Source: Eucommia ulmoides | Taxonomy: Eukaryota > Streptophyta > Magnoliopsida > Garryales > Eucommiaceae | Length of the DNA stretch: 64,000 bases | Assembly (NCBI GenBank): GCA_016647705.1 | Contig: CM028333.1 | Coordinates: forward strand, 26,096,243 to 26,160,242 | Reading direction: 5' to 3' | In this document: positions 1 through 64,000 of the stretch, one piece after another | How positions within the stretch are numbered: the stretch's first letter is position 1 | How the letters are laid out: each line of letters starts with the position of its first letter | The notes under the pieces: generated by a model | Database searches by the model: none | Told to the model about the DNA's origin: nothing | What the model saw: only the letters and a program-made list of their open reading frames with translations | Translations under genes and position numbers: made by a program

Positions 1-3000
1 GTGTGACAAGGCGTTACAGTCAAAATCACATTTTCTGGAGATACTATGATTGAAACTGCTTAGGCTAACAATCTCTCCTTTTTTTATGATGACAACTCAT
101 TTGATATTTTAAGAATGATGATCATTTTACTAGCTCCCCCTGAGAATGAGATCGGTTTAAAAAAGATTTATCTAAGAAAACTCATTTTTCATTCTCTTAC
201 GCAAGTAAAATTCTTATAATTCTAATAGAAATAAAACTATATAATTAAGATTATATGAATCACACAAACATAAATAACACACCACATAACATAGATTGTC
301 TTACAATATTCAAAACACAAGTATAATGAAAACATAAACATCAAATCTAGGTCTTTCTCCCTCCTTGTCACATCAAAAAGTAGAGTTAGACTTAGTTTTG
401 AGTAGGTGGTGGTGGAAAGTGCGTGTAAAAGTTATGCATGAATTGCGAGAATGATCCTATGACCGTTTAAAACCGTTCGTCTATACTATGTTCTTGAACG
501 TCAAAACAATCCATAAACTTAATTTATGGAAAATTTATGGTTTGTTTATGAATTTATCAACATAATATCACTTAGGATTTATCAATATCACATGTAACCA
601 AATTTCATTATTTCCTCAAGGATTCAAGTTACTAAAATCAAATTTTTGATCACTTGGAGAACAATTGTTTTGAAATCCTTTTTGAAATCATTATGAAATA
701 TCATATATGATTATACATTTGTAAAGATCATTTGGAATACAAAAAAATCAAAATGTAAGTCAAATTTGGCTTATAAAATAATTTTTGCAATTATGAAGAA
801 CTATATCATGTATAAGCTTGGTTTAAAAAAATCATTTCAAAACATCTTTTTGTCCAACCATACCTAAACTACGTAAGATTTTTTAAAATTGTTCTTCTGC
901 CAGAGGCTTAGTAAAGATAGCGGCTAGCTAATTATTAGTATCAATGAATTCCAACGTGATATAGTCTTTTTGAATATGGTCACGAATAAAATAATGTCTA
1001 ATTTCAATGTGCTTCATTCGTGAATATTGAGTAGGATTCTAGTGTTATCATATAAGATCATAACACAACCAACGTCAATACCGAAATTTCCTAATTGTTG
1101 TTTCATATAAAGAACTTAAGCACAACAATTTCCAGCTACGATATATTTGGTTTTGGCAATGGATAATGCATCAGAACTTTGTTTCTTGCTTGACCAAGAA
1201 ACCAATGTGTGTCCTAGAAAATGACAAATACCACTAGTGATTTTACACTCGATTTTGCAACTGGAAAAATCCGCATTGGAATAATTAAGCATATCAAGAC
1301 ATTCGTTTTTAGGATATCATAATCCTAAATCACATGTACAAAGCAAATATCGAAAAATACGTTAAATGGCGGTTAAATGTGATTCGTTAGGACATGATTG
1401 AAAACCAGCACATAGAAAAACACTAAACATGATATTGGGTCTACTTGCCGTAAGATAAAGAAGACTACCAGTTATACCTCGGTATTCTTTCTCATTAACC
1501 TTTTTACCATTTTTATCGATGTCTAACTTGGTTGAGATACTCATTGGTGTATTGTATAGCTTTGATTTTTTTCATACCCTTTTTTTTTTTTATTAAGTCC
1601 TTGGTATACTTTGCTTGATTTATAAATATTCCGTATTTTGTTTGCTTAATTTTCAATCCAAAAAAAATGTTAATTCTCTCATCATACTTATCTCGAATTC
1701 TTCCTGCATAAGCTTAGTAAACTCTTGGCACAAGATCTCATTAGTAGCACCCAAAATGATATCATCAACATAGATTTGTACTAATAAGATATTATTTTCA
1801 AATTCTTTAATAAATAAAGTTATATCACTTAAACCACATTTAAAACCTTTTTCTAGAAGAAATCTACTTAACCTCTCATACCAACCTCTAGATGCTTATT
1901 TGAGACCGTAAAGTGTTTTAGATAGTTTTAAAACATGATTTGGAAACTTTTCATTTTCAAAACCGAGAGGTTGTTCAACATATACTTCTACGGATATAAA
2001 ACCATTTAAAAAGGCACTTTTAACATACATTTGAAAAAGTTTGAAATCATTAGCACAAGCGAAAGCAAGTAACATACGTATAGCTTTTAGTCTAACAAGC
2101 GAAAGCAAGTAACATATGTATAGCTTTTAGTCTAACTACCGGTGCATATATTTCATCATAATCTATTCCTTCTTCTCGATTAAATCCTTGTGCTACCAAT
2201 TTTGCTTTATTTCTAAAAACAACACCTAACTCATCCTTTTTTATTTCCAAAAACTCATTTTGTTTCAATTACGGGATGGTCATTAGGTCTTGGTACTATT
2301 GTTCAAACTTTATTCCTCTCAAATTGATTTAACTCTTCTTGCATCGCTAGAATCCAAGATTCATCATCAACAACTTCATTTATATTTTCAAGTTCAATTT
2401 GAGATAAGAAAGCAAAATTGTTAGCAAAGTTTCTTAAAGAAGATCTAGTACTTATACCGCGTTCAATGTCACCAATGATTTGGTCGGTAGGATGAATGTT
2501 AACCTTTTTCCAAATCTTTGGTAAATTGTTCTCGAATGGTCGTACTTCCATTGAATCATCATCAACAGGCCTCAATTCAGCGTTTTTAACTTGCTTCGTT
2601 GATTTTTTTTCACCAAATCTGGATTTTCTTCATCTAAATCCTTACTTGATGAAAAGGGGTTAGATTCCTCAATAACAACATGCATTGCTTCTTCAACTAC
2701 AAGTGTACATTTATTATATACTCTATAAGCTTTGCTATTAGTTGAATAACCAAGAAAAATACCTTCATCGGATTTAGCATCAAATTTTGAAATATTTTCT
2801 TTATCATTAAGAATAAAACATTTGCAACTGAAAACCTTAAAATAAGAGATAATGGGGTTTTCACCATTCCGCAGCTTGTATGGAGTTTTATTTAAACCCT
2901 GATGGATTGAAACATGGTTCAATACGTAACACGCCGTACTTATAGCTTCCACCCAAAAGTATTGCGGTGAGGAATGCTCATTTAGCATAGTCCGAGCCAT

Positions 3001-6000
3001 TTCTTAATTATGTTTAGGTGTTCTAGGGCCTGAAAAATTATTTCTGTAACCTTGTTCATCACATAATTTTTCAATCTCATCATTTCAGATTTCTCTTCCT
3101 CTATCGCTTCGAATATTGTTAATGCAAGTACCTTTCTCATTTTCAACACGTTTGCAAAACTTAACAAACACGTAAGTGACTTCACTTTCTTAGCAAGAAA
3201 TAGAACCCATGTATAGTAAGAATAATCATCGACAATAATAAATGCATAATGCTTGCCACCTAAACTAGCAACGGGATTAGGACCGAATAAGTCTAGATGC
3301 AAAAGTTCTAACGGTTTAGTAGTAGAAATAAACTTTTTTCTTCTTAAATGAACTTTTTACTTGTTTAATAAGTTGTCATGCATCACGTATCTTGTCGTTA
3401 ACAAATTTAGCATTTGGTAAACCACGTACAAGATTATTCTTAGATAAGTTTGAAATAAGTTCAATGCTAGTATGTCCTTACCATTTATGCCATAACCAAC
3501 TATTTTCGGTAAATATATTAAGGCATGAAACATTTTGAGAAGATAAGTCATCAAAAGAACATGTGTAAATATTTTCAGAACGTGATGCAACAAATAAAAC
3601 CTTGTGATCATCATTTTCTTTGACAACACATTGATTTTTGAAAAATGTTACTTTAAAACCGTTATCACATAGTTGACTTATACTTAAAAGATTATATTTT
3701 AAACCTTCACCAATTAAAACATTTTCAATGATAAATGCATATTTACTAACACTACCAATACCAATTATTTTACTCTTAGAGTCGTCTTCGAATGTCACAT
3801 GTCTGCCATCTTTAGGCGTCAAAGATGTGAATTTATATTTATCGCTCGTTATGTGCCGTGAGCAACCGCTATCTAGGATCCATTTGTCCTTGCCTATATT
3901 TTCCTTAAAACTAAATTACAAGGAGCACCTCAAATGATTCCTAAATGGCACCCATTTTACTAGGGTCCGTGAGTGTTAGAATTCGGAACCAAGGTTCCCT
4001 TTGGTACCCAAATTTTTGTTACCTTAACATTAGCATTTTTTATTTAATTTTTTGTCTTCTTTCATTACAAACATCAATAGTATGACCAACTTTGTTATAA
4101 TAAAAGCATTTTATAAACTTTTTGGTCTTTAAGAAAAATTTCTGAAATTTCTTTTGTTTCTTACGTTGATGAAAATCCAAATCAGCTTTACAAAAACACC
4201 ATTTTGACTTTCCAAAAGAAGTTTGAAGTTATTTTCACCTTTAGTAAATTTTGTGGACTGTTTTGGTTAAATCATCAACTTGATTTTTCAAAGAAACATT
4301 TTCTTTTTCAAGATTATGTTTCTTTAAAAATTATTTTCTTGGTTTAATGAAATAATTTTAGATTTTGATTTTCCCAAATCATTTGAAAGAGTAGTTATTG
4401 TTTTGTTAAGAGTTATCATTTTTTAAAAACAATTTTTGAGTTCTTCTTTCAAATCCTCATAACCATCAACTCATCATATTCATCAATTGAACAAGTTTTG
4501 GAAATAGGAATTACCTCATCTTCTTTTGCCATGAGTGCAAGTGGGTTAGCTTCTCCACCACTACTTTCATTTTTCGAGCTACTTTGAGTCGGTGTCATCC
4601 CAAGTGGCCTTGAAAGCTTTCTTCTTGCTCTTGTGATGATGTTTCTTTGGCTTTCTACGATCCTCCTTAAGTTGAGGACACTCGATTTTGTAGTGACCAA
4701 GCTTGTGACATTTGTAGCATTCAACCTTGCTTGTGTCAGTTTTGTTTAATCTCTTCTTTTTGAAAATTCTCCAATTTAGCCTATCCATTTGTCTCGCCAA
4801 AAGTTCCATTTTGCTCTTATCATCGCTTCTGATGCTTTCATCATCATAATCTTGAATAGCTTTTAAGCCTATTCTCTTCTTTCGGTTTATTCTACCTACA
4901 TCTTCAAAGCTTTTGAGTGAAGGCTCATGTGTGGTCAAGTTACCAATGAGTTCATCAATGGTATACATGTTTACATCTTTGGATTTCGAAATGGTCGTCA
5001 CCTTTGGTTCCCACGCCTTGGGAAAAGCTCTAAGGATTTTTCGTACTCGATAGGGCATTGAGTATGGCTTTCTGTGTACATTCAATTTATTACAAATATT
5101 TGTAAATTGAGTACACATCTCCATGATCGATTCTCTATCCTCCATCTTGAAGAGTTCAAATTGGTGGACGAGAATGTTGATCTTGGATTCCTTGACTTGG
5201 TTAGTACCCTCATGAGTAATCATAAGAGTATGAGAATTCGAAAATCCTATTATATTCATAAACATCTAAACCATAATAAAGAAGGTTAATAGCTTGGGCA
5301 TTTATAAAAATTAACTTGGTGTCCCTATCATCGAATTCTGATTCTATCTTAAGAGTTGTATATCCATCAAGATTAGTTTTGATAGGAATACGTGGACCAT
5401 TTTTAATAACTTTTCAAGCTTCATAATTTGTACCTTGTAAAAAAATTGTCATGCTAGCCTTCCAAAACACATAATTGTTACCATTAAATAACAGAAGTTT
5501 ATGCATAGATTGACCTTCGGGAAGGATAGTTGCAACGAAATTTTTCATGATCGATAGGATTTTAAGCTTGTTAAGAAAGTGTAGCTCTGATGATAATTGA
5601 TGGCCCAATAATTACCCAAGAGGGGGATGAATTGGGTTTAACAAATTTTCGTTAATTGATTCTACTCAATTTAAATTAAGTGTCTATGTGATTATATGAA
5701 GTGAACAGCGGATATTCAATCAAACAAATAATCACAAACACAAATATAAACTGAAAAGTAAATAGTAGAGTTAGAGAGATTGATTTATAGTAGTTCGACA
5801 AAAACCCTTTGCCTAGTCTACTCCCCTGAGCTCCTTAAAGGATTTCACTATCGTTGATATTCTTTCAGGTGAAGACCAAACCGTCTATAGTCACCACTTG
5901 AGAAGTTTGTATCTCAAGACTTAACAATTCAAAGTGAATATGTTCCACTCACAAATCTCTCTTCTCTTGAGTAAAACCATTACTCAAGATTTATAATCAA

Positions 6001-6844
6001 ATTCTCACTGTCTCACAAAATGGAGTTTCAACACTCACAAGATAAAGAACTCAAGAATCTATGTGTGTGAAGTTATAATACAACAATCACTCAAGAATAT
6101 GAATCAAGAAAGTATGAAGGTGATGTTGCACAAAAGTTTGCTTGAAAACTTTTGTAGTATATCCCTTTGAAGCTGTTTGGTGTGATTGATCTTTATAGCT
6201 CAATTGGTTAGTTGATACTTGGTTCACACCTCATTTTATATATGTAAATATGTGTTGGGAAGATATCATAATTGGAGTGTAGCGAGCAAATGACCGTTGT
6301 GGTATGATCTCTTCAAGTGTCGAGATATAAGTTTTTTCCCACTTTCAATTATCTGTAGATTTGTCAAGATTCCAACCACTTTTTCCAACACTATAAATGC
6401 TAGGCATACCTTATTAATAGCATAGAACCCATTGTCCATTTTATCATTATGGTAGAGAAAAATACAACAAGATATTCAAAGTAAATATAATAGAGTATAG
6501 TTGGTCATTATTGCATTTAGACAAATCTTAGTAGAGGTATTCAAAGGTAGGTATGGATCATTAAAGACATGGCTCCTTCAATTTGAAAATTGATCAAGAT
6601 ATTAAAGAGTGTGGTTGACATGGGACAAAATAATATAGACCATAACTTATCTTATCCTATCATAAAGTATTAATACATTTAATACTCCATCCACTTGCAC
6701 ATGTTTGTCAAATTCATATATCTCATATGTCTAATACTAGGACCACAAATTTATACATCAAATACATGATTTATAATCATATTTATACATGAATACAACA
6801 TACTTGATCATTTAAAAGTATTCAAAACAAGTTTTAACACTTCA

Positions 6845-7523
6845 TGTGATGACCCGGTTTCCCAGGGCCGTCACGCGGTTTCTCCCCTTGGAGAAATTAA
6901 CATTAAAATCGACTGACCAAATTTTCAATCTATAAAATCTAGTAAATTTATAATGCGACGGAGACAAGAGTTTAATAAATCATTTTAATAAAAAATATTT
7001 TAATTTACAATGTAACGACCAAAATTATAATTATTGAATTTACTGATTACAACAATAAATTACAAATTTAAACATTAGTACTAAATAGACTGACACCAAG
7101 AATTTATTTGGGTATTTAAAATAATGCGGTGACAAAAATTTCAGCTGAATTTCAAATAAAATTGTCTTTTGGTTAGGAAGGCATGTCCTACGAGATGTGG
7201 ATATAAATTATGACATGTCAGGCAAGTCCTGCAGGGTGGATATATTATATATGTTTATACCTTCTAAGCAAGTCCTACAAAATGGATATGATAACTCCCG
7301 ATCGTGAGGTAAAACAATCATATGGCTGGTAAGGAAGTATGTTATTTTATTATATGTCGAAATGTTTGGATTGGTTAATTTAAAAATATTATCTTATTGG
7401 AACGATGACAGTGGAATTTTATTCCAGCTTGGTATGCGATTGATTCATGAAATGTTTTTATATTATGAAGACTGTACACCGATAAAATATTTGGTTTCAA
7501 AAAAATATATATAGCAGTACATG

Positions 7524-7605
<82 letters not shown>

Positions 7606-7676
7606 ACTGGTCAAGTGACGTCAAGTCAGTGTCACGTCCAACCTCGGGCGATGGGGGCCCGGGGAGGGGTGTGACA
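6845..7676 (-). mobile_element. Solo LTR, Ty3/gypsy-type, inside copia LTR
   Basis: The segment starts TGTGATGACCCGG and ends GGGGTGTGACA, so on the minus strand it reads TGTCACACCCC...CATCACA, a common Ty3/gypsy LTR start. The flanking 5-mers CTTCA (6840-6844) and CTTAA (7677-7681) match at 4 of 5 positions and are read as the target duplication. No internal domain adjoins, so it is a solo LTR. It contains a long (TA)n run. Confidence 0.65.
7526..7601. repeat. (TA)n microsatellite
   Basis: About 75 bp of uninterrupted TA dinucleotides inside the solo LTR at 6845-7676. Open reading frames across it are artefacts. Confidence 0.95.
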
Positions 7677-9160
7677 CTTAATCACATTTTGCATGAAAAA
7701 CAAAATTTTCAGAATAGTTCAACCAATTTGTCAATTAAACATGGATATAAAGTTGAACATGTCAATTGATCATGCATATATTATGTAGACACATTAAACT
7801 AATATATCATAACATGATTTGAACATTCCTAATAAGATTTGACATATAAATCCAAATTTTGGTTCATGAAAAAAAAACAAAAAAAACTGCAAAATGAGTT
7901 TTTAAGAGTTTCAAAATGTTTTGATCAACTCTCTTCAATTCAGTGTTGTTTTGATCAAATTGAATTATGATTAATATTTTAAACATCCAATATAATGTTT
8001 AGGAACCATCATATAGCACTTAGAACAAGCAAAGATCTCCAAAACGTCAAGCCGAAAATAGAAAACAGGGCAAGAGAGAGAAAGACTACTAACATTTTTA
8101 CAAACGGCTACTGTTTTATAGGAAAAACATATCCAAATTATTCCTAATATGCATATAAATAACGATTATTGAGTTAGGGTTCCATATCAAAACGAATCAC
8201 CTCATTTGGACTCCAAATGAGTTAGATATAATCAATTGAGTGAACAAAGGTCTAGACAGTATTTTCTGCAAAAACACGGCTACTAACTTCTGGAGAAATG
8301 TTGAAATTTGAATAGATAAAACAACTTGTATTGACATGAAATTTATATAATTTTAAATATATTTGAATTAGATTTTCAACCATATAAGATTCATTAGATT
8401 TAGATAACTAATAAGTGAGATATGGCCAATTTACTACAGAAGTTCAATTCTGATTTTTTGGACAACAACAGTCGATTACTACAGTGTTTTCAATACAATT
8501 TTATTTTTCTTCTCCCATTCTTGGTTTTGGTCAATGTCTATTATTATTTTTTAGCCAAACACCTTAAAAACATTATTTCAATGATGTTCAAAGTATTTTA
8601 ATAATCCAAATATACAATGTACTTTATGATTATTGAAAACCTAATTTCTCAATTTTTTGCATAATTATGATCAAAATGTGAAATTTCCTATTGAGTAAGG
8701 TATGAACAATCTTATTACATGGATCATGACATAATAATGATATGGACATACTCATAACATTATATCAATAATATTTGAAGTGTTTTTACATTGAGATCAT
8801 ACAATGTACTATATAATCACATTAAATTCATATTTTCGAAATGATCATTTTATCCCTACTTTTCGAAATTCGAAATTGACCTTCTAAAATACCTTCTTAT
8901 TTCTTTCAACGCTTTTCAGAAAAATCATCCTCAATTTCATAGCCATATCAAATCCTCAAATCTTCCCAATTTAAAATTCAAAAGATTCTTAGAATTATGC
9001 TTTAAATCCCAATCTTTGAAAACTTCACCAAAAAACCTAATTTTCAACAAGACTTTTTCGCCCAAAATGTTTCCTGCAATTTCTATGTAAAATCTTTCCT
9101 TTTCCAATTTTCTATTTATTTAATTTTTTTTATTTTTTTTTTTTATTTTTTTTTTTTTTG
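7677..9160. other. Unassigned AT-rich sequence
   Basis: No gene is visible. The first few hundred bases probably continue the copia 5' LTR interrupted by the solo LTR. The part from about 8460 to 9120 has the look of an LTR flank (pyrimidine-rich, no coding frame) but I could not assign a family. It ends in a long T-rich tract at about 9116-9160. Confidence 0.4.
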
Positions 9161-9179
9161 GTTTTTAAATAAGAATGCG

Positions 9180-10704
9180 GAAACTATATGCCAATAATGG
9201 AGGTGGATAGCAAGACCAAATACGATGTCTATAAAAATACTTTCTGATGGATCCGTTGAATGCTATAAAGCTTAACTTGTTGCTAAAGGATTCACTCAGG
9301 AATATGGCTATGAAGAGACATTTGTCCCAATTGCTAGACTCACATCTATCTGTGCTCTTCTTCTTGTCGCTGTTTTTCATTAATGGACCATTTTTCAGAT
9401 GGATATCAAGAATGCCTTCCTTAACGGTGACCTCCTTGAGGACGTTTAAATACATACCCATCCTAGAGTAGCTTTTCTTCTACACAAAGTTTGTCGGATT
9501 CATCGTGCCTTATATAGTCTCAAAGAAGCTTCATATGCTTAGTGTGCAAAATTCAGCACTGGCATCCACCAGTTTGGATTCACATCAGTGCTCATGATTT
9601 TGTCTCATTTCTTCGCCAAAATGTTATTCCTTCTTTTATTGTATGTGGATGACATGATCATCATAGTGGATGATCTACGAGGTAGTTCCGAACTCAACAA
9701 ATTTCTCAATGATCAATTCAAGATGAAATATCATGGCAAGCTCACCTATTTTCTTAGACTTTAAGTTATATCTGGTTCACCAACTCTTCTAGAACTTAAT
9801 ATCAAACCTACTCCGCTTGATGGCTCATCTTTTTTTAATGTCACTCTCTCTTTCTAAGTGATTGGAAGTTTGGTATATCTCACCGTTATTCGCCCAAATA
9901 TTGCCTATTCATCCATCAAGTTAGTTAATTCTCATCCACTCCTTGGATAGCTCACTACTCAGCTGTTCTTTGCATTCTTTGGTATGTCAAAGGCACTTTA
10001 TTTCGTGAACTTCATTTCTCAACCTAGTCCAATAGCATCTTACAGACTTATTCTAACGCCAACTGGGCCAGGGACCCCATTGAGAGACATTCTACTACTA
10101 GTTACCATTTCTTCTTGGGCGACTCACTCAATTCATGACATAGTAAAAAATAAATCGTGATTGTCTGCTACAGTACTGAAGCTGAGTATCATGTTATCGT
10201 TAACGCAACAAAAGAACTACTTTGCCTTCGTTGGCTCCTTGCTAATATAGGAATCTCCTCCCTTATTGTTATTGTTCCACATTTTGACAATCAGATTGCT
10301 ATTCAGATCGTCTACAATGATATTTTTCACAAGCATACCAATTACATTGAGACTGATTGCCACTTCATCCCTCATCACATGCCCTGAAATATTATTCGTC
10401 TTCACTTAATCAGTTCTGCCAATCAAACTACAGATATTTTTACCATGGCTTATCTATCCATACGTTTTCACACTTTGCTTTCCAAACTCAATTTCATGTT
10501 TACCTTACCACCTTAAGTTTGAGCTGGGATGTTAATATAACTATATATGCAGGTCTTGTCCCACTAAGTTACCTAGAGCCCAATAGACCAAATCCTAATC
10601 ACTACCTATATATAAGAACCTCTTTACATCTCTGTATTCTGTATTCTTTACACATATCAATACAATTGTCCTATATCCTCCCTCAATATTCCCTATCCAG
10701 AGAC
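9180..10704 (+). mobile_element. Ty1/copia remnant: RT, RNase H, 3' LTR start
   Basis: Plus-strand fossil of a second copia family. Reverse transcriptase-like coding lies at about 9240-9480 and a YVDD-like catalytic region near 9640-9660. RNase H-like coding (STEAEYHVIVNATKELLCLRW) lies at 10168-10230. The usual C-terminal 'DIFT' stretch is near 10430, followed by a purine-rich tract and an LTR start (TGTTAATATAAC) at about 10530. The LTR runs to the MITE array at 10705. The 5' half is absent. Broken many times over; old. Confidence 0.75.
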
Positions 10705-10707
10705 TTA

Positions 10708-11499
10708 TGCAGGGTTTGGTACGCTGAAATAAAATAGGATGGAATAAAATAGAATGATAATAGGATTGGAATTACTATGGTAATAGAATAGAATGGTCAT
10801 TACCATTCCTATATTTGGTAACAAAAGGGATTAGATGTGATATTGGAATAACCATTTTCCATTCAAATGTTTTATTAGTGTTGGAAATAAATCAAGATTG
10901 GAATGCATTTCTAAAATAAAGTCTTCACTTAAAAAATATATAATTTTTTACATATTATTTGTTTTAAATAAAGAATATTCCAACATAAACCAAATGAAGT
11001 TCCAAATAAGAGGTGTATATATATATTCGGCACCAGCTACCGAAATCAAATTCTCATCTAAGAAGATGGTCTAAGGCGGAAGAAAGAGGGGAGAGGAAAG
11101 TGTAAAAATAATTATGGGATATATTTGTTAGAAATTCAAAGGGTAAAATAGTAATTTAATTAAATTTTCAAAGGGTAAAATAGTAATTTAATTAAATTTT
11201 CAAAGGGTAAAATAGTAATTTAATTAAATTTTATTTCTATTTCATATTTGGTTTGGTGACAATTTTTGTCCTATGAAGGATTAAAACTTAATCTTGTGTA
11301 ATTAGGATTAACTAATACCAAATTGTCACCAAACCAAATATGAAATAGAAATAAAATTTATCTTGGGATTAGTTAATTCAATGGTTTATGGGATTAGAAA
11401 ATCTTTGAAAATGGGAATAGAATTTAATACCATGTACCAAACATTGGAAATAAATGATCAATCCAATTCATTGCCCAATCCCATCTATCAAAAATGTCG
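10708..11499. mobile_element. Tourist-like MITE, copy 1 of tandem array
   Basis: Begins TGCAGGGTTTGGTACG after a TTA at 10705-10707 and ends just before CTA at 11500-11502. Its left half matches copies 2 and 3 (shared 'ggaatggaatgacaatagg'-type sequence) and its right half ends with the family's ACCAAACATTGG stretch. It is longer than its sisters because it holds three direct copies of a roughly 32-bp unit (about 11136-11235) and a perfect 40-bp inverted repeat (11226-11265 with 11320-11359). The 3-bp TTA target and the GTTTGGTA termini indicate the PIF/Harbinger (Tourist) group. No transposase is encoded. Confidence 0.65.
11226..11359. repeat. Perfect 40-bp inverted repeat with 54-bp loop
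   Basis: Arms 11226-11265 and 11320-11359 are exact reverse complements over 40 bases, separated by 54 bases. Transcribed RNA would form a long hairpin. It probably arose when one MITE copy inserted into, or recombined with, another in the opposite orientation. Confidence 0.9.
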
Positions 11500-11502
11500 C
11501 TA

Positions 11503-11926
11503 CGTTGCGTTTAGTACGTTGGAATGGGATGGAATGACAATAGGATTAGAATCACTATGGTATTGGAATGAAATGATCATTATCATTCCCATGTTTAGTG
11601 ACAAAATGAATTAAGTATAGTATTAGAATGATCATTCTCATTTCAATATTTGGTTAATGTTAGAAATAATTTTATTTTTTTAAAATTGAGAATATTCAAA
11701 CATAAATCAAATGAAAACAACATCATACATAAATCAAATGATTAGCACGACCCCTTTTACTTCCCTAATCCCTAAGTAATACCATATTTTACTTGAGATT
11801 GGCTTATCCCTTGATATGTAGGATGAATAGGAATGAAAACAAGTCTCACCTACCAAACATGGAAATTGAACGATCATTCCTAAAACCATCTATTCCTTAA
11901 TTGAATCTCATGTATCAAACACCACC
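11503..11926. mobile_element. Tourist-like MITE, copy 2 of tandem array
   Basis: Begins CGTTGCGTTTAGTACG after CTA (11500-11502) and ends ATGTATCAAACACCACC before TTA (11927-11929). The ends form an imperfect terminal inverted repeat. Same orientation and family as the copies on both sides. About 424 bp, no coding capacity. Confidence 0.65.
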
Positions 11927-11929
11927 TTA

Positions 11930-12333
11930 CGCTGCGTTTGGTATGTTAGAATGGAATGGAATGGAATGACAATATGATTGGAATTAATATGGTAATGAAA
12001 TGAAATGGTTATTACCATTCTTATGTTTGGTAACGAAAGAGATTACATATGGTATTGTAATGACATCAAAGGGTAAAATAATAATTTAATTAAATTTTTT
12101 AACGGTATAAAAGTTAATTTAATTAGATTTTATTTCAATTCAAATATTTGGTTAGTATTTTGTCTCATTTTTTTTACTGATGATTGATTGAAACCTAATC
12201 TCATGTGTTGTGGGATTAGAGAATTCTTGGTAATGGGAATGAGATTTAATTTCATGTACCAAACATTGGAATAGAATTACTATTCCCGGAGTCATTCCAA
12301 TCTCGACTCGAATCCCGTGTACCAAACGAAGCA
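11930..12333. mobile_element. Tourist-like MITE, copy 3 of tandem array
   Basis: Begins CGCTGCGTTTGGTA and ends TACCAAACGAAGCA, a 14-bp imperfect inverted repeat, flanked on both sides by TTA (11927-11929 and 12334-12336). About 404 bp. Its right end lies about 350 bp downstream of the LEA_2 stop codon, so the array sits in that gene's 3' flank. Confidence 0.75.
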
Positions 12334-12681
12334 TTAGTGTAATCAACCCATTTTCTAGATAATTGGTATGATTTATCCTATTAATTGAGACTCAAATTTG
12401 AAAATTGGAGCATATAAAAATAAACAAATCTATCATACATACTATTACAAATAATAAGGGACAAATGTCAAAACTGTGGTATAAATCTGGGGTGGCAAAA
12501 TATGATTTAATTACATATAAAACAATTCACAAGCCTCTTATACATACATCTTTCCCAACTTTTGGCCTCCTCTTGAAGAAACACTTGGGAAACCAAATTC
12601 ATTTAGTATAGTGTATTTCTTCATGTAATGAATTATTTATACAAACCAACACTTCATGCTTTGAGTCGTCATTTCAGTAAC

Positions 12682-15600
12682 TTAAGAAGTTACAGTACAA
12701 GTGCTATTATAAGCTTGGGTTCTATGTTTCTTATCATATGCACTTCCAAGAACTACTAAACATGAAGCTTGGTGATGGAACTTAGGCTTAATAAGCCTTC
12801 CAACCACACGAAAACTTGACCTAAACCTCATATGAATCACAAGAGGCAAACCCTTCTCGGTTTTGAGCATGTCTTCCATGTTCCTCCCAGCGCCATACAT
12901 CGGTTTATTCGTTGTTCCTATGAATAACTTGAACGTCGATAAATTGCCGCTCTCTGCGTACAATTTTGAACCCTATAAAGTAAAAAAAAACTGGCTGAAA
13001 GATGAGAAAATCCAATTACTCCAATGTCGAATCTCCAAATTGAATACATGTATACTATAATCAATTTAAATTTGTTGGAATAAGCCGTAAGTGTTCGGTA
13101 TCGAGCGAAATATATTGAGCATACTGATCCTGTTTTTTTTTTTTTTTTTTTTTTCCTAACATCGGAAGATTACTTCTCATCGACGTTAAAAAATGAAATA
13201 CAATAATATGATCAATAAGCCCAATATAAAAAGCTCAACACCTGCCAAGTAACAAAATTTTGTTCCTAAATAAAGTTTTTCCATAGGCTAAATAAAAAAT
13301 AAATAGGAAAATCTCAATGAAGACAAGGTTGAGATTTCTCCGAAATTGATCAATTAGGGCTTTCGGATGCAATTTACAAACTTCAAGTTGCAATTTGTTG
13401 AAATTGAAAGTTTAGGATGGTAAGTATAATTAATTCTTGGTTAAAAATGTCTTACTTGTGACCTTGCAAAAAGGAGATTGGTAAACGACATCGTCATGAG
13501 AGGAGGATGGATATGGAGTCCAAATAGCTTCGATTTGTTGTCTACCAAAAGATCAATGGAACAGTTGCAACTGAGGATTTTGGTGGTGACCCCAGAGGAA
13601 TCCGCCCCCTCTCCTAGTCCAAATTGCTTAATTCCTGCCACCTGTTATATATTTAAATTAACTTTTTCTTTTCTTTTTTCCAAAAGTAATAATAATAAAA
13701 AAATTATAAAAACCCAATTAAAATTAATGTTATGAATTAGTTATTTTAAAATTTAAAAAAAGAAAGTGTAAAATTAATATTCAATATCTAGTGGGAGTCT
13801 TATCTTCACAAAATGGGTAATACTATAAATACAAGTTGGTGGTGATTGTGACAATTATCTTGGCATAGCAAAACAAGCGTGGTTAATTTTTAAGGTTTCT
13901 TTGCTTTGTAATTGTGAAAGTATTCTACGTCTTTAAAAAAACAATTGAACTTTAATTTAAAATGGGGAAAATTATATTTTTGGTCCTTATAGTATAGGAT
14001 GGGTCTTTCGCAATACAAGGTAAGATCACGTACAATAAACTTAAATGGTCTGATATTTCCTCAAACCCTGCACATAGCGACAGCTTTGTGGTACCAGGTT
14101 GCACTTTAAAGTATATGATGGGTGTTGATCCTAAGATTTTGATGAACAATTAAATGTTTATATTTTTTGTGGAATTAACAATTTTATTGAGTGTTTCGGT
14201 TTATTAGTTTTAGTGATAAAAATGATCATGAAGATATTATGACAATACTAAAGATGATGGCAAAGATGATGGAAGATTAAGAGTTTGAAGAAATTGAAGA
14301 ATCTAGAGAAAACAACTCAGGTTAAATTTTAACTCTTAATATATTCCGGTTAGGATCACACATAGCACAAAATATTTTTCAAAATTATGTGTGTTTTTAT
14401 AGGATTCTAATTAGTTAAATTATCTGCTCCTATGTGCAATTGAAAAAGAAATAAAAATAATTTATTAAAATTGAATTAAGGAAAGGATTCCAGCATTGAT
14501 CGATCAACTTGTAGGTCAACTTATGAAAGATAAGTGAAGTTGTTGAATTTTTCGGTCAACAGGTAGGTCGACCTGAACTTAAATGGTGAACTCGCTGAAT
14601 CGGTCAGTCGACAGGTAGGTCAACCTATAGCCAAAAGAGGAAGTCTCTGAATCTTCCAGTCGACAAGTGAGTCAACTGTGTAACTCTCTGAATCGTCCGG
14701 CCGACGGATGAAGTATGGGCAATCGACCGATAGGCAAAGGATTTTTGGCTTGGCTACATCCTAAATCAGGTAGTCGACAAACGGGCTTTGGTCGGTCGAC
14801 AGATGGATCAGTTTCAGGATTTATGAAATTTCAAATTTTATTCAAACAGTAGTCGTTACTAGTCGTTTATGATTAAGATATGCGAGATATCTTAGGGGTC
14901 TGATATATTTTGAGCTATTTAATTAATACTTAAATATCCCTATAGATATGGTTCATATATTTTTTATATTTCTCAATTTGGTACATGTAATTCTTTTTAT
15001 TTTATCTAATTGAGTTTAAGAAAATGTTTAAGAGACTTAATTGAATATTCTAAAAGATATTATTAACTGAATTATACCGGGATCAAGTCATAATGATATA
15101 TGGGGTCTATAAGTACTTTTTAAATACTTATTATTTGAAAACTAGCCATTGGAAGGTTTGTTCTAATTCCTTATATATAGACCTGCGGATTTCACATAAC
15201 AAGAAGACAATACACACAATATCAACAACTATTTAGCTCCTAAACTTTTTTAAGAGTCGTCATTCTAATATTATTTTGAGAGATCAATTGTGAGATCGAT
15301 TATTGAGAAGTTCTTGAGTTAAAGTGCTATTTGAGTTAGCATCACCGATGTAAGCTGTCTTGCGATACTACGTGCAATCTATTCGGTGTTTTCTTGGTGA
15401 GATCGTTCCAAACTTATTCTTTAATTGAGTATTTTATTATTATTATTATTTGCTCGGTGAATTAATCTTTTTCAAAAATTGTTTTTGAACTTTAAAAGCA
15501 TAAAAATCTTTTAAAAAACGATTTGTGTGTTAATCTGATTACGTGTTTAATTGTACTACTCGCATTCTTTATTATAATCAGATTTTGTTTCCTCACTTTA

Positions 15601-18600
15601 TTTCTATCACTAGTATCGGAACATTAATTGAGTTTGAATTTATCTGGGGTGGTAGAAGCTCCAAGTGGGAAAATCACTTATCAATTGTTTATAATTGGTG
15701 AGTTGAGTGTCGAATTAGATACTACTAGAAATGTCTAATCAATGGTAGTTGGTTTCAATCTCTTCCAGTAAAGAGATTGAGGTTTTGATCTTTGCCTAGA
15801 GTACAAAAATGTTAGGTTACTCTTTTTCCTTGAAAAGAACTTAGATGTGATTCTTCCTGATTAGGATTAATTGCAAGTGAATTGTAAATGTTTCATCCTT
15901 ACTTGGAAAAATGATACTTGAAGTAATTGTAAGGTTTGATTCTTAGCCTAAGGTATAAAATAATTAGGTTTGATCCTTAGCCTGTAAAAGGATTAGGCTA
16001 ATGTTTAGCCTGTAATATAAGGTTATTCTTGAGCCTCGGAAAAATAAGAGGTTATTCCTGAATCTCGGAAAAAGAATTTGTAAAAGTTGATTCTGAACCT
16101 ATGAAAAAAATCATTATATAAAGGTTTGGTTCCTACCTATTTAAAATAATTCTAGTTATTAGTGAGTGAGAATCTCCGTGGGACTCGGAGGACTAAATTA
16201 GTCAAAAATAGCTTGGTGAACCAAGATATATCATGGTGTGTTGTTTTATTTACTTTACTTATATATTGTTGTTTGGTGTACACCTAGTTGATAACACATA
16301 TCCGCTACTATAAAGATAATAATTAAATTTAAGATAAAATTAATTGTTTGATTTTTTGAAGTATTATATTCTGATAATTTTTAATACTACCTAATGAGCA
16401 TATTTTTATATTTCATTACTCTACTAAAATTAAGCACGTTTTCTTTTAATTACGATTCAGTTTTCTCTTTCTCATTATTCAAATAAATCATTTTAAAGAA
16501 AGGTCATGAAAAAACGTCTTACGTTGAAATGACAAAAATATATTTGTTAGAAGGCCACGTGTTGTGCATGGTCCCCCTTTCATGGCAAATATCAAGGTTT
16601 ACTTAGACATCCACCCCTTACTTTAAGGACCAAAAATATAATTTTCCCTTTAAAATAATGAAAAATTAAAATCAGAATTTTTATTTTGAAAAATCTGAAT
16701 CAAATTAATTAAAAAAATCAGATTGAACCCAAACCATCTACAACAAACGCAAGCCAATTTTAGTTCTAACAATTTCAAGCTTGAATCAGCCTTCAATTTC
16801 AGATCTGACAATTTTAGGCCAATTTCAGATCCAACCCAACACCATCTTCTTCCTATCTTTCTACAACAAACGCATGCGAATTTCAGATCCAAAAATTGCA
16901 GTTTTAAGTTCTGAGAAATTCAGATTTAGGATTTGGAGACTTGAGGGTTGATGTTGGGCGACGGTGGTTCTGCAAGTTCGCGTTGATTCAGTGAGTGGCG
17001 ATGAAGATGGAGATTGTAGATTTGGGTTTCAAACTAGGGACAATATTGGTGTTCGTGGGTGGCTATGGTGGGTTCAATGGATTGGGTATTAGATCTGGAG
17101 TGAGTAAATATTTGTAGAGAGAGAAAGAAGAACTACCACCGTAAGGATGCATTGGACAGGTAACAAGCAACGACGACGAAGATGGAGTGCAATTGACAAC
17201 AACGACAAAGAAGGTTGCTCAAACGATGGATTTGTCAACTACTCTTAGAATATAGATTTCTAAATGACACCTATTTTAAAAAAATTCATAAATGATATTT
17301 CATCTTTTATTTTTTAGATGAAGAGATTTTACAAATTCAAAGAAGAATTTATTAGAGAGGAAACTTGACGCCCATTGACAATCATGCCCATATTTGAAAT
17401 CTTGATGGAAAATAATTTGTATTTTATTATTGGCGACCGAAAAATAAATGATAATAATGATGGCAATGTAATAGTAATAATAATAGCATCCAAGACGACA
17501 GAAATAATTTGGTGCTGAGTATGATAACAACAATAAATAAATAAATAATATATTTGTAGGATATTTTAAAGAAACTCAAGTACTAAAAATATTAAAAATT
17601 TAGAAAAATAGCTAATAATTGCAATAGTGGATTTAATCAAATAGGACATAATTCCAAATTTACTCTGAATATCAAGATAATGAATTTTTCTTAATATTTT
17701 TGTTATAAATAGTATTTTCTTAAATATTTTTTATTGGGTTTATAGCCTATGTTAATTTATTTTATGAAAATAAAATTAATTTTAATTAAAAAAATTCACT
17801 TCCACCTCCTTTATGTTCCACAAAAATAATATTCATTTAAACGTATGAGTTTAAATATTTTCGTTGCTAAGGAAAAAGGCAAGATATTAAAGAAGAGTAT
17901 CAAATGTGATGTTAAAATCAAACTTGGAAAATAACAAAAAAAAATACTAAAATATTAAAGTACAATGAATTTCAAATAATTTCTTTGACTAAATCATTTC
18001 GAATATTTATAATTGAAACTATAAGTACAATGTGATTTTCATCTGCTGATATCCTATTTACAGTTTAGAAATTTAATTTTTTTTTGTTAGAAGTCCAAAA
18101 TTATTACAATAAGTAATATGTTATGTCTAGATTTATTTATTTATTTTTACAAATGTTTGGGAGAAAGAATTTTGAACAGACAATACACTAAATGACTATT
18201 AATTTTGGATATGATAATAAAAAAATCACTGTAAATTATTACTGGAGTTATCACAAAAACTAAAATTCAGTGAATAGTGGACCAAAATCCTAAATCATAT
18301 ACCATATACAAAATCAAAACTAAAAATGAACCATAAATCAAAATAAGACATATTTTCAATCTCTTTTTTCTTATCAAATTAATGGTCAAAATTTTCTCTC
18401 TTACTATTAATATTATGAACCTAGATTTTCTATAAACTAATCACTCCTAATTTTTTTAAAATATTCATTTTTGCCCCTTTATTTTAAGATAAATCAATTA
18501 CAATCTTTAAATTTTTATATACTCTTCCTCTACTTTATATAAATTTCAAGTCAACTCCTAAAAAAAAAAAAATTATCCTTCAAAAAATATTTCATGTTTT

Positions 18601-20693
18601 CTATTGTATGTAAATTAAGAATCAAAATTGTAACAACAAAGTATTTCAATTAAAAAATATATTCATAAAATATTTTTAGACCCGGATAATATCGATCTAA
18701 AACTAGTTTATTTTTATTTCGAACTAGGGGAATTGGAGACTCCAAATCTTAGGTGAAAAATGTATAAATGTCCCATGCAACCAACCGCAAGTTAGAAGAG
18801 TGTTAATGGGTTCCACTGCCCAATGAGGTTGACGGGTTGCCATTCCTACATTATTAAAGGGCCTCTGCTGATGGGTTGAGCCCACAACTCTGGGCGCGGG
18901 CTTAAAATTAAAGATCAATCAGATTTCATGTCGAATTAGATTGTACCAAATTCTTGTGTACCCTCTCCATTCACATCCTAGTCCAGTTTAGAACCCAGAA
19001 ACCTTTTTTTTTTTTTTTTTTTTTTCATTTCGACAAATATTAGATCAGCTTTTATAATTTTGATAATAATTAAGATATCTTTTATTAAAAAAATGCCTTG
19101 CCATATATTTTTTTTTTTTCATTTTTTTTTTTTTACTTTCTATCTTTCTCTCTTGCTTTCCATTTTATTTTTTTTTATTCAATATTTTTTTATTCATTTT
19201 TTTGTATATGGTGTTTATAAAAAAAAATACAAATAAAACTTTAGAAAACAAAATACATAAAAGAAAATAAAAAGGAAATTTTAACTTTTTTATTTATCAA
19301 ATCCTATTTTTTTACTTTTTAATTTTTTGTTGTTTTTTTTTTTTTTATATATATTTTATTTTATAGATTTTGATTTTTGATTTTTGGTCAAATTACAATT
19401 TTGGTCCTCCTACTTGCAGCTTTTTTTTATGTTACCCTCCAACTTCTTCATTTTTTTTTTCCCGCAATCAGTCTGTCTAATTTGTAATTGTTATTCTAAG
19501 TGGTCATTCTGTTAGAATTAGTGTTAATTTTAACTGAAAAAATTGCACTTCACCTCCAAATTTTAACTGGAATAATTACATTTCATTATGGAAGATACAC
19601 TACTTTATGTACTGTGAAATCCCATATTAAACATCCATGCATTTTTATATTTTGGTTGTTTTTTCTCTCTTTTATTTTTGTCTTTTAATAGTTTTTTTCT
19701 TTTTTTTATTTTGGTCTTTTGCACAAATTCTAGAATGAATTGGACTTATGAGGTGAAATTTGGGACAAATTAAATCTTTTTCTTTCATTATTTTTCGTCA
19801 CCTTTCTTTTTTCGTTATTTTTTCTCTTCTTTTTTCTTTGTTTTGTTCAATATTATTTATTTTTATTTTTTACAAATTGAATTAAAAAATATAAACTTCG
19901 CATATTTCAATTTTTAATTAGTTCCCAAAATAAAATTAAACTATTCTACATTCTATGCAAAATCAATATAACTAATATCTCGAGTGGAATTTGGTCCCCA
20001 ATGGGTTGAATTTCTACTAATAAATTTATCATTTTTCTCTTCTATCTTTCCAATTCTATTTGGATATTAATTAAAATTTTAAATAGGCAAAATCTAGATT
20101 TTTCAATTTTATTTTAAAAAATAGTGAAAAACTAAATATAATGGAAGAAAACAAGCGAAAAAGAAAAATAAAACAAAAAAAAGAGAGATAAAACAAAAAA
20201 TAAAGCAAACAAAACACACAAACAAAATGAAGAAAAACAACAAAATAATTTTTTAAATTAGTCCCCAACCCATAAGGCCATGTTATTTTAGAATTTTAGG
20301 GGAAAAAAAAAAGACAAAAAAATGAAAAGGTAACAATCGAAAAAAAAAAAGAAGCAGAAATGGGTGTTTAGTACGGGGTTTATAGTGTGTGGAGTAAAGT
20401 GTTATTTCTTTAAAGCATATGGGGATGAAGTGCAATTCTTCTAGTTAAAATTTGGAACTGAAGTGTAATTTTTCTACTCAAAATTAACATTAATTCTAAC
20501 AGAATGGGCACTTAGAATGATGGTAACAACTTAAAGGGACTGATTGCAAAAAAAAAAATGAATTGGAAGACCACATAGAAACGACGTTACAAGGAGGACC
20601 AAAACTGTATGTCTTTGATTTTTTTTAATTACTAAAAATCAAAAGCAAAAGAAAAAATTCAAAATAAAAGTAATAAAGTAAAAAAAAATAGAA

Positions 20694-20758
<65 letters not shown>

Positions 20759-22412
20759 GAAAATAAGAAAAAAGTAATAGAAAATATTATGTTGTAAGGG
20801 TATTTTAACGTCTTAGATAATTAAAATGAAAAAATAAAGCGTCTCCTAAGTATTAAGAAAATGATAAAGATTATCTTGATATTCTGTCAAAATGACCCCC
20901 AATTTTCAAGTTTAAACTCGTAGTTAGTCCAATGAAAAAAACACCTTTCACTTTCTTATTTTAAAAGAAAAAATAAAATTTAAACCCGAGATACACTTAT
21001 TATTTTAACAAATACCCAAAATATTTTCTATTATTTTTATAGTAACTAAGATATCTCTTGTTTTCTCAGTTTGATTCCCTATGACACCCTTCATCTTATT
21101 TTATTGACAAAAATATTTTTGCAATATAATTTTTTTTTTTTTGTTTATTCCATATTTTTTAAATTTTATTTTTTATTTTCAACTCTCTCTCTCCGTGTTT
21201 TTTATTTTTTATTTTTATTCTCTATCTTATTTTGTTTGTTTTATTTATTTATTTTTTATATGTTATTTGTAAAAAATAAAAAAGTGAAAGTAAAAAAATT
21301 TAGAAAACAAATGAAAAAAATAAAAACAAAACAACAAAAAAATTGAAAAACAGGATTTGAAAAAAAAAAACAATTTTTTATTTAAAATATTTTTTTATTT
21401 TGTTTTATGTTTTTTTATAATTTAACTTTTTTTTTTTTAATTTTCTCGAAACACTATATAAAAAAATTAAAAAAATAAAAACAAGTAAAATAAAAACTAT
21501 GGAACAAAAGTGAAAAATAAAAGATAAAAATAGTAAAACAAAAGGGAAAAAAATGTTACAAATGTATTTTTCGAAATTGATTAAAAGATGTATCAACTAT
21601 TGTAAAAATAATAAGGAATTGATCTTCATATTTTTAAAAATTACAGCTCATTGACTGGTCTTATCATATAGAAAGACAATAAATAAACGGGATCCTACAA
21701 ATGGCATTTGCATATTATGCTATTCAGCACGTCAAATAAGTTATGTTGCATTGCTTAATACATTTACCATTTTCATCCTCACCTTTTGGCCATTGAAGAG
21801 ATAGAGATGTATAGTGTAGGCGCGTACCTTAACAGTAATCTTGGGAGATGGAGGCTTGGTAGAGATGTAGAAAACAAGGAGAGCAACCAGAAAACTCAAA
21901 ACCGCCCTCCAACCAATCTGCAGACACATCCAGCCACATGAACTCGACTCCCGAAACGAAAAATACCTCCACCACCACCCTCCTCCTCGTGAAGATCTCC
22001 AGTTATAATAATATTCTTCCTCCTCCTCCTCCTCCTCCTCCTCAGCGTCATCTTCATCCTCGTAATAGTTGAATCCATTAATCCGATGAATACTGTCATG
22101 GGTTACGCCATTTTTGCCGGCCGTGCGTAGGTCGTAGGCGGCGACCATCTTTTTGTCGTGGCAGAAGGAGTTGTTGGAGCCACGGGAGGAGGAGCAGCGC
22201 GAGAGGGTGCACGCATCTTGAGATGCGCGTGGGAGCGGAGTGTGGAATCCGGACTCAATGTTGTTGTGAATGGGGGGGAGGCCGTCGGCGCTGTTGGCGT
22301 GGGAAAGGGTGGAGGGGCTGGAGACGAAGTAGACTGCGTATGGGTAGGAGGATCGGAATAAAGCTTCTTCGTCCCCTTCTCCCGACTCCATTCTCTGGTT
22401 TGGCTTCGGCAT
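12682..22412 (-). CDS. LEA_2 / NDR1-HIN1-like membrane protein, three exons
   Basis: Exons 22412-21828, 13641-13456 and 12972-12682 join in phase 0 at every junction (donors AAG|GTACGC and CAA|GTAAG; acceptors AACAG|G and TATAG|GG) and give 353 aa. The N-terminus is soluble, with YAVYFVSSPSTLSHANSAD near residues 25-45 (the 'YYVQSPS' motif of this plant subfamily), a Ser/Cys-rich stretch, and an acidic Glu run encoded by a TCC repeat (about 22018-22045 on the plus strand). One transmembrane segment lies at about residues 170-184. Exons 2 and 3 form the LEA_2 beta-domain (NCSIDLLVDNKSKLFGLHI; VVGRLIKPKFHHQASCLVV). The family comprises single-pass plasma- or endomembrane proteins linked to stress and defence; the exact role here is unknown. 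The start at 22412 is the first ATG; an alternative in-frame Met lies seven codons on. The oddity is the 8.2-kb first intron full of transposons. Exon structure is by homology to remembered family members; transcripts were not seen. Confidence 0.82.
12973..13455 (-). other. LEA_2 intron 2
   Basis: A 483-bp intron with GT-AG ends between exons 2 and 3. It contains a T/A homopolymer tract at about 13132-13155. No other feature seen. Confidence 0.75.
13964..16648. mobile_element. hAT-like TIR element carrying a copia LTR
   Basis: Left end GGGGAAAATTATATTTTTGG and right end CCAAAAATATAATTTTCCC are inverted repeats that extend imperfectly through about 40 bp. Both sides carry the identical 8-bp sequence TTTAAAAT (13956-13963 and 16649-16656), the duplication size typical of hAT elements. 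Without the LTR insertion starting at 14123 the element would be only about 0.4 kb, so it was a small non-autonomous element. It lies within LEA_2 intron 1. Confidence 0.72.
14123..16393 (+). mobile_element. Solo LTR, copia (same family as 47-57 kb)
   Basis: Starts TGTTGATCCTAAG and tracks, in order, the LTR sequences at 47066-49319 and 53930-56163: the 'GATGAACAATTAA' start, a block of TCGGTCAACCGA-like motifs (about 14500-14800), a late 'gttccaaa-cttattct' block and an AT-rich end. The right limit near 16393 is where similarity to the other copies stops. Fossil, no internal domain. Confidence 0.7.
16660..19380. other. AT-rich intronic sequence, no gene seen
   Basis: Part of LEA_2 intron 1. 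Around 16690-17250 there are short direct repeats (two copies of 'caacaaacgca') and a GC-richer patch resembling the interior of degraded DNA transposons. The remainder is AT-rich with homopolymer runs. Short open frames here have no recognisable motif. Confidence 0.5.
19385..20617. mobile_element. Long-TIR, MULE-like non-autonomous element
   Basis: About 230 bp at the left end (from roughly 19385, 'ACAATTTTGGTCCTCC') reappears as a diverged reverse complement at the right end (to roughly 20617, 'GGAGGACCAAAACTG'). Matching landmarks in the same order include a 'GCAATCAGTC' block, a 'CATTCTGTTAGAATTA' block and 'CCAAATTTTAACT'. Long TIRs with AT-rich filler are typical of Mutator-like elements. 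The target duplication was not resolved, so the limits are approximate. Confidence 0.62.
20700..20749. repeat. (TA)n microsatellite
   Basis: About 50 bp of TA repeats just outside the long-TIR element, inside LEA_2 intron 1. Confidence 0.95.
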
Positions 22413-22639
22413 TGATGTGTGTGTGTGTGTGTGTGTGAAAGAGAGAGTGATGATTTTTATAAGATGGGCAACGGGGAATATGTAAGGCTTTTTAAAAGGA
22501 GATTGATCATAAAATAGACGTTGCTTTCTCTGGGTGGGAGGGAGGGGAGGGAGAGACAGAGGACTGAAGTCACTGTGTGAACCACTTAAACTTCACTTTG
22601 TATATGAAAAGTTTTGATTTACGATGATATAAATCTATA

Positions 22640-24080
22640 ACACTTAAATCAACGTATCAAATTATCAAGAATTCTATAATACACGTAAATTGTGTACGTA
22701 GATCTATTATGAATAATCGATTACCGATGCGGAAATCTACAACGATCGATCACGAGTAGGGCACAGATCGAGTGGGTACGTGATCTTCCTCAACCAAATT
22801 ACCTTAATTCCTCAATGGGACCGTCGTTCCTCTTCCAGATGGGGAGAAGGGAGCCGTCGTTTGATTTGGTGTCTTGGGAACCATAACTCTAATGTTTTCT
22901 TTATATATGATGTGATTAGAGTTCCCATAATCCTCTAATCATCCCCATAATTTACACATTTAACCTACATTCTTTTTTAGTAGTCTACGAACTTACCTAA
23001 ATTAATTAGAAATTAATTCATTCAATTTAAATAACAAATATAATTGAGTTAATAATGTGTTGCCTAAAATATATTAAAAAATAAAATTTCTTAATAATCT
23101 CCCACTAGAGCTACATATTATTCCTGCAACAATTATATCACAAAATTGCTTAGGCGTGCATTCATATGCTATTTCTTCTTAAATAATTTGGTCCATCTCA
23201 TATATTAGTAATGGAATTACCACAGTTTTTATCACAATACAGTCGTGACTAAACCACAATGATTATCGTACTAATACACTCAATGACATAGATCAAATGT
23301 GGATGAGTAGCATGAAAATTACATGCAATGTGATCTCAAACATGCCTATTTTAAACTAATCCAACTTTAGTATTTAGTGAGATCAATCCAAAGTCCTTAA
23401 TATAATGCGAACATTGCAAACAATAAAAAATCATAAATCATCAACTTTATTCTGCAAAAATCTTAAACAATTCAATGTCTAAAGCAAAATACATAGAACA
23501 AAAAATGACTCCTACTAAACCAATGTATTACCAAAAATAACACCCATGTGAGCAGTGTGCGCATAAAAGACCTTAGGGGTTAAGTCATGGGTCCGCTAGC
23601 ATAGAATCTGTCTCTATATGTTCTATAACAATCTGTTTATCATGAACTCTCTCATTAACAACTAGAAACTTGATATCGATAAATACGACTTCGTCGAACT
23701 CCTGTTGTTGTTGGAGTAAGCATCATTGAGTTATTGTTACAATAAATCTTTAATGGCCTTCCAATGCCATCTATCACATGTAGCCTAGTGACAAAGTTCT
23801 GTAACCATATTTCGTGGTTGGACACCTCATAACAAGCAATGAACTCCCGTTGCCACGATTAAAGAAACTATGAGAGTCTGCTCAGCAAACTTCCATAAAA
23901 TATCTCCTCCAGCCAACATAAAGATATAGCCTGATATGGAGCGTCTGCTATCCTAGCATCCCGCAAAATCGGAGTTAGAGAACCCGATGATCTCTAAATT
24001 GTCTGATCTCCGATAAGTGAGCATGTAGTCTTTTGTTCTTTTCAAATAATATATCACGTGTTTCGCTGCCTTCCAATTGT
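22640..24080 (-). mobile_element. Ty1/copia remnant: RNase H region and LTR
   Basis: Minus-strand fossil. From about 24080 down to 23550 the minus strand reads as copia RNase H-side coding (around 24050: KHVIYYLKRTKDYMLTYR-like). Below about 23540 it passes into LTR-like non-coding DNA containing a 'ctcccactagagc' stretch (about 23100) and extends towards 22640. The 5' part is absent. Broken in several places. Confidence 0.6.
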
Positions 24081-25040
24081 AAACACGACATTTTGATCGC
24101 CCCACAAAAAATTTCATGTTATATTTAACTTTGTTTCATTTTTTATTTCAGAAAATACAAATACAAAAAATAATTGATAAAGAAAAAAAAATCAAAATAG
24201 AATAAAAGAGTTTTAAAACTTGAGAAATAAAAAGGGGGTGCAATTTGAAAGAGAAGAAGTGAGGAAAAGAGAGAAAATGAGAGAGAAAAGTCAAAGGAGA
24301 TGGGGCTCGCCACTTTGCCATACCAAAAGAGAGAGAGAGAAGAGGAATAAGGGTGGGGCCACTTTTTTTGGGAGCCATGTGTGTGTGTGCATGAACCAGT
24401 GGATCCCCTCCCTATTACCGTGTATGTGTGCACATGAAAAGAAAAAAAAAAAAAAAAAACAGCGTCTACCATGTGTCGCCGACTGCTTTGGCGGTGGAAT
24501 GGGCGAGTGTTCCTCACACACCCGAAACCTTAAGGGTTCTCTTTGTCTTTTGTTTTTCCATTTTTACCCTTTCTCAATCCAATTGGGATTGGGTTTGGTG
24601 GCCAAACCTAAGTTTTTAGGGTTTCCTCATGTTTTTCATGCCCCATCTTTTCTTATAAATAGGACTTTCCTCTTACCACTTGATTCATTCAAAAATTGAG
24701 AGAGAAAACTCCCTTACAGAGTGATTCTCATTGAAAATCCTTTCTGGAAGCCGTCTAGAGAAAGAAAAAATCTGAGCATCAAAATTCTTGTCCCAGAATA
24801 GGTATGTTCTTCTTTATTTTTCAGATTATTTAAATATATCCATAGTTTAAATTACTAAGCTTTTTATTTTTGAATGTTCGATGACTCGTTGAAAAACATC
24901 AGGATGAGGTTTCACCATTCTCAATCTGAATATTTGAGCGTTTAGACAAGGACACCCACACCCGCTGTTTTTTTAATTTTATTTCTGTATTTTTTCAAAT
25001 TTATTTTATTTATAATTCATAAAAAGAAAAAAAAGAAAAA
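24081..25040 (+). mobile_element. Probable solo LTR with TATA box
   Basis: Starts TGTAAACACGACATTTTGATC next to the copia remnant. It carries a TATA-like CTTATAAATAGG at about 24653-24664, a purine-rich leader ('gagagagaaaactccc') and a donor-like GAATAG|GTATGTTC at about 24801. No protein-coding frame follows. An LTR with U3, TATA and R/U5 explains this best. A captured host promoter with a 5' UTR intron is the alternative. The right end is not defined. Confidence 0.4.
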
Positions 25041-25044
25041 AAAT

Positions 25045-26382
25045 AAGTCGTTCAATGATACCGGCCCAAATACGTCTAATCCACTCACACTTGCCAATAC
25101 AAAAAATTAACAGGTTTCTTCCCACAAAGAGCTTCTGTCACCTCAATACAAATATACTCAATTAATACCTCGAATAATACCATGATAGATTCAATTTTGA
25201 GGCACACAAATCAGATTTAAAATAGTTAATACACAAGTAGCACGTAATCAGATTTTTCAAATAAATATCTTGTAAAGATTTTCACATAATTAAGTTCAAA
25301 AATGATTTTTCTAAAATACCTTATCTAGGCAATTAATCACTAATAATCAAATAAAGCAATAACAAGAGCTTGGAATGATCTCAACGGGCTTCGTCAAAAA
25401 TTATAATGATTTCGTAATAGAGAACACAAACTGGTGACACAAATAATGAGTGCCTTATATCAAGAACTTTAAGTATAATCATACTTATAAATCTCAACAA
25501 TGAAATCTTTCTTAGAATGATAGAAGACTGATGTTCTTGAATAGTCAAACTCAATCCCATAGGTTTCTATTAATAGACGTAGAACTAGGTCTTCAATGGG
25601 TAGTTTTCAAATGTCATGACTTTAAATGACATCTCAAGATCCCATATATCATATATATGCAAACTAGATATGTTTCACGAAAACAATACTCTTAGGAAAA
25701 CTCATCTTAGTTCTTAAAATTTTTTCAAATCGAAATCCATATAAATAAGAAGCATTTAATCAATTTAATTAAAAGTAGAATTAAGTAAATGGACCAATTA
25801 AATAGGAATCTTACATATCATGATATATTTCAAAAATACTTTGAATTTCCTTAAAAACCTCCTTTAGAATCATCAAAATCAAAATATCTTGACCAAAAAA
25901 ATAAATCAGTCAAAGGATTAACTTACCACATCAGTCGACCTACCAACCCTGCTGGGTAACCAACCCCTCACAACGGTCAAATTAGTGACCGTTGTGCTGG
26001 TCCAGCCAATTGACTGACCCTCCTGGTTGGTTGACCGATTGGACCAAAAGGTCCCATTTTCTTCCTATTTCAGCTATTGGAATCATTAGTCGATCGATCC
26101 AACTTGTCGGTTAACCGAATTGACCGGTATCCACTTCCTAAACACATTGTTTTGGTTAGTCGACCGACCCCTTTCGTCAGTTAACCGAATTAACTTGAAA
26201 AATCATCATTTCAAGCATTAAAATTATTTTTTCAATTAGATCTTCAACCAAAATCATTTCAAATACTTAACACATTATAAAACACAGTTTAAACCCCTAA
26301 AATTATCACAACACACAGAAGATAATACATATTAGTCCCTTAAAATATCAACACTTAATTATCCATCAAAATATTAGATTTA
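25045..26382 (-). mobile_element. Partial LTR, copia (family of 47-57 kb)
   Basis: On the minus strand this begins TGTTAAATCTAATATTTTGATG at 26382 and follows the LTR at 47066: start block, then a cluster of GGTTAACCGA/GGTCAACCGA-like motifs (about 25925-26180), the 'ACGTAATCAGATT' block (about 25236-25250) and the 'GTGGGAAGAAACC' block (about 25112-25124). The LTR 3' end is not present. Fossil. Confidence 0.68.
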
Positions 26383-26394
26383 ACACATAGATTA

Positions 26395-27250
26395 TGTATA
26401 TTATATTTTTGCTTTTATATTATATCTTTAATTTAATTTTTATAAATTTAATATTTAAGTATTTTAATAAATTTAATTTAATATTATATATTATTTCTAT
26501 AAATTTTATAAATTTATTGTTAATAATTTATGTATATTATATTACGCATATCATGCTCATTAATTCTATAATTTTCTTGAATTTATTGTCCATAATATTT
26601 GTATATTGTATTTTTTCTTTTACATTAATTTTATAATTTTCTTAAATTTATTGTCAATAATTTTTGTATATTATATTTTTTCTTTTATATGATTTATATA
26701 ATTTTATTTTTGTAAATTTAATATTTTAATATTTTTACTAAGTTTAATGTTCATATATTAATTCTACATTGTTAGTAAATTTAATGTCCACGATTTCTAT
26801 ATATTATATTTCTTATTTTATATTATTTTTTAATTTAATTTCATAAATGCAATGTTTCAGTATTATTATTAAATTTAATGTTTATAAATTCAACGTCCAA
26901 AATTTTCGTGTATTATATTTCTTCTCTTATATTATTTCTTTAATTATTTTTATTTTTTTAAATTTAATGGCTCATTATTATTACTAAATTTAACATCTAT
27001 TTATTATTTCTATAATTTCTATAAATTTGATATCCATAATTTTTTGCGTATTATATTTTATTATTATTATTTTAATTTAATTTATGTGAATTTAATAGGC
27101 ATATATTATTTATAATTTTTTTGTAAATTTAATGTCAATAGTTTCCGTTTATTATATTTTATCTTTTATATTATTTCTTTAATTCAATTTTCTTAATTTT
27201 AATGTTTTAGTATTATTATTAAATTTAATGTCCACATTATTTTTATAAAT
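26395..27250. repeat. AT-rich degenerate tandem repeat
   Basis: About 850 bp of highly AT-rich DNA in which the same words recur in order ('tatattatatttttt', 'tttaatttaattttt', 'aaatttaatgtcca', 'aattttcgtgtatta') with a spacing of roughly 100-170 bp. It looks like a decayed minisatellite. It abuts the LTR end at 26382. Open frames through it are composition artefacts. Confidence 0.6.
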
Positions 27251-28430
27251 TTATATATAAAAAAAACATATTGTCTCTCTTCAATTATTAAAAAATAAAT
27301 CTCTTTTCTCAAATTTGTATATAAGATATGTAAGGTTAAAAATAAACACATTTTATATTTATATTAATTTTTTATTTGATTTGAACAGTTCTTTTTTAAA
27401 AGATAAGGAATGACTGTAATTTATCAGAAGTTAATTGATTTATACAATACATGCAACAAATTAATATAATTTGGTGTAGCATGTACTTATAGTACCATTC
27501 TGAGAAACATGTCGCCCATGAAAAAGAAAATTTGGTCCGAGAATTACGGAAGAATCATTTAATTAAATACTTAATTAAATTTTTTTTTTTGGGTCAAACT
27601 TAATTAACATATAGTATATGCTATTGCTATTACTATATATTTATTTTGCTTTTACACCGAATTGCTCCTCCTTTTCATGGCCAACGGAATGATAACAATG
27701 TAAGCACGCTTTATTATTATTTCTTATCTCTATATCGTTTCTATTTATTGTCCTTATTTTATAATATATCTTTCTTGGGCTCATACATATACGTCACAAC
27801 ATTTTTTTTAATACAAAATTTTTCATTTCTCTTTTTGATTCTTTAGACTTGAAGGACTATAAAAGAAAATAGTTTTTCGGTAAAGTGAGTTTAGATCCGT
27901 TTACGCATTAATCACCTTATCAGACGATCTTAAGACTCATTCTCCCACGTCAACCCGGTACACAGGAGTGTTATACAGGAGTATTGAATCCTACATGATA
28001 AGGAATGAAGGACCATAAATCATTTTGTGTATAATGATAAAAAAAAATAAAAGGAAAATAAATAAATATGGCTCCAATTTACTGAAATTTATAAAAGCAC
28101 AAGTACAATGTATTTAATTATTACTTTATAATGTAAGGAAAATGAGTGTGTGAATGAGAGAGAGAATGGTTACGTAATTTATGGGTTGATTTTATTTTTA
28201 CTTGTATTTGAAGTGAAGGGTGTCCAATGGAGAGCATGATTGAAGCTAACAGTGAGAATTAACATAGAAACTATTAATGGAAAAATGAGTTGAATCATAG
28301 CCCTTGCTTGTAAATCAAGAAGAAGACATCATGACTCATTATCATCATCACCCACATAATTATTAATTTTATAAACAAACTTTACTCATATATTATCTTT
28401 TATTTTGACTTTATTTGGTTAGATATTTTC
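27251..28430. other. Intergenic, nothing recognised
   Basis: AT-rich DNA without a convincing coding frame, RNA gene or transposon end. A GC-normal patch at 27880-28010 has no recognisable feature. Confidence 0.5.
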
Positions 28431-28436
28431 TTCTCC

Positions 28437-30175
28437 TTGAATCCCACGTTGCTTGTCTTACCTGATCATGAACTATATATAAATTTAGAGACAATTCTCA
28501 TTTTACATGGCGTTTTTTGAATCTATATTAGGCCCATTGAACTTCTATATGGTATCAAAACCCCGTCTTTTATCCAATGATGGGCATGTTGGATCCCATG
28601 CTAATGTTTGGCCCCCCGATATCCGTTCGTAATGGTTTATCCAAGTTCACCCTGTGCGTGAGGGGGAGTGTTGAATTCTACATTGATGTTAGCTCCCTAG
28701 ATATCTGTTCACAATAGTTTAACAAAGTCCAACCTGCGTATAAGGGGGGTGTAAGATTGTTGAATCCCACATGGTCGCTTGTGTTACCTGATCTTAAGTT
28801 ATATGTAAAGTATATGGAAATCCTCCTCTTACAAGGCATCTTTCGAGAGTGAGTTCTGCCCATTGGCTTACTACATGTCATCAGAGTCAAGTCTCTTTTG
28901 TCTGATGTTGGACGTGTATTCATCCCACATTAATGTTGGCCCCCCCGATTATCCATTTGTAATTGTTTAAAAAAAAAAGTTCACTATGTGCATGAGGGAG
29001 CATGTTCAATCCCACATCAATGTTGGGCCCTTCCCTAATATTCGTTCATAATAGTTTGACAATGTAATACCCCGAAAAATTTAAATTTTGAAAATATTAT
29101 TTTATAAAAGTTTAATATTTTTGAATTTTTTTTAAAAAAATTTATGGTATAAATAATATTTGATAATTTTTAGGATTAAATATTAATTTTAAATTGACTT
29201 TTAAAAGTTTTGGGAATATTAAAATATATTTTTAAGAGTTTTGAGATATAATTAATATTTTCTTTATTATAAAGGGAATATTTTCTAAATAATAAATAAA
29301 TGGTTTGAATTAGTTTAAGGAAACTAATTTCATCCATATATATATATTGGGTATATAAAGGTTGACACTGATGATGATGATGATGATGATAAATAACGAA
29401 ATAAGAGAAGGAATCTCATTAGCAAGACATTAGAGCCGCATAATAGGGATTAGAGATGAAACTATAGGATTTCATTTTGGGTTACTAACCCAAAATGATT
29501 ATATATCTATACATTTTTGAATGTTTCTGAGGATTCCAGTTCGGATTTCGGTTTTGAATTTCTAGTAAAAATTTTAACTTTTTTAATATTTGTATTTAAT
29601 CTCTCTCTCTCTCTCTCTTGTAATTCATGCAAAAGTGATTGTTAAATTTTAATTGTTAGTTTTCATAAAATATTTAGGATTATTATATACAAATTATGTA
29701 GAAAACATGCATGTGTTTATCGTATTAGAGATATTGAAATTCTACTAAATTTGACTCACAATCCTGTAGTTTTTATTGCAGGGCAAGTGAAAATGGATAT
29801 GCGTTGGAAATTATATTTGAATTTCTATTTAATTTGTAATAATTGTATTTATAATTTACTATTGTAAAATTGATTCAATAAATCGATAATTATAATTATC
29901 ACTGTAGTTTGTAAAATTTCTTAGATCTTTTATAGAATGAAATATTAGTTATTCGGTTTTTGTATTAATCCTTCAAATAGAGAAACCGCGTAGCGGCCCT
30001 AGGAAACTAGGTTATTACAAACAAAGTCTACCTTGATTGTGAGGGAACATATTGAATCCCACATCATTTGTCTTACTTGATCCTGAGCTATATATAAGTT
30101 TAGAGGCAATCATCATCTTACAATACAATTTTTGAGAATGAGTTAGGCCCATTAGCTTCGTAGACATCTAATCTA
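28437..30175 (+). mobile_element. Tandem TRIM array (three LTRs, two internal domains)
   Basis: A short terminal-repeat retrotransposon in miniature. LTR-like units of about 120 bp ('TTGAATCCCACAT' ... 'GGCCCATT') occur at about 28437-28555, 28754-28873 and 30050-30175. Each of the first two is followed by a primer-binding-like site (TGGTATCAAAACC near 28551; TCATCAGAGTC near 28880) and a short internal domain ending in a G-rich purine tract (for example GTGAGGGGGAGTG near 28660-28672). LTR-internal-LTR-internal-LTR is the layout expected from unequal recombination between TRIMs. The second internal domain is split by a solo LTR at 29063-30019. No coding capacity. Confidence 0.65.
29063..30019. 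mobile_element. Solo LTR inserted in the TRIM array
   Basis: Starts TGTAATACCCCG and ends AGGTTATTACA, so the termini are inverted (TGTAATA...TATTACA). Flanking 5-mers GACAA (29058-29062) and AACAA (30020-30024) match at 4 of 5. The TRIM sequence resumes exactly after it ('caaagtctacc'). Probably Ty3/gypsy. It contains short GAT and CT microsatellites (about 29370-29390 and 29601-29620). Confidence 0.7.
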
Positions 30176-30379
30176 AATGGATTGCAGCCCACAAGAACAC
30201 GGGATTTTTTTTTAAAGATTAATATTCGTTGCTATGAGAATATTATACAATGGACTCACCGCTAGTCAACTCATCAGTTGATGAATGCATTTTCCAGTTC
30301 AAAAAAACAAAAAAATTGCTAAACAATACAACAATGGCAATGCCCAGACCTCAGAAATCATGTTATGAAAAATCGGCTG

Positions 30380-33300
30380 CTACTCATGTAATCGATTGAC
30401 ATGTGCAAAAGGAGTTCGATTTGGCAATGCCAATTGTTGTTGTTGCTGCTGAATCTTGCTCTCCGTACCCCAGTTTGGTCTATTCTCGCAAGTAGACAAC
30501 AATGTTCTCATCTCTTCGATGGATGCCAAGCTAGGAACTCGTATTGCTCGGTTCTCATGAATCATATTCGTATGCGGATCGACCTGTTAAATCAAAGGCA
30601 TCAAATGAAGAATTCAAATAAAATGAGTGTTAAATTAATGGCATTGGCAGTTAAAAGTAACATGTCGACGATAGTTTCTAATATTTTTTTCTCGTATTTC
30701 TGCTTGGTGTTTTTGTTTCAGATTTCAGGTTTTGTTCCCAAAAAACTTTTAAATGAGGGTGAAATCTGGGAAGTATTCTGTTCTATTTACAAAAATTTGT
30801 TTTAAAAATCTGATAGTTGAAACATTTTTTTTGGACCTATTTTTCCATTTCTGTTCCCACTTTACTAGGAACCGAAACACTAAGGTGACGTTTGGTAACC
30901 GTTTCTGTTTCCATTTCAGTAGTGGAATGGAAATGGGATGAAAAGGGATGAAAATTTTGTCTCCTTCTTGGGAGTAGAATCGAGTTTGTTAACGATAATT
31001 TTTTTTTTTTGTTTTGGGAAGAGAATCGCGTTTGGTAACGATTTTATCCTTAAAAAAAAGAAAAAAAAAATAAAAAATTAAGATTTTTTTTTCTTGTTTT
31101 GGACGAACGGCGGCGGCGACGATGACCGGCGGGTGGGTGACGGTGGCTGCGGGTGGGCAACGGCGATGGTGGCAGCGGCGACAGTGACCGTCGGGGTGGT
31201 GACGGTGGCGGACGGCCGAAGGTGACTGGCGACGGTCACCGGAGATGGCCGTCGGACGGCAGCGGCTAACGGTGAACGACGACCGGCGGATAACGGTGGC
31301 GGTGGATGAAAAGTAACAGATATTGGGAATGGAATGGGAATAATGAGAAACAATTTTTTTTGTTTCTCATTTCTTAAGAAAAAAAATGGGCACAATTCCC
31401 AAATGAGAATGGAATGGGAACGAGAACAAAAATTATCAAACGCTATTTCCAAACAGAATTTCCAAAAATCTGGGAATGGAATGAGAATTTTTGGAATGGA
31501 AACAGTTACCAAACGGGCCCTAAACAAACAGGGTCTGCCTTATTGAGCATGCAGTTCAACCAAAAATAGAGAAAAGCCATGTGTATATTAATTAAGTCAG
31601 CTCACCAAGTAATCATTTTTGAGGCAGTGATAGGCTGTCTTTTGAATCTCTGAGATGCCTTCACCATGGTTTTGTTGTGCAGACTTAAGTTGGTCGGAGC
31701 TGGTGGTGCACATAGACTCTATTTCCTTCTTATTCTCATGATCCAACACAAGAGAATCTGTTAAAAAAAAAGAAGGGATTTTTCCAAGTTATATGGTTCC
31801 TATGGATTGACATGGCAGAAGAAAATATGTTCTTGATTGTAGGAGTTTTAGAACACCTTTAACAGAAGTCAATAGATCGCGAGTTTGGGCTCCAAATTCT
31901 ACATCCATTGATGAGCAAGCAGAGAAGAATTCATGATATCTGGTGTGATTTGCACCAATCTTTTGCCTGACAAATAGAAACAGATCAATAGACATAATAT
32001 TGGTAGATATAAATCAGGGAACAGTATGTTCTCTGGGAACAGAAACACTAAGGCCCTGTTTGGAGACTCTTTCAGTTCCCTGATTTTTGTTCCCGCTCCT
32101 AAAATTTTAGGATTAATGTTCAAAAGCGCATTTGGTAAACACGGTTTTGTTCCCAAAAATTTGGGGAGTATTTCCTCGATTCCTTAAGAATCTGAGAAAC
32201 AAAAAATGTTGATTGCTATTCACTCCCACCACTCAGCTGCTGCTGCCGCCACCACCACCATCACGTTGACTAAGAAATATGTATATTTATTGTGATATAT
32301 TAAAAGGAAAAAAAAAAGGACAATGTTGTAACCAAATGTATTTCTTTGCTTCTGTTCTCATAAATTAAAAGAAACAATTTCAATACAATGGTCGTGACTG
32401 AACATGTTTCTATTCTTGGAATACTCTTGAACATAAATAGAATTCTCATCCCAATTTGTTGGATGTAGAAACACTAACAAAACGCCACCTAAACAAACGC
32501 CAACTAAGAGAATTAGAAGCCAAAAAAATGAAGGCGAACTTACTTGACAGAAGATTCAATCTCCACAATACTGCTCTTGTTTAGACGGCTGATCGATAAT
32601 TGTGCATCATCCCACTGCTGCCTCGAATTATACACCTTATTTGCACTGCTTATTTCAAAACCCATTCGACTTTTAGTTTTCTTTACAGATGAGCTTTTTA
32701 TTATTTATTTTTTTGGCGCCATCTGGTGTTATAAACACATGATATAAACTCATCTTTACGGATGAGTTTTTACATTTCTTTTAATTATTATTTTTTTATT
32801 TATTATTTTGCACCATCTAGTGTATAAACACATGATATAAAAAGATTACCAATCCTGGAGGTAATTTTCCATCATAACTCTGCTTCCGGCTAATGCGAAT
32901 GTGTCCTCCATGAAATGAGTTTTGAGATTCTCTAAGTATCCATTCACATCGTTAGTTGCACCTGCCGAAACTTGCTTCATATTCGATAGCTCTTGCATCA
33001 ATTTCCTGTTCTCTTGATTACTTGACTCCTGAATTTTCCTTGTGGCTTCAGACACCTGAGAGAGACAGTCCAAAATAACGTTACGATAGCTACGCTGACC
33101 ATTAATCAGCCAAAATACATAGAATCCCATGGCCAAGCCACATGCGTATCCGAACCCACTGAATTTCTAATTTTTTAATTTTTGTTTTGGTTTTACGCAT
33201 TATGTATATTTCAGGAATTTCAATCAATTGAAAGTATTGATCCCAGCGAAATATCAAAAATTACAAAGATTCAACCGACTAGGGTCAAATTCGAATTCTT

Positions 33301-34668
33301 CAAATTAAACACAGAATTTTCATTTAATATGATGTATGCATGCGTAGATTTATTATTTTACTTAGTATTTCAGTAAATTTTGACGGATAATTTTTTTTTT
33401 TTTTAATATATAAAATAAATAAAATTGCTCCACCACTACAACTCACCATTGCGGTTCTACTAGTTGTTAGGTTTGCCAATATTGCTGTGATCTTTTCCAC
33501 GGCCGAGTTCTCCTCCCTAATAGCCTCTTCCTGTTTCAACACAACAGCAAAAAAGCCACCATTAGACTTCAATTCCTCTTCCATTTTGCGTAACTGTCAT
33601 ATTGTCGAAGATAAGTATCTTCTCGAAAGATGACCTTGAACATCTTCTCGAAAGATGCTAAATGGTGGGATTTTTCCATTAAACTTTCTTCAAAAACGGA
33701 CATGAGTTGAGAAGCACGCTGACTTAGATCGTTGAAGAAATCAATTGTAGCCGTTGAAATCATTTGTGACGAGAGTAGACTTCTATGTAAGGCCTACATC
33801 ATTGACAGATGATTAAATTTTTAATGCAATCAAGAAAAAAAATTGGAAATGAAAGCAAAACGAGTTTACCTCTTCTTGTCGTTGAGCTGAGAAAGCCCAG
33901 AACTGTCTTTGCTCAGTAAGAGAATTCTGAACATCACAAATGACATCGTTGGCCTCTGAAACTGCAGCTTTAAGGGACTACATATATATTATATATGACA
34001 TGTTAGCTTCAGTAAAACTTCAAGCATCACCGATACCAAAAAAAAAAAAAAAAAAAAGTTTTTTTTTTTTAAATAATAATAATAATAGAAGTAAAAACAA
34101 GTTAAACTTACATACTCCACTGCATTTGTTTGTGATAATATGGTAGAGTTCGCTTGCTCCAGATCGGAACAAGCATTCTTTTGCAGCATATCATAAAGGT
34201 CCTTCAGGGCTGCCACTCCTGAAGCATGGGTCTGTGACATTTTCTTGATCCTTGATTCCAAGACCTCAGACACCTAGTGTATAATGATGAGGATAAATGG
34301 TTACTATTTGAGTAACTTGGCAGGAAGAAAAGTGAATTTAGTGCTCTTTAATACTCACTTCAGATTTACTAACAAAAAATGAGCGTGCGTTCTCTTCCAT
34401 GTATCTTAGTTGTTGCTGTTGATGGGATACTGACCCCAGAATTGTCTTATGCAGGTTTTTCAAGCTCTCATCAAGATGTGAACCAAATTTAGAGAGCAGA
34501 CATTGGTTCTCTGCTTCCAATTTGTTCTTTTGATCTGTAAATAGTTTACGTAGTTAGTGGTGTTTCCGAAAATGATTTCGTGCAAGTACATTAACACATG
34601 GAGCAAAAATAATCACGGAAATGTGTCGTGCTTCCATGGAATCCAATTTTGAGGGAACATATAAATAT

Positions 34669-34699
<31 letters not shown>

Positions 34700-36001
34700 A
34701 GAAGAAGAAGAGGGCCCACTTATGTACCTAATTTTGCAAATAGTGCAGTCCTATCATCCAATGCATACTGCAAATTGGTCCGCAATTCCTTTGCACATTC
34801 AATCAGTCCATTTTCTGTTTTTATGTGGAGAAACTCTCGTATATGAGATTCGTATGCATAGTCAAGACTCGAGTGAGTTTAACATGATCTTCTATTTATG
34901 AACTCTCTTAAAACTCTCCTTACCTGAATGTTGTAGTTTGGAAATCATGGTCTCCTTCTCCTTCAGCATGGATATTGCAGCACTATAACTCTCTTGAAGC
35001 TCTTGCAAGGCCTTGTCACTATTTTCTAAATTCATCTGAAGAATATATAGAAAAATCAAAATAACTATGAGGAGATATGGAACGATAATCTGGAAAAAAA
35101 AAAAAAAAAAAAAAAAAACAAGCCTTAAAGAGGTCTGTTAATTATACCCTGCAACTTTTCAGTTCATTTTCGACATTTAATTTCTGTTCTTGCTCGACAA
35201 GATAGAGTTCACGAAATTTATCAGCTTCCTGCAACAATAACGAAGGTCATTTATGGATATCAATCCAGAAGAAAATATTCGAAAAATGAAAATGATGAGA
35301 AAACAACTATTACCTTCTTGCTGATGCTAATATCAATCTCCAGTTGCTCTATCTTCTCATTCTTTGCCTGCCAAATGTCGCAAGATTGCCCATTTAGGAC
35401 TCGAACTAATTCTTGACAGTTATAGGATAGCAATCCAAATACTAAATAGGCCATGGTTTTATTTGGGGGGAAAAATAGAGTGACAAATGTCCTACTTGTT
35501 AGATCAAATACAAATTGAATCTTCTCCATCAATTACAAGAGGAAGAAATTGAATCATTAATTGGAAATGAGAATCATAAATGCAGAGGTTTAAGTTTAAG
35601 CTATGAAATAAATCCAAACATCCGTAAATTAACAAGGTGGATTAGGGTATCTCCTAGGAAGCTATGAAATGGATTAATATCTTTAAAGTGAAAGAAAATA
35701 AATCCAAACATCCGTAAATTAACAAGGTGGATTAGGCTATCTCCTAGGAACCCAATAGGCTCTGATACCATGTAGAAATCAAATGGGCCTAACTCACTCT
35801 CAAAAAATGTCTTGTAAGATGAGGATTGCCCTAGAGTTTATATATAGCTCAAGATCAGGTAACACAAGCAATGTGGGATTCAACATGCCCCCTCACACGA
35901 ATGGTAGATTTTTTGACAAACCATTGCAAACGAATATCGGGGGAATGGCCCAACATTGATGTGGATTCAACACCCCCCCCCCTCCTCACGCGCAAGGTGG
36001 A

Positions 36002-36040
<39 letters not shown>

Positions 36041-38919
36041 GGGGGGGGGGGGAAGGGGATTCAACACTATGCACATTTGTGGTTGAGAAACCCATGAGAG
36101 AATACATGACATATGAGCATCTACCCACCTTCTTTTCAGCCTCATCCTGCATGAATCTCTCATGTGGAATATAGACACCATTTTTCTCTCTTGCTGCTCG
36201 AACATCTGCATTGGATTTAACATAGTTATTGACCTATTAATCTGACTCAAGTATGAAGGTAAAATAAAAAAAAATAAAAAAAAGGCAGGCTTAGCTTCAA
36301 ACCTTGCTTCATTCTCTCTATTTCCACGTATAGATCCTTGAGCAGCACAGCTTTTGATATTTTTTGATTTGCCTGCCAAAAGTAAGCTTTTATTCAGATC
36401 AAAAGAAATATATGATTGATATCAAATGAGCTCCACCTTGAGCTTGTAAATCCGAAAAGAAATAGGCACACACAAACCTCCGGCTTGTTTTTAATGTTTT
36501 TAGCACGATATGCATAATCTAGCGTACTCAAAGTTTCTTCGAGACAATGAGCAGATGGAGAAATTGTTGCAATAATGCAAGTTTTCGTTTTTCCTCCTAA
36601 GGAGTCTCTCAGTAGTCTAGTTAGTTTGCTATCCCTGCATATCAAAGATAAGAGGATGACATCAGGAGAAAATGCTAAATCCACTTAAGAAATTTCAGGT
36701 TTAAACTCATATACCAATGTCACAAACCTGTAGGGGACATGAACAGAATGTTCCACAAGTGCATTAATAACACGGCCTAGGGTAAGTAAGCTCTTGTTAA
36801 TCTCCCCAGCTTCTCTTGCTCGACCCTGTATATATATCATATCGTTCCTAAATAAGTTGGTGCTTCAAAATGTCAATATAGATGAAAAATACTAAATTTA
36901 AGAATATCTCCTCCAAAAATTATCAATATCCATGCAATTAAACAAATATTTCTCAATAAATAAATAAGATATATGTCGGGTATTGTTTAATAGGAAAGTA
37001 CTTTATACCTCTCGAGCACCAGAACGAGAGATATTTTCTGATCCTGCCAAATCTACAAGATTAAGCTTGCCGCATTTGATTAGCTCCTCGTCACCAAGAG
37101 CTGCCTCTTTTACATAGACAGTTATGGTAAACACAGAATGGGAACGGCTGCAACATAAAATTTTCAATTAGACACTAATACTACAATTTTCAAAGTTAAT
37201 GCTTACTTCCAGTAAAGATAGTCTCCACCTGCTGCGCTTGTTTAAAAGGGTGTCAGCTGTACGCCTTTTAGCTGCTCCTCTTTCCAGGAGATTATAAATT
37301 TCATTAGCACTGTACACAGCCTCTTCTTCAAGCCCTCTTAGAATTACAGAACCTTTCCCATCCTCCATTAAAGATATAGACTTCTTTTGCTTCTCATCCA
37401 AGGATCTTGAGTAGTCTTCTTGAGCCAGCAAATCAGTGATTTCTTCATTATAAAGCTCCAGAAAGGTCACTTTCATACTGTAGTCGGCATTTTGCGCCTC
37501 TAGTGTATCGAAAATGTGTCGAACCGATCTTGGAATAACACCTGCCTCGGCAGGCAATTCACCCCCCTATAGCACATGATATTTAAAAATAAATTTAGGG
37601 CAATTCTTAGAGCAATCCTAATTTCACACTATTTTTACAATTGTATCCCAAGGTCTTTTTATCAATTTGTAGTCCTCTTCATCATTATAGTTGATTTTAA
37701 CTTAAAAAACTAGTTGATTTTAATTAAAATCACTAAACAATATTTTAGTTACAAAGGCGGCAGCTGGTGGCGGTGATCTAGCGGTACTGTGGCGGTGGCT
37801 GGCAGTACTGTGACAGTGATTCACTTCATAACACTAATTAGTAGTATTTAATTACAATCAACTAAAACACTAAAACATGACCACAAATTAAGTCTAAAAA
37901 TTCATGGGACATACATTAGATGTGCAGTGTAAAAAAGGACATGGAATTAATTTACCCCAAATTTTAAGCAATAAGGAAAAGAAGTGATATTGTAGTTCAG
38001 GAAACGAAGAAAATAGGAAAATCAATCCAAATAATACCTTGTTTCTCATCCCACCCTCCATCGTATATGTCTTGCCAGTACCAGTCTGCCCATATGCAAA
38101 AACAGTGCAGTTGAAGCCCTCAAGAACTTCATTGACAATTGGGGAAATTGCTTGATCATATATTGATCTTTGTTGTGATTTGGGCCCAAAAACCTTAAAA
38201 CATATTTAAGAAAAAAGGAAGCCCATATTATGCCATCTTATGCATTGAAGAACATCATTTGCTGGAATAATCACAAAAGGAAAAGCAGCATACCTTGTCG
38301 AACATAAAGGCTTTATCAACTTGCTTGTTCGCTACACTTTGCAAAATGGTAACTTCTCTTTTATGCTCATTACACGTTACCACCCTCGGCACATTTGATC
38401 GTTGTTCATCGTCATTCAACGGCCTAAAATTTGAAATTGAAATGGACATAAATAAGTTCGATTTCAATTTAGTTTCAAGCGAACTTGAGAATTCCGTTCA
38501 CAAATTCGCCTTAATCTGAAACAGTTTTAACAACAAACATAATTTGGGCCATCAATCATGTGCCACTGTAACTTAAATTTCAGTGTGTTCGTACTGCTGA
38601 ACTTCATTTTCTGAAAATCATAAAATTAATTCAACTATCCATGTGGCAATTTTGCATAGGTCAATGTAAGCAGAACTCTGCATGTGTATACATAGTAAAA
38701 CCCTAATGAAGAAATAAGAATGGGGCGAAAGAAAACGCACCTGCATCTAAGAAGAACTTGGACGTTGGCCTCTCCTCGGTCCTTTTCTTGCCGGTTCAAG
38801 TTCCGATCGGCTCCTCTGGAATCCGGCCGCCGCCTTTCGGGTCTGGGCGTGAGAAATGGTGCTGGAGATGGCGTCATCCCCAATGTGACTTTCCTAAATT
38901 GATCCGGAGTCAACGACAT
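30380..38919 (-). CDS. KIN-5: Kinesin-5 (KIN-5/KRP125) mitotic motor, 23 exons
   Basis: Plus-end microtubule motor that as a homotetramer cross-links and slides antiparallel spindle and phragmoplast microtubules. Exons: 38919-38741, 38423-38294, 38193-38038, 37566-37229, 37147-37009, 36825-36728, 36634-36478, 36372-36303, 36205-36129, 35367-35314, 35228-35148, 35035-34924, 34814-34728, 34534-34359, 34273-34112, 33977-33870, 33793-33635, 33530-33447, 33055-32850, 32669-32544, 31966-31857, 31757-31606, 30583-30380. They total 3165 nt, 1054 aa plus stop, with GT-AG introns and matching phases. P-loop GQTGTGKT at residues 138-145, switch I SSRSHS at about 267-272, switch [10 protein letters not shown] at 298-305, motor end IKNKPE at about 399, then a long coiled-coil stalk. 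The tail has [13 protein letters not shown] and [11 protein letters not shown], conserved in plant members. Length is normal. Intron 17 has a weak donor (AAG|GTCATC). Its introns host MITEs and a TRIM. No defect seen. Confidence 0.93.
30884..31520. mobile_element. Tourist-like MITE in KIN-5 intron 22
   Basis: Begins GGTGACGTTTGGTAAC and ends GTTACCAAACGGGCCC, flanked by TAA on both sides (30881-30883 and 31521-31523). Subterminal 'ggaatggaaatggga' stretches recur at both ends. The centre (about 31100-31310) is a GC-rich GGC/GACGG repeat that gives a long Pro/Ser/Arg-rich frame on the minus strand, which is not a real gene. Confidence 0.75.
32052..32489. mobile_element. Tourist-like MITE in KIN-5 intron 20
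   Basis: Begins GGCCCTGTTTGGAGAC and ends AACAAAACGCCACC, flanked by TAA (32049-32051 and 32490-32492). The TIR is imperfect. The 'tctcattcc/gttcc'-type interior resembles the intron 22 MITE, so the two are probably one superfamily. Confidence 0.6.
35608..35755. repeat. Direct duplication of about 50 bp in KIN-5 intron 9
   Basis: 'aaataaatccaaacatccg' through 'atctcctaggaa' occurs at about 35608-35658 and again at about 35699-35750 with one obvious difference. The second copy abuts the TRIM fragment. Confidence 0.85.
35756..36075 (-). mobile_element. TRIM fragment in KIN-5 intron 9
   Basis: Minus-strand copy of the same TRIM family as 28437-30175. The LTR reads TGTTGAATCCCACATTGC from about 35887 downward, and the primer-binding site TGGTATCAGAGCC (initiator-Met tRNA complement) is at about 35758-35770. 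Above the LTR lie a G-rich purine tract and part of an internal domain (to about 35970). It ends in long C, T and G homopolymers (about 35973-36052). Fossil fragment, non-coding. Confidence 0.7.
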
Positions 38920-39192
38920 CACTTCTTCGTTTTCTCTCTCGAAATCAACCTACAACAGAATTCCAGAAATCGAATGATTAGACATGTAAAATTGATCTAT
39001 AGACAATAGCAGATGGGTAGTAAAGAGGTCTGAATTTTAACCTGGTTAATACTTGATGAGATCGAACGGAACTCTAGAAAATGATCAGAAAAATGCGGAG
39101 GAGGAGGATCGGGATACAAGAATTTCTCGTTTGTCTGTGTTTGTGCAGTGAGGTCGAAAATGGTCGTCGGAGTGAACGAGCAGAGTGATTTT

Positions 39193-39248
39193 TGTAACGG
39201 CTATATTGCGAGTTTTGAGGTATTTGTAGTGGGAGGATAGCCGTTGAA
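39193..39248. promoter_or_regulatory. Paired MSA (M-phase) elements upstream of KIN-5
   Basis: TGTAACGGCTA on the plus strand (39193-39203) and TTCAACGGCTA on the minus strand (39248-39238) share the 8-mer AACGGCTA and each match the MSA consensus TCYAACGGYYA at 10 of 11 positions. MSA elements bind MYB3R factors and drive G2/M expression of mitotic genes. They lie about 275-330 bp upstream of the KIN-5 start codon, a usual place. The functional role is inferred. Confidence 0.65.
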
Positions 39249-39399
39249 AGACACGTAGAATTTCTTCGCCCAATTTTTTTTTCGAAAAAGTTGGGCCTTT
39301 CCCCCAAAATTCAAATGTAAGGAGCCTTTGTTCCAAAGATGGAGCATTTTTGGATCTACTAGGGATGGGCACGTGCAAGGCACGTGCCATTGAGAATTA

Positions 39400-39806
39400 T
39401 ATATTAATTTATTTATTTTTTTAATTACTGATGAAATATATCGAATGAAAAAAAAAAAAATTAAACATAAATTTGAAGCTCACAAATCATAACTCACTTT
39501 TAATAGTTTTTTTTAGACTTTTAAACTCACTTCAATTTTCTTTTTCTTTTTATGTAATGATAGTATTTTCAGTTCTGATTGATATTATCATTTGAAAATA
39601 TGCCACTTTATTTATAAATTGTAAATTGAGATAACCAAAAAAAATAAAGTGAAAAGAAATTTAAATTCGATATTTAATTATTCCTCCTTCACTTTAGATA
39701 ATTTTTTATGTCATATATTTCGGTGTTTTAGTTGTGTATATTTTCAATTTTATTTGGTATTTTTTTTTTTTTTTTTTTTTTATGTTTAATTTATTCTTTT
39801 CGTGTA

Positions 39807-39846
<40 letters not shown>

Positions 39847-40733
39847 TTTTACTTATTTTCCATTACTCGATATATTTTTTTTGTTCTTTATTTTCTATTT
39901 TTTTCATTTATTTTTTGTTTTATTTTTTATTTTTTGTTTTGGACTTCTATTATATCCTACGGACTAAGAGAAAATGAAAGTATTAAATATTAAGAAGTAA
40001 CATATAACTACAATAAAATTCAACGGTGAAAATTATAATATTTTATTATTCAATATATTTTTTTGTTCTTTATTTTCTATTTTTTCATTTTTTTTTTCGT
40101 TTTTGGCTTCTATTATATATTATGGACTAATAGAAAATAAAAATATTAAATATTAAGAGGTAAAATGTAACTACAATTAAATTTTAAAGGTAAAATCTGT
40201 AACATTTTATTTAAAAATTGAGCACATAAATTGAGAAATGATTACTTCCAGTGAAATATATGAATAATGAATATTAAAATATTAGGAAGTAGAAGTCAAT
40301 CACGCTCAAATTTGAAAAGTGAAATCAATAATTTATTCAATTTGAAAATTGAGTTGATTAATTGGAACGTCAATCTAGGTCTTATTTTTTAAATTTGAGA
40401 ATTAATTGAAAAATAAAATATAATGAAAACTACAAGAATAAAAAGTGTAGTTATAATGTTAAAATTCTGACTATTAGAAAATAAGATCAATTAATTACAC
40501 TAAAAATGATATATTTCGTACAAATGTGAAAATATTAAGAAGATAACAACAATATATATTTTAGAGTAATATTTAAATATCAAAAGTTAGGGAATAAAAT
40601 GTAAACATGGTTAAACTTTTGAGGGTATATTTGTAATTTTGACTTAGAAAACATACAAATTGCAAGCGCCCTTTTAAAGGACAAAATGAAAAAATGAATT
40701 ACCAAATTGTCATTGGATTCACTCTTTTATTTA
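39400..40733. repeat. AT-rich intergenic DNA with a tandem duplication
   Basis: A roughly 160-180-bp block ('atatattttttt-gttctttattttctatt' ... 'tattaaatattaaga') occurs at about 39866-40046 and again at about 40048-40206. An (ATT)n microsatellite lies at about 39808-39847 and T-homopolymers precede it. No gene seen. Confidence 0.7.
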
Positions 40734-41674
40734 TGTTGATGCATAAAACTGGTACACACCTCGAGTATAGTCCAATCGGATGACAGGTGGGTCCTCTTGA
40801 TGAGGTGGAGTCGTCGGTCGAAAAGTCCTCGCGTGAGCTGTGCTGGGTCCTAGGAGAACTGACCTACTGTATCTAGAGTCCTGCTCCTCAGAGAGTGTAT
40901 CTGCAGAAAGCTCAAACTAGGATTTATCTCGGTGAAACCCCTCCGGCGTAGTAATCAGCGCTTAGAGAGAAAAGGTACAGAATATAGCAAGTAAACAAAT
41001 GAACTCGCACGTAATGTAAGTCATTAAAGCGTACCTCGAGTTTACATAGCCCCTGATATATATAGGCGTTGGAGATGATTAGTAAGGTCTAAACACGGTT
41101 AAATAGTCGAAACTCTGTGTTTAGCCGATAATCCGAGGCGTTTAAGAGATAATCGTTGGGCTTGGGCTTTTGGGCCCATTTGGCGAAGCCCGCGGGCCTT
41201 TATTAGGCCTGCGGCAGTAAGATGGTAGAGAAGAGCGGAGATCCGTGGAGTCCTAGAGAAGAAACAAGATGAAAAGGGGAGCCAGTCGAGGTAAACGGCT
41301 GAGTCCCTGAAACTGACTACCCAGGGTACGGCGCAGAACTTAGAGTGACACGTCCCAGCAGGGCTCTTCACTCCTCCTTGGATGCAAATGAGGTTCCAGG
41401 AAGGAGTTGTGGTCAGCGTATGCTCCAGTGTGGCGTTTGTGGATTTCGGAATGCGTCCCTGTCACTACAACGACGGACACATGGCTGGGTCCCAACTGCT
41501 GACTCGGAGAAGCCCAAAAATACCCTCATCAGTAGCCCCTCTAGCCCTGTGCGACGAGGGATCGAGACGGTCAGGGATATCAATTCTTGGTTTAAACGGG
41601 CATCCTAGAGACTTCGTAGCGTAAGAAACACCTTTGATCGATATTTTTTTCTGAGTTAGTTTTTTCTTAAGAAG

Positions 41675-42115
41675 CTTATTCGAAATAGGCCTCCATACGG
41701 TCGGGGTCCGGGGTCAGGTAGCACGGCAGGGCAGTCCCGAATTTTTTAGATTTCGCGACGAAGATTTTTCAAAAGAACATTTTTAGAGGAGCTAATTTGA
41801 AATACGCTCCCCTACGGCCGGGGTTCGGGGTCAAGTAGCACGGTAGGGCTACCTCGAATTTTTTCGACTTCACGACGATAATTTTCCAAGAGTTTAATTT
41901 CTTTGGAGGAGTTAATTTGAAATACGCTCCCATATCGCCGGGGTAGGGGGTCAAGTGGCACGACAGGGCAATCCCAAATTTTTTAGATTTCACGGCGATG
42001 ATTTTTCAAGAGTTAAACTTTTTTAAAAGAGCTAAATTGAAATACACTCCCATACCGCCGGAGTCCGGGGTCAGGTAGCACGACAGGGCGGCCCCGAATT
42101 TTTTCGAATTTCAGG
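41675..42115. repeat. Tandem repeat, four units of about 121 bp
   Basis: Units anchored by 'gaaatacgctccc' and 'ggtagcacgacagggc' recur at about 41680, 41800, 41922 and 42040 in the 3' untranslated part of the gypsy-like element. Copy 2 of the element has the matching array at 62838-63280. Confidence 0.85.
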
Positions 42116-42380
42116 GCGACACACATTCACTGTGAACAAGCCCTGAGCATAGATCGGCGTTCAGCGCGGAAAAACTAAAAGTGAACCACAGGGTGGCGAG
42201 AACACGGCGAGTGGCCGGGAGCTCACCGACTGCCGCCGTGCACTGGGCGACGGCCCAGCCGGGCTGACCAGCGCCCACTTATGCTGGGCGCTAGTAACCT
42301 AAGCCCCCAAAGTGGGCGCTAGTGTCACCAGTGCCCTGGGGATTGCGCCCCAAAAGTGGGGCGCAGCCCCAAGGGGTAAG

Positions 42381-42383
<3 letters not shown>

Positions 42384-42414
<31 letters not shown>
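42384..42414. repeat. (TA)n microsatellite
   Basis: Short TA run in the gypsy-like element. The equivalent position in copy 2 has a longer run (about 63582-63631). Confidence 0.9.
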
Positions 42415-42417
<3 letters not shown>

Positions 42418-43464
42418 ACTTATGAATTTTTTGAGGGGAGAATTTGGGATAGACTCTCATCTGAGTCCAGCCGGCCTGAGGCAGCATAGCAGAACAGGGG
42501 GAGTCAGATTAGACGACGCCGGCTCGGGGAGATGTGGTGAAATCTCTGGACGATGTTCTTAGATAAGGTCGTCACTGGACCCTACCGGCTAGGAGTAGCA
42601 CGGTAGGGCGGTGTCCATCGCTACCCGGACCATGCCGATTAGCAGTAGCGCGACAGGGTGGTACCCGTCAAACTTGATGGTCCTGGATGTGGGACACCGA
42701 GGCCGATGCCCCAAACGGTGCCATGTACACGAGTGCCGAGCAGAGGGATGCCGAGGAGGAGAGTGCTGACGATGGGGCTGAGGAGGGCGAGATAGACGTC
42801 AATTCCCCTCGCACGAATGCCCCTCATAATGAGGGTAGAGAGGACTAAGCTCGGACCATCGCCTTTTTAGGACTTAGGATTTTGTAGACTCATTTTCGCT
42901 TATTCCTGTTTTTCTGTGCGCAAGCGTGTAAGCTTTTAAGCGGCATTATCAGGGTACTTCAGAGTCTACTCCTTTCTCTCAACATTTTCGCCAAGTCATT
43001 CTTTGCCTAGCATAATTTTTAGAGTTGTAAAATTTTGAAAAGTTCACAAAAACTTCTCGTCTCTATCCAGGACCATAGTCCACTAGCCCCCCAGTTCAGG
43101 ACACGAGCTGATTGCAAGAAAATCGTGTCATGAACTTAGGAGTAGGGTTTTCCAGGGTAGCTGATCCTCTCGGTCCACAGAAGCACAACACGATGGTTGG
43201 ACCCCTATGGCCGGTCATCGGGGAGTTCTCCGTAGTCAGACTCATTCAAGAACCGTTTCAAGTTATCTCCATTTAGTCCATGCAAGAGCACCTTCCCTTT
43301 TAGAACGCCGGACTCTTAGTCGACTGGTAGAGAGAGGTACTTGGCTGCAGGCCCTCAGACCCAATCAATGCGCCGCCCTTGGTGGATGACCTAAGTCTGT
43401 CCCCGGGTACAGACTATTTACTTTCGGAGAGGGTCTGGTTGTCACCCTCGATGCTGAGCGCCAG

Positions 43465-43750
43465 GATGAGACTTGTGGAGAGTTACTCGTGACGCCGAGA
43501 GTCGGGATGTTGATTTGGAGAATTATCCGTGACTCAGGAGGTTAGAGTACCACTGAGGAGAATTATTCGCGACACCGAGAGTTGGGACACAACTCAAGGG
43601 GTCAAAATGCAGCCATGGAGAATCACTCGCAACGCCGGAGCCAGAATGTGACTCAGGAGGTCGGAATGTAACCGTGGAGAATCACTCACAACGCCGAGAG
43701 CCGGAATACGGATCTGGAGAATTATCCACGACTCATGGGGTCGGAGCGCC
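43465..43750. repeat. Degenerate tandem repeat, about 55-65-bp units
   Basis: The phrase 'gagaatcactcgcaacgcc' or close variants ('gagaattatccgtgactca', 'gagaattattcgcgacacc') recurs at least five times within the gypsy-like element interior. Confidence 0.7.
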
Positions 43751-46485
43751 GTTGCTGCAAACAGGCTGGAAGGCGCTCGTCTCCATCTCTAGTATGATGG
43801 AGGGCTACTTATCTCCGCCTTTGAGTTGCATGCTCACAATTGGCCACTACTCGAATGCCGTGATGTTGAGAGAGTGGCGGGTAGGCGCCTGGCCCTGCCC
43901 ACAATGGGCCCTCAGGTTGGACCTTACTGCGTGGCTGGGAAGCTGAGCCCAAGGGTAGCCCTAGTCAGTCCCTGGCATCATGTCTTCGTGGAGAACGGGG
44001 TCTTGACGTGGTCGGGGGGCTCTCTAGTCCGGTAGCCCTAGTATGGCAAAGTGGAGGGCGGCCCTCGGGCACAAGCCCATTTGAAGATTCCACACGAGCA
44101 TCGTGATCTTGGGGTCACTCCTAGGGCCTTGCAGTCTAGAGAGACGGTTCCCCCTAGACGAGGGTTAGTAGTAGGCACGCGAGGAGGAGTTGTACATTCG
44201 ACTTGAACTCTTGCATTTGGCGTTCAAGGAGATCAACCCGAGATGCCTCCATAGCTCTTGAGGTCTGTCCCACAGCCCCAGGTGGCAGAGTTGATGGTCT
44301 TGCCTGACCATGGGGGGGCAGTTATCCTCGTTGGTGGGAGTTGGGGGGTATACGCTTGGATTGTTCGACATGTCTTCTTATTCTTCTGTTTTGTGTCTAT
44401 CTAACTGGACCTTGTGATTACTCAAGCTCAGCTGAGCAGAGAGCAATGATCAGGGAAAGGATTTTTGCTCGGTTCCCACAGACGGTGCCAAACTGTTGAT
44501 GCATAAAACTGGTACACACCTCGAGTATAGTCCAGTCGGATGACAGGTGGGTCCTCTTGCTGAGGTGGAGTCGTCGGTCGAAAAGTCCTCACGTGAGCTG
44601 TGCTGGGTCCTGGGAGGACTGACCTACTATGTCTAGAGTCCTTCTCCTCAGAGAGTGTACCTGCAAAAGACTCAGATCGGGGTTTATCCCAGTGAAGCTC
44701 CTCCGGCGTGGTAATCAGCGCTTAGAGAGAAAAATGTACAGAATATAGCAAGTAAACAAATAAACTCGCGCGTAATGTAAGTCATTAAAGCGTACCTCAA
44801 GCTTACATAGCCCCTGATATATATAGGCATTGGAGATGATTAGTCGGGTCTAAACACGGTTAAGTAGTCGAAACCTTGTGTTTAGCCGATAATCCAAGGT
44901 GTTTAGGAGATAATCGTTGGGCTTGGACTTTTGGGCCAATTTGGCGAAGCCCACGAGCCTTTGTCAGGCCTGCAGCGGTAAGATGGTGGAGGAGAGTAGA
45001 GATCCGTGGAGTCCTGGAGAAGAAATAAGGTGAAAAGGGGAGCCGGTCGAGGTGAATGGCTAAGTCCCTAAAACTGACTACCCAGAGCACGGCGCAGAGC
45101 TCAGAGGGACACGTCCCAGCAGGGCTCCTCGCTCCTCCTTGGATGCAATGAGGTTCCAGGGAGGAGTTGTGGTACGCGTATGCTTCAGTGTGGCATTTGT
45201 GGATTTCAGAACGTGTCCCTGTCATTACAACGACGGACACGTGACTGGGTCCCAAGTGCTGACTCGGAGAAACCCAAAAATACCCTCATCAATATATATT
45301 ATAGATATAATTTTTTGGACGTTTATTTAGTACTAGTATTTTCCGATTTAAAAAAAATGGAGTTAAAAGATTAATAAAAAATTATATTTCTGTCATATTA
45401 TAAAATTTAAATTGAATGACACATTGATTGGAACACACAATTTTATTAATTTTTAAATATGGGGTTTGTTTAGAGCTTTTCGTTTGTATTTCTGTTTTCA
45501 ATTTAAAAAAAAAAAAAATAATAGAAACAAAAAGCGTAACACTGAGACTAGCTATCATTTTAAATATAACTCTGATACCTTTCATCATTCGCTAAAAGTA
45601 ACATTAGGATTTTTATTGGACTTTTTTTAGTCAATTAAACTAATGTCAACAATTTTTTGACCAATAGAAATTTATTACGGGACAGTTACCAAAGAATTCT
45701 CCTAAGAGAATAAAATTACTGAATACATATGTTTTAAGCACATATTACAAAATAGTTATTTTATCTTTTTGAGATAATTTTACCCCTCCGCACATTGGAA
45801 TATAATACGATCTCGTGTTATATTCAACACGAGTTTGTGTTGAATATAATACAATTTCGTATTACATTTAATACGATATTGTGTTGAATATAACATGAGA
45901 TCGTGTTATATTTAACTTTCATCGCCGTTCAACTCTACTAAGTTGTCGCCGACTGGACCACCACCCATTCGACCTTATAAATAAATCAGTTTCTGAAACA
46001 ATAGAAGAGAAATTTAAGTTCTGCAATCCCTAAGGAGGTTAAACAAAAGAAGAGAAATTCGATTTCCAAACCCTAAATGAATTCATATATTATCAAAATA
46101 CCATGAACAACTTTCAAATTCAGCATACCAATTTTCTCAACAGATAACTAAATCACAAAATAATCAATCAGCAGAAATAACAAGAGAAATTCGCCATTCT
46201 TCCATATCAAACAATATGACAACTACACATATGCGCTGACACACACGCATTTGAGTGGTGTTTTCACGTGTTGAATATAATACGACATCAAACAACAATT
46301 TGGAAATCGAAAAGCTCGACAAATTATCAAAATTAGGTAAAACCCAGTCGAATGTCTCAGTTTCCTTGTTAGCTTCAGACACAAAATTCCCATTCGATAA
46401 TGGCTGTTGATTGGAGTTAGTTGTCGTCTTTGAACTTTCGAAATATAGCCTTCGTTTTACATGTTCCCTCTTGCTTAGCCTCTTC

Positions 46486-47010
46486 ATGTTCCACAAGTGC
46501 ATTAATAACACGGCCCAAGATAAGTAAGATCTTGTTAATCTCTCCCATCTTCTCTCGTTCGACCCTGTTTAAATATCATAATGTTCCTAAATAAGTTGGT
46601 GCTTCAAAATGTCAATATAGATGAAAAATACTAAATTTAAGAATATACTGAAAGGTCATAAAGACATCAAAGACTTCCATTGAATTACTTTGTAAGCTTT
46701 TTATAGTTAATAAATCACACTGCAGTTCTCCTACAAAAATTATGAATATCCATGCAATTAAAGAAATATTTCTCAATAAATAAATAAGAAGATATATATC
46801 AGGTACTGTTTAATAGGAAAAATACTTTATACCTCTCAAGCACCGAAACAAAAGATATTTTATGATCCCGCCAAATATACAAGATTAAGCTTTTCGCATT
46901 TCATTAGATCCTCGTCACCAAGAGTTGCCTCTTTTACGAAGACAATTATGGCAAACACAAAATGAGAACAACTGCAACATAAAATTTTCAATTAGACACT
47001 AATACTACAA
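46486..47010 (-). pseudogene. Kinesin-5 fragment (exons 5-6 with intron)
   Basis: Matches the KIN-5 gene at 36748-37186 almost line by line. It includes all but the last ~20 bp of exon 6 (36748-36825), the whole of intron 5 and all of exon 5, plus about 40 bp of intron 4. The intron match ('aataagttggtgcttcaaaatgt' and onward) shows a DNA-level copy, not a processed transcript. An extra roughly 80-90-bp stretch absent from the parent lies at about 46655-46735. Substitutions are scattered through the exons and the fragment lacks a start, P-loop and stalk, so it cannot make a motor. It lies in the same orientation as the parent, about 9.3 kb away. Confidence 0.9.
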
Positions 47011-49379
47011 AACAAGATCTCAAATTGCATTTCATTTTATTCAACATAAAATTGCTAATCCGTGTTGTTGAATTCAAGATTTTGATGAACAATTAAGTAT
47101 TTATATTTTTTGTGGAACTAATGGTTTTATCAAATGTTTCAGATTTATAGTTCAACACATGTGATTAAGAAGAAGACCTCATAAAAAAAATATAAAAAGT
47201 GCAAGATGGATGTAATGAAGATGTGAAGAGTTTTGAAGATCTTGAAGAAAAATAAGTGGAAACAACTATCTACTTATATAGTCTTAATGCAACTAGAATT
47301 AAAATCACACACGACACTTAAAATGAGTTTGATAAGAAATGATAAGTTTAAAATTCTAAAATTAGATATTATTTGTGCTCCTTATCCTAAAATTAGATAT
47401 GATTTGTGCTCCTTATGTGAAATGAATTTGATGATTGACCTAACTGGAAAACATATTTTAAAGTATAAAAAGTTAAGTTTTCATGTCAATTCTGTCAACC
47501 AAGAAAAGTAATCGGTCAACTGAATTAAACAGTGTGTTTTGGAGTTAAAATGAATTGCTACTGATCCAGACGGTAACTGAATGAAATTGGTCGGTCAACT
47601 GTTTGAAATAGTAATTGAATTGACGAAGGAAGTGAGCACATTGATCCAATCAGTCAACCGAATGAAGATGGGCGGTCAATTGTTTGAGTCAACAAATGAA
47701 TTGGTAGAAAAATGGATCACACTAATCCAATCAGTCAACCGATTAGATGTGATCGGTCAACCGACTAGCCTTAAGCCAACGGTTATATTTGGAGCAGGAC
47801 AAGTCGGTTAACCGACCTATAGGATTCGGTCAACTGACTGAGTCAGTTGAGATTTCGGGTGATTTGGTCTCTTGGTAAAAAACTATCTATTTTTTGTGAT
47901 TCCAAGAGAGAGATTTTGGAGACTTGAACTTAATTGAACTATTAACAACCTATTATATTATCTCTATTGATATGGTCCATATATTTTGAGATTTTCCTAA
48001 TTTAAATAGTTTAATACTTCCTAGTTCTATGGTGTTAAAGTGAGAATAGTTTTATTGAATTAAGTGAGAAAATTGAAAGTTATTTTTAAGTAAAATACAT
48101 CTGAAATGAAATGTTATCATATATAGGGTTTAAGAGTGTCATTAAATGGCATATCTTTGAGAAACTAGCCGTTGGATGGCTAGTTATTGGTCTATTAATA
48201 TAGACCTACGAGAATTGAGTTGAGTACATAAAAAATAATTAGTTAAAGTTTTTCTAAGAGTGAGATTTACACTAAGATTTTTACGTGAGATTCTATTCAA
48301 GTTTTTTTTATCTAAGGTGCTAATTGTTTGGCATCACCAATTTGGGTTCTAATTGCAATTGAATCATTGTCTTCGGTGTTTTCCCGGTAAGATCCTTCCA
48401 AGTTTTATTGATTTCTTTAAGTTATATTTATCTTGATTACTTAGTTTAGGATTGATAGAAAAATCGTTTTTGAACTTAAAAGTCTGAAAATCTTTTTAAG
48501 AGATTTTTGCCTGTTTATCTGATTACGTGCTAAATTTGTGCTACCCAAATTATTTATTAATCAAATTTGAATTGCCTTACATTATATTTATCACATAATA
48601 ATTCTTAGGGACATTAATTGAGTATATTCGTATTGAGGTGATAGAAACTCCTTGTGGGAAGAAACCTGTATTTTTTGTATTTGTGAGTTTGAGTGGATTA
48701 GACACGTTTGGGACAGTGTTTATTCAGGGTAGTTAGGTTTTGATATTTTTCATGTAAAAAACAATTAGGGTTTGATCTTTATCCTGATAAAAAAATTAAG
48801 TTATTATTTTCCCTTGAAAAAAAAATTAAGTTTTGATTCATTTTGTAATTGAATTATTTTTTAGTGATTTGTAAAAGTTTATCATTCCTTGTGAAAAGGA
48901 TAAGTGAGAGAGAGTTAGATTTTTCTTTAACTTAGTAAAAAGACTGGGTTCATCCTTGACCCGTAAAAAGGGTAAATTGTAAAGGTTGATTTTGTGCCTG
49001 TAACAAAATCGTGAGTTGTAGGGTTTGGTTCCTACCTGATAAAAGAATCAGGGGTTTAGTGGATTACGAATTTTCATGGAACTCGAGGGACTGGACGTAG
49101 ATAAGATTAGCATGACAGAATCAGAATAAATTCTTGTGTGTTGTATTGATTTATTTTTTATCTTGTGTTTGAGTGTGCATTTATTATTAAACACATATCT
49201 TTTACGTATAAAAATAATAATGTATTGAAGAAAATTGATTATTTGTGTTTAAAGGAATTAATTGTTTAAATTTGATAGCTATTAATTCACCCTCTCTTGG
49301 ATATCTCTTTGGCTCAATAATTGGCAACAGAGCTGGTTTTAACTCGTTAGACTTCACATCCTAACTAAACACGTTCACA

Positions 49380-50230
49380 TGGAGTGCATTGATAATGATA
49401 TTGCATGTGAATTCTCTACTTGTCTTGATACTATTAGTGAATCTCTTACTTGCTCTGATAATCAGGGTCCCGTTAGTGAGAATGATAAACATTGTGATAA
49501 TGAGGTTGCAAATAAGGCTATTGAGATGCTAATTGTTCTTACCTATGTTTTTGCGGAATTTTTTTTTTTTTGAAACTTGGGCAAAAGATTGCGATTCTTG
49601 AAAATAAAAAATTTAGTATCACTAAATCTTTTAAGAAGAAGAATTTAGACAAGAATTTTGAAACTGCTAAATTTTTAAATTCTTTATCTGAAATTGGTAA
49701 GTTGCTTGAAAAAATCGATTCTCATGAAGAATAGAACGAAGTTTTGAAAAATAATATTTATGATTTTTAGCAAAGTGATTATAAAAAGAAGAATCTTGAA
49801 ACTTTAATTGAGGCCTTAGACATTGAGTTAAATAATATAAGGTGTGAGCTTGATAGAGCTCATTTGAAAATTCATTCTGTCGAAAATGATTGCTGAATTC
49901 TTAAGAATGATTTTGAATTTATGCATAAAAAAAAATTTGGTCTACAGGTAAACATTAGTTCGTTAGAGAGATCACTTGATACAACTCAAAAGGAGCTTAA
50001 CGAAGCAGTGGATAAATTCAAGGATATTAAGAGCACTAAACTTGTTGAAAAATTAATAATTGCTAAAGCAGCTCTTCAATATTACCATCAATATCGTTCT
50101 CCTGTACAAAATAATGATTATCCGAAGGAATGTGCTAACAATGTTAAATGTTTTTATTGTGGAACGCATGGTTATTTTGAGAAAATGTGTTATTTATTGC
50201 ATGGTTACCCGGTCGGATCCAAGAAATAAC
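49380..50230 (+). pseudogene. gag-like region of the pol-less LTR element
   Basis: Part of the element at 47066-57697. Charged, coiled-coil-like sequence is followed by the zinc knuckle CFYCGTHGYFEKMCYLLHGYP-type motif at about 50150-50200, spacing C-X2-C-X4-H-X4-C, characteristic of retroelement nucleocapsid. Fossil, frame not continuous. Confidence 0.6.
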
Positions 50231-51512
50231 TGGATACCAAGGAGAGAAAATTTTTATGTAGGTACAAATGGGAGATTTGATTAATCAAGAACGTACAATG
50301 AATGTTACATGCCAAGAAGGAATTTCAGATTCAATACACTAATGAGGATGAATCAAAATATGCAAAATGGAAAGTTCGAAAAGCAGCTAGTTCAATACAT
50401 GAAATCAATTGATACTTATCTTCAAAGAATGACGAGAAACCAATATCAGAAGACAACGTATAAGGTGGTGACAAAGTAAAATGAGGGAAAACAGATCAAA
50501 GCACCTTATAATGGAAAGAAGATCATTATTGAACCAATTCAGAAGAAAGTCGTTGTGCATAAGGAAGAAATCAAAATGGTAAATCAAGCAAAAGAAAAAA
50601 TGACGGATTCAAAGGACAACAAGCTTAAAATTAAAAATCCACCAAAAGTACACACACCAACTGCTCCCAAGCACAAACCAGGTATGTCAAATTTCCTGAA
50701 AATCAATTATGTTAATTTTATTAGGGAGACCGATGCTTCGTATTTTTCAAATTTGTTTATTTGTGACATGTGTGAATGTATGTGAAAATATTTTAAATAA
50801 TATGTGTGGATCAAAATATGAGATAAAAATGAAACAAATAGATCAAATAGGTCAAGATGGCACTTAAGGATGAAATTATCTTGTCTGTCAACCGAGAAGA
50901 ACTATCAGTCAACCGACAGAAACAGAGCCTGCAAAGTGCAGACTCTGCTCTGGTCGGTTAACCGACTGTTACGGGATTAATATCCCTTTTAGCATTCATT
51001 TCACTTCCATTTCGAATTCCTTCTTTCTCTCTCTAGAAATACTTCACTGCCTAAGAGAGTTCCTTCCAAATTTACAAGAGAACTTCAAATATTGACTTGG
51101 ATTAGAAGATTGTGGGCTCGAATCTATCATTTTGAAGAAAAAATTTCATCAAAAGGTTGGTCTTTCATCTCTACTTTAGGGTTTCAATAGATTTACTTTT
51201 TAGGCTTCATCCTCTTAAGTTTTTTTTTATCTTTAATCACTTGTTGAAAATCATTGTTGATAGAAAATACCTAGAGGTAGAGTAAAACAATCATGCTCGG
51301 GAAAACATAAGTTTGACACCATTCACTTTCAAAGTAAAGAAGATGGAGAAATATACAAAAATGAAACCAAGAGTCGAAAAGTTGTTTGTTCTAAACCTGT
51401 TGATTTTTTCGCCCTCAAAAAGAAGAACATTGATCTTGAAAAGTATGTCAAGAAGATGGCGTGGACCAATTTTCTTACACAATGTAATGAGTGAATGCCA
51501 CATTAGGTAAAA

Positions 51513-51950
51513 ATGTTTTACAATAATCTTACGATTGGTAAAGGAGAGTTGAGGTCGTTTGTTAAAGGTGTTGAAAATAAATTAGTTATGGAAGATCTTA
51601 GGAAAATTTTGAAGTTCAAAAAGGGAGATGTTCGTCCTTATAATACCACCTTATGGATTGTCGGACATCTTAAGAGAAGTGAGGTTGTGAATAAATTTAA
51701 TTTGATTGATAGAAGAGCTGAGTCATTATCACTTGAACACCATCTCATTCATTCAATAATCACTCATTCTATTGTACCTAGAGGAGGGAGTCAAGCGAGC
51801 GTCAATGAGTTTGATTTGTATTTACTGAATAAGATTGTCAATGGTAGAAATATTGATTTGGCCCATATCATGTTTGAGCTCATGGAATATCAAGTAAAGA
51901 AAACATCAAGAGTACTACCCTATGGTGATGCGCTTCAAAAAAATCTTTGA
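51513..51950 (+). pseudogene. 'Putative plant transposon protein' domain-like ORF
   Basis: A 145-codon frame inside the LTR element, downstream of gag. The run HSIVPRGGSQASVNEFDLYL followed by VNGRNIDLAHIMF resembles the domain often annotated in plant genomes as 'putative plant transposon protein', found in many pol-less LTR elements. Function unknown. Family recognition is from memory and was not searched. Confidence 0.5.
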
Positions 51951-53929
51951 CCATTTCAAAATTGATAGCAATTCTGAAGAAAATGCACTTCTCACGATAA
52001 CCCCAGGATGGTTAAATGTGAATAGTTGTTATTTTATGGGGGTTGAGTTCCAAAGAAATAGATAGGTGAAGAAAATAGGGGAGAGAGAGAAAAAAAAATG
52101 ATTGAGGGTGTAGAAGAAAATGAGAAAGAGTTTAGCACAGATCATAAAATCGATATGCTTCGGAATTAATTTGATAACTTCAAACAATACACTGAGATGT
52201 TTGATTCCAGAGTGTTCGGGATATCAAACGATATAGCAGAGATGAGAGTGTCCATAGAAGGCGGATATGGAAGGCTGACTGATACAATGGAAGTTGGGTT
52301 CGGAAGACTCACGAGCAACATGGAACAAATGTTCCTATTCATGCAGAACCAGCAATATAGTACTCAGCAGCAATTCAATGGTCAGCAGCAGTACGGTGCT
52401 AAGCAATAGTACAGTAGACAGACTTCTTTCGGGGACATCAGTCCTTTGAAGAACCTTCGGCAGCAGGACCTTCGAGGGCAGAACCATCCACATCGTATTA
52501 TCAGCAAATGTCTTCTAGATCAGGCATACAACCCGGAGGTGAATACCCACAGCCACCAGTCCATTGGGACCATATTATTCATTCATGGGATAAGGTCCCC
52601 ATTAGAATTTATGCAATATCGTATTTTGGTTATGTAATTGAACATGTCTCATCATAGTACCATGGTCTGTAATAGTTAATTTAGAAATTATGGTACTTGA
52701 TCTAGACTTGATAGGATTAAGTGGTAATTAGTCTAATTTGGTGAATTATTATCTAGTAATAATCTTTTATGCATTAATGTTTATTTCTTATGATGATCCA
52801 CATATATCCTAAAATTGAAAATGGTTTTAATTCTTATTGTTGAAAATCAAGGTTTTATGATCTTTTAAAGAGGAGTTCTTATAAGAATTTTTATCAAAGG
52901 GAATAAAGGCTAACTTAATTGTGCCCCCACTTTTTGAGATGACAAAGGAGGAAAAGCTAATGTTTAATAAGTTAGTTCATGTTTAGGGATTTGTTCGCCT
53001 AAGCATTGCATTGATTACAGGAAGAAGTTATTATGGGGCTTAATGTTGAATATCATTATTGATTAGTTGGATCCATATTGAATATCTTTATTGTTTGCTT
53101 ATGTTTTCATGTTTATACTAAAATGAGTTTAAATACCCGTCTCCAGTTTTAAGGGGAGTGTGGTTACATTTTTTAATAAAGAAAACATTGAAGTTAATTG
53201 TCATCATAAAAAATAGGGAGATTGTTGAATCAAAGGTTTTGATGAACAATTAAGTATTGATGTATTTTATGGAACTAATGGTTTTATCAAGTGTTTCATA
53301 TTTGTAATTTCATGCATGTAATTAAGAAGATGACCTATGAAGAAAACATAAATGGTGTAAGATGGATGTAATGAAGATGTGAAGAGTTTTAAAGACCTTT
53401 TAAGAAAAATAGGTGAAACCAACTCTCTACTTATATATTTTTAATGCAACCTGAATTAGGATCACACACGACATTTAAAATGAGTTAATTATATGTGTGT
53501 CATGATGGGAAATGATAAGTTTAAACTCCTAAAATGAGATATTGTTTGTGCTCCTTATATGAAATAAATTTGATAATTGATCTAATTGGAAAATATGTTT
53601 TAAAGTATAAAAAGTTAAATTTTCGAATCAATTCGGTTAATCGAGAAAAACAATCGATCAACTGAATCAAACTGTGTTTTGAAGTTAAAATGAGGTGTTA
53701 CTGATCTAATTGGTTAATCGAATAAAATTGGTCGGTCAACCGTTTGAAACAATAGCTGAATTGGTGAAAGAAGTGAGCACACTGATCGAATTGGTCAACC
53801 GAATGTAGAGGGTCGATCAACTATTGGAGTCAGTAGAGAAATTGATGAAAAAATAGATCACACAGATCCAATCGGTCAACCCATTGGATGTAATCGGTCA
53901 ACCGAGTGGGACTAACATTTTTATGAAGT

Positions 53930-56163
53930 GTTTCAGTTTAAAGAGTTCCAATCAAGATAATATTATGAAGGATGTAGAGACGGAAATTAAAGAGATTGAA
54001 GATTTTGAAGAATTTAGGTGAAAACAACTCAAATCATTTTTACTCTTAATGTAACGTGATTAGAATCACACACGACACAAATTAAAATGATTTATATTTA
54101 TGTGTGTTTATATTAAGGACCTAATTTAGTTCAAATATTTGCTCCAATTTGAAATTGAAAAAGAAAACTTAACTTAAGCAAGATTAGTGTTTAAAATTTA
54201 TTATTAGTGTCAATTTAGTTAATCGAGAAAAGAAATCGGTTAAAGGTCTGAAAATGTCAAAGTTTGGAGTTGAAATATATTGAGAGGGATATTGTTCCAG
54301 CAATGATCGATCAACCGACCACATGGTTCGATCAATTGATGGGCAAGGGCAGAAAAATTGAGAGTCTCTAAATCGATCGGTTAACCGACCAAGGGAGATC
54401 AGTCCATTGATAGCCGAAAGCTAAACTCCCAATATCGATCGGTCAATCGACCAGGGCCGAAAATAAGCCTGAGATAGCATTCTGTATTGATCGGTCAACC
54501 GATCTACTAGGGATCGTCAACCGACCATTGCTTGAGCAAAGGTTGGGATACATCTTGTATCCATCGATCGACTGATGGGCAGAGGTTGGTCAACTGACTA
54601 AGCTGTTTTAGATTTTGAGGATTTTCGGGATTTGATCAAAACTAGTCGTTACTAGCTTTTTTTTAGCAAATCTTTTGGAGATATCTTAGGGATTTGAATA
54701 TATTGATAATATATTACTCCTATTTGGATATCCCTATAGATGTGGTACATAAAATATTGGTATTTCTTAATTTAGTTCATTTAATATTTCCTATCTATTT
54801 ATTTGGAGATTGAGAATTAATTTAGGGATTTAATTGAATATTTTCAAAGTCATATTTAAGTGAATTGAACCAAGATTAAATGGTATTGATATATGAGGTC
54901 TATATGTGCATTTAATTGTCATATCTTGTAGAAACTAACCGTTAGAGGACCTATTTCAAATTAATTTAAATAAACCTGCATTTTTTTTAGATCAATACAT
55001 TACTTCCATCAAGAACTAATTGTTCCTGAGCTTTTTAAGAGTCATTATTTTGATATTTTCTTGAGAGATTATTGTGAGATCATTTTGTGAGAAAAGAACT
55101 TGAGAAATAGCGCTAAATGTTTTGGCATCATCGATTTAAGCTGTTTTGCGATTCATATTCAATCTTTCGGTGGTTATCCTAGTCAGATCGTCCCAAGTTT
55201 TTGTTCTTAATTGTGATTTTATATTATTATTTCATGCTTGGATATAAGATCTTTGTGAAATCGTTTTTGAACTTTAAAGAGTATAAAAATTATTTTAAAA
55301 CGATTTTTGTGACAATCTGATTACGTGCTTATTTTTATGCTACTCATATCTATTATAATCAGATTTTGAATTTCTCACATAAAATTCTATCATTAGTAAA
55401 TTCAGGACATTAATCGAGTTAAATTGATTTGAGGAGGTAGAAGCTCCAAGTGAGAAAAAAATCTCTAATTCTTGTAATTGGTGAGTTTGTGAGGATTAAA
55501 TACTATTGGGAGTATCTAGTCAAGGGTAGCTTCAGTTTCGATCTCTTCTGGTAAAGAGATTGAGGTTTAATATTTATTTATTATATAAAAAGGTTGGGTT
55601 ACTATTTTCCCTTGAAAATAGTTAGGCTTGATTCTTCTTGATTAGAATTAAATTTGAGTGATTTGTAATGTTTCCATCCTTACTGGTGAAAAGGATATTT
55701 AGAGTGTTTTGTGAGGTTTGATTCTTAGCCTAGTAAAAGAATTATGTTAGTCTTTAGCCTAAAAAAGATAAGGTTCTTCCTTATTTTGTGAAAAGAGAAA
55801 TGTAAATGTTGATTCTAAGCCTGTAAAAGAACCATTATGTAAAAGTTTGGTTCCTACCTGTTAAAAGAATCTAGTGGTTTAGTGGGTGTGAATCTTTGTG
55901 AGGTTCGGAAGATTAGATTAGCCAAGAGTAGCTTAGTGAACCAGTTTATATCCTTGTGTGCTGTATTTTTACTTTATCTATTTTCTATTGTTTGGGTGTG
56001 CACCTAGAATAAGTAAGATTTATTCGCTGCATTATAAAATTAATAATTAATTTATGATTAAATTAATTATTTGATTATTTAAGTGTTAAAAAATAATAAT
56101 TTGCTTAAATTTTTTATAACTACCCAATTCACCCCCCTTTTAGATAGATCACTGGGCCAACAA
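53930..56163 (+). mobile_element. Second LTR nested in the 3' LTR at 53-57 kb
   Basis: Follows the LTR at 14123 in order and ends ...GGGCCAACA at 56163, after which the outer LTR resumes ('tcttgattacttg', compare 48431). It belongs to a sister subfamily ('B') of the host LTR ('A', 47066-49319). It contains many TCGGTCAACCGA-like motifs (about 54300-54610). Fossil solo LTR. Confidence 0.65.
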
Positions 56164-56888
56164 TCTTGATTACTTGATTTAAGATTGTTAGAAAAATCGA
56201 TTTTGAACTTAAAAGACAAAAAATCTTTTTAAGCGATTTTTGCCTATTTATTTGATTACATGTTAAATTGGTGCTAGGCATATTATTTATTAATCTGATT
56301 TGAATCGTCTCATATTATATCTATCACGTAATAATTATTTGAGACCTTAATTGAGTATATTCGTATTGAGCTGGTATAAACTCCTTGTGGGAAGAAACTT
56401 GTATTTTTTGTATTTGTAAGTTTGAGTAGATCATACATGTTTGGGACTGTGTATAGTCAAGATAGTTAGGTTTGGATCTTTTTCCTAGGAAAAATATTAG
56501 GGTTTGATCTTTGTCTTGCTAAAAAATGTTAGGTTATTCTTTTCTTATGAAAAGAATTATTTTTGAGTGATTTGTAAGGGTTCATCCTTCCTTGTGAAAA
56601 TGATAAATGAGAGAAAGTTAAGTTTTTTCTTTAACTTGGTAAAAAGATAGGGTTTATCATTGACTAGTAAAAAGGGTAAATTATAAAGGTTGATTATGTG
56701 CCTGTAAAAAAATCATGAATTATAAGGGTTTACTTCCTACCTGGTAAATGAATCAGGGGTTTAGTGGATTACGAATCTCCGTGGTACTCAAGTGGTTAGA
56801 CATAGGCATGACTAACTTGACTGAACTAGAATAGATTATTGTATGTTGTATTGATTTATTTTCTATCTTGTGGTTTGGTGTACACTTA

Positions 56889-57557
56889 GGGTATGTTTGA
56901 TAAAAAAATTAAATGCTTAAAACTGATTATATTAAGTACTTAATTAATTAAATTTGTTTGATAAATGTAATTAGTATCACTTAATTACTTAAGTTAACTT
57001 AAAAATTAAATCAAAATGTGAATAAAAAATTAAGTCAAAGTCCCTTCACTTATTTTATTTTACTTAATGCACTCAATTATTTTTCATTTAAAAAAAATTA
57101 TATTTTGACTATTTTACTTTTGATTCCCTATTAGGGTTTAATTAGAATTAAGATTAATGAGAATTGAATTAATTTTGAATTATTTTATAATTTTAATTTC
57201 ATTTTATATTTAAATTATTGTTATAATTTAATTTAAGTAATTAAATTACATAAAAAAAATACATAATATTTACATATTTTTTGGTTAATTTCTATTTTTA
57301 ATTTTAATATAATTTTTTTTTTTTAAAATGGCACCCTGATTTTATTGTTTTGTTCTCAAATTTTTTTTTCACATTATCTTGATTTAAAAGTAGTTACGTA
57401 AATTAAATAATTTTCAGCATACAAATTTTGTACTTATCAAACAAATAAAAAAAAATCAGCACTTAAATTTTTAGCATAATTTTATCAAACAACCTTCTTA
57501 AATTTTCAGCACTTAAATTTTCAACACTTAAAAATTAAGTCGTTATCAAACAAGCCC
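56889..57557. mobile_element. Tourist-like MITE in the nested 3' LTR
   Basis: Begins GGGTATGTTTGATAA and ends TTATCAAACAAGCCC, a 15-bp inverted repeat with two mismatches, flanked by TTA on both sides (56886-56888 and 57558-57560). The 5' LTR of the same element lacks it at the equivalent position (about 49180), an empty-site comparison within the window. 669 bp, AT-rich, no coding capacity. It is younger than the LTR element. Confidence 0.85.
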
Positions 57558-58130
57558 TTAGTATTAAACACATATTCGTTACGTATAAAGATAATAATCT
57601 ATTTAGGAAAATTGATTATTTGTATTTAAAGAAATTAATTGTTTAAATTTGATAACTACTCAATTTAACCCTTCTTGGGTAGCTCTTTGGGCCAACACGT
57701 GTTATAATCAACATGATCTCATATTGATTATAATACGAGATCGTCTTATATTCCACTCACTGTCGTTCAACTCCACCAAGCTGCTACCGACTACACCACC
57801 ACCCATTGCATCTCACTAAAATAACCATACAATATAACTCGCCGCACCACCGACGAGAACATACCCTACCAAAATCAAATTCCATTAAATTCCAACATAG
57901 GACTTTCATCAAATATTGAAGAGTCGGCTTTGATAGTCAACATAGGAGCTTAGGCTGACTTTGACTCTGCGATCAAATCAAGTTCAAGCTCACCGATTTA
58001 GAGAAAGGGTCACCACTGCTGATCAAACTCCTCAGATCTCCATCCTCTCCGATTTGTCGAGATTTTAGATAAATCGATCGATCGAGAAACCCTAGAGGAG
58101 AAAGTAGTAAAAAGAGATGAGAAATAGAAC

Positions 58131-58740
58131 ATCATGGTCGCAATCCACAAGCTATAGCTCACTGACACTTATAAGCTTCCCAATTGCAAGAAAATTAGTA
58201 CCTTCTAAAGCACCAGTGGTGCTAAAGGACCAACATGATCCACATGAACCCTAAATTCCCAACACAAGAATCAACCATAAACAGGCAAAATCAATTTATA
58301 AGCAAAATAACAATCACGTTAGCAGAACATTAAATCAAGCGAAAAAGGCATCAATCCTAATAATTATTAGCATAATTAAGTATGAAGTTTATGTAATGGT
58401 TTGTTAATTTTCGGACCTAAGTCTTTACGGCCGTGACGACACCTTTCATTCTCCAATCGAAATTTGTGGGCAGATCATTAGTAAAGGATCAAAGCTTCTT
58501 TCACATCCTTGGGAAGACGGAGACGACGATTCAATCCTAGGAAGGTGTGACAAAACTCGGACGACGTCAGATCGGAGAATTGAGTGACGCCGTGCATAAC
58601 CGAATGATCGAGCTTTTGGTGGTGCCGGGCTCTACACATGTTAACCTTGAAGATCCCGAACTTGTACCGTCCAAAGCCATCCAGAAGTCGGCTTTGATCC
58701 GTACTATCGCAATGAAGCTATTGACACCATGACCACGGGG
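58131..58740 (-). pseudogene. RD19-like papain-family cysteine protease fragment
   Basis: On the minus strand, about 58700-58540 reads as the I29 propeptide (YKFGIFKVN, HGVTQFSDLTSSEF, FLGLNRRLRLPKDV). About 58480-58417 gives the mature N-terminus (NDLPTNFDWRMKGVVTAVK). A retained intron with GT and AG ends occupies 58416-58251. From 58250 to about 58133 comes [17 protein letters not shown] through LISVSE and a decayed QLVDCDH. The catalytic Cys motif is intact, but the fragment lacks the His and Asn part of the active site, the signal peptide and the C-terminal two thirds. Frame breaks occur between the propeptide and the mature start, at the donor (a stop where the family has NQ), and before LVDCDH. 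The intron shows a DNA-level capture. The plus-strand frame over 58547-58732 is a shadow. Confidence 0.85.
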
Positions 58741-58999
58741 TTCCGGGTGGGACTCATCTATGCAAATGGAGAGAGAAAAGAGAGATCAATTTTAATGTGG
58801 ATGGGTAAAATCGTCCACCAAAAAATTTAGGACTTTTTGGTAATAAATAACGCAAAATCGAGGGCTATTGTGAGAAAAAAAAAAACAAAAAAAACTTGTA
58901 GGTCATCTTGTAGATTTAGTATGTATCTAGACTTTTTGGTATTTTTCCCATTTATTATTCAGTTAGAGATATAGAAACTACAAAAAAATCTCACAAATA

Positions 59000-60850
59000 C
59001 TATAATTAAGTTTTTAATTCCATAGATTTTTCAAAAAATAATCCCTAAACTTCGACCACATCTTTCCATTGAATTTATGAACCCATGTCACTCTAATCTT
59101 CAACTACTTTAATTAAGTTTTTAATCCCTAAAGATTTTTTAGAAAATAGTCCCCATTCTTTTACTATTATTTTCTCCTAATTTATATAAAATATCATTCT
59201 GTAAAATATAGCAGCATATAAACATTCACAATTTTATTTTGCTATTTTTAAACATTTAATACATGTTAACCGGCCATGATTGATCTGGTGTGAATGTTCA
59301 CAATGTTTATGTGAATATTAACATTCTATTGTTATATTTTACTGTAAAATAAATGATTGAACTACTGTGAATGTTCATAAAATTACAAAATAGAACCTCG
59401 CAATGTACCAAATTCAATAGGTTACTAGTGTATACATTCACACTTCTGTGAACTGGTGTGAATGTTCATAATATTTCAAAACAAATAAAAATAACTAAAC
59501 GTAATAGTGATCACCGGTATGAACGTTCACACTCCTATTTAAATAGTTGTGAATGTTAAAAAAGGAACGTGTAAAAAAAATTAAAAACTAACCGAGGGGT
59601 GAAAATATAATTAATGCTATTTATAGGAAATTCCTAATGCCTCTATGTCGATTGTGAACCTTTAGATGTCAAGAACAACGGTGGGGAACGATGAACGACA
59701 TAGCAACAATGTTGGCGATAATAGATGTGGATGGCGATGACGGTAGCGACATCGGTTGTGGACGACGACAGTTGTAAGTTTCCAGATCTGGAAAATTCCA
59801 TTGACAGTGGCGAAATTGCGGACGGCGGACGAACGACGATAGTAAACTGCGAACGCTATTGCGGCAACATTGGCATTGACGGATGTGGACGGCGACGACA
59901 GTAGCGACATCGATTGCAGAAAATATTAAGCGAAAAATGAATAAATAGAGACAAATTAGAAAACAAAAAGAAAGCAAAAGAAAAAGTAGAAAATGAAACG
60001 AACACAAAAAATAAAATAAAAAAAACAAAAAAATGGAAAGTAAAAATATTAAAAACAAAAACAAAAAAAAAAATAATACCAAAAAAAATAAAATCAAAAG
60101 TAAAAAAAATAGTAAACATAAGCAAAACAAAAAAAAAAAAAAAAAAAAAGTGAATATTTATTAATAAGTAAAATCTCTATGAACTAAGTGAATATTTAGC
60201 TACTAGTGCGATTCAGTATTAATGAACATTCACATTAGACAATGATCGTGTTGAGAATAACGAATGTTCATTGTGGTAGAATAGTAATGGCATTCATTTT
60301 AGAAAAATAGTGAACAATTTAAGAATACAAAAATGCTAAGTTTAACCTATTAATGAACATTACTATGGCAGAATAGTAATGATATTCGATTTGCAAAATT
60401 GTAAGCAATCAACAGATTAGTAAATGTTAACATAGAATCAAGCCGATTTTCAAATATTTTTTTCTTGATTTATACCCTCCAACTTCACTCCTTTTTTCAT
60501 GATTTGATGTTCAAACTAGGGTTTGGGGAGGCAGTTACACGTTTGGAATAGAGAAAGAAATGTGTAACATATTTGGTATGTTTTAGAATTACCTATTGTG
60601 GAAAAATGAGTTTTCTATATAATTAAAACATGGGCATTATAACAAAACCGGCTATACTTTGTGTAGAGAACATTTACTTTTTAATAAAAATAAATAAAAA
60701 ATAGTCGATATGGATATTAAAATAAAACGAGTGAAATGTAGATTAAAATGATATAATTTTTATGAGATTAATCCGTAGTGAATGTTCACAAAATGTGTTT
60801 TTTATAGTATTTATTTCCATAATTGATGGGCTATTAAGGAAGTGACCTTG
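59000..60850. mobile_element. Candidate non-autonomous DNA element with subterminal motifs
   Basis: The motif GTGAATGTTCAC(A) and close variants, itself nearly palindromic, occurs at least nine times, in two clusters (about 59220-59560 and 60220-60370) plus a copy at about 60778-60791. Between them lie a GC-richer block with two diverged roughly 140-bp direct copies (about 59690-59770 and 59835-59920) and A-rich tracts (60000-60150). Clustered subterminal motifs flanking an interior are typical of CACTA and hAT transposons. I found no clear TIR or target duplication, so the limits are approximate. Confidence 0.4.
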
Positions 60851-61893
60851 ATGGTTTTTGCAGATAATGATATCAGTTGTAAATCTATATCTCATAATTA
60901 AAAGCGGAAGCCAAACCTTGAGAATGAACCAGATTCACACTATCTATCATATCTCCAACCATATTCTCCATTGAAATGAAGGGTCACGATCAAAATTGAA
61001 GAAAAAACACTAGCAATTAATGAGGCTAATAATTGCTCTCTTTTTGATAATATTTTAAAAACTTGAAATGTGAAAGAATTGAATATACATAAGATAACAG
61101 AGGTGTTTCGAAACAGGGGCAAAAACTAAGAATGTTTGGAAACATGGATAGATAGAGAGATGAAGGGGAAAAAAAGGAAAAAACATTATTGTGTTAAAAT
61201 AATTCTTATTAAAATTTTTAAAAATATAAATGTCATTCAACATTAATTAGCTAATTTTAGTTGACTTTTACTCGTTCACTGTTAAAGTGAACATAAACAT
61301 TTACCATTATATTTAATTCTTAAGAATATGTGGTGTAATTGGCGGCAAAAAAAAAAAGAAAGAATGCAAAGTGTAATTCAATCTAATCACATGGGTTTAT
61401 AAACTTCTAAATATTTTATTTTATTTTGTGGGTGGATAAATGTTTATATAAATTTTTTTTTGGTGTGTAGATGTTTATATAATTATATTTTTGGTTTTAG
61501 ATGTATGAATATAGATTATTTATTTGGAGAGATGTTGGAAGATAAAAAAATAGAAAATCTAATCTAATCTAATGTTATATACTAAAAGCGGACACCTTGC
61601 GAATGATTGAGGGATAAGAACATATCTTTTGCTATCTTTTCGCGAATCTGACAAAAACATATACTGTTGCATAGTGGAATTAATACATAATTTAATAATC
61701 ATTTAATACATTATCTTTTCAATTATAATGACAATAAAATATACTATTGCGTATAGTTGAATTAATAAAATTTAAATAGACATATTTAAACTATAATCTA
61801 CTTAAATTATATATTAATAAAATAGACAATTCAAATTAAACAATAAATCATACGCATTAAAAAAAATAAAAAAAATTGAAATCTATAAAGAAA
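60851..61893. other. Intergenic AT-rich sequence, nothing recognised
   Basis: No coding frame with a recognisable motif, no transposon ends. Confidence 0.5.
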
Positions 61894-63574
61894 TGTAGGT
61901 GCATAAAATTGGTACACACCTCGAGTATAGTCCAGTCGGATGATAGGTGGGTTCTCTTACTGAGGTGGAGTCGTCGGTTGAAAAGTCCTCGCGTGAGCTG
62001 CGCTAGGTCCTGGGATGACTGACCTGCTGTGTCCAGGGTCCTGCTCTTTAGAGAGTGTACCTGCAGAAGGCTCAGACCGGGGTTTGTCCCGGTGAAGTCC
62101 CTTCGGCGTGGTAATCAGTGCTCAGAGAGAAAATGTACAGAATATAGCAAGTAGACAAATTAACTCGCGCGTAATGTCAGTGTATTCAAACGTATCTCGA
62201 GCTTACGTAGCCCCCCGATATATATAGGCGTTGGAGATAATTAGTCGGGCCTAAACACGATTAACTAGTCGAAACCCGGTGTTTAACCGATAATCCAGGG
62301 CGTTTAGGAGATAATCGTTGGGCTCGGGCTTTTGGGCCCATTTGGCGAAGCCCGCAGGCCTTTGTCAGGCCTGCGGCAGTGAACTGGTAGAGGAGAGCGG
62401 AGATCCACGGAGTCCTGAAGAAGATTCAAGGTGAAAAGGGGAGTTGGTCGAGGTGAACGACTGAGTCCTTGAAACTGATTGTCGATGGCACGGCGCAGAG
62501 CTCAAAGCGGCACGTCCCTGCGGGGCTCCTCGCTCCTCCCTGGATGCAAATGAGATTCTAAGGAGGAGCCGTAGTTGGTGTATGCTCTAACGTGGCGTTG
62601 TGGATTCTGGAATTCGTCCTTGTCATTGCGAGGGTTGACACGTGGCTGAGTCTCTAGTGTTAACTCAAAGGTGCCCAAAAATACCCTCATCAGTTGCCCC
62701 TAGCCCTGTGTGGCGAGGGGAGCAAGGCGGTCAGGGATATCAATTCCTGGCTGAAACGGGCGTCCTGGAGATTTTGGATAGCGAGAAACACCTCTGATTG
62801 ACATTTTTTCAAGAGTTAGTCTTTTCTTGAGAAGCTTATTCGAAATAGGCCTACATATGATTGGGGCCCAAGGTCAGGTAGCACGGCAGGGCGATCTCGA
62901 ATTTTTTCGATTTTCAGGACGGCAATTTTTCAAGATTTGAAAGTTTTTAGAGGAGCTAATTTGAAATACGCTCCCACATGGCCGGGGTTTAGGGGTCAGG
63001 TAGCACGACAAGGCGACCCCGAATTTTTTTAATTTCACGGTGATGACTTTTTAAGAGTAGAACTTTTTTAGAGGAGCTAACTTGAAATACGCTCCTATAT
63101 CGCCAGGGTTTGGGGTCATGTAGCACGGTAGGGCGACCTCGAATTTTTTCGATTTCACGGCGGCGATTTTTCAAGAGTTGAACTTTTTAGAGGAGCTAAT
63201 TTGAAATACGCTCCTACATGGTCGGGGTTCGGGGTCAGGTAGCACGATAGGGCGGCCTCGAATTTTTTCGAATTTCAAGGCGACACACGTTCACCGTGAA
63301 TAAGCCTTGAGCACGGACCGACCTTTACCGTGGAGAAAAATAAAGGCGAAACTCCAGGGGTTGCGCGCAGCAAACGGGCAGGCGAAACCCCAGTAGACGC
63401 TGGGGATAGCCCAGCACCCAGCTTAGGCGCTGGTCAAACCAGCGCCCAGCTTGGGAACTGGTTACTGGCCCCAAATTGGGGCCAACACACACTGGTCCCC
63501 CTGGGGTCAACGTACAACGCTGGTCCTGGGGGCCCGCATGGGGGAGGAGATGGCGTTACCCTCCCCCTCTTATA

Positions 63575-63647
<73 letters not shown>

Positions 63648-64000
63648 TAGGGGAGAATTTGGGATAGACCCCCACCTGCTCCCAGTTGGCTTGAGGCAAC
63701 ACGGTAGGATAGGGGATGCCCCTCACAACGAGGGCGGAGAGGATTGAGCTCAGACTATCGCTCTTTCAGGACTTAGGATTTTGTAGACTCTTTTTCGCTT
63801 ACTTCTGTTTTTCTGCGTGCGAGCATTTAAGCTTTTGAGCGGTATAGACAGGGTACTTCAGAGTCGACTCCTTTCTCCCGATATTTTTTGCCAAGTCGAT
63901 TTCTGCTAGGTCTTGTTTTTAGAGTTGTAAAATTTTAAAAATTTTGTTGAAATTTGTTACCGTCTCTGCCAAACAAATTTCTCGTCTCTGCCCAAGGCCA
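61894..64000 (-). mobile_element. Non-autonomous Ty3/gypsy-like LTR element, copy 2 (partial)
   Basis: The 3' LTR at 61894-62692 is the third copy of the LTR seen at 40734 and 44494. Next comes the interior, in the same order as copy 1: four roughly 121-bp tandem units (62838-63280), a GC-rich palindrome block (63380-63540), a (TA)n run (63582-63631) and the segment matching 42830-42990 (from about 63715). It runs out of the window before its 5' LTR. No pol coding in the visible part. Confidence 0.82.

Follow-up and report, generated by a model that had tools for sequence, protein, structure and literature searches.

The window analysed here is a 64,000-nucleotide stretch of Eucommia chromosome C9 (C9:26096243-26160242 in the 946.67-Mb assembly), in which an old Mutator-like element of the Pack-MULE type occupies positions 45679-58949, split by an LTR retroelement. 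The element carries pieces of four host genes, and the donor of one of them, a resident kinesin-5 gene, stands in the same window, 8.5 kb upstream and in the same orientation, a neighbour that the initial annotation of this DNA had overlooked. The left terminal inverted repeat (45679-45795, plus strand) begins with GGGACAGTTACCAAAGAAT, which agrees at 14 of 19 positions with GGGAAAAATACCAAAAAGT, read on the complement from 58949; it includes a TTTTACCC block and was seen in 32 of the 37 mapped sequences. The right repeat (58790-58949, minus strand) was recognised by this match at the tip, by an inner block and by the family of its right-end 26-mer. The second matching block inside each end reads ATTTTACCCCTCC.CACATT near 45778 and ATTTTACCCATCCACATT near 58797. 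Directly outside the ends stand the copies of a 9-bp target duplication, ATTTATTAC on the left (45670-45678) and ATTTATTAT on the right (58950-58958), which agree at 8/9 and are supported by the family test given below. The initial annotation had proposed these repeats, inner blocks and one-mismatch flanks, all of which stand, and its coordinates for the LTR element, for both ends and for the duplicated 9-bp flanks proved exact to the base; the Pack-MULE identity that it drew from them is borne out by ends that recur elsewhere in the genome and by a copy without the LTR insertion. The sequences flanking the element share repeats with other loci.

In an A+T-rich window (33% G+C, with 36% in the element), bare end criteria are weak: 246 pairs of sites lying 0.8-16 kb apart pass 14/19 plus 8/9, 45679-58949 included, and two of the 246, this pair and 13965-16648, have GG..CC termini. 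Aligning the two ends, as the initial annotation had advised, upholds the inner block as real, while the local alignment score is equalled by 94 of 1976 random pairs and, under a second scoring, by 86 of 1976. Ends and flanks alone are thus not significant, and the significance of the element rests on its family, with its recurring ends and 9-bp duplications.

Other elements with the same ends, on which the initial annotation had staked its reading, are plentiful. The right-end 26-mer occurs at 158 genome sites at no more than three mismatches, its reversed control at 0; the left part matches at least 111 stretches of the genome and the right part at least 49, and the family's ends are related over about 117-160 bp. 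We fetched 40 regions, which together with the window gave 24 two-ended copies, with one region (L046) dropped as mis-projected and 16 lacking one end. A duplication of at least 8/9 flanks nine of the 24 at their mapped ends, with no shift allowed, against 0.35 expected, and a perfect 9/9 flanks five, against 0.04 expected, the expectations being drawn from 552 mispaired flanks; one of the nine, that of L031, is poly-A. The flanks below 8/9 in the other 15 copies are put down to age or to slightly misplaced ends. In a 1.84-kb copy on C11 (L019), the blocks in common with the window keep their order and are enclosed by the same ends. A right-end variant, TAGTTA (L063), was rejected: its match is good over the first 65 bp only, neither array nor block matches exceeded chance, and the 2.5 kb examined held no frame longer than 155 aa.

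No transposase of the element's own was seen: the longest frame free of stops that the element parts contain, 134 aa at 46167-46568, was tested against Pfam with no match, and part of the short frames was scanned. Among the matches listed (100 of the 158 sites, 150 of 2936 candidates), no MULE domain lies within 75 kb of a right-end site. L044, with a MULE domain nearby at C16:16461053, was rejected, the domain lying outside both the element and the fetched region. The survey of captures in other members comprised eight frames tested against Pfam, taken from 1360 six-frame stretches of at least 30 aa in 36 elements.

Read from the left, the inverted repeat is followed, as in other family members, by a subterminal palindromic array with a 22-bp period (45796-45915, plus strand) and then by a family-internal block that we call X (45916-46266, plus strand), common to L019-L029 and L031-L033. 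The initial annotation had allowed for as many as four captures; four donors were indeed found, including those of 46283-46488 and 57946-58103, while for block X no donor was found. After X comes a host gene fragment (46283-46488, minus strand) that matches, at 188/211 identity, a coding exon of an open reading frame on C11 (L030, 4013-4681, minus strand). The first exon of that donor resembles LisH below threshold, at 0.011 and 15.9 bits where the cut-off is 27, so the name LisH is a weak one. The kinesin-5 fragment (46486-47010, minus strand) follows, with a 3-bp overlap, ATG, at the joint; this joint is seen in the window copy only, being deleted in the copy on C16.

Beyond the LTR insertion, block Y (57753-57945, plus strand) leads into the 5' leader of a DUF716 gene (57946-58103, plus strand), 141/166 identical to its donor on C15 (L056), whose open reading frame matches DUF716 at 5.8e-43. 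The last capture (about 58086-58666, minus strand) is a fragment of an RD19-type cysteine protease that comprises exon 2 with GSCGSCWSF, an intron and part of exon 1. It matches its donor on C7 (L042) at 451/589 with gaps and at 432/496 ungapped sites over 58104-58666, and it gives Pfam matches to C1 (4e-12) and I29 (2.4e-7); in the L042 gene the N-terminus is hydrophobic, and an I29 domain (2.7e-16) and the GSCGSCWSF exon are present. The intron-containing protease fragment of the initial annotation is thereby confirmed. A sequence on C14 (L038) was rejected as the RD19 donor, as its breaks coincide with those of the elements and most of exon 2 is missing from it, and from its sequence we read it as a derivative and L042 as the donor. 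The DUF716/RD19 joint has the overlap AGGAGAAA, which we judge, by estimate and not against a null, to be long for chance, where the three bases of ATG can be chance.

The donors of the LisH, DUF716 and RD19 pieces are thus on other chromosomes than the element, and the kinesin-5 donor is its neighbour. The captured piece, which takes in a complete exon, a portion of the following one and introns, matches 36748-37186 (minus strand) in the resident gene, whose motor exons were read within 36397-38949 and, when joined by hand, have KIF11/Eg5 as their best PDB match (1.7e-83). This match and the exon reading uphold the intron-containing kinesin-5 fragment of the initial annotation; the Pfam kinesin matches of the piece itself, 0.0057 and 0.011, are both below cut-off. 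A genome search with the piece gave, among the best candidates scored, four matches: its own locus, two stretches of the resident gene and the copy on C16 (L020), whose kinesin part corresponds to 37127-37186 and shares the right breakpoint of the window's capture. A copy on C1 (L025), which carries a repeat insertion of its own of ~640 bp, holds a neighbouring piece of the same gene with different breakpoints, its parts corresponding to 37299-37646, 37952-38020 and 38091-38174 and following X, array and LisH; it reflects either a larger capture that later decayed or two captures. Capture of a spliced cDNA in L025, suggested by gaps against the donor that looked like lost introns, was rejected: by our exon reading the 305-bp gap falls within an intron that is retained on both sides of it, and we attribute the gap to a later insertion into the donor gene. 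If elements landed uniformly at random, a landing within 10 kb of the element's own donor, about 20 kb in 947 Mb, would have a chance of about 2 in 100,000, or less than 1 in 10,000 over four donors. Linkage by chance being this improbable, we regard the linkage as the strongest clue to the mechanism and place at the C9 site either the capture itself or a short hop that followed it; it was probably there that the kinesin piece was captured.

The LTR retroelement (47066-57697) separates the kinesin and DUF716-RD19 halves of the element and has the two LTRs, the TG...CA termini (TGTTG...CAACA) and the 5-bp duplication of an LTR retrotransposon. The perfect duplication, CGTGT, lies at 47061-47065 and 57698-57702, as the initial annotation had described; the 5' LTR starts at 47066, and the 3' LTR, from 53223, is enlarged by nested insertions. 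In the eight of its 14 plus-strand internal frames of at least 60 aa that were scanned, the only match was Transposase_32 (1.7e-8, below cut-off), and none was to a reverse transcriptase. The equivalent without the LTR element, which the initial annotation had suggested looking for, was found on C16: L020 runs in the order X, LisH, kinesin (37127-37186), 53-bp joint, array, Y, DUF716 and RD19, straight through the LTR target with a single CGTAT, and is the empty site of the insertion. It has kept its left tip and lost its right end, which makes its own target duplication unreadable.

Some inner boundaries of the element are marked by further copies of its left-end array. A short array copy lies at the X/LisH joint (46267-46289, plus strand). 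The array precedes six of nine LisH starts surveyed (L022, L024, L025, L029, L031 and L034) and in that survey was below detection in the window, L020 and L052. The donor end base of LisH is constant, within five bases, in L025, L029, L031 and L052, and three different sequences then follow; L029 and L031 carry LisH with DUF716 sequence and a piece of TCP-1 chaperonin whose Pfam matches, 4e-5 and 1.1e-6 respectively, both fall short of the cut-off. After the kinesin piece stands a 53-bp joint (47011-47063, plus strand), common to L020 and resembling the array by eye, which looks like a decayed array. Directly beyond the LTR insertion, an internal copy of the left-end array (57698-57755, plus strand) is 74-82% identical to parts of 45796-45969. 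The direct repeat of 45796-45969 and 57698-57807 is separate from the second block of the inverted repeat, and it probably marks a fusion joint.

The survey of Y starts in the family suggests what such a copy stands for. The array lies directly before 28 of the 30 listed, and upstream of these 28 arrays stand the left repeat in 18, X in four (with lengths of 317, 305, 167 and 166 bases), the kinesin piece with the 53-bp joint in two (window and L020), and nothing identified in four. Array followed by Y is therefore the normal left subterminal layout, and the inner array and Y of the window probably represent an internal remnant of a left end. Both L019 and L021 (on C6) have the layout left end, array, X, array, Y and RD19, with no LisH or kinesin match among the matches listed. 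In the window, two layouts are joined, left end-array-X-array-LisH and array-Y-DUF716-RD19-right end, with the kinesin-5 piece between them and with the inner array copies standing between blocks of different donor origin. The window copy thus looks like a fusion of two family members around the kinesin piece, and the array may itself have brought about the joining.

Divergence gives these events a rough setting. Between element and donor, K2P distances are 0.095 for kinesin (exon 0.143, intron 0.052), 0.117 for LisH, 0.104 for DUF716 and 0.144 for RD19, and the window copy stands at 0.151 from L020, 0.159 from L019 and 0.169 from L021. A kinesin capture much younger than the RD19 capture was considered and rejected, as the exon, intron and RD19 values do not settle the matter. 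The LTR-LTR distance, 0.18 as measured on 1353 sites in matched blocks, is slightly larger than the 0.151 between the window and L020, though the insertion must postdate their split; differences in rate might explain this. From donor to element, the four captures together show C>T and G>A at 71 of 544 G/C sites against T>C and A>G at 23 of 753 A/T sites, an excess that is strong in RD19 (36 versus 7) and kinesin (18 versus 7) and weak in LisH (9 versus 6) and DUF716 (8 versus 3). Provided that the old base is the one retained in the donors, this pattern of substitution suggests past methylation.

Our preferred explanation, to which we give a probability of about 0.7, is that the locus holds a composite Pack-MULE, a member of a Mutator-like family in Eucommia, which captured kinesin sequence from its neighbour by template switching, was copied to C16 and later received the LTR insertion. 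A member of the family located next to the kinesin-5 gene would have suffered a break or a stalled fork, and repair would have copied 0.4 kb of the neighbouring gene by template switching, with joints to a second family member forming at the array or at short matching sequence. The composite would then have been copied to C16, methylated and mutated, the C9 copy receiving its LTR retroelement later; transposition would have required a transposase supplied in trans. Template switching is consistent with the presence of introns in the tract, with the matches at the joints and with the second sampling of kinesin-5 on C1. More tentatively, at somewhat less than even odds, we propose that the C9 copy still sits at the birthplace of the capture, where a resident element would have copied kinesin-5 repeatedly by template switching, taking 37299-38174 in the C1 copy and 36748-37186 in the C9 and C16 copies. 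The palindromic array would then serve as a recombination joint at which modules of different family members are put together.

The main rival, which we consider unlikely, is alternative transposition of two neighbouring members, which would have flanked or lain within the 439 bp of kinesin-5 and lost their inner ends, the hybrid moving 8.5 kb. Such a model is described for Pack-CACTA (PMC13317346, section 7), and it would yield the layout seen, with the left half of one member, kinesin, and array, Y and the right half of another; its short hop would also explain the linkage. However, the C1 copy joins 37299-38174 to a differently truncated LisH piece, which needs further insertions elsewhere, and the DUF716/RD19 joint at AGGAGAAA is not explained by the model itself. 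It is far less probable that the kinesin piece is a local duplication on or beside which a Mutator-like element landed, the linkage then being unrelated to capture. The short distance and shared orientation of the two pieces would suit it, but the duplicated 9-bp flanks enclose the piece, and the C16 copy has the same right breakpoint in the same element layout, while the 2 kb on each side of the window's element share only a 35-bp match with L020. The idea that the ends are fortuitous and enclose an old mosaic of repeats, not a single transposed unit, for which the many passing pairs, the random alignments and the repeats shared by the flanks might speak, is refuted by relatives that have both of these ends together with 9-bp duplications and by the common order of blocks in L019.

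Set against known systems, the composite reading places the locus among the Pack-MULEs, whose target duplication is 9 bp (8-11 bp): 45679-58949 has a 9-bp duplication, terminal inverted repeats shared by a family and host fragments with separate donors, and no transposase of its own was seen. Pack-CACTA elements have CACTA-type termini and a 3-bp duplication, which 45679-58949 lacks. Helitrons have TC...CTRR ends, no target duplication and no inverted repeats, and these end features are likewise absent from 45679-58949, with its inverted repeats and 9-bp duplication. The Pack-MULEs of rice, reportedly described by Jiang et al. in 2004, a study cited in PMC13317346 and PMC8277862, are alike in their inverted repeats, 9-bp duplication, intron-containing gene pieces from several donors, unseen transposase and multiple copies. 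An unlinked donor is a usual, non-defining trait of Pack-MULEs, found here for three donors; the kinesin donor, linked at 8.5 kb, differs from those of rice. The passages of PMC8277862 on Pack-MULEs describe the parents as unlinked and leave the mechanism open, and gene capture is still treated as open in those parts of PMC8277862 and PMC13317346 that deal with it. The type of element is known, and this copy's record of how its pieces were gathered is unusually readable, with four donors, one of them linked, legible breakpoints, some copies that have a given piece and others that lack it, and an LTR empty site, all in one family, which lets template switching and alternative transposition be tested against each other within one genome. 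In the literature searched, we found no paper that names both Pack-MULE and Eucommia.

Rice and maize Pack-MULEs prefer GC-rich captures, according to the sections of PMC3310237 that treat them, in contrast to the 36% G+C of the Eucommia element. The same source, where it deals with tomato, describes MULEs and Pack-MULEs whose inverted repeats are internal or in tandem and leaves recombination or acquisition open as their origin. They resemble our element in having extra copies of end sequence inside, whereas in Eucommia the inner copies are of the subterminal array (with Y) only, the outermost repeat is not seen inside, and the copies lie between blocks of different donor origin. Capture by Pack-CACTA and other Pack-TYPE elements, as outlined in section 7 of PMC13317346 (see also PMC8903248), likewise joins the left part of one element, host DNA and the right part of another, yet the GGG... 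ends and 9-bp duplication here are of the Mutator type. FoSTeST and gap-filling schemes for Pack-TIRs, which PMC8277862 describes for animals, calling their application to Pack-MULEs worth exploring, likewise involve template switching at short matches, after which, in FoSTeST, the chimera transposes.

The captured copy of kinesin-5 on C1 (locus L025, a family member carrying a different segment of the gene) lacks ~305 bp of the donor intron (window 37647-37951), a stretch that is probably an insertion into the kinesin-5 donor postdating capture. A ~640-bp repeat (window 30875-31521) adjoins the kinesin-5 gene, and the same repeat splits the kinesin-5 piece of L025 (L025 1942-2587), and portions of it are contained in each of the genomic loci L028, L032, and L040.

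A TCP-1 chaperonin piece abuts the LisH piece in both of the family members L031 and L029, and in L031 the two share a single open frame. The RD19 pseudogene piece on C14 (L038 4027-4411) and the family elements break at the identical base; no element ends were detected at this piece. In the LTR retroelement inserted in the Pack-MULE, the 3' LTR (window 53223-57697) exceeds the 5' LTR by roughly 2.2 kb because of inserted stretches.

Elsewhere in the genome (G000), 18 of the 150 MULE domains among the matches listed each sit in an open frame of 757 aa, 15 of these 18 having an identical E-value (sites include C3:5822339, C5:551321, and C6:36263679). This MULE family appears recently active, and no linkage to the Pack-MULE family was found among the matches listed. 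Within the window, a second candidate Mutator-type element (13965-16648) has ends that match perfectly over the first 25 bp, GGGAAAATTATATTTTTGGTCCTTA, and 9-bp flanks that agree at 8/9 positions; it belongs to a family distinct from the Pack-MULE at 45679-58949.
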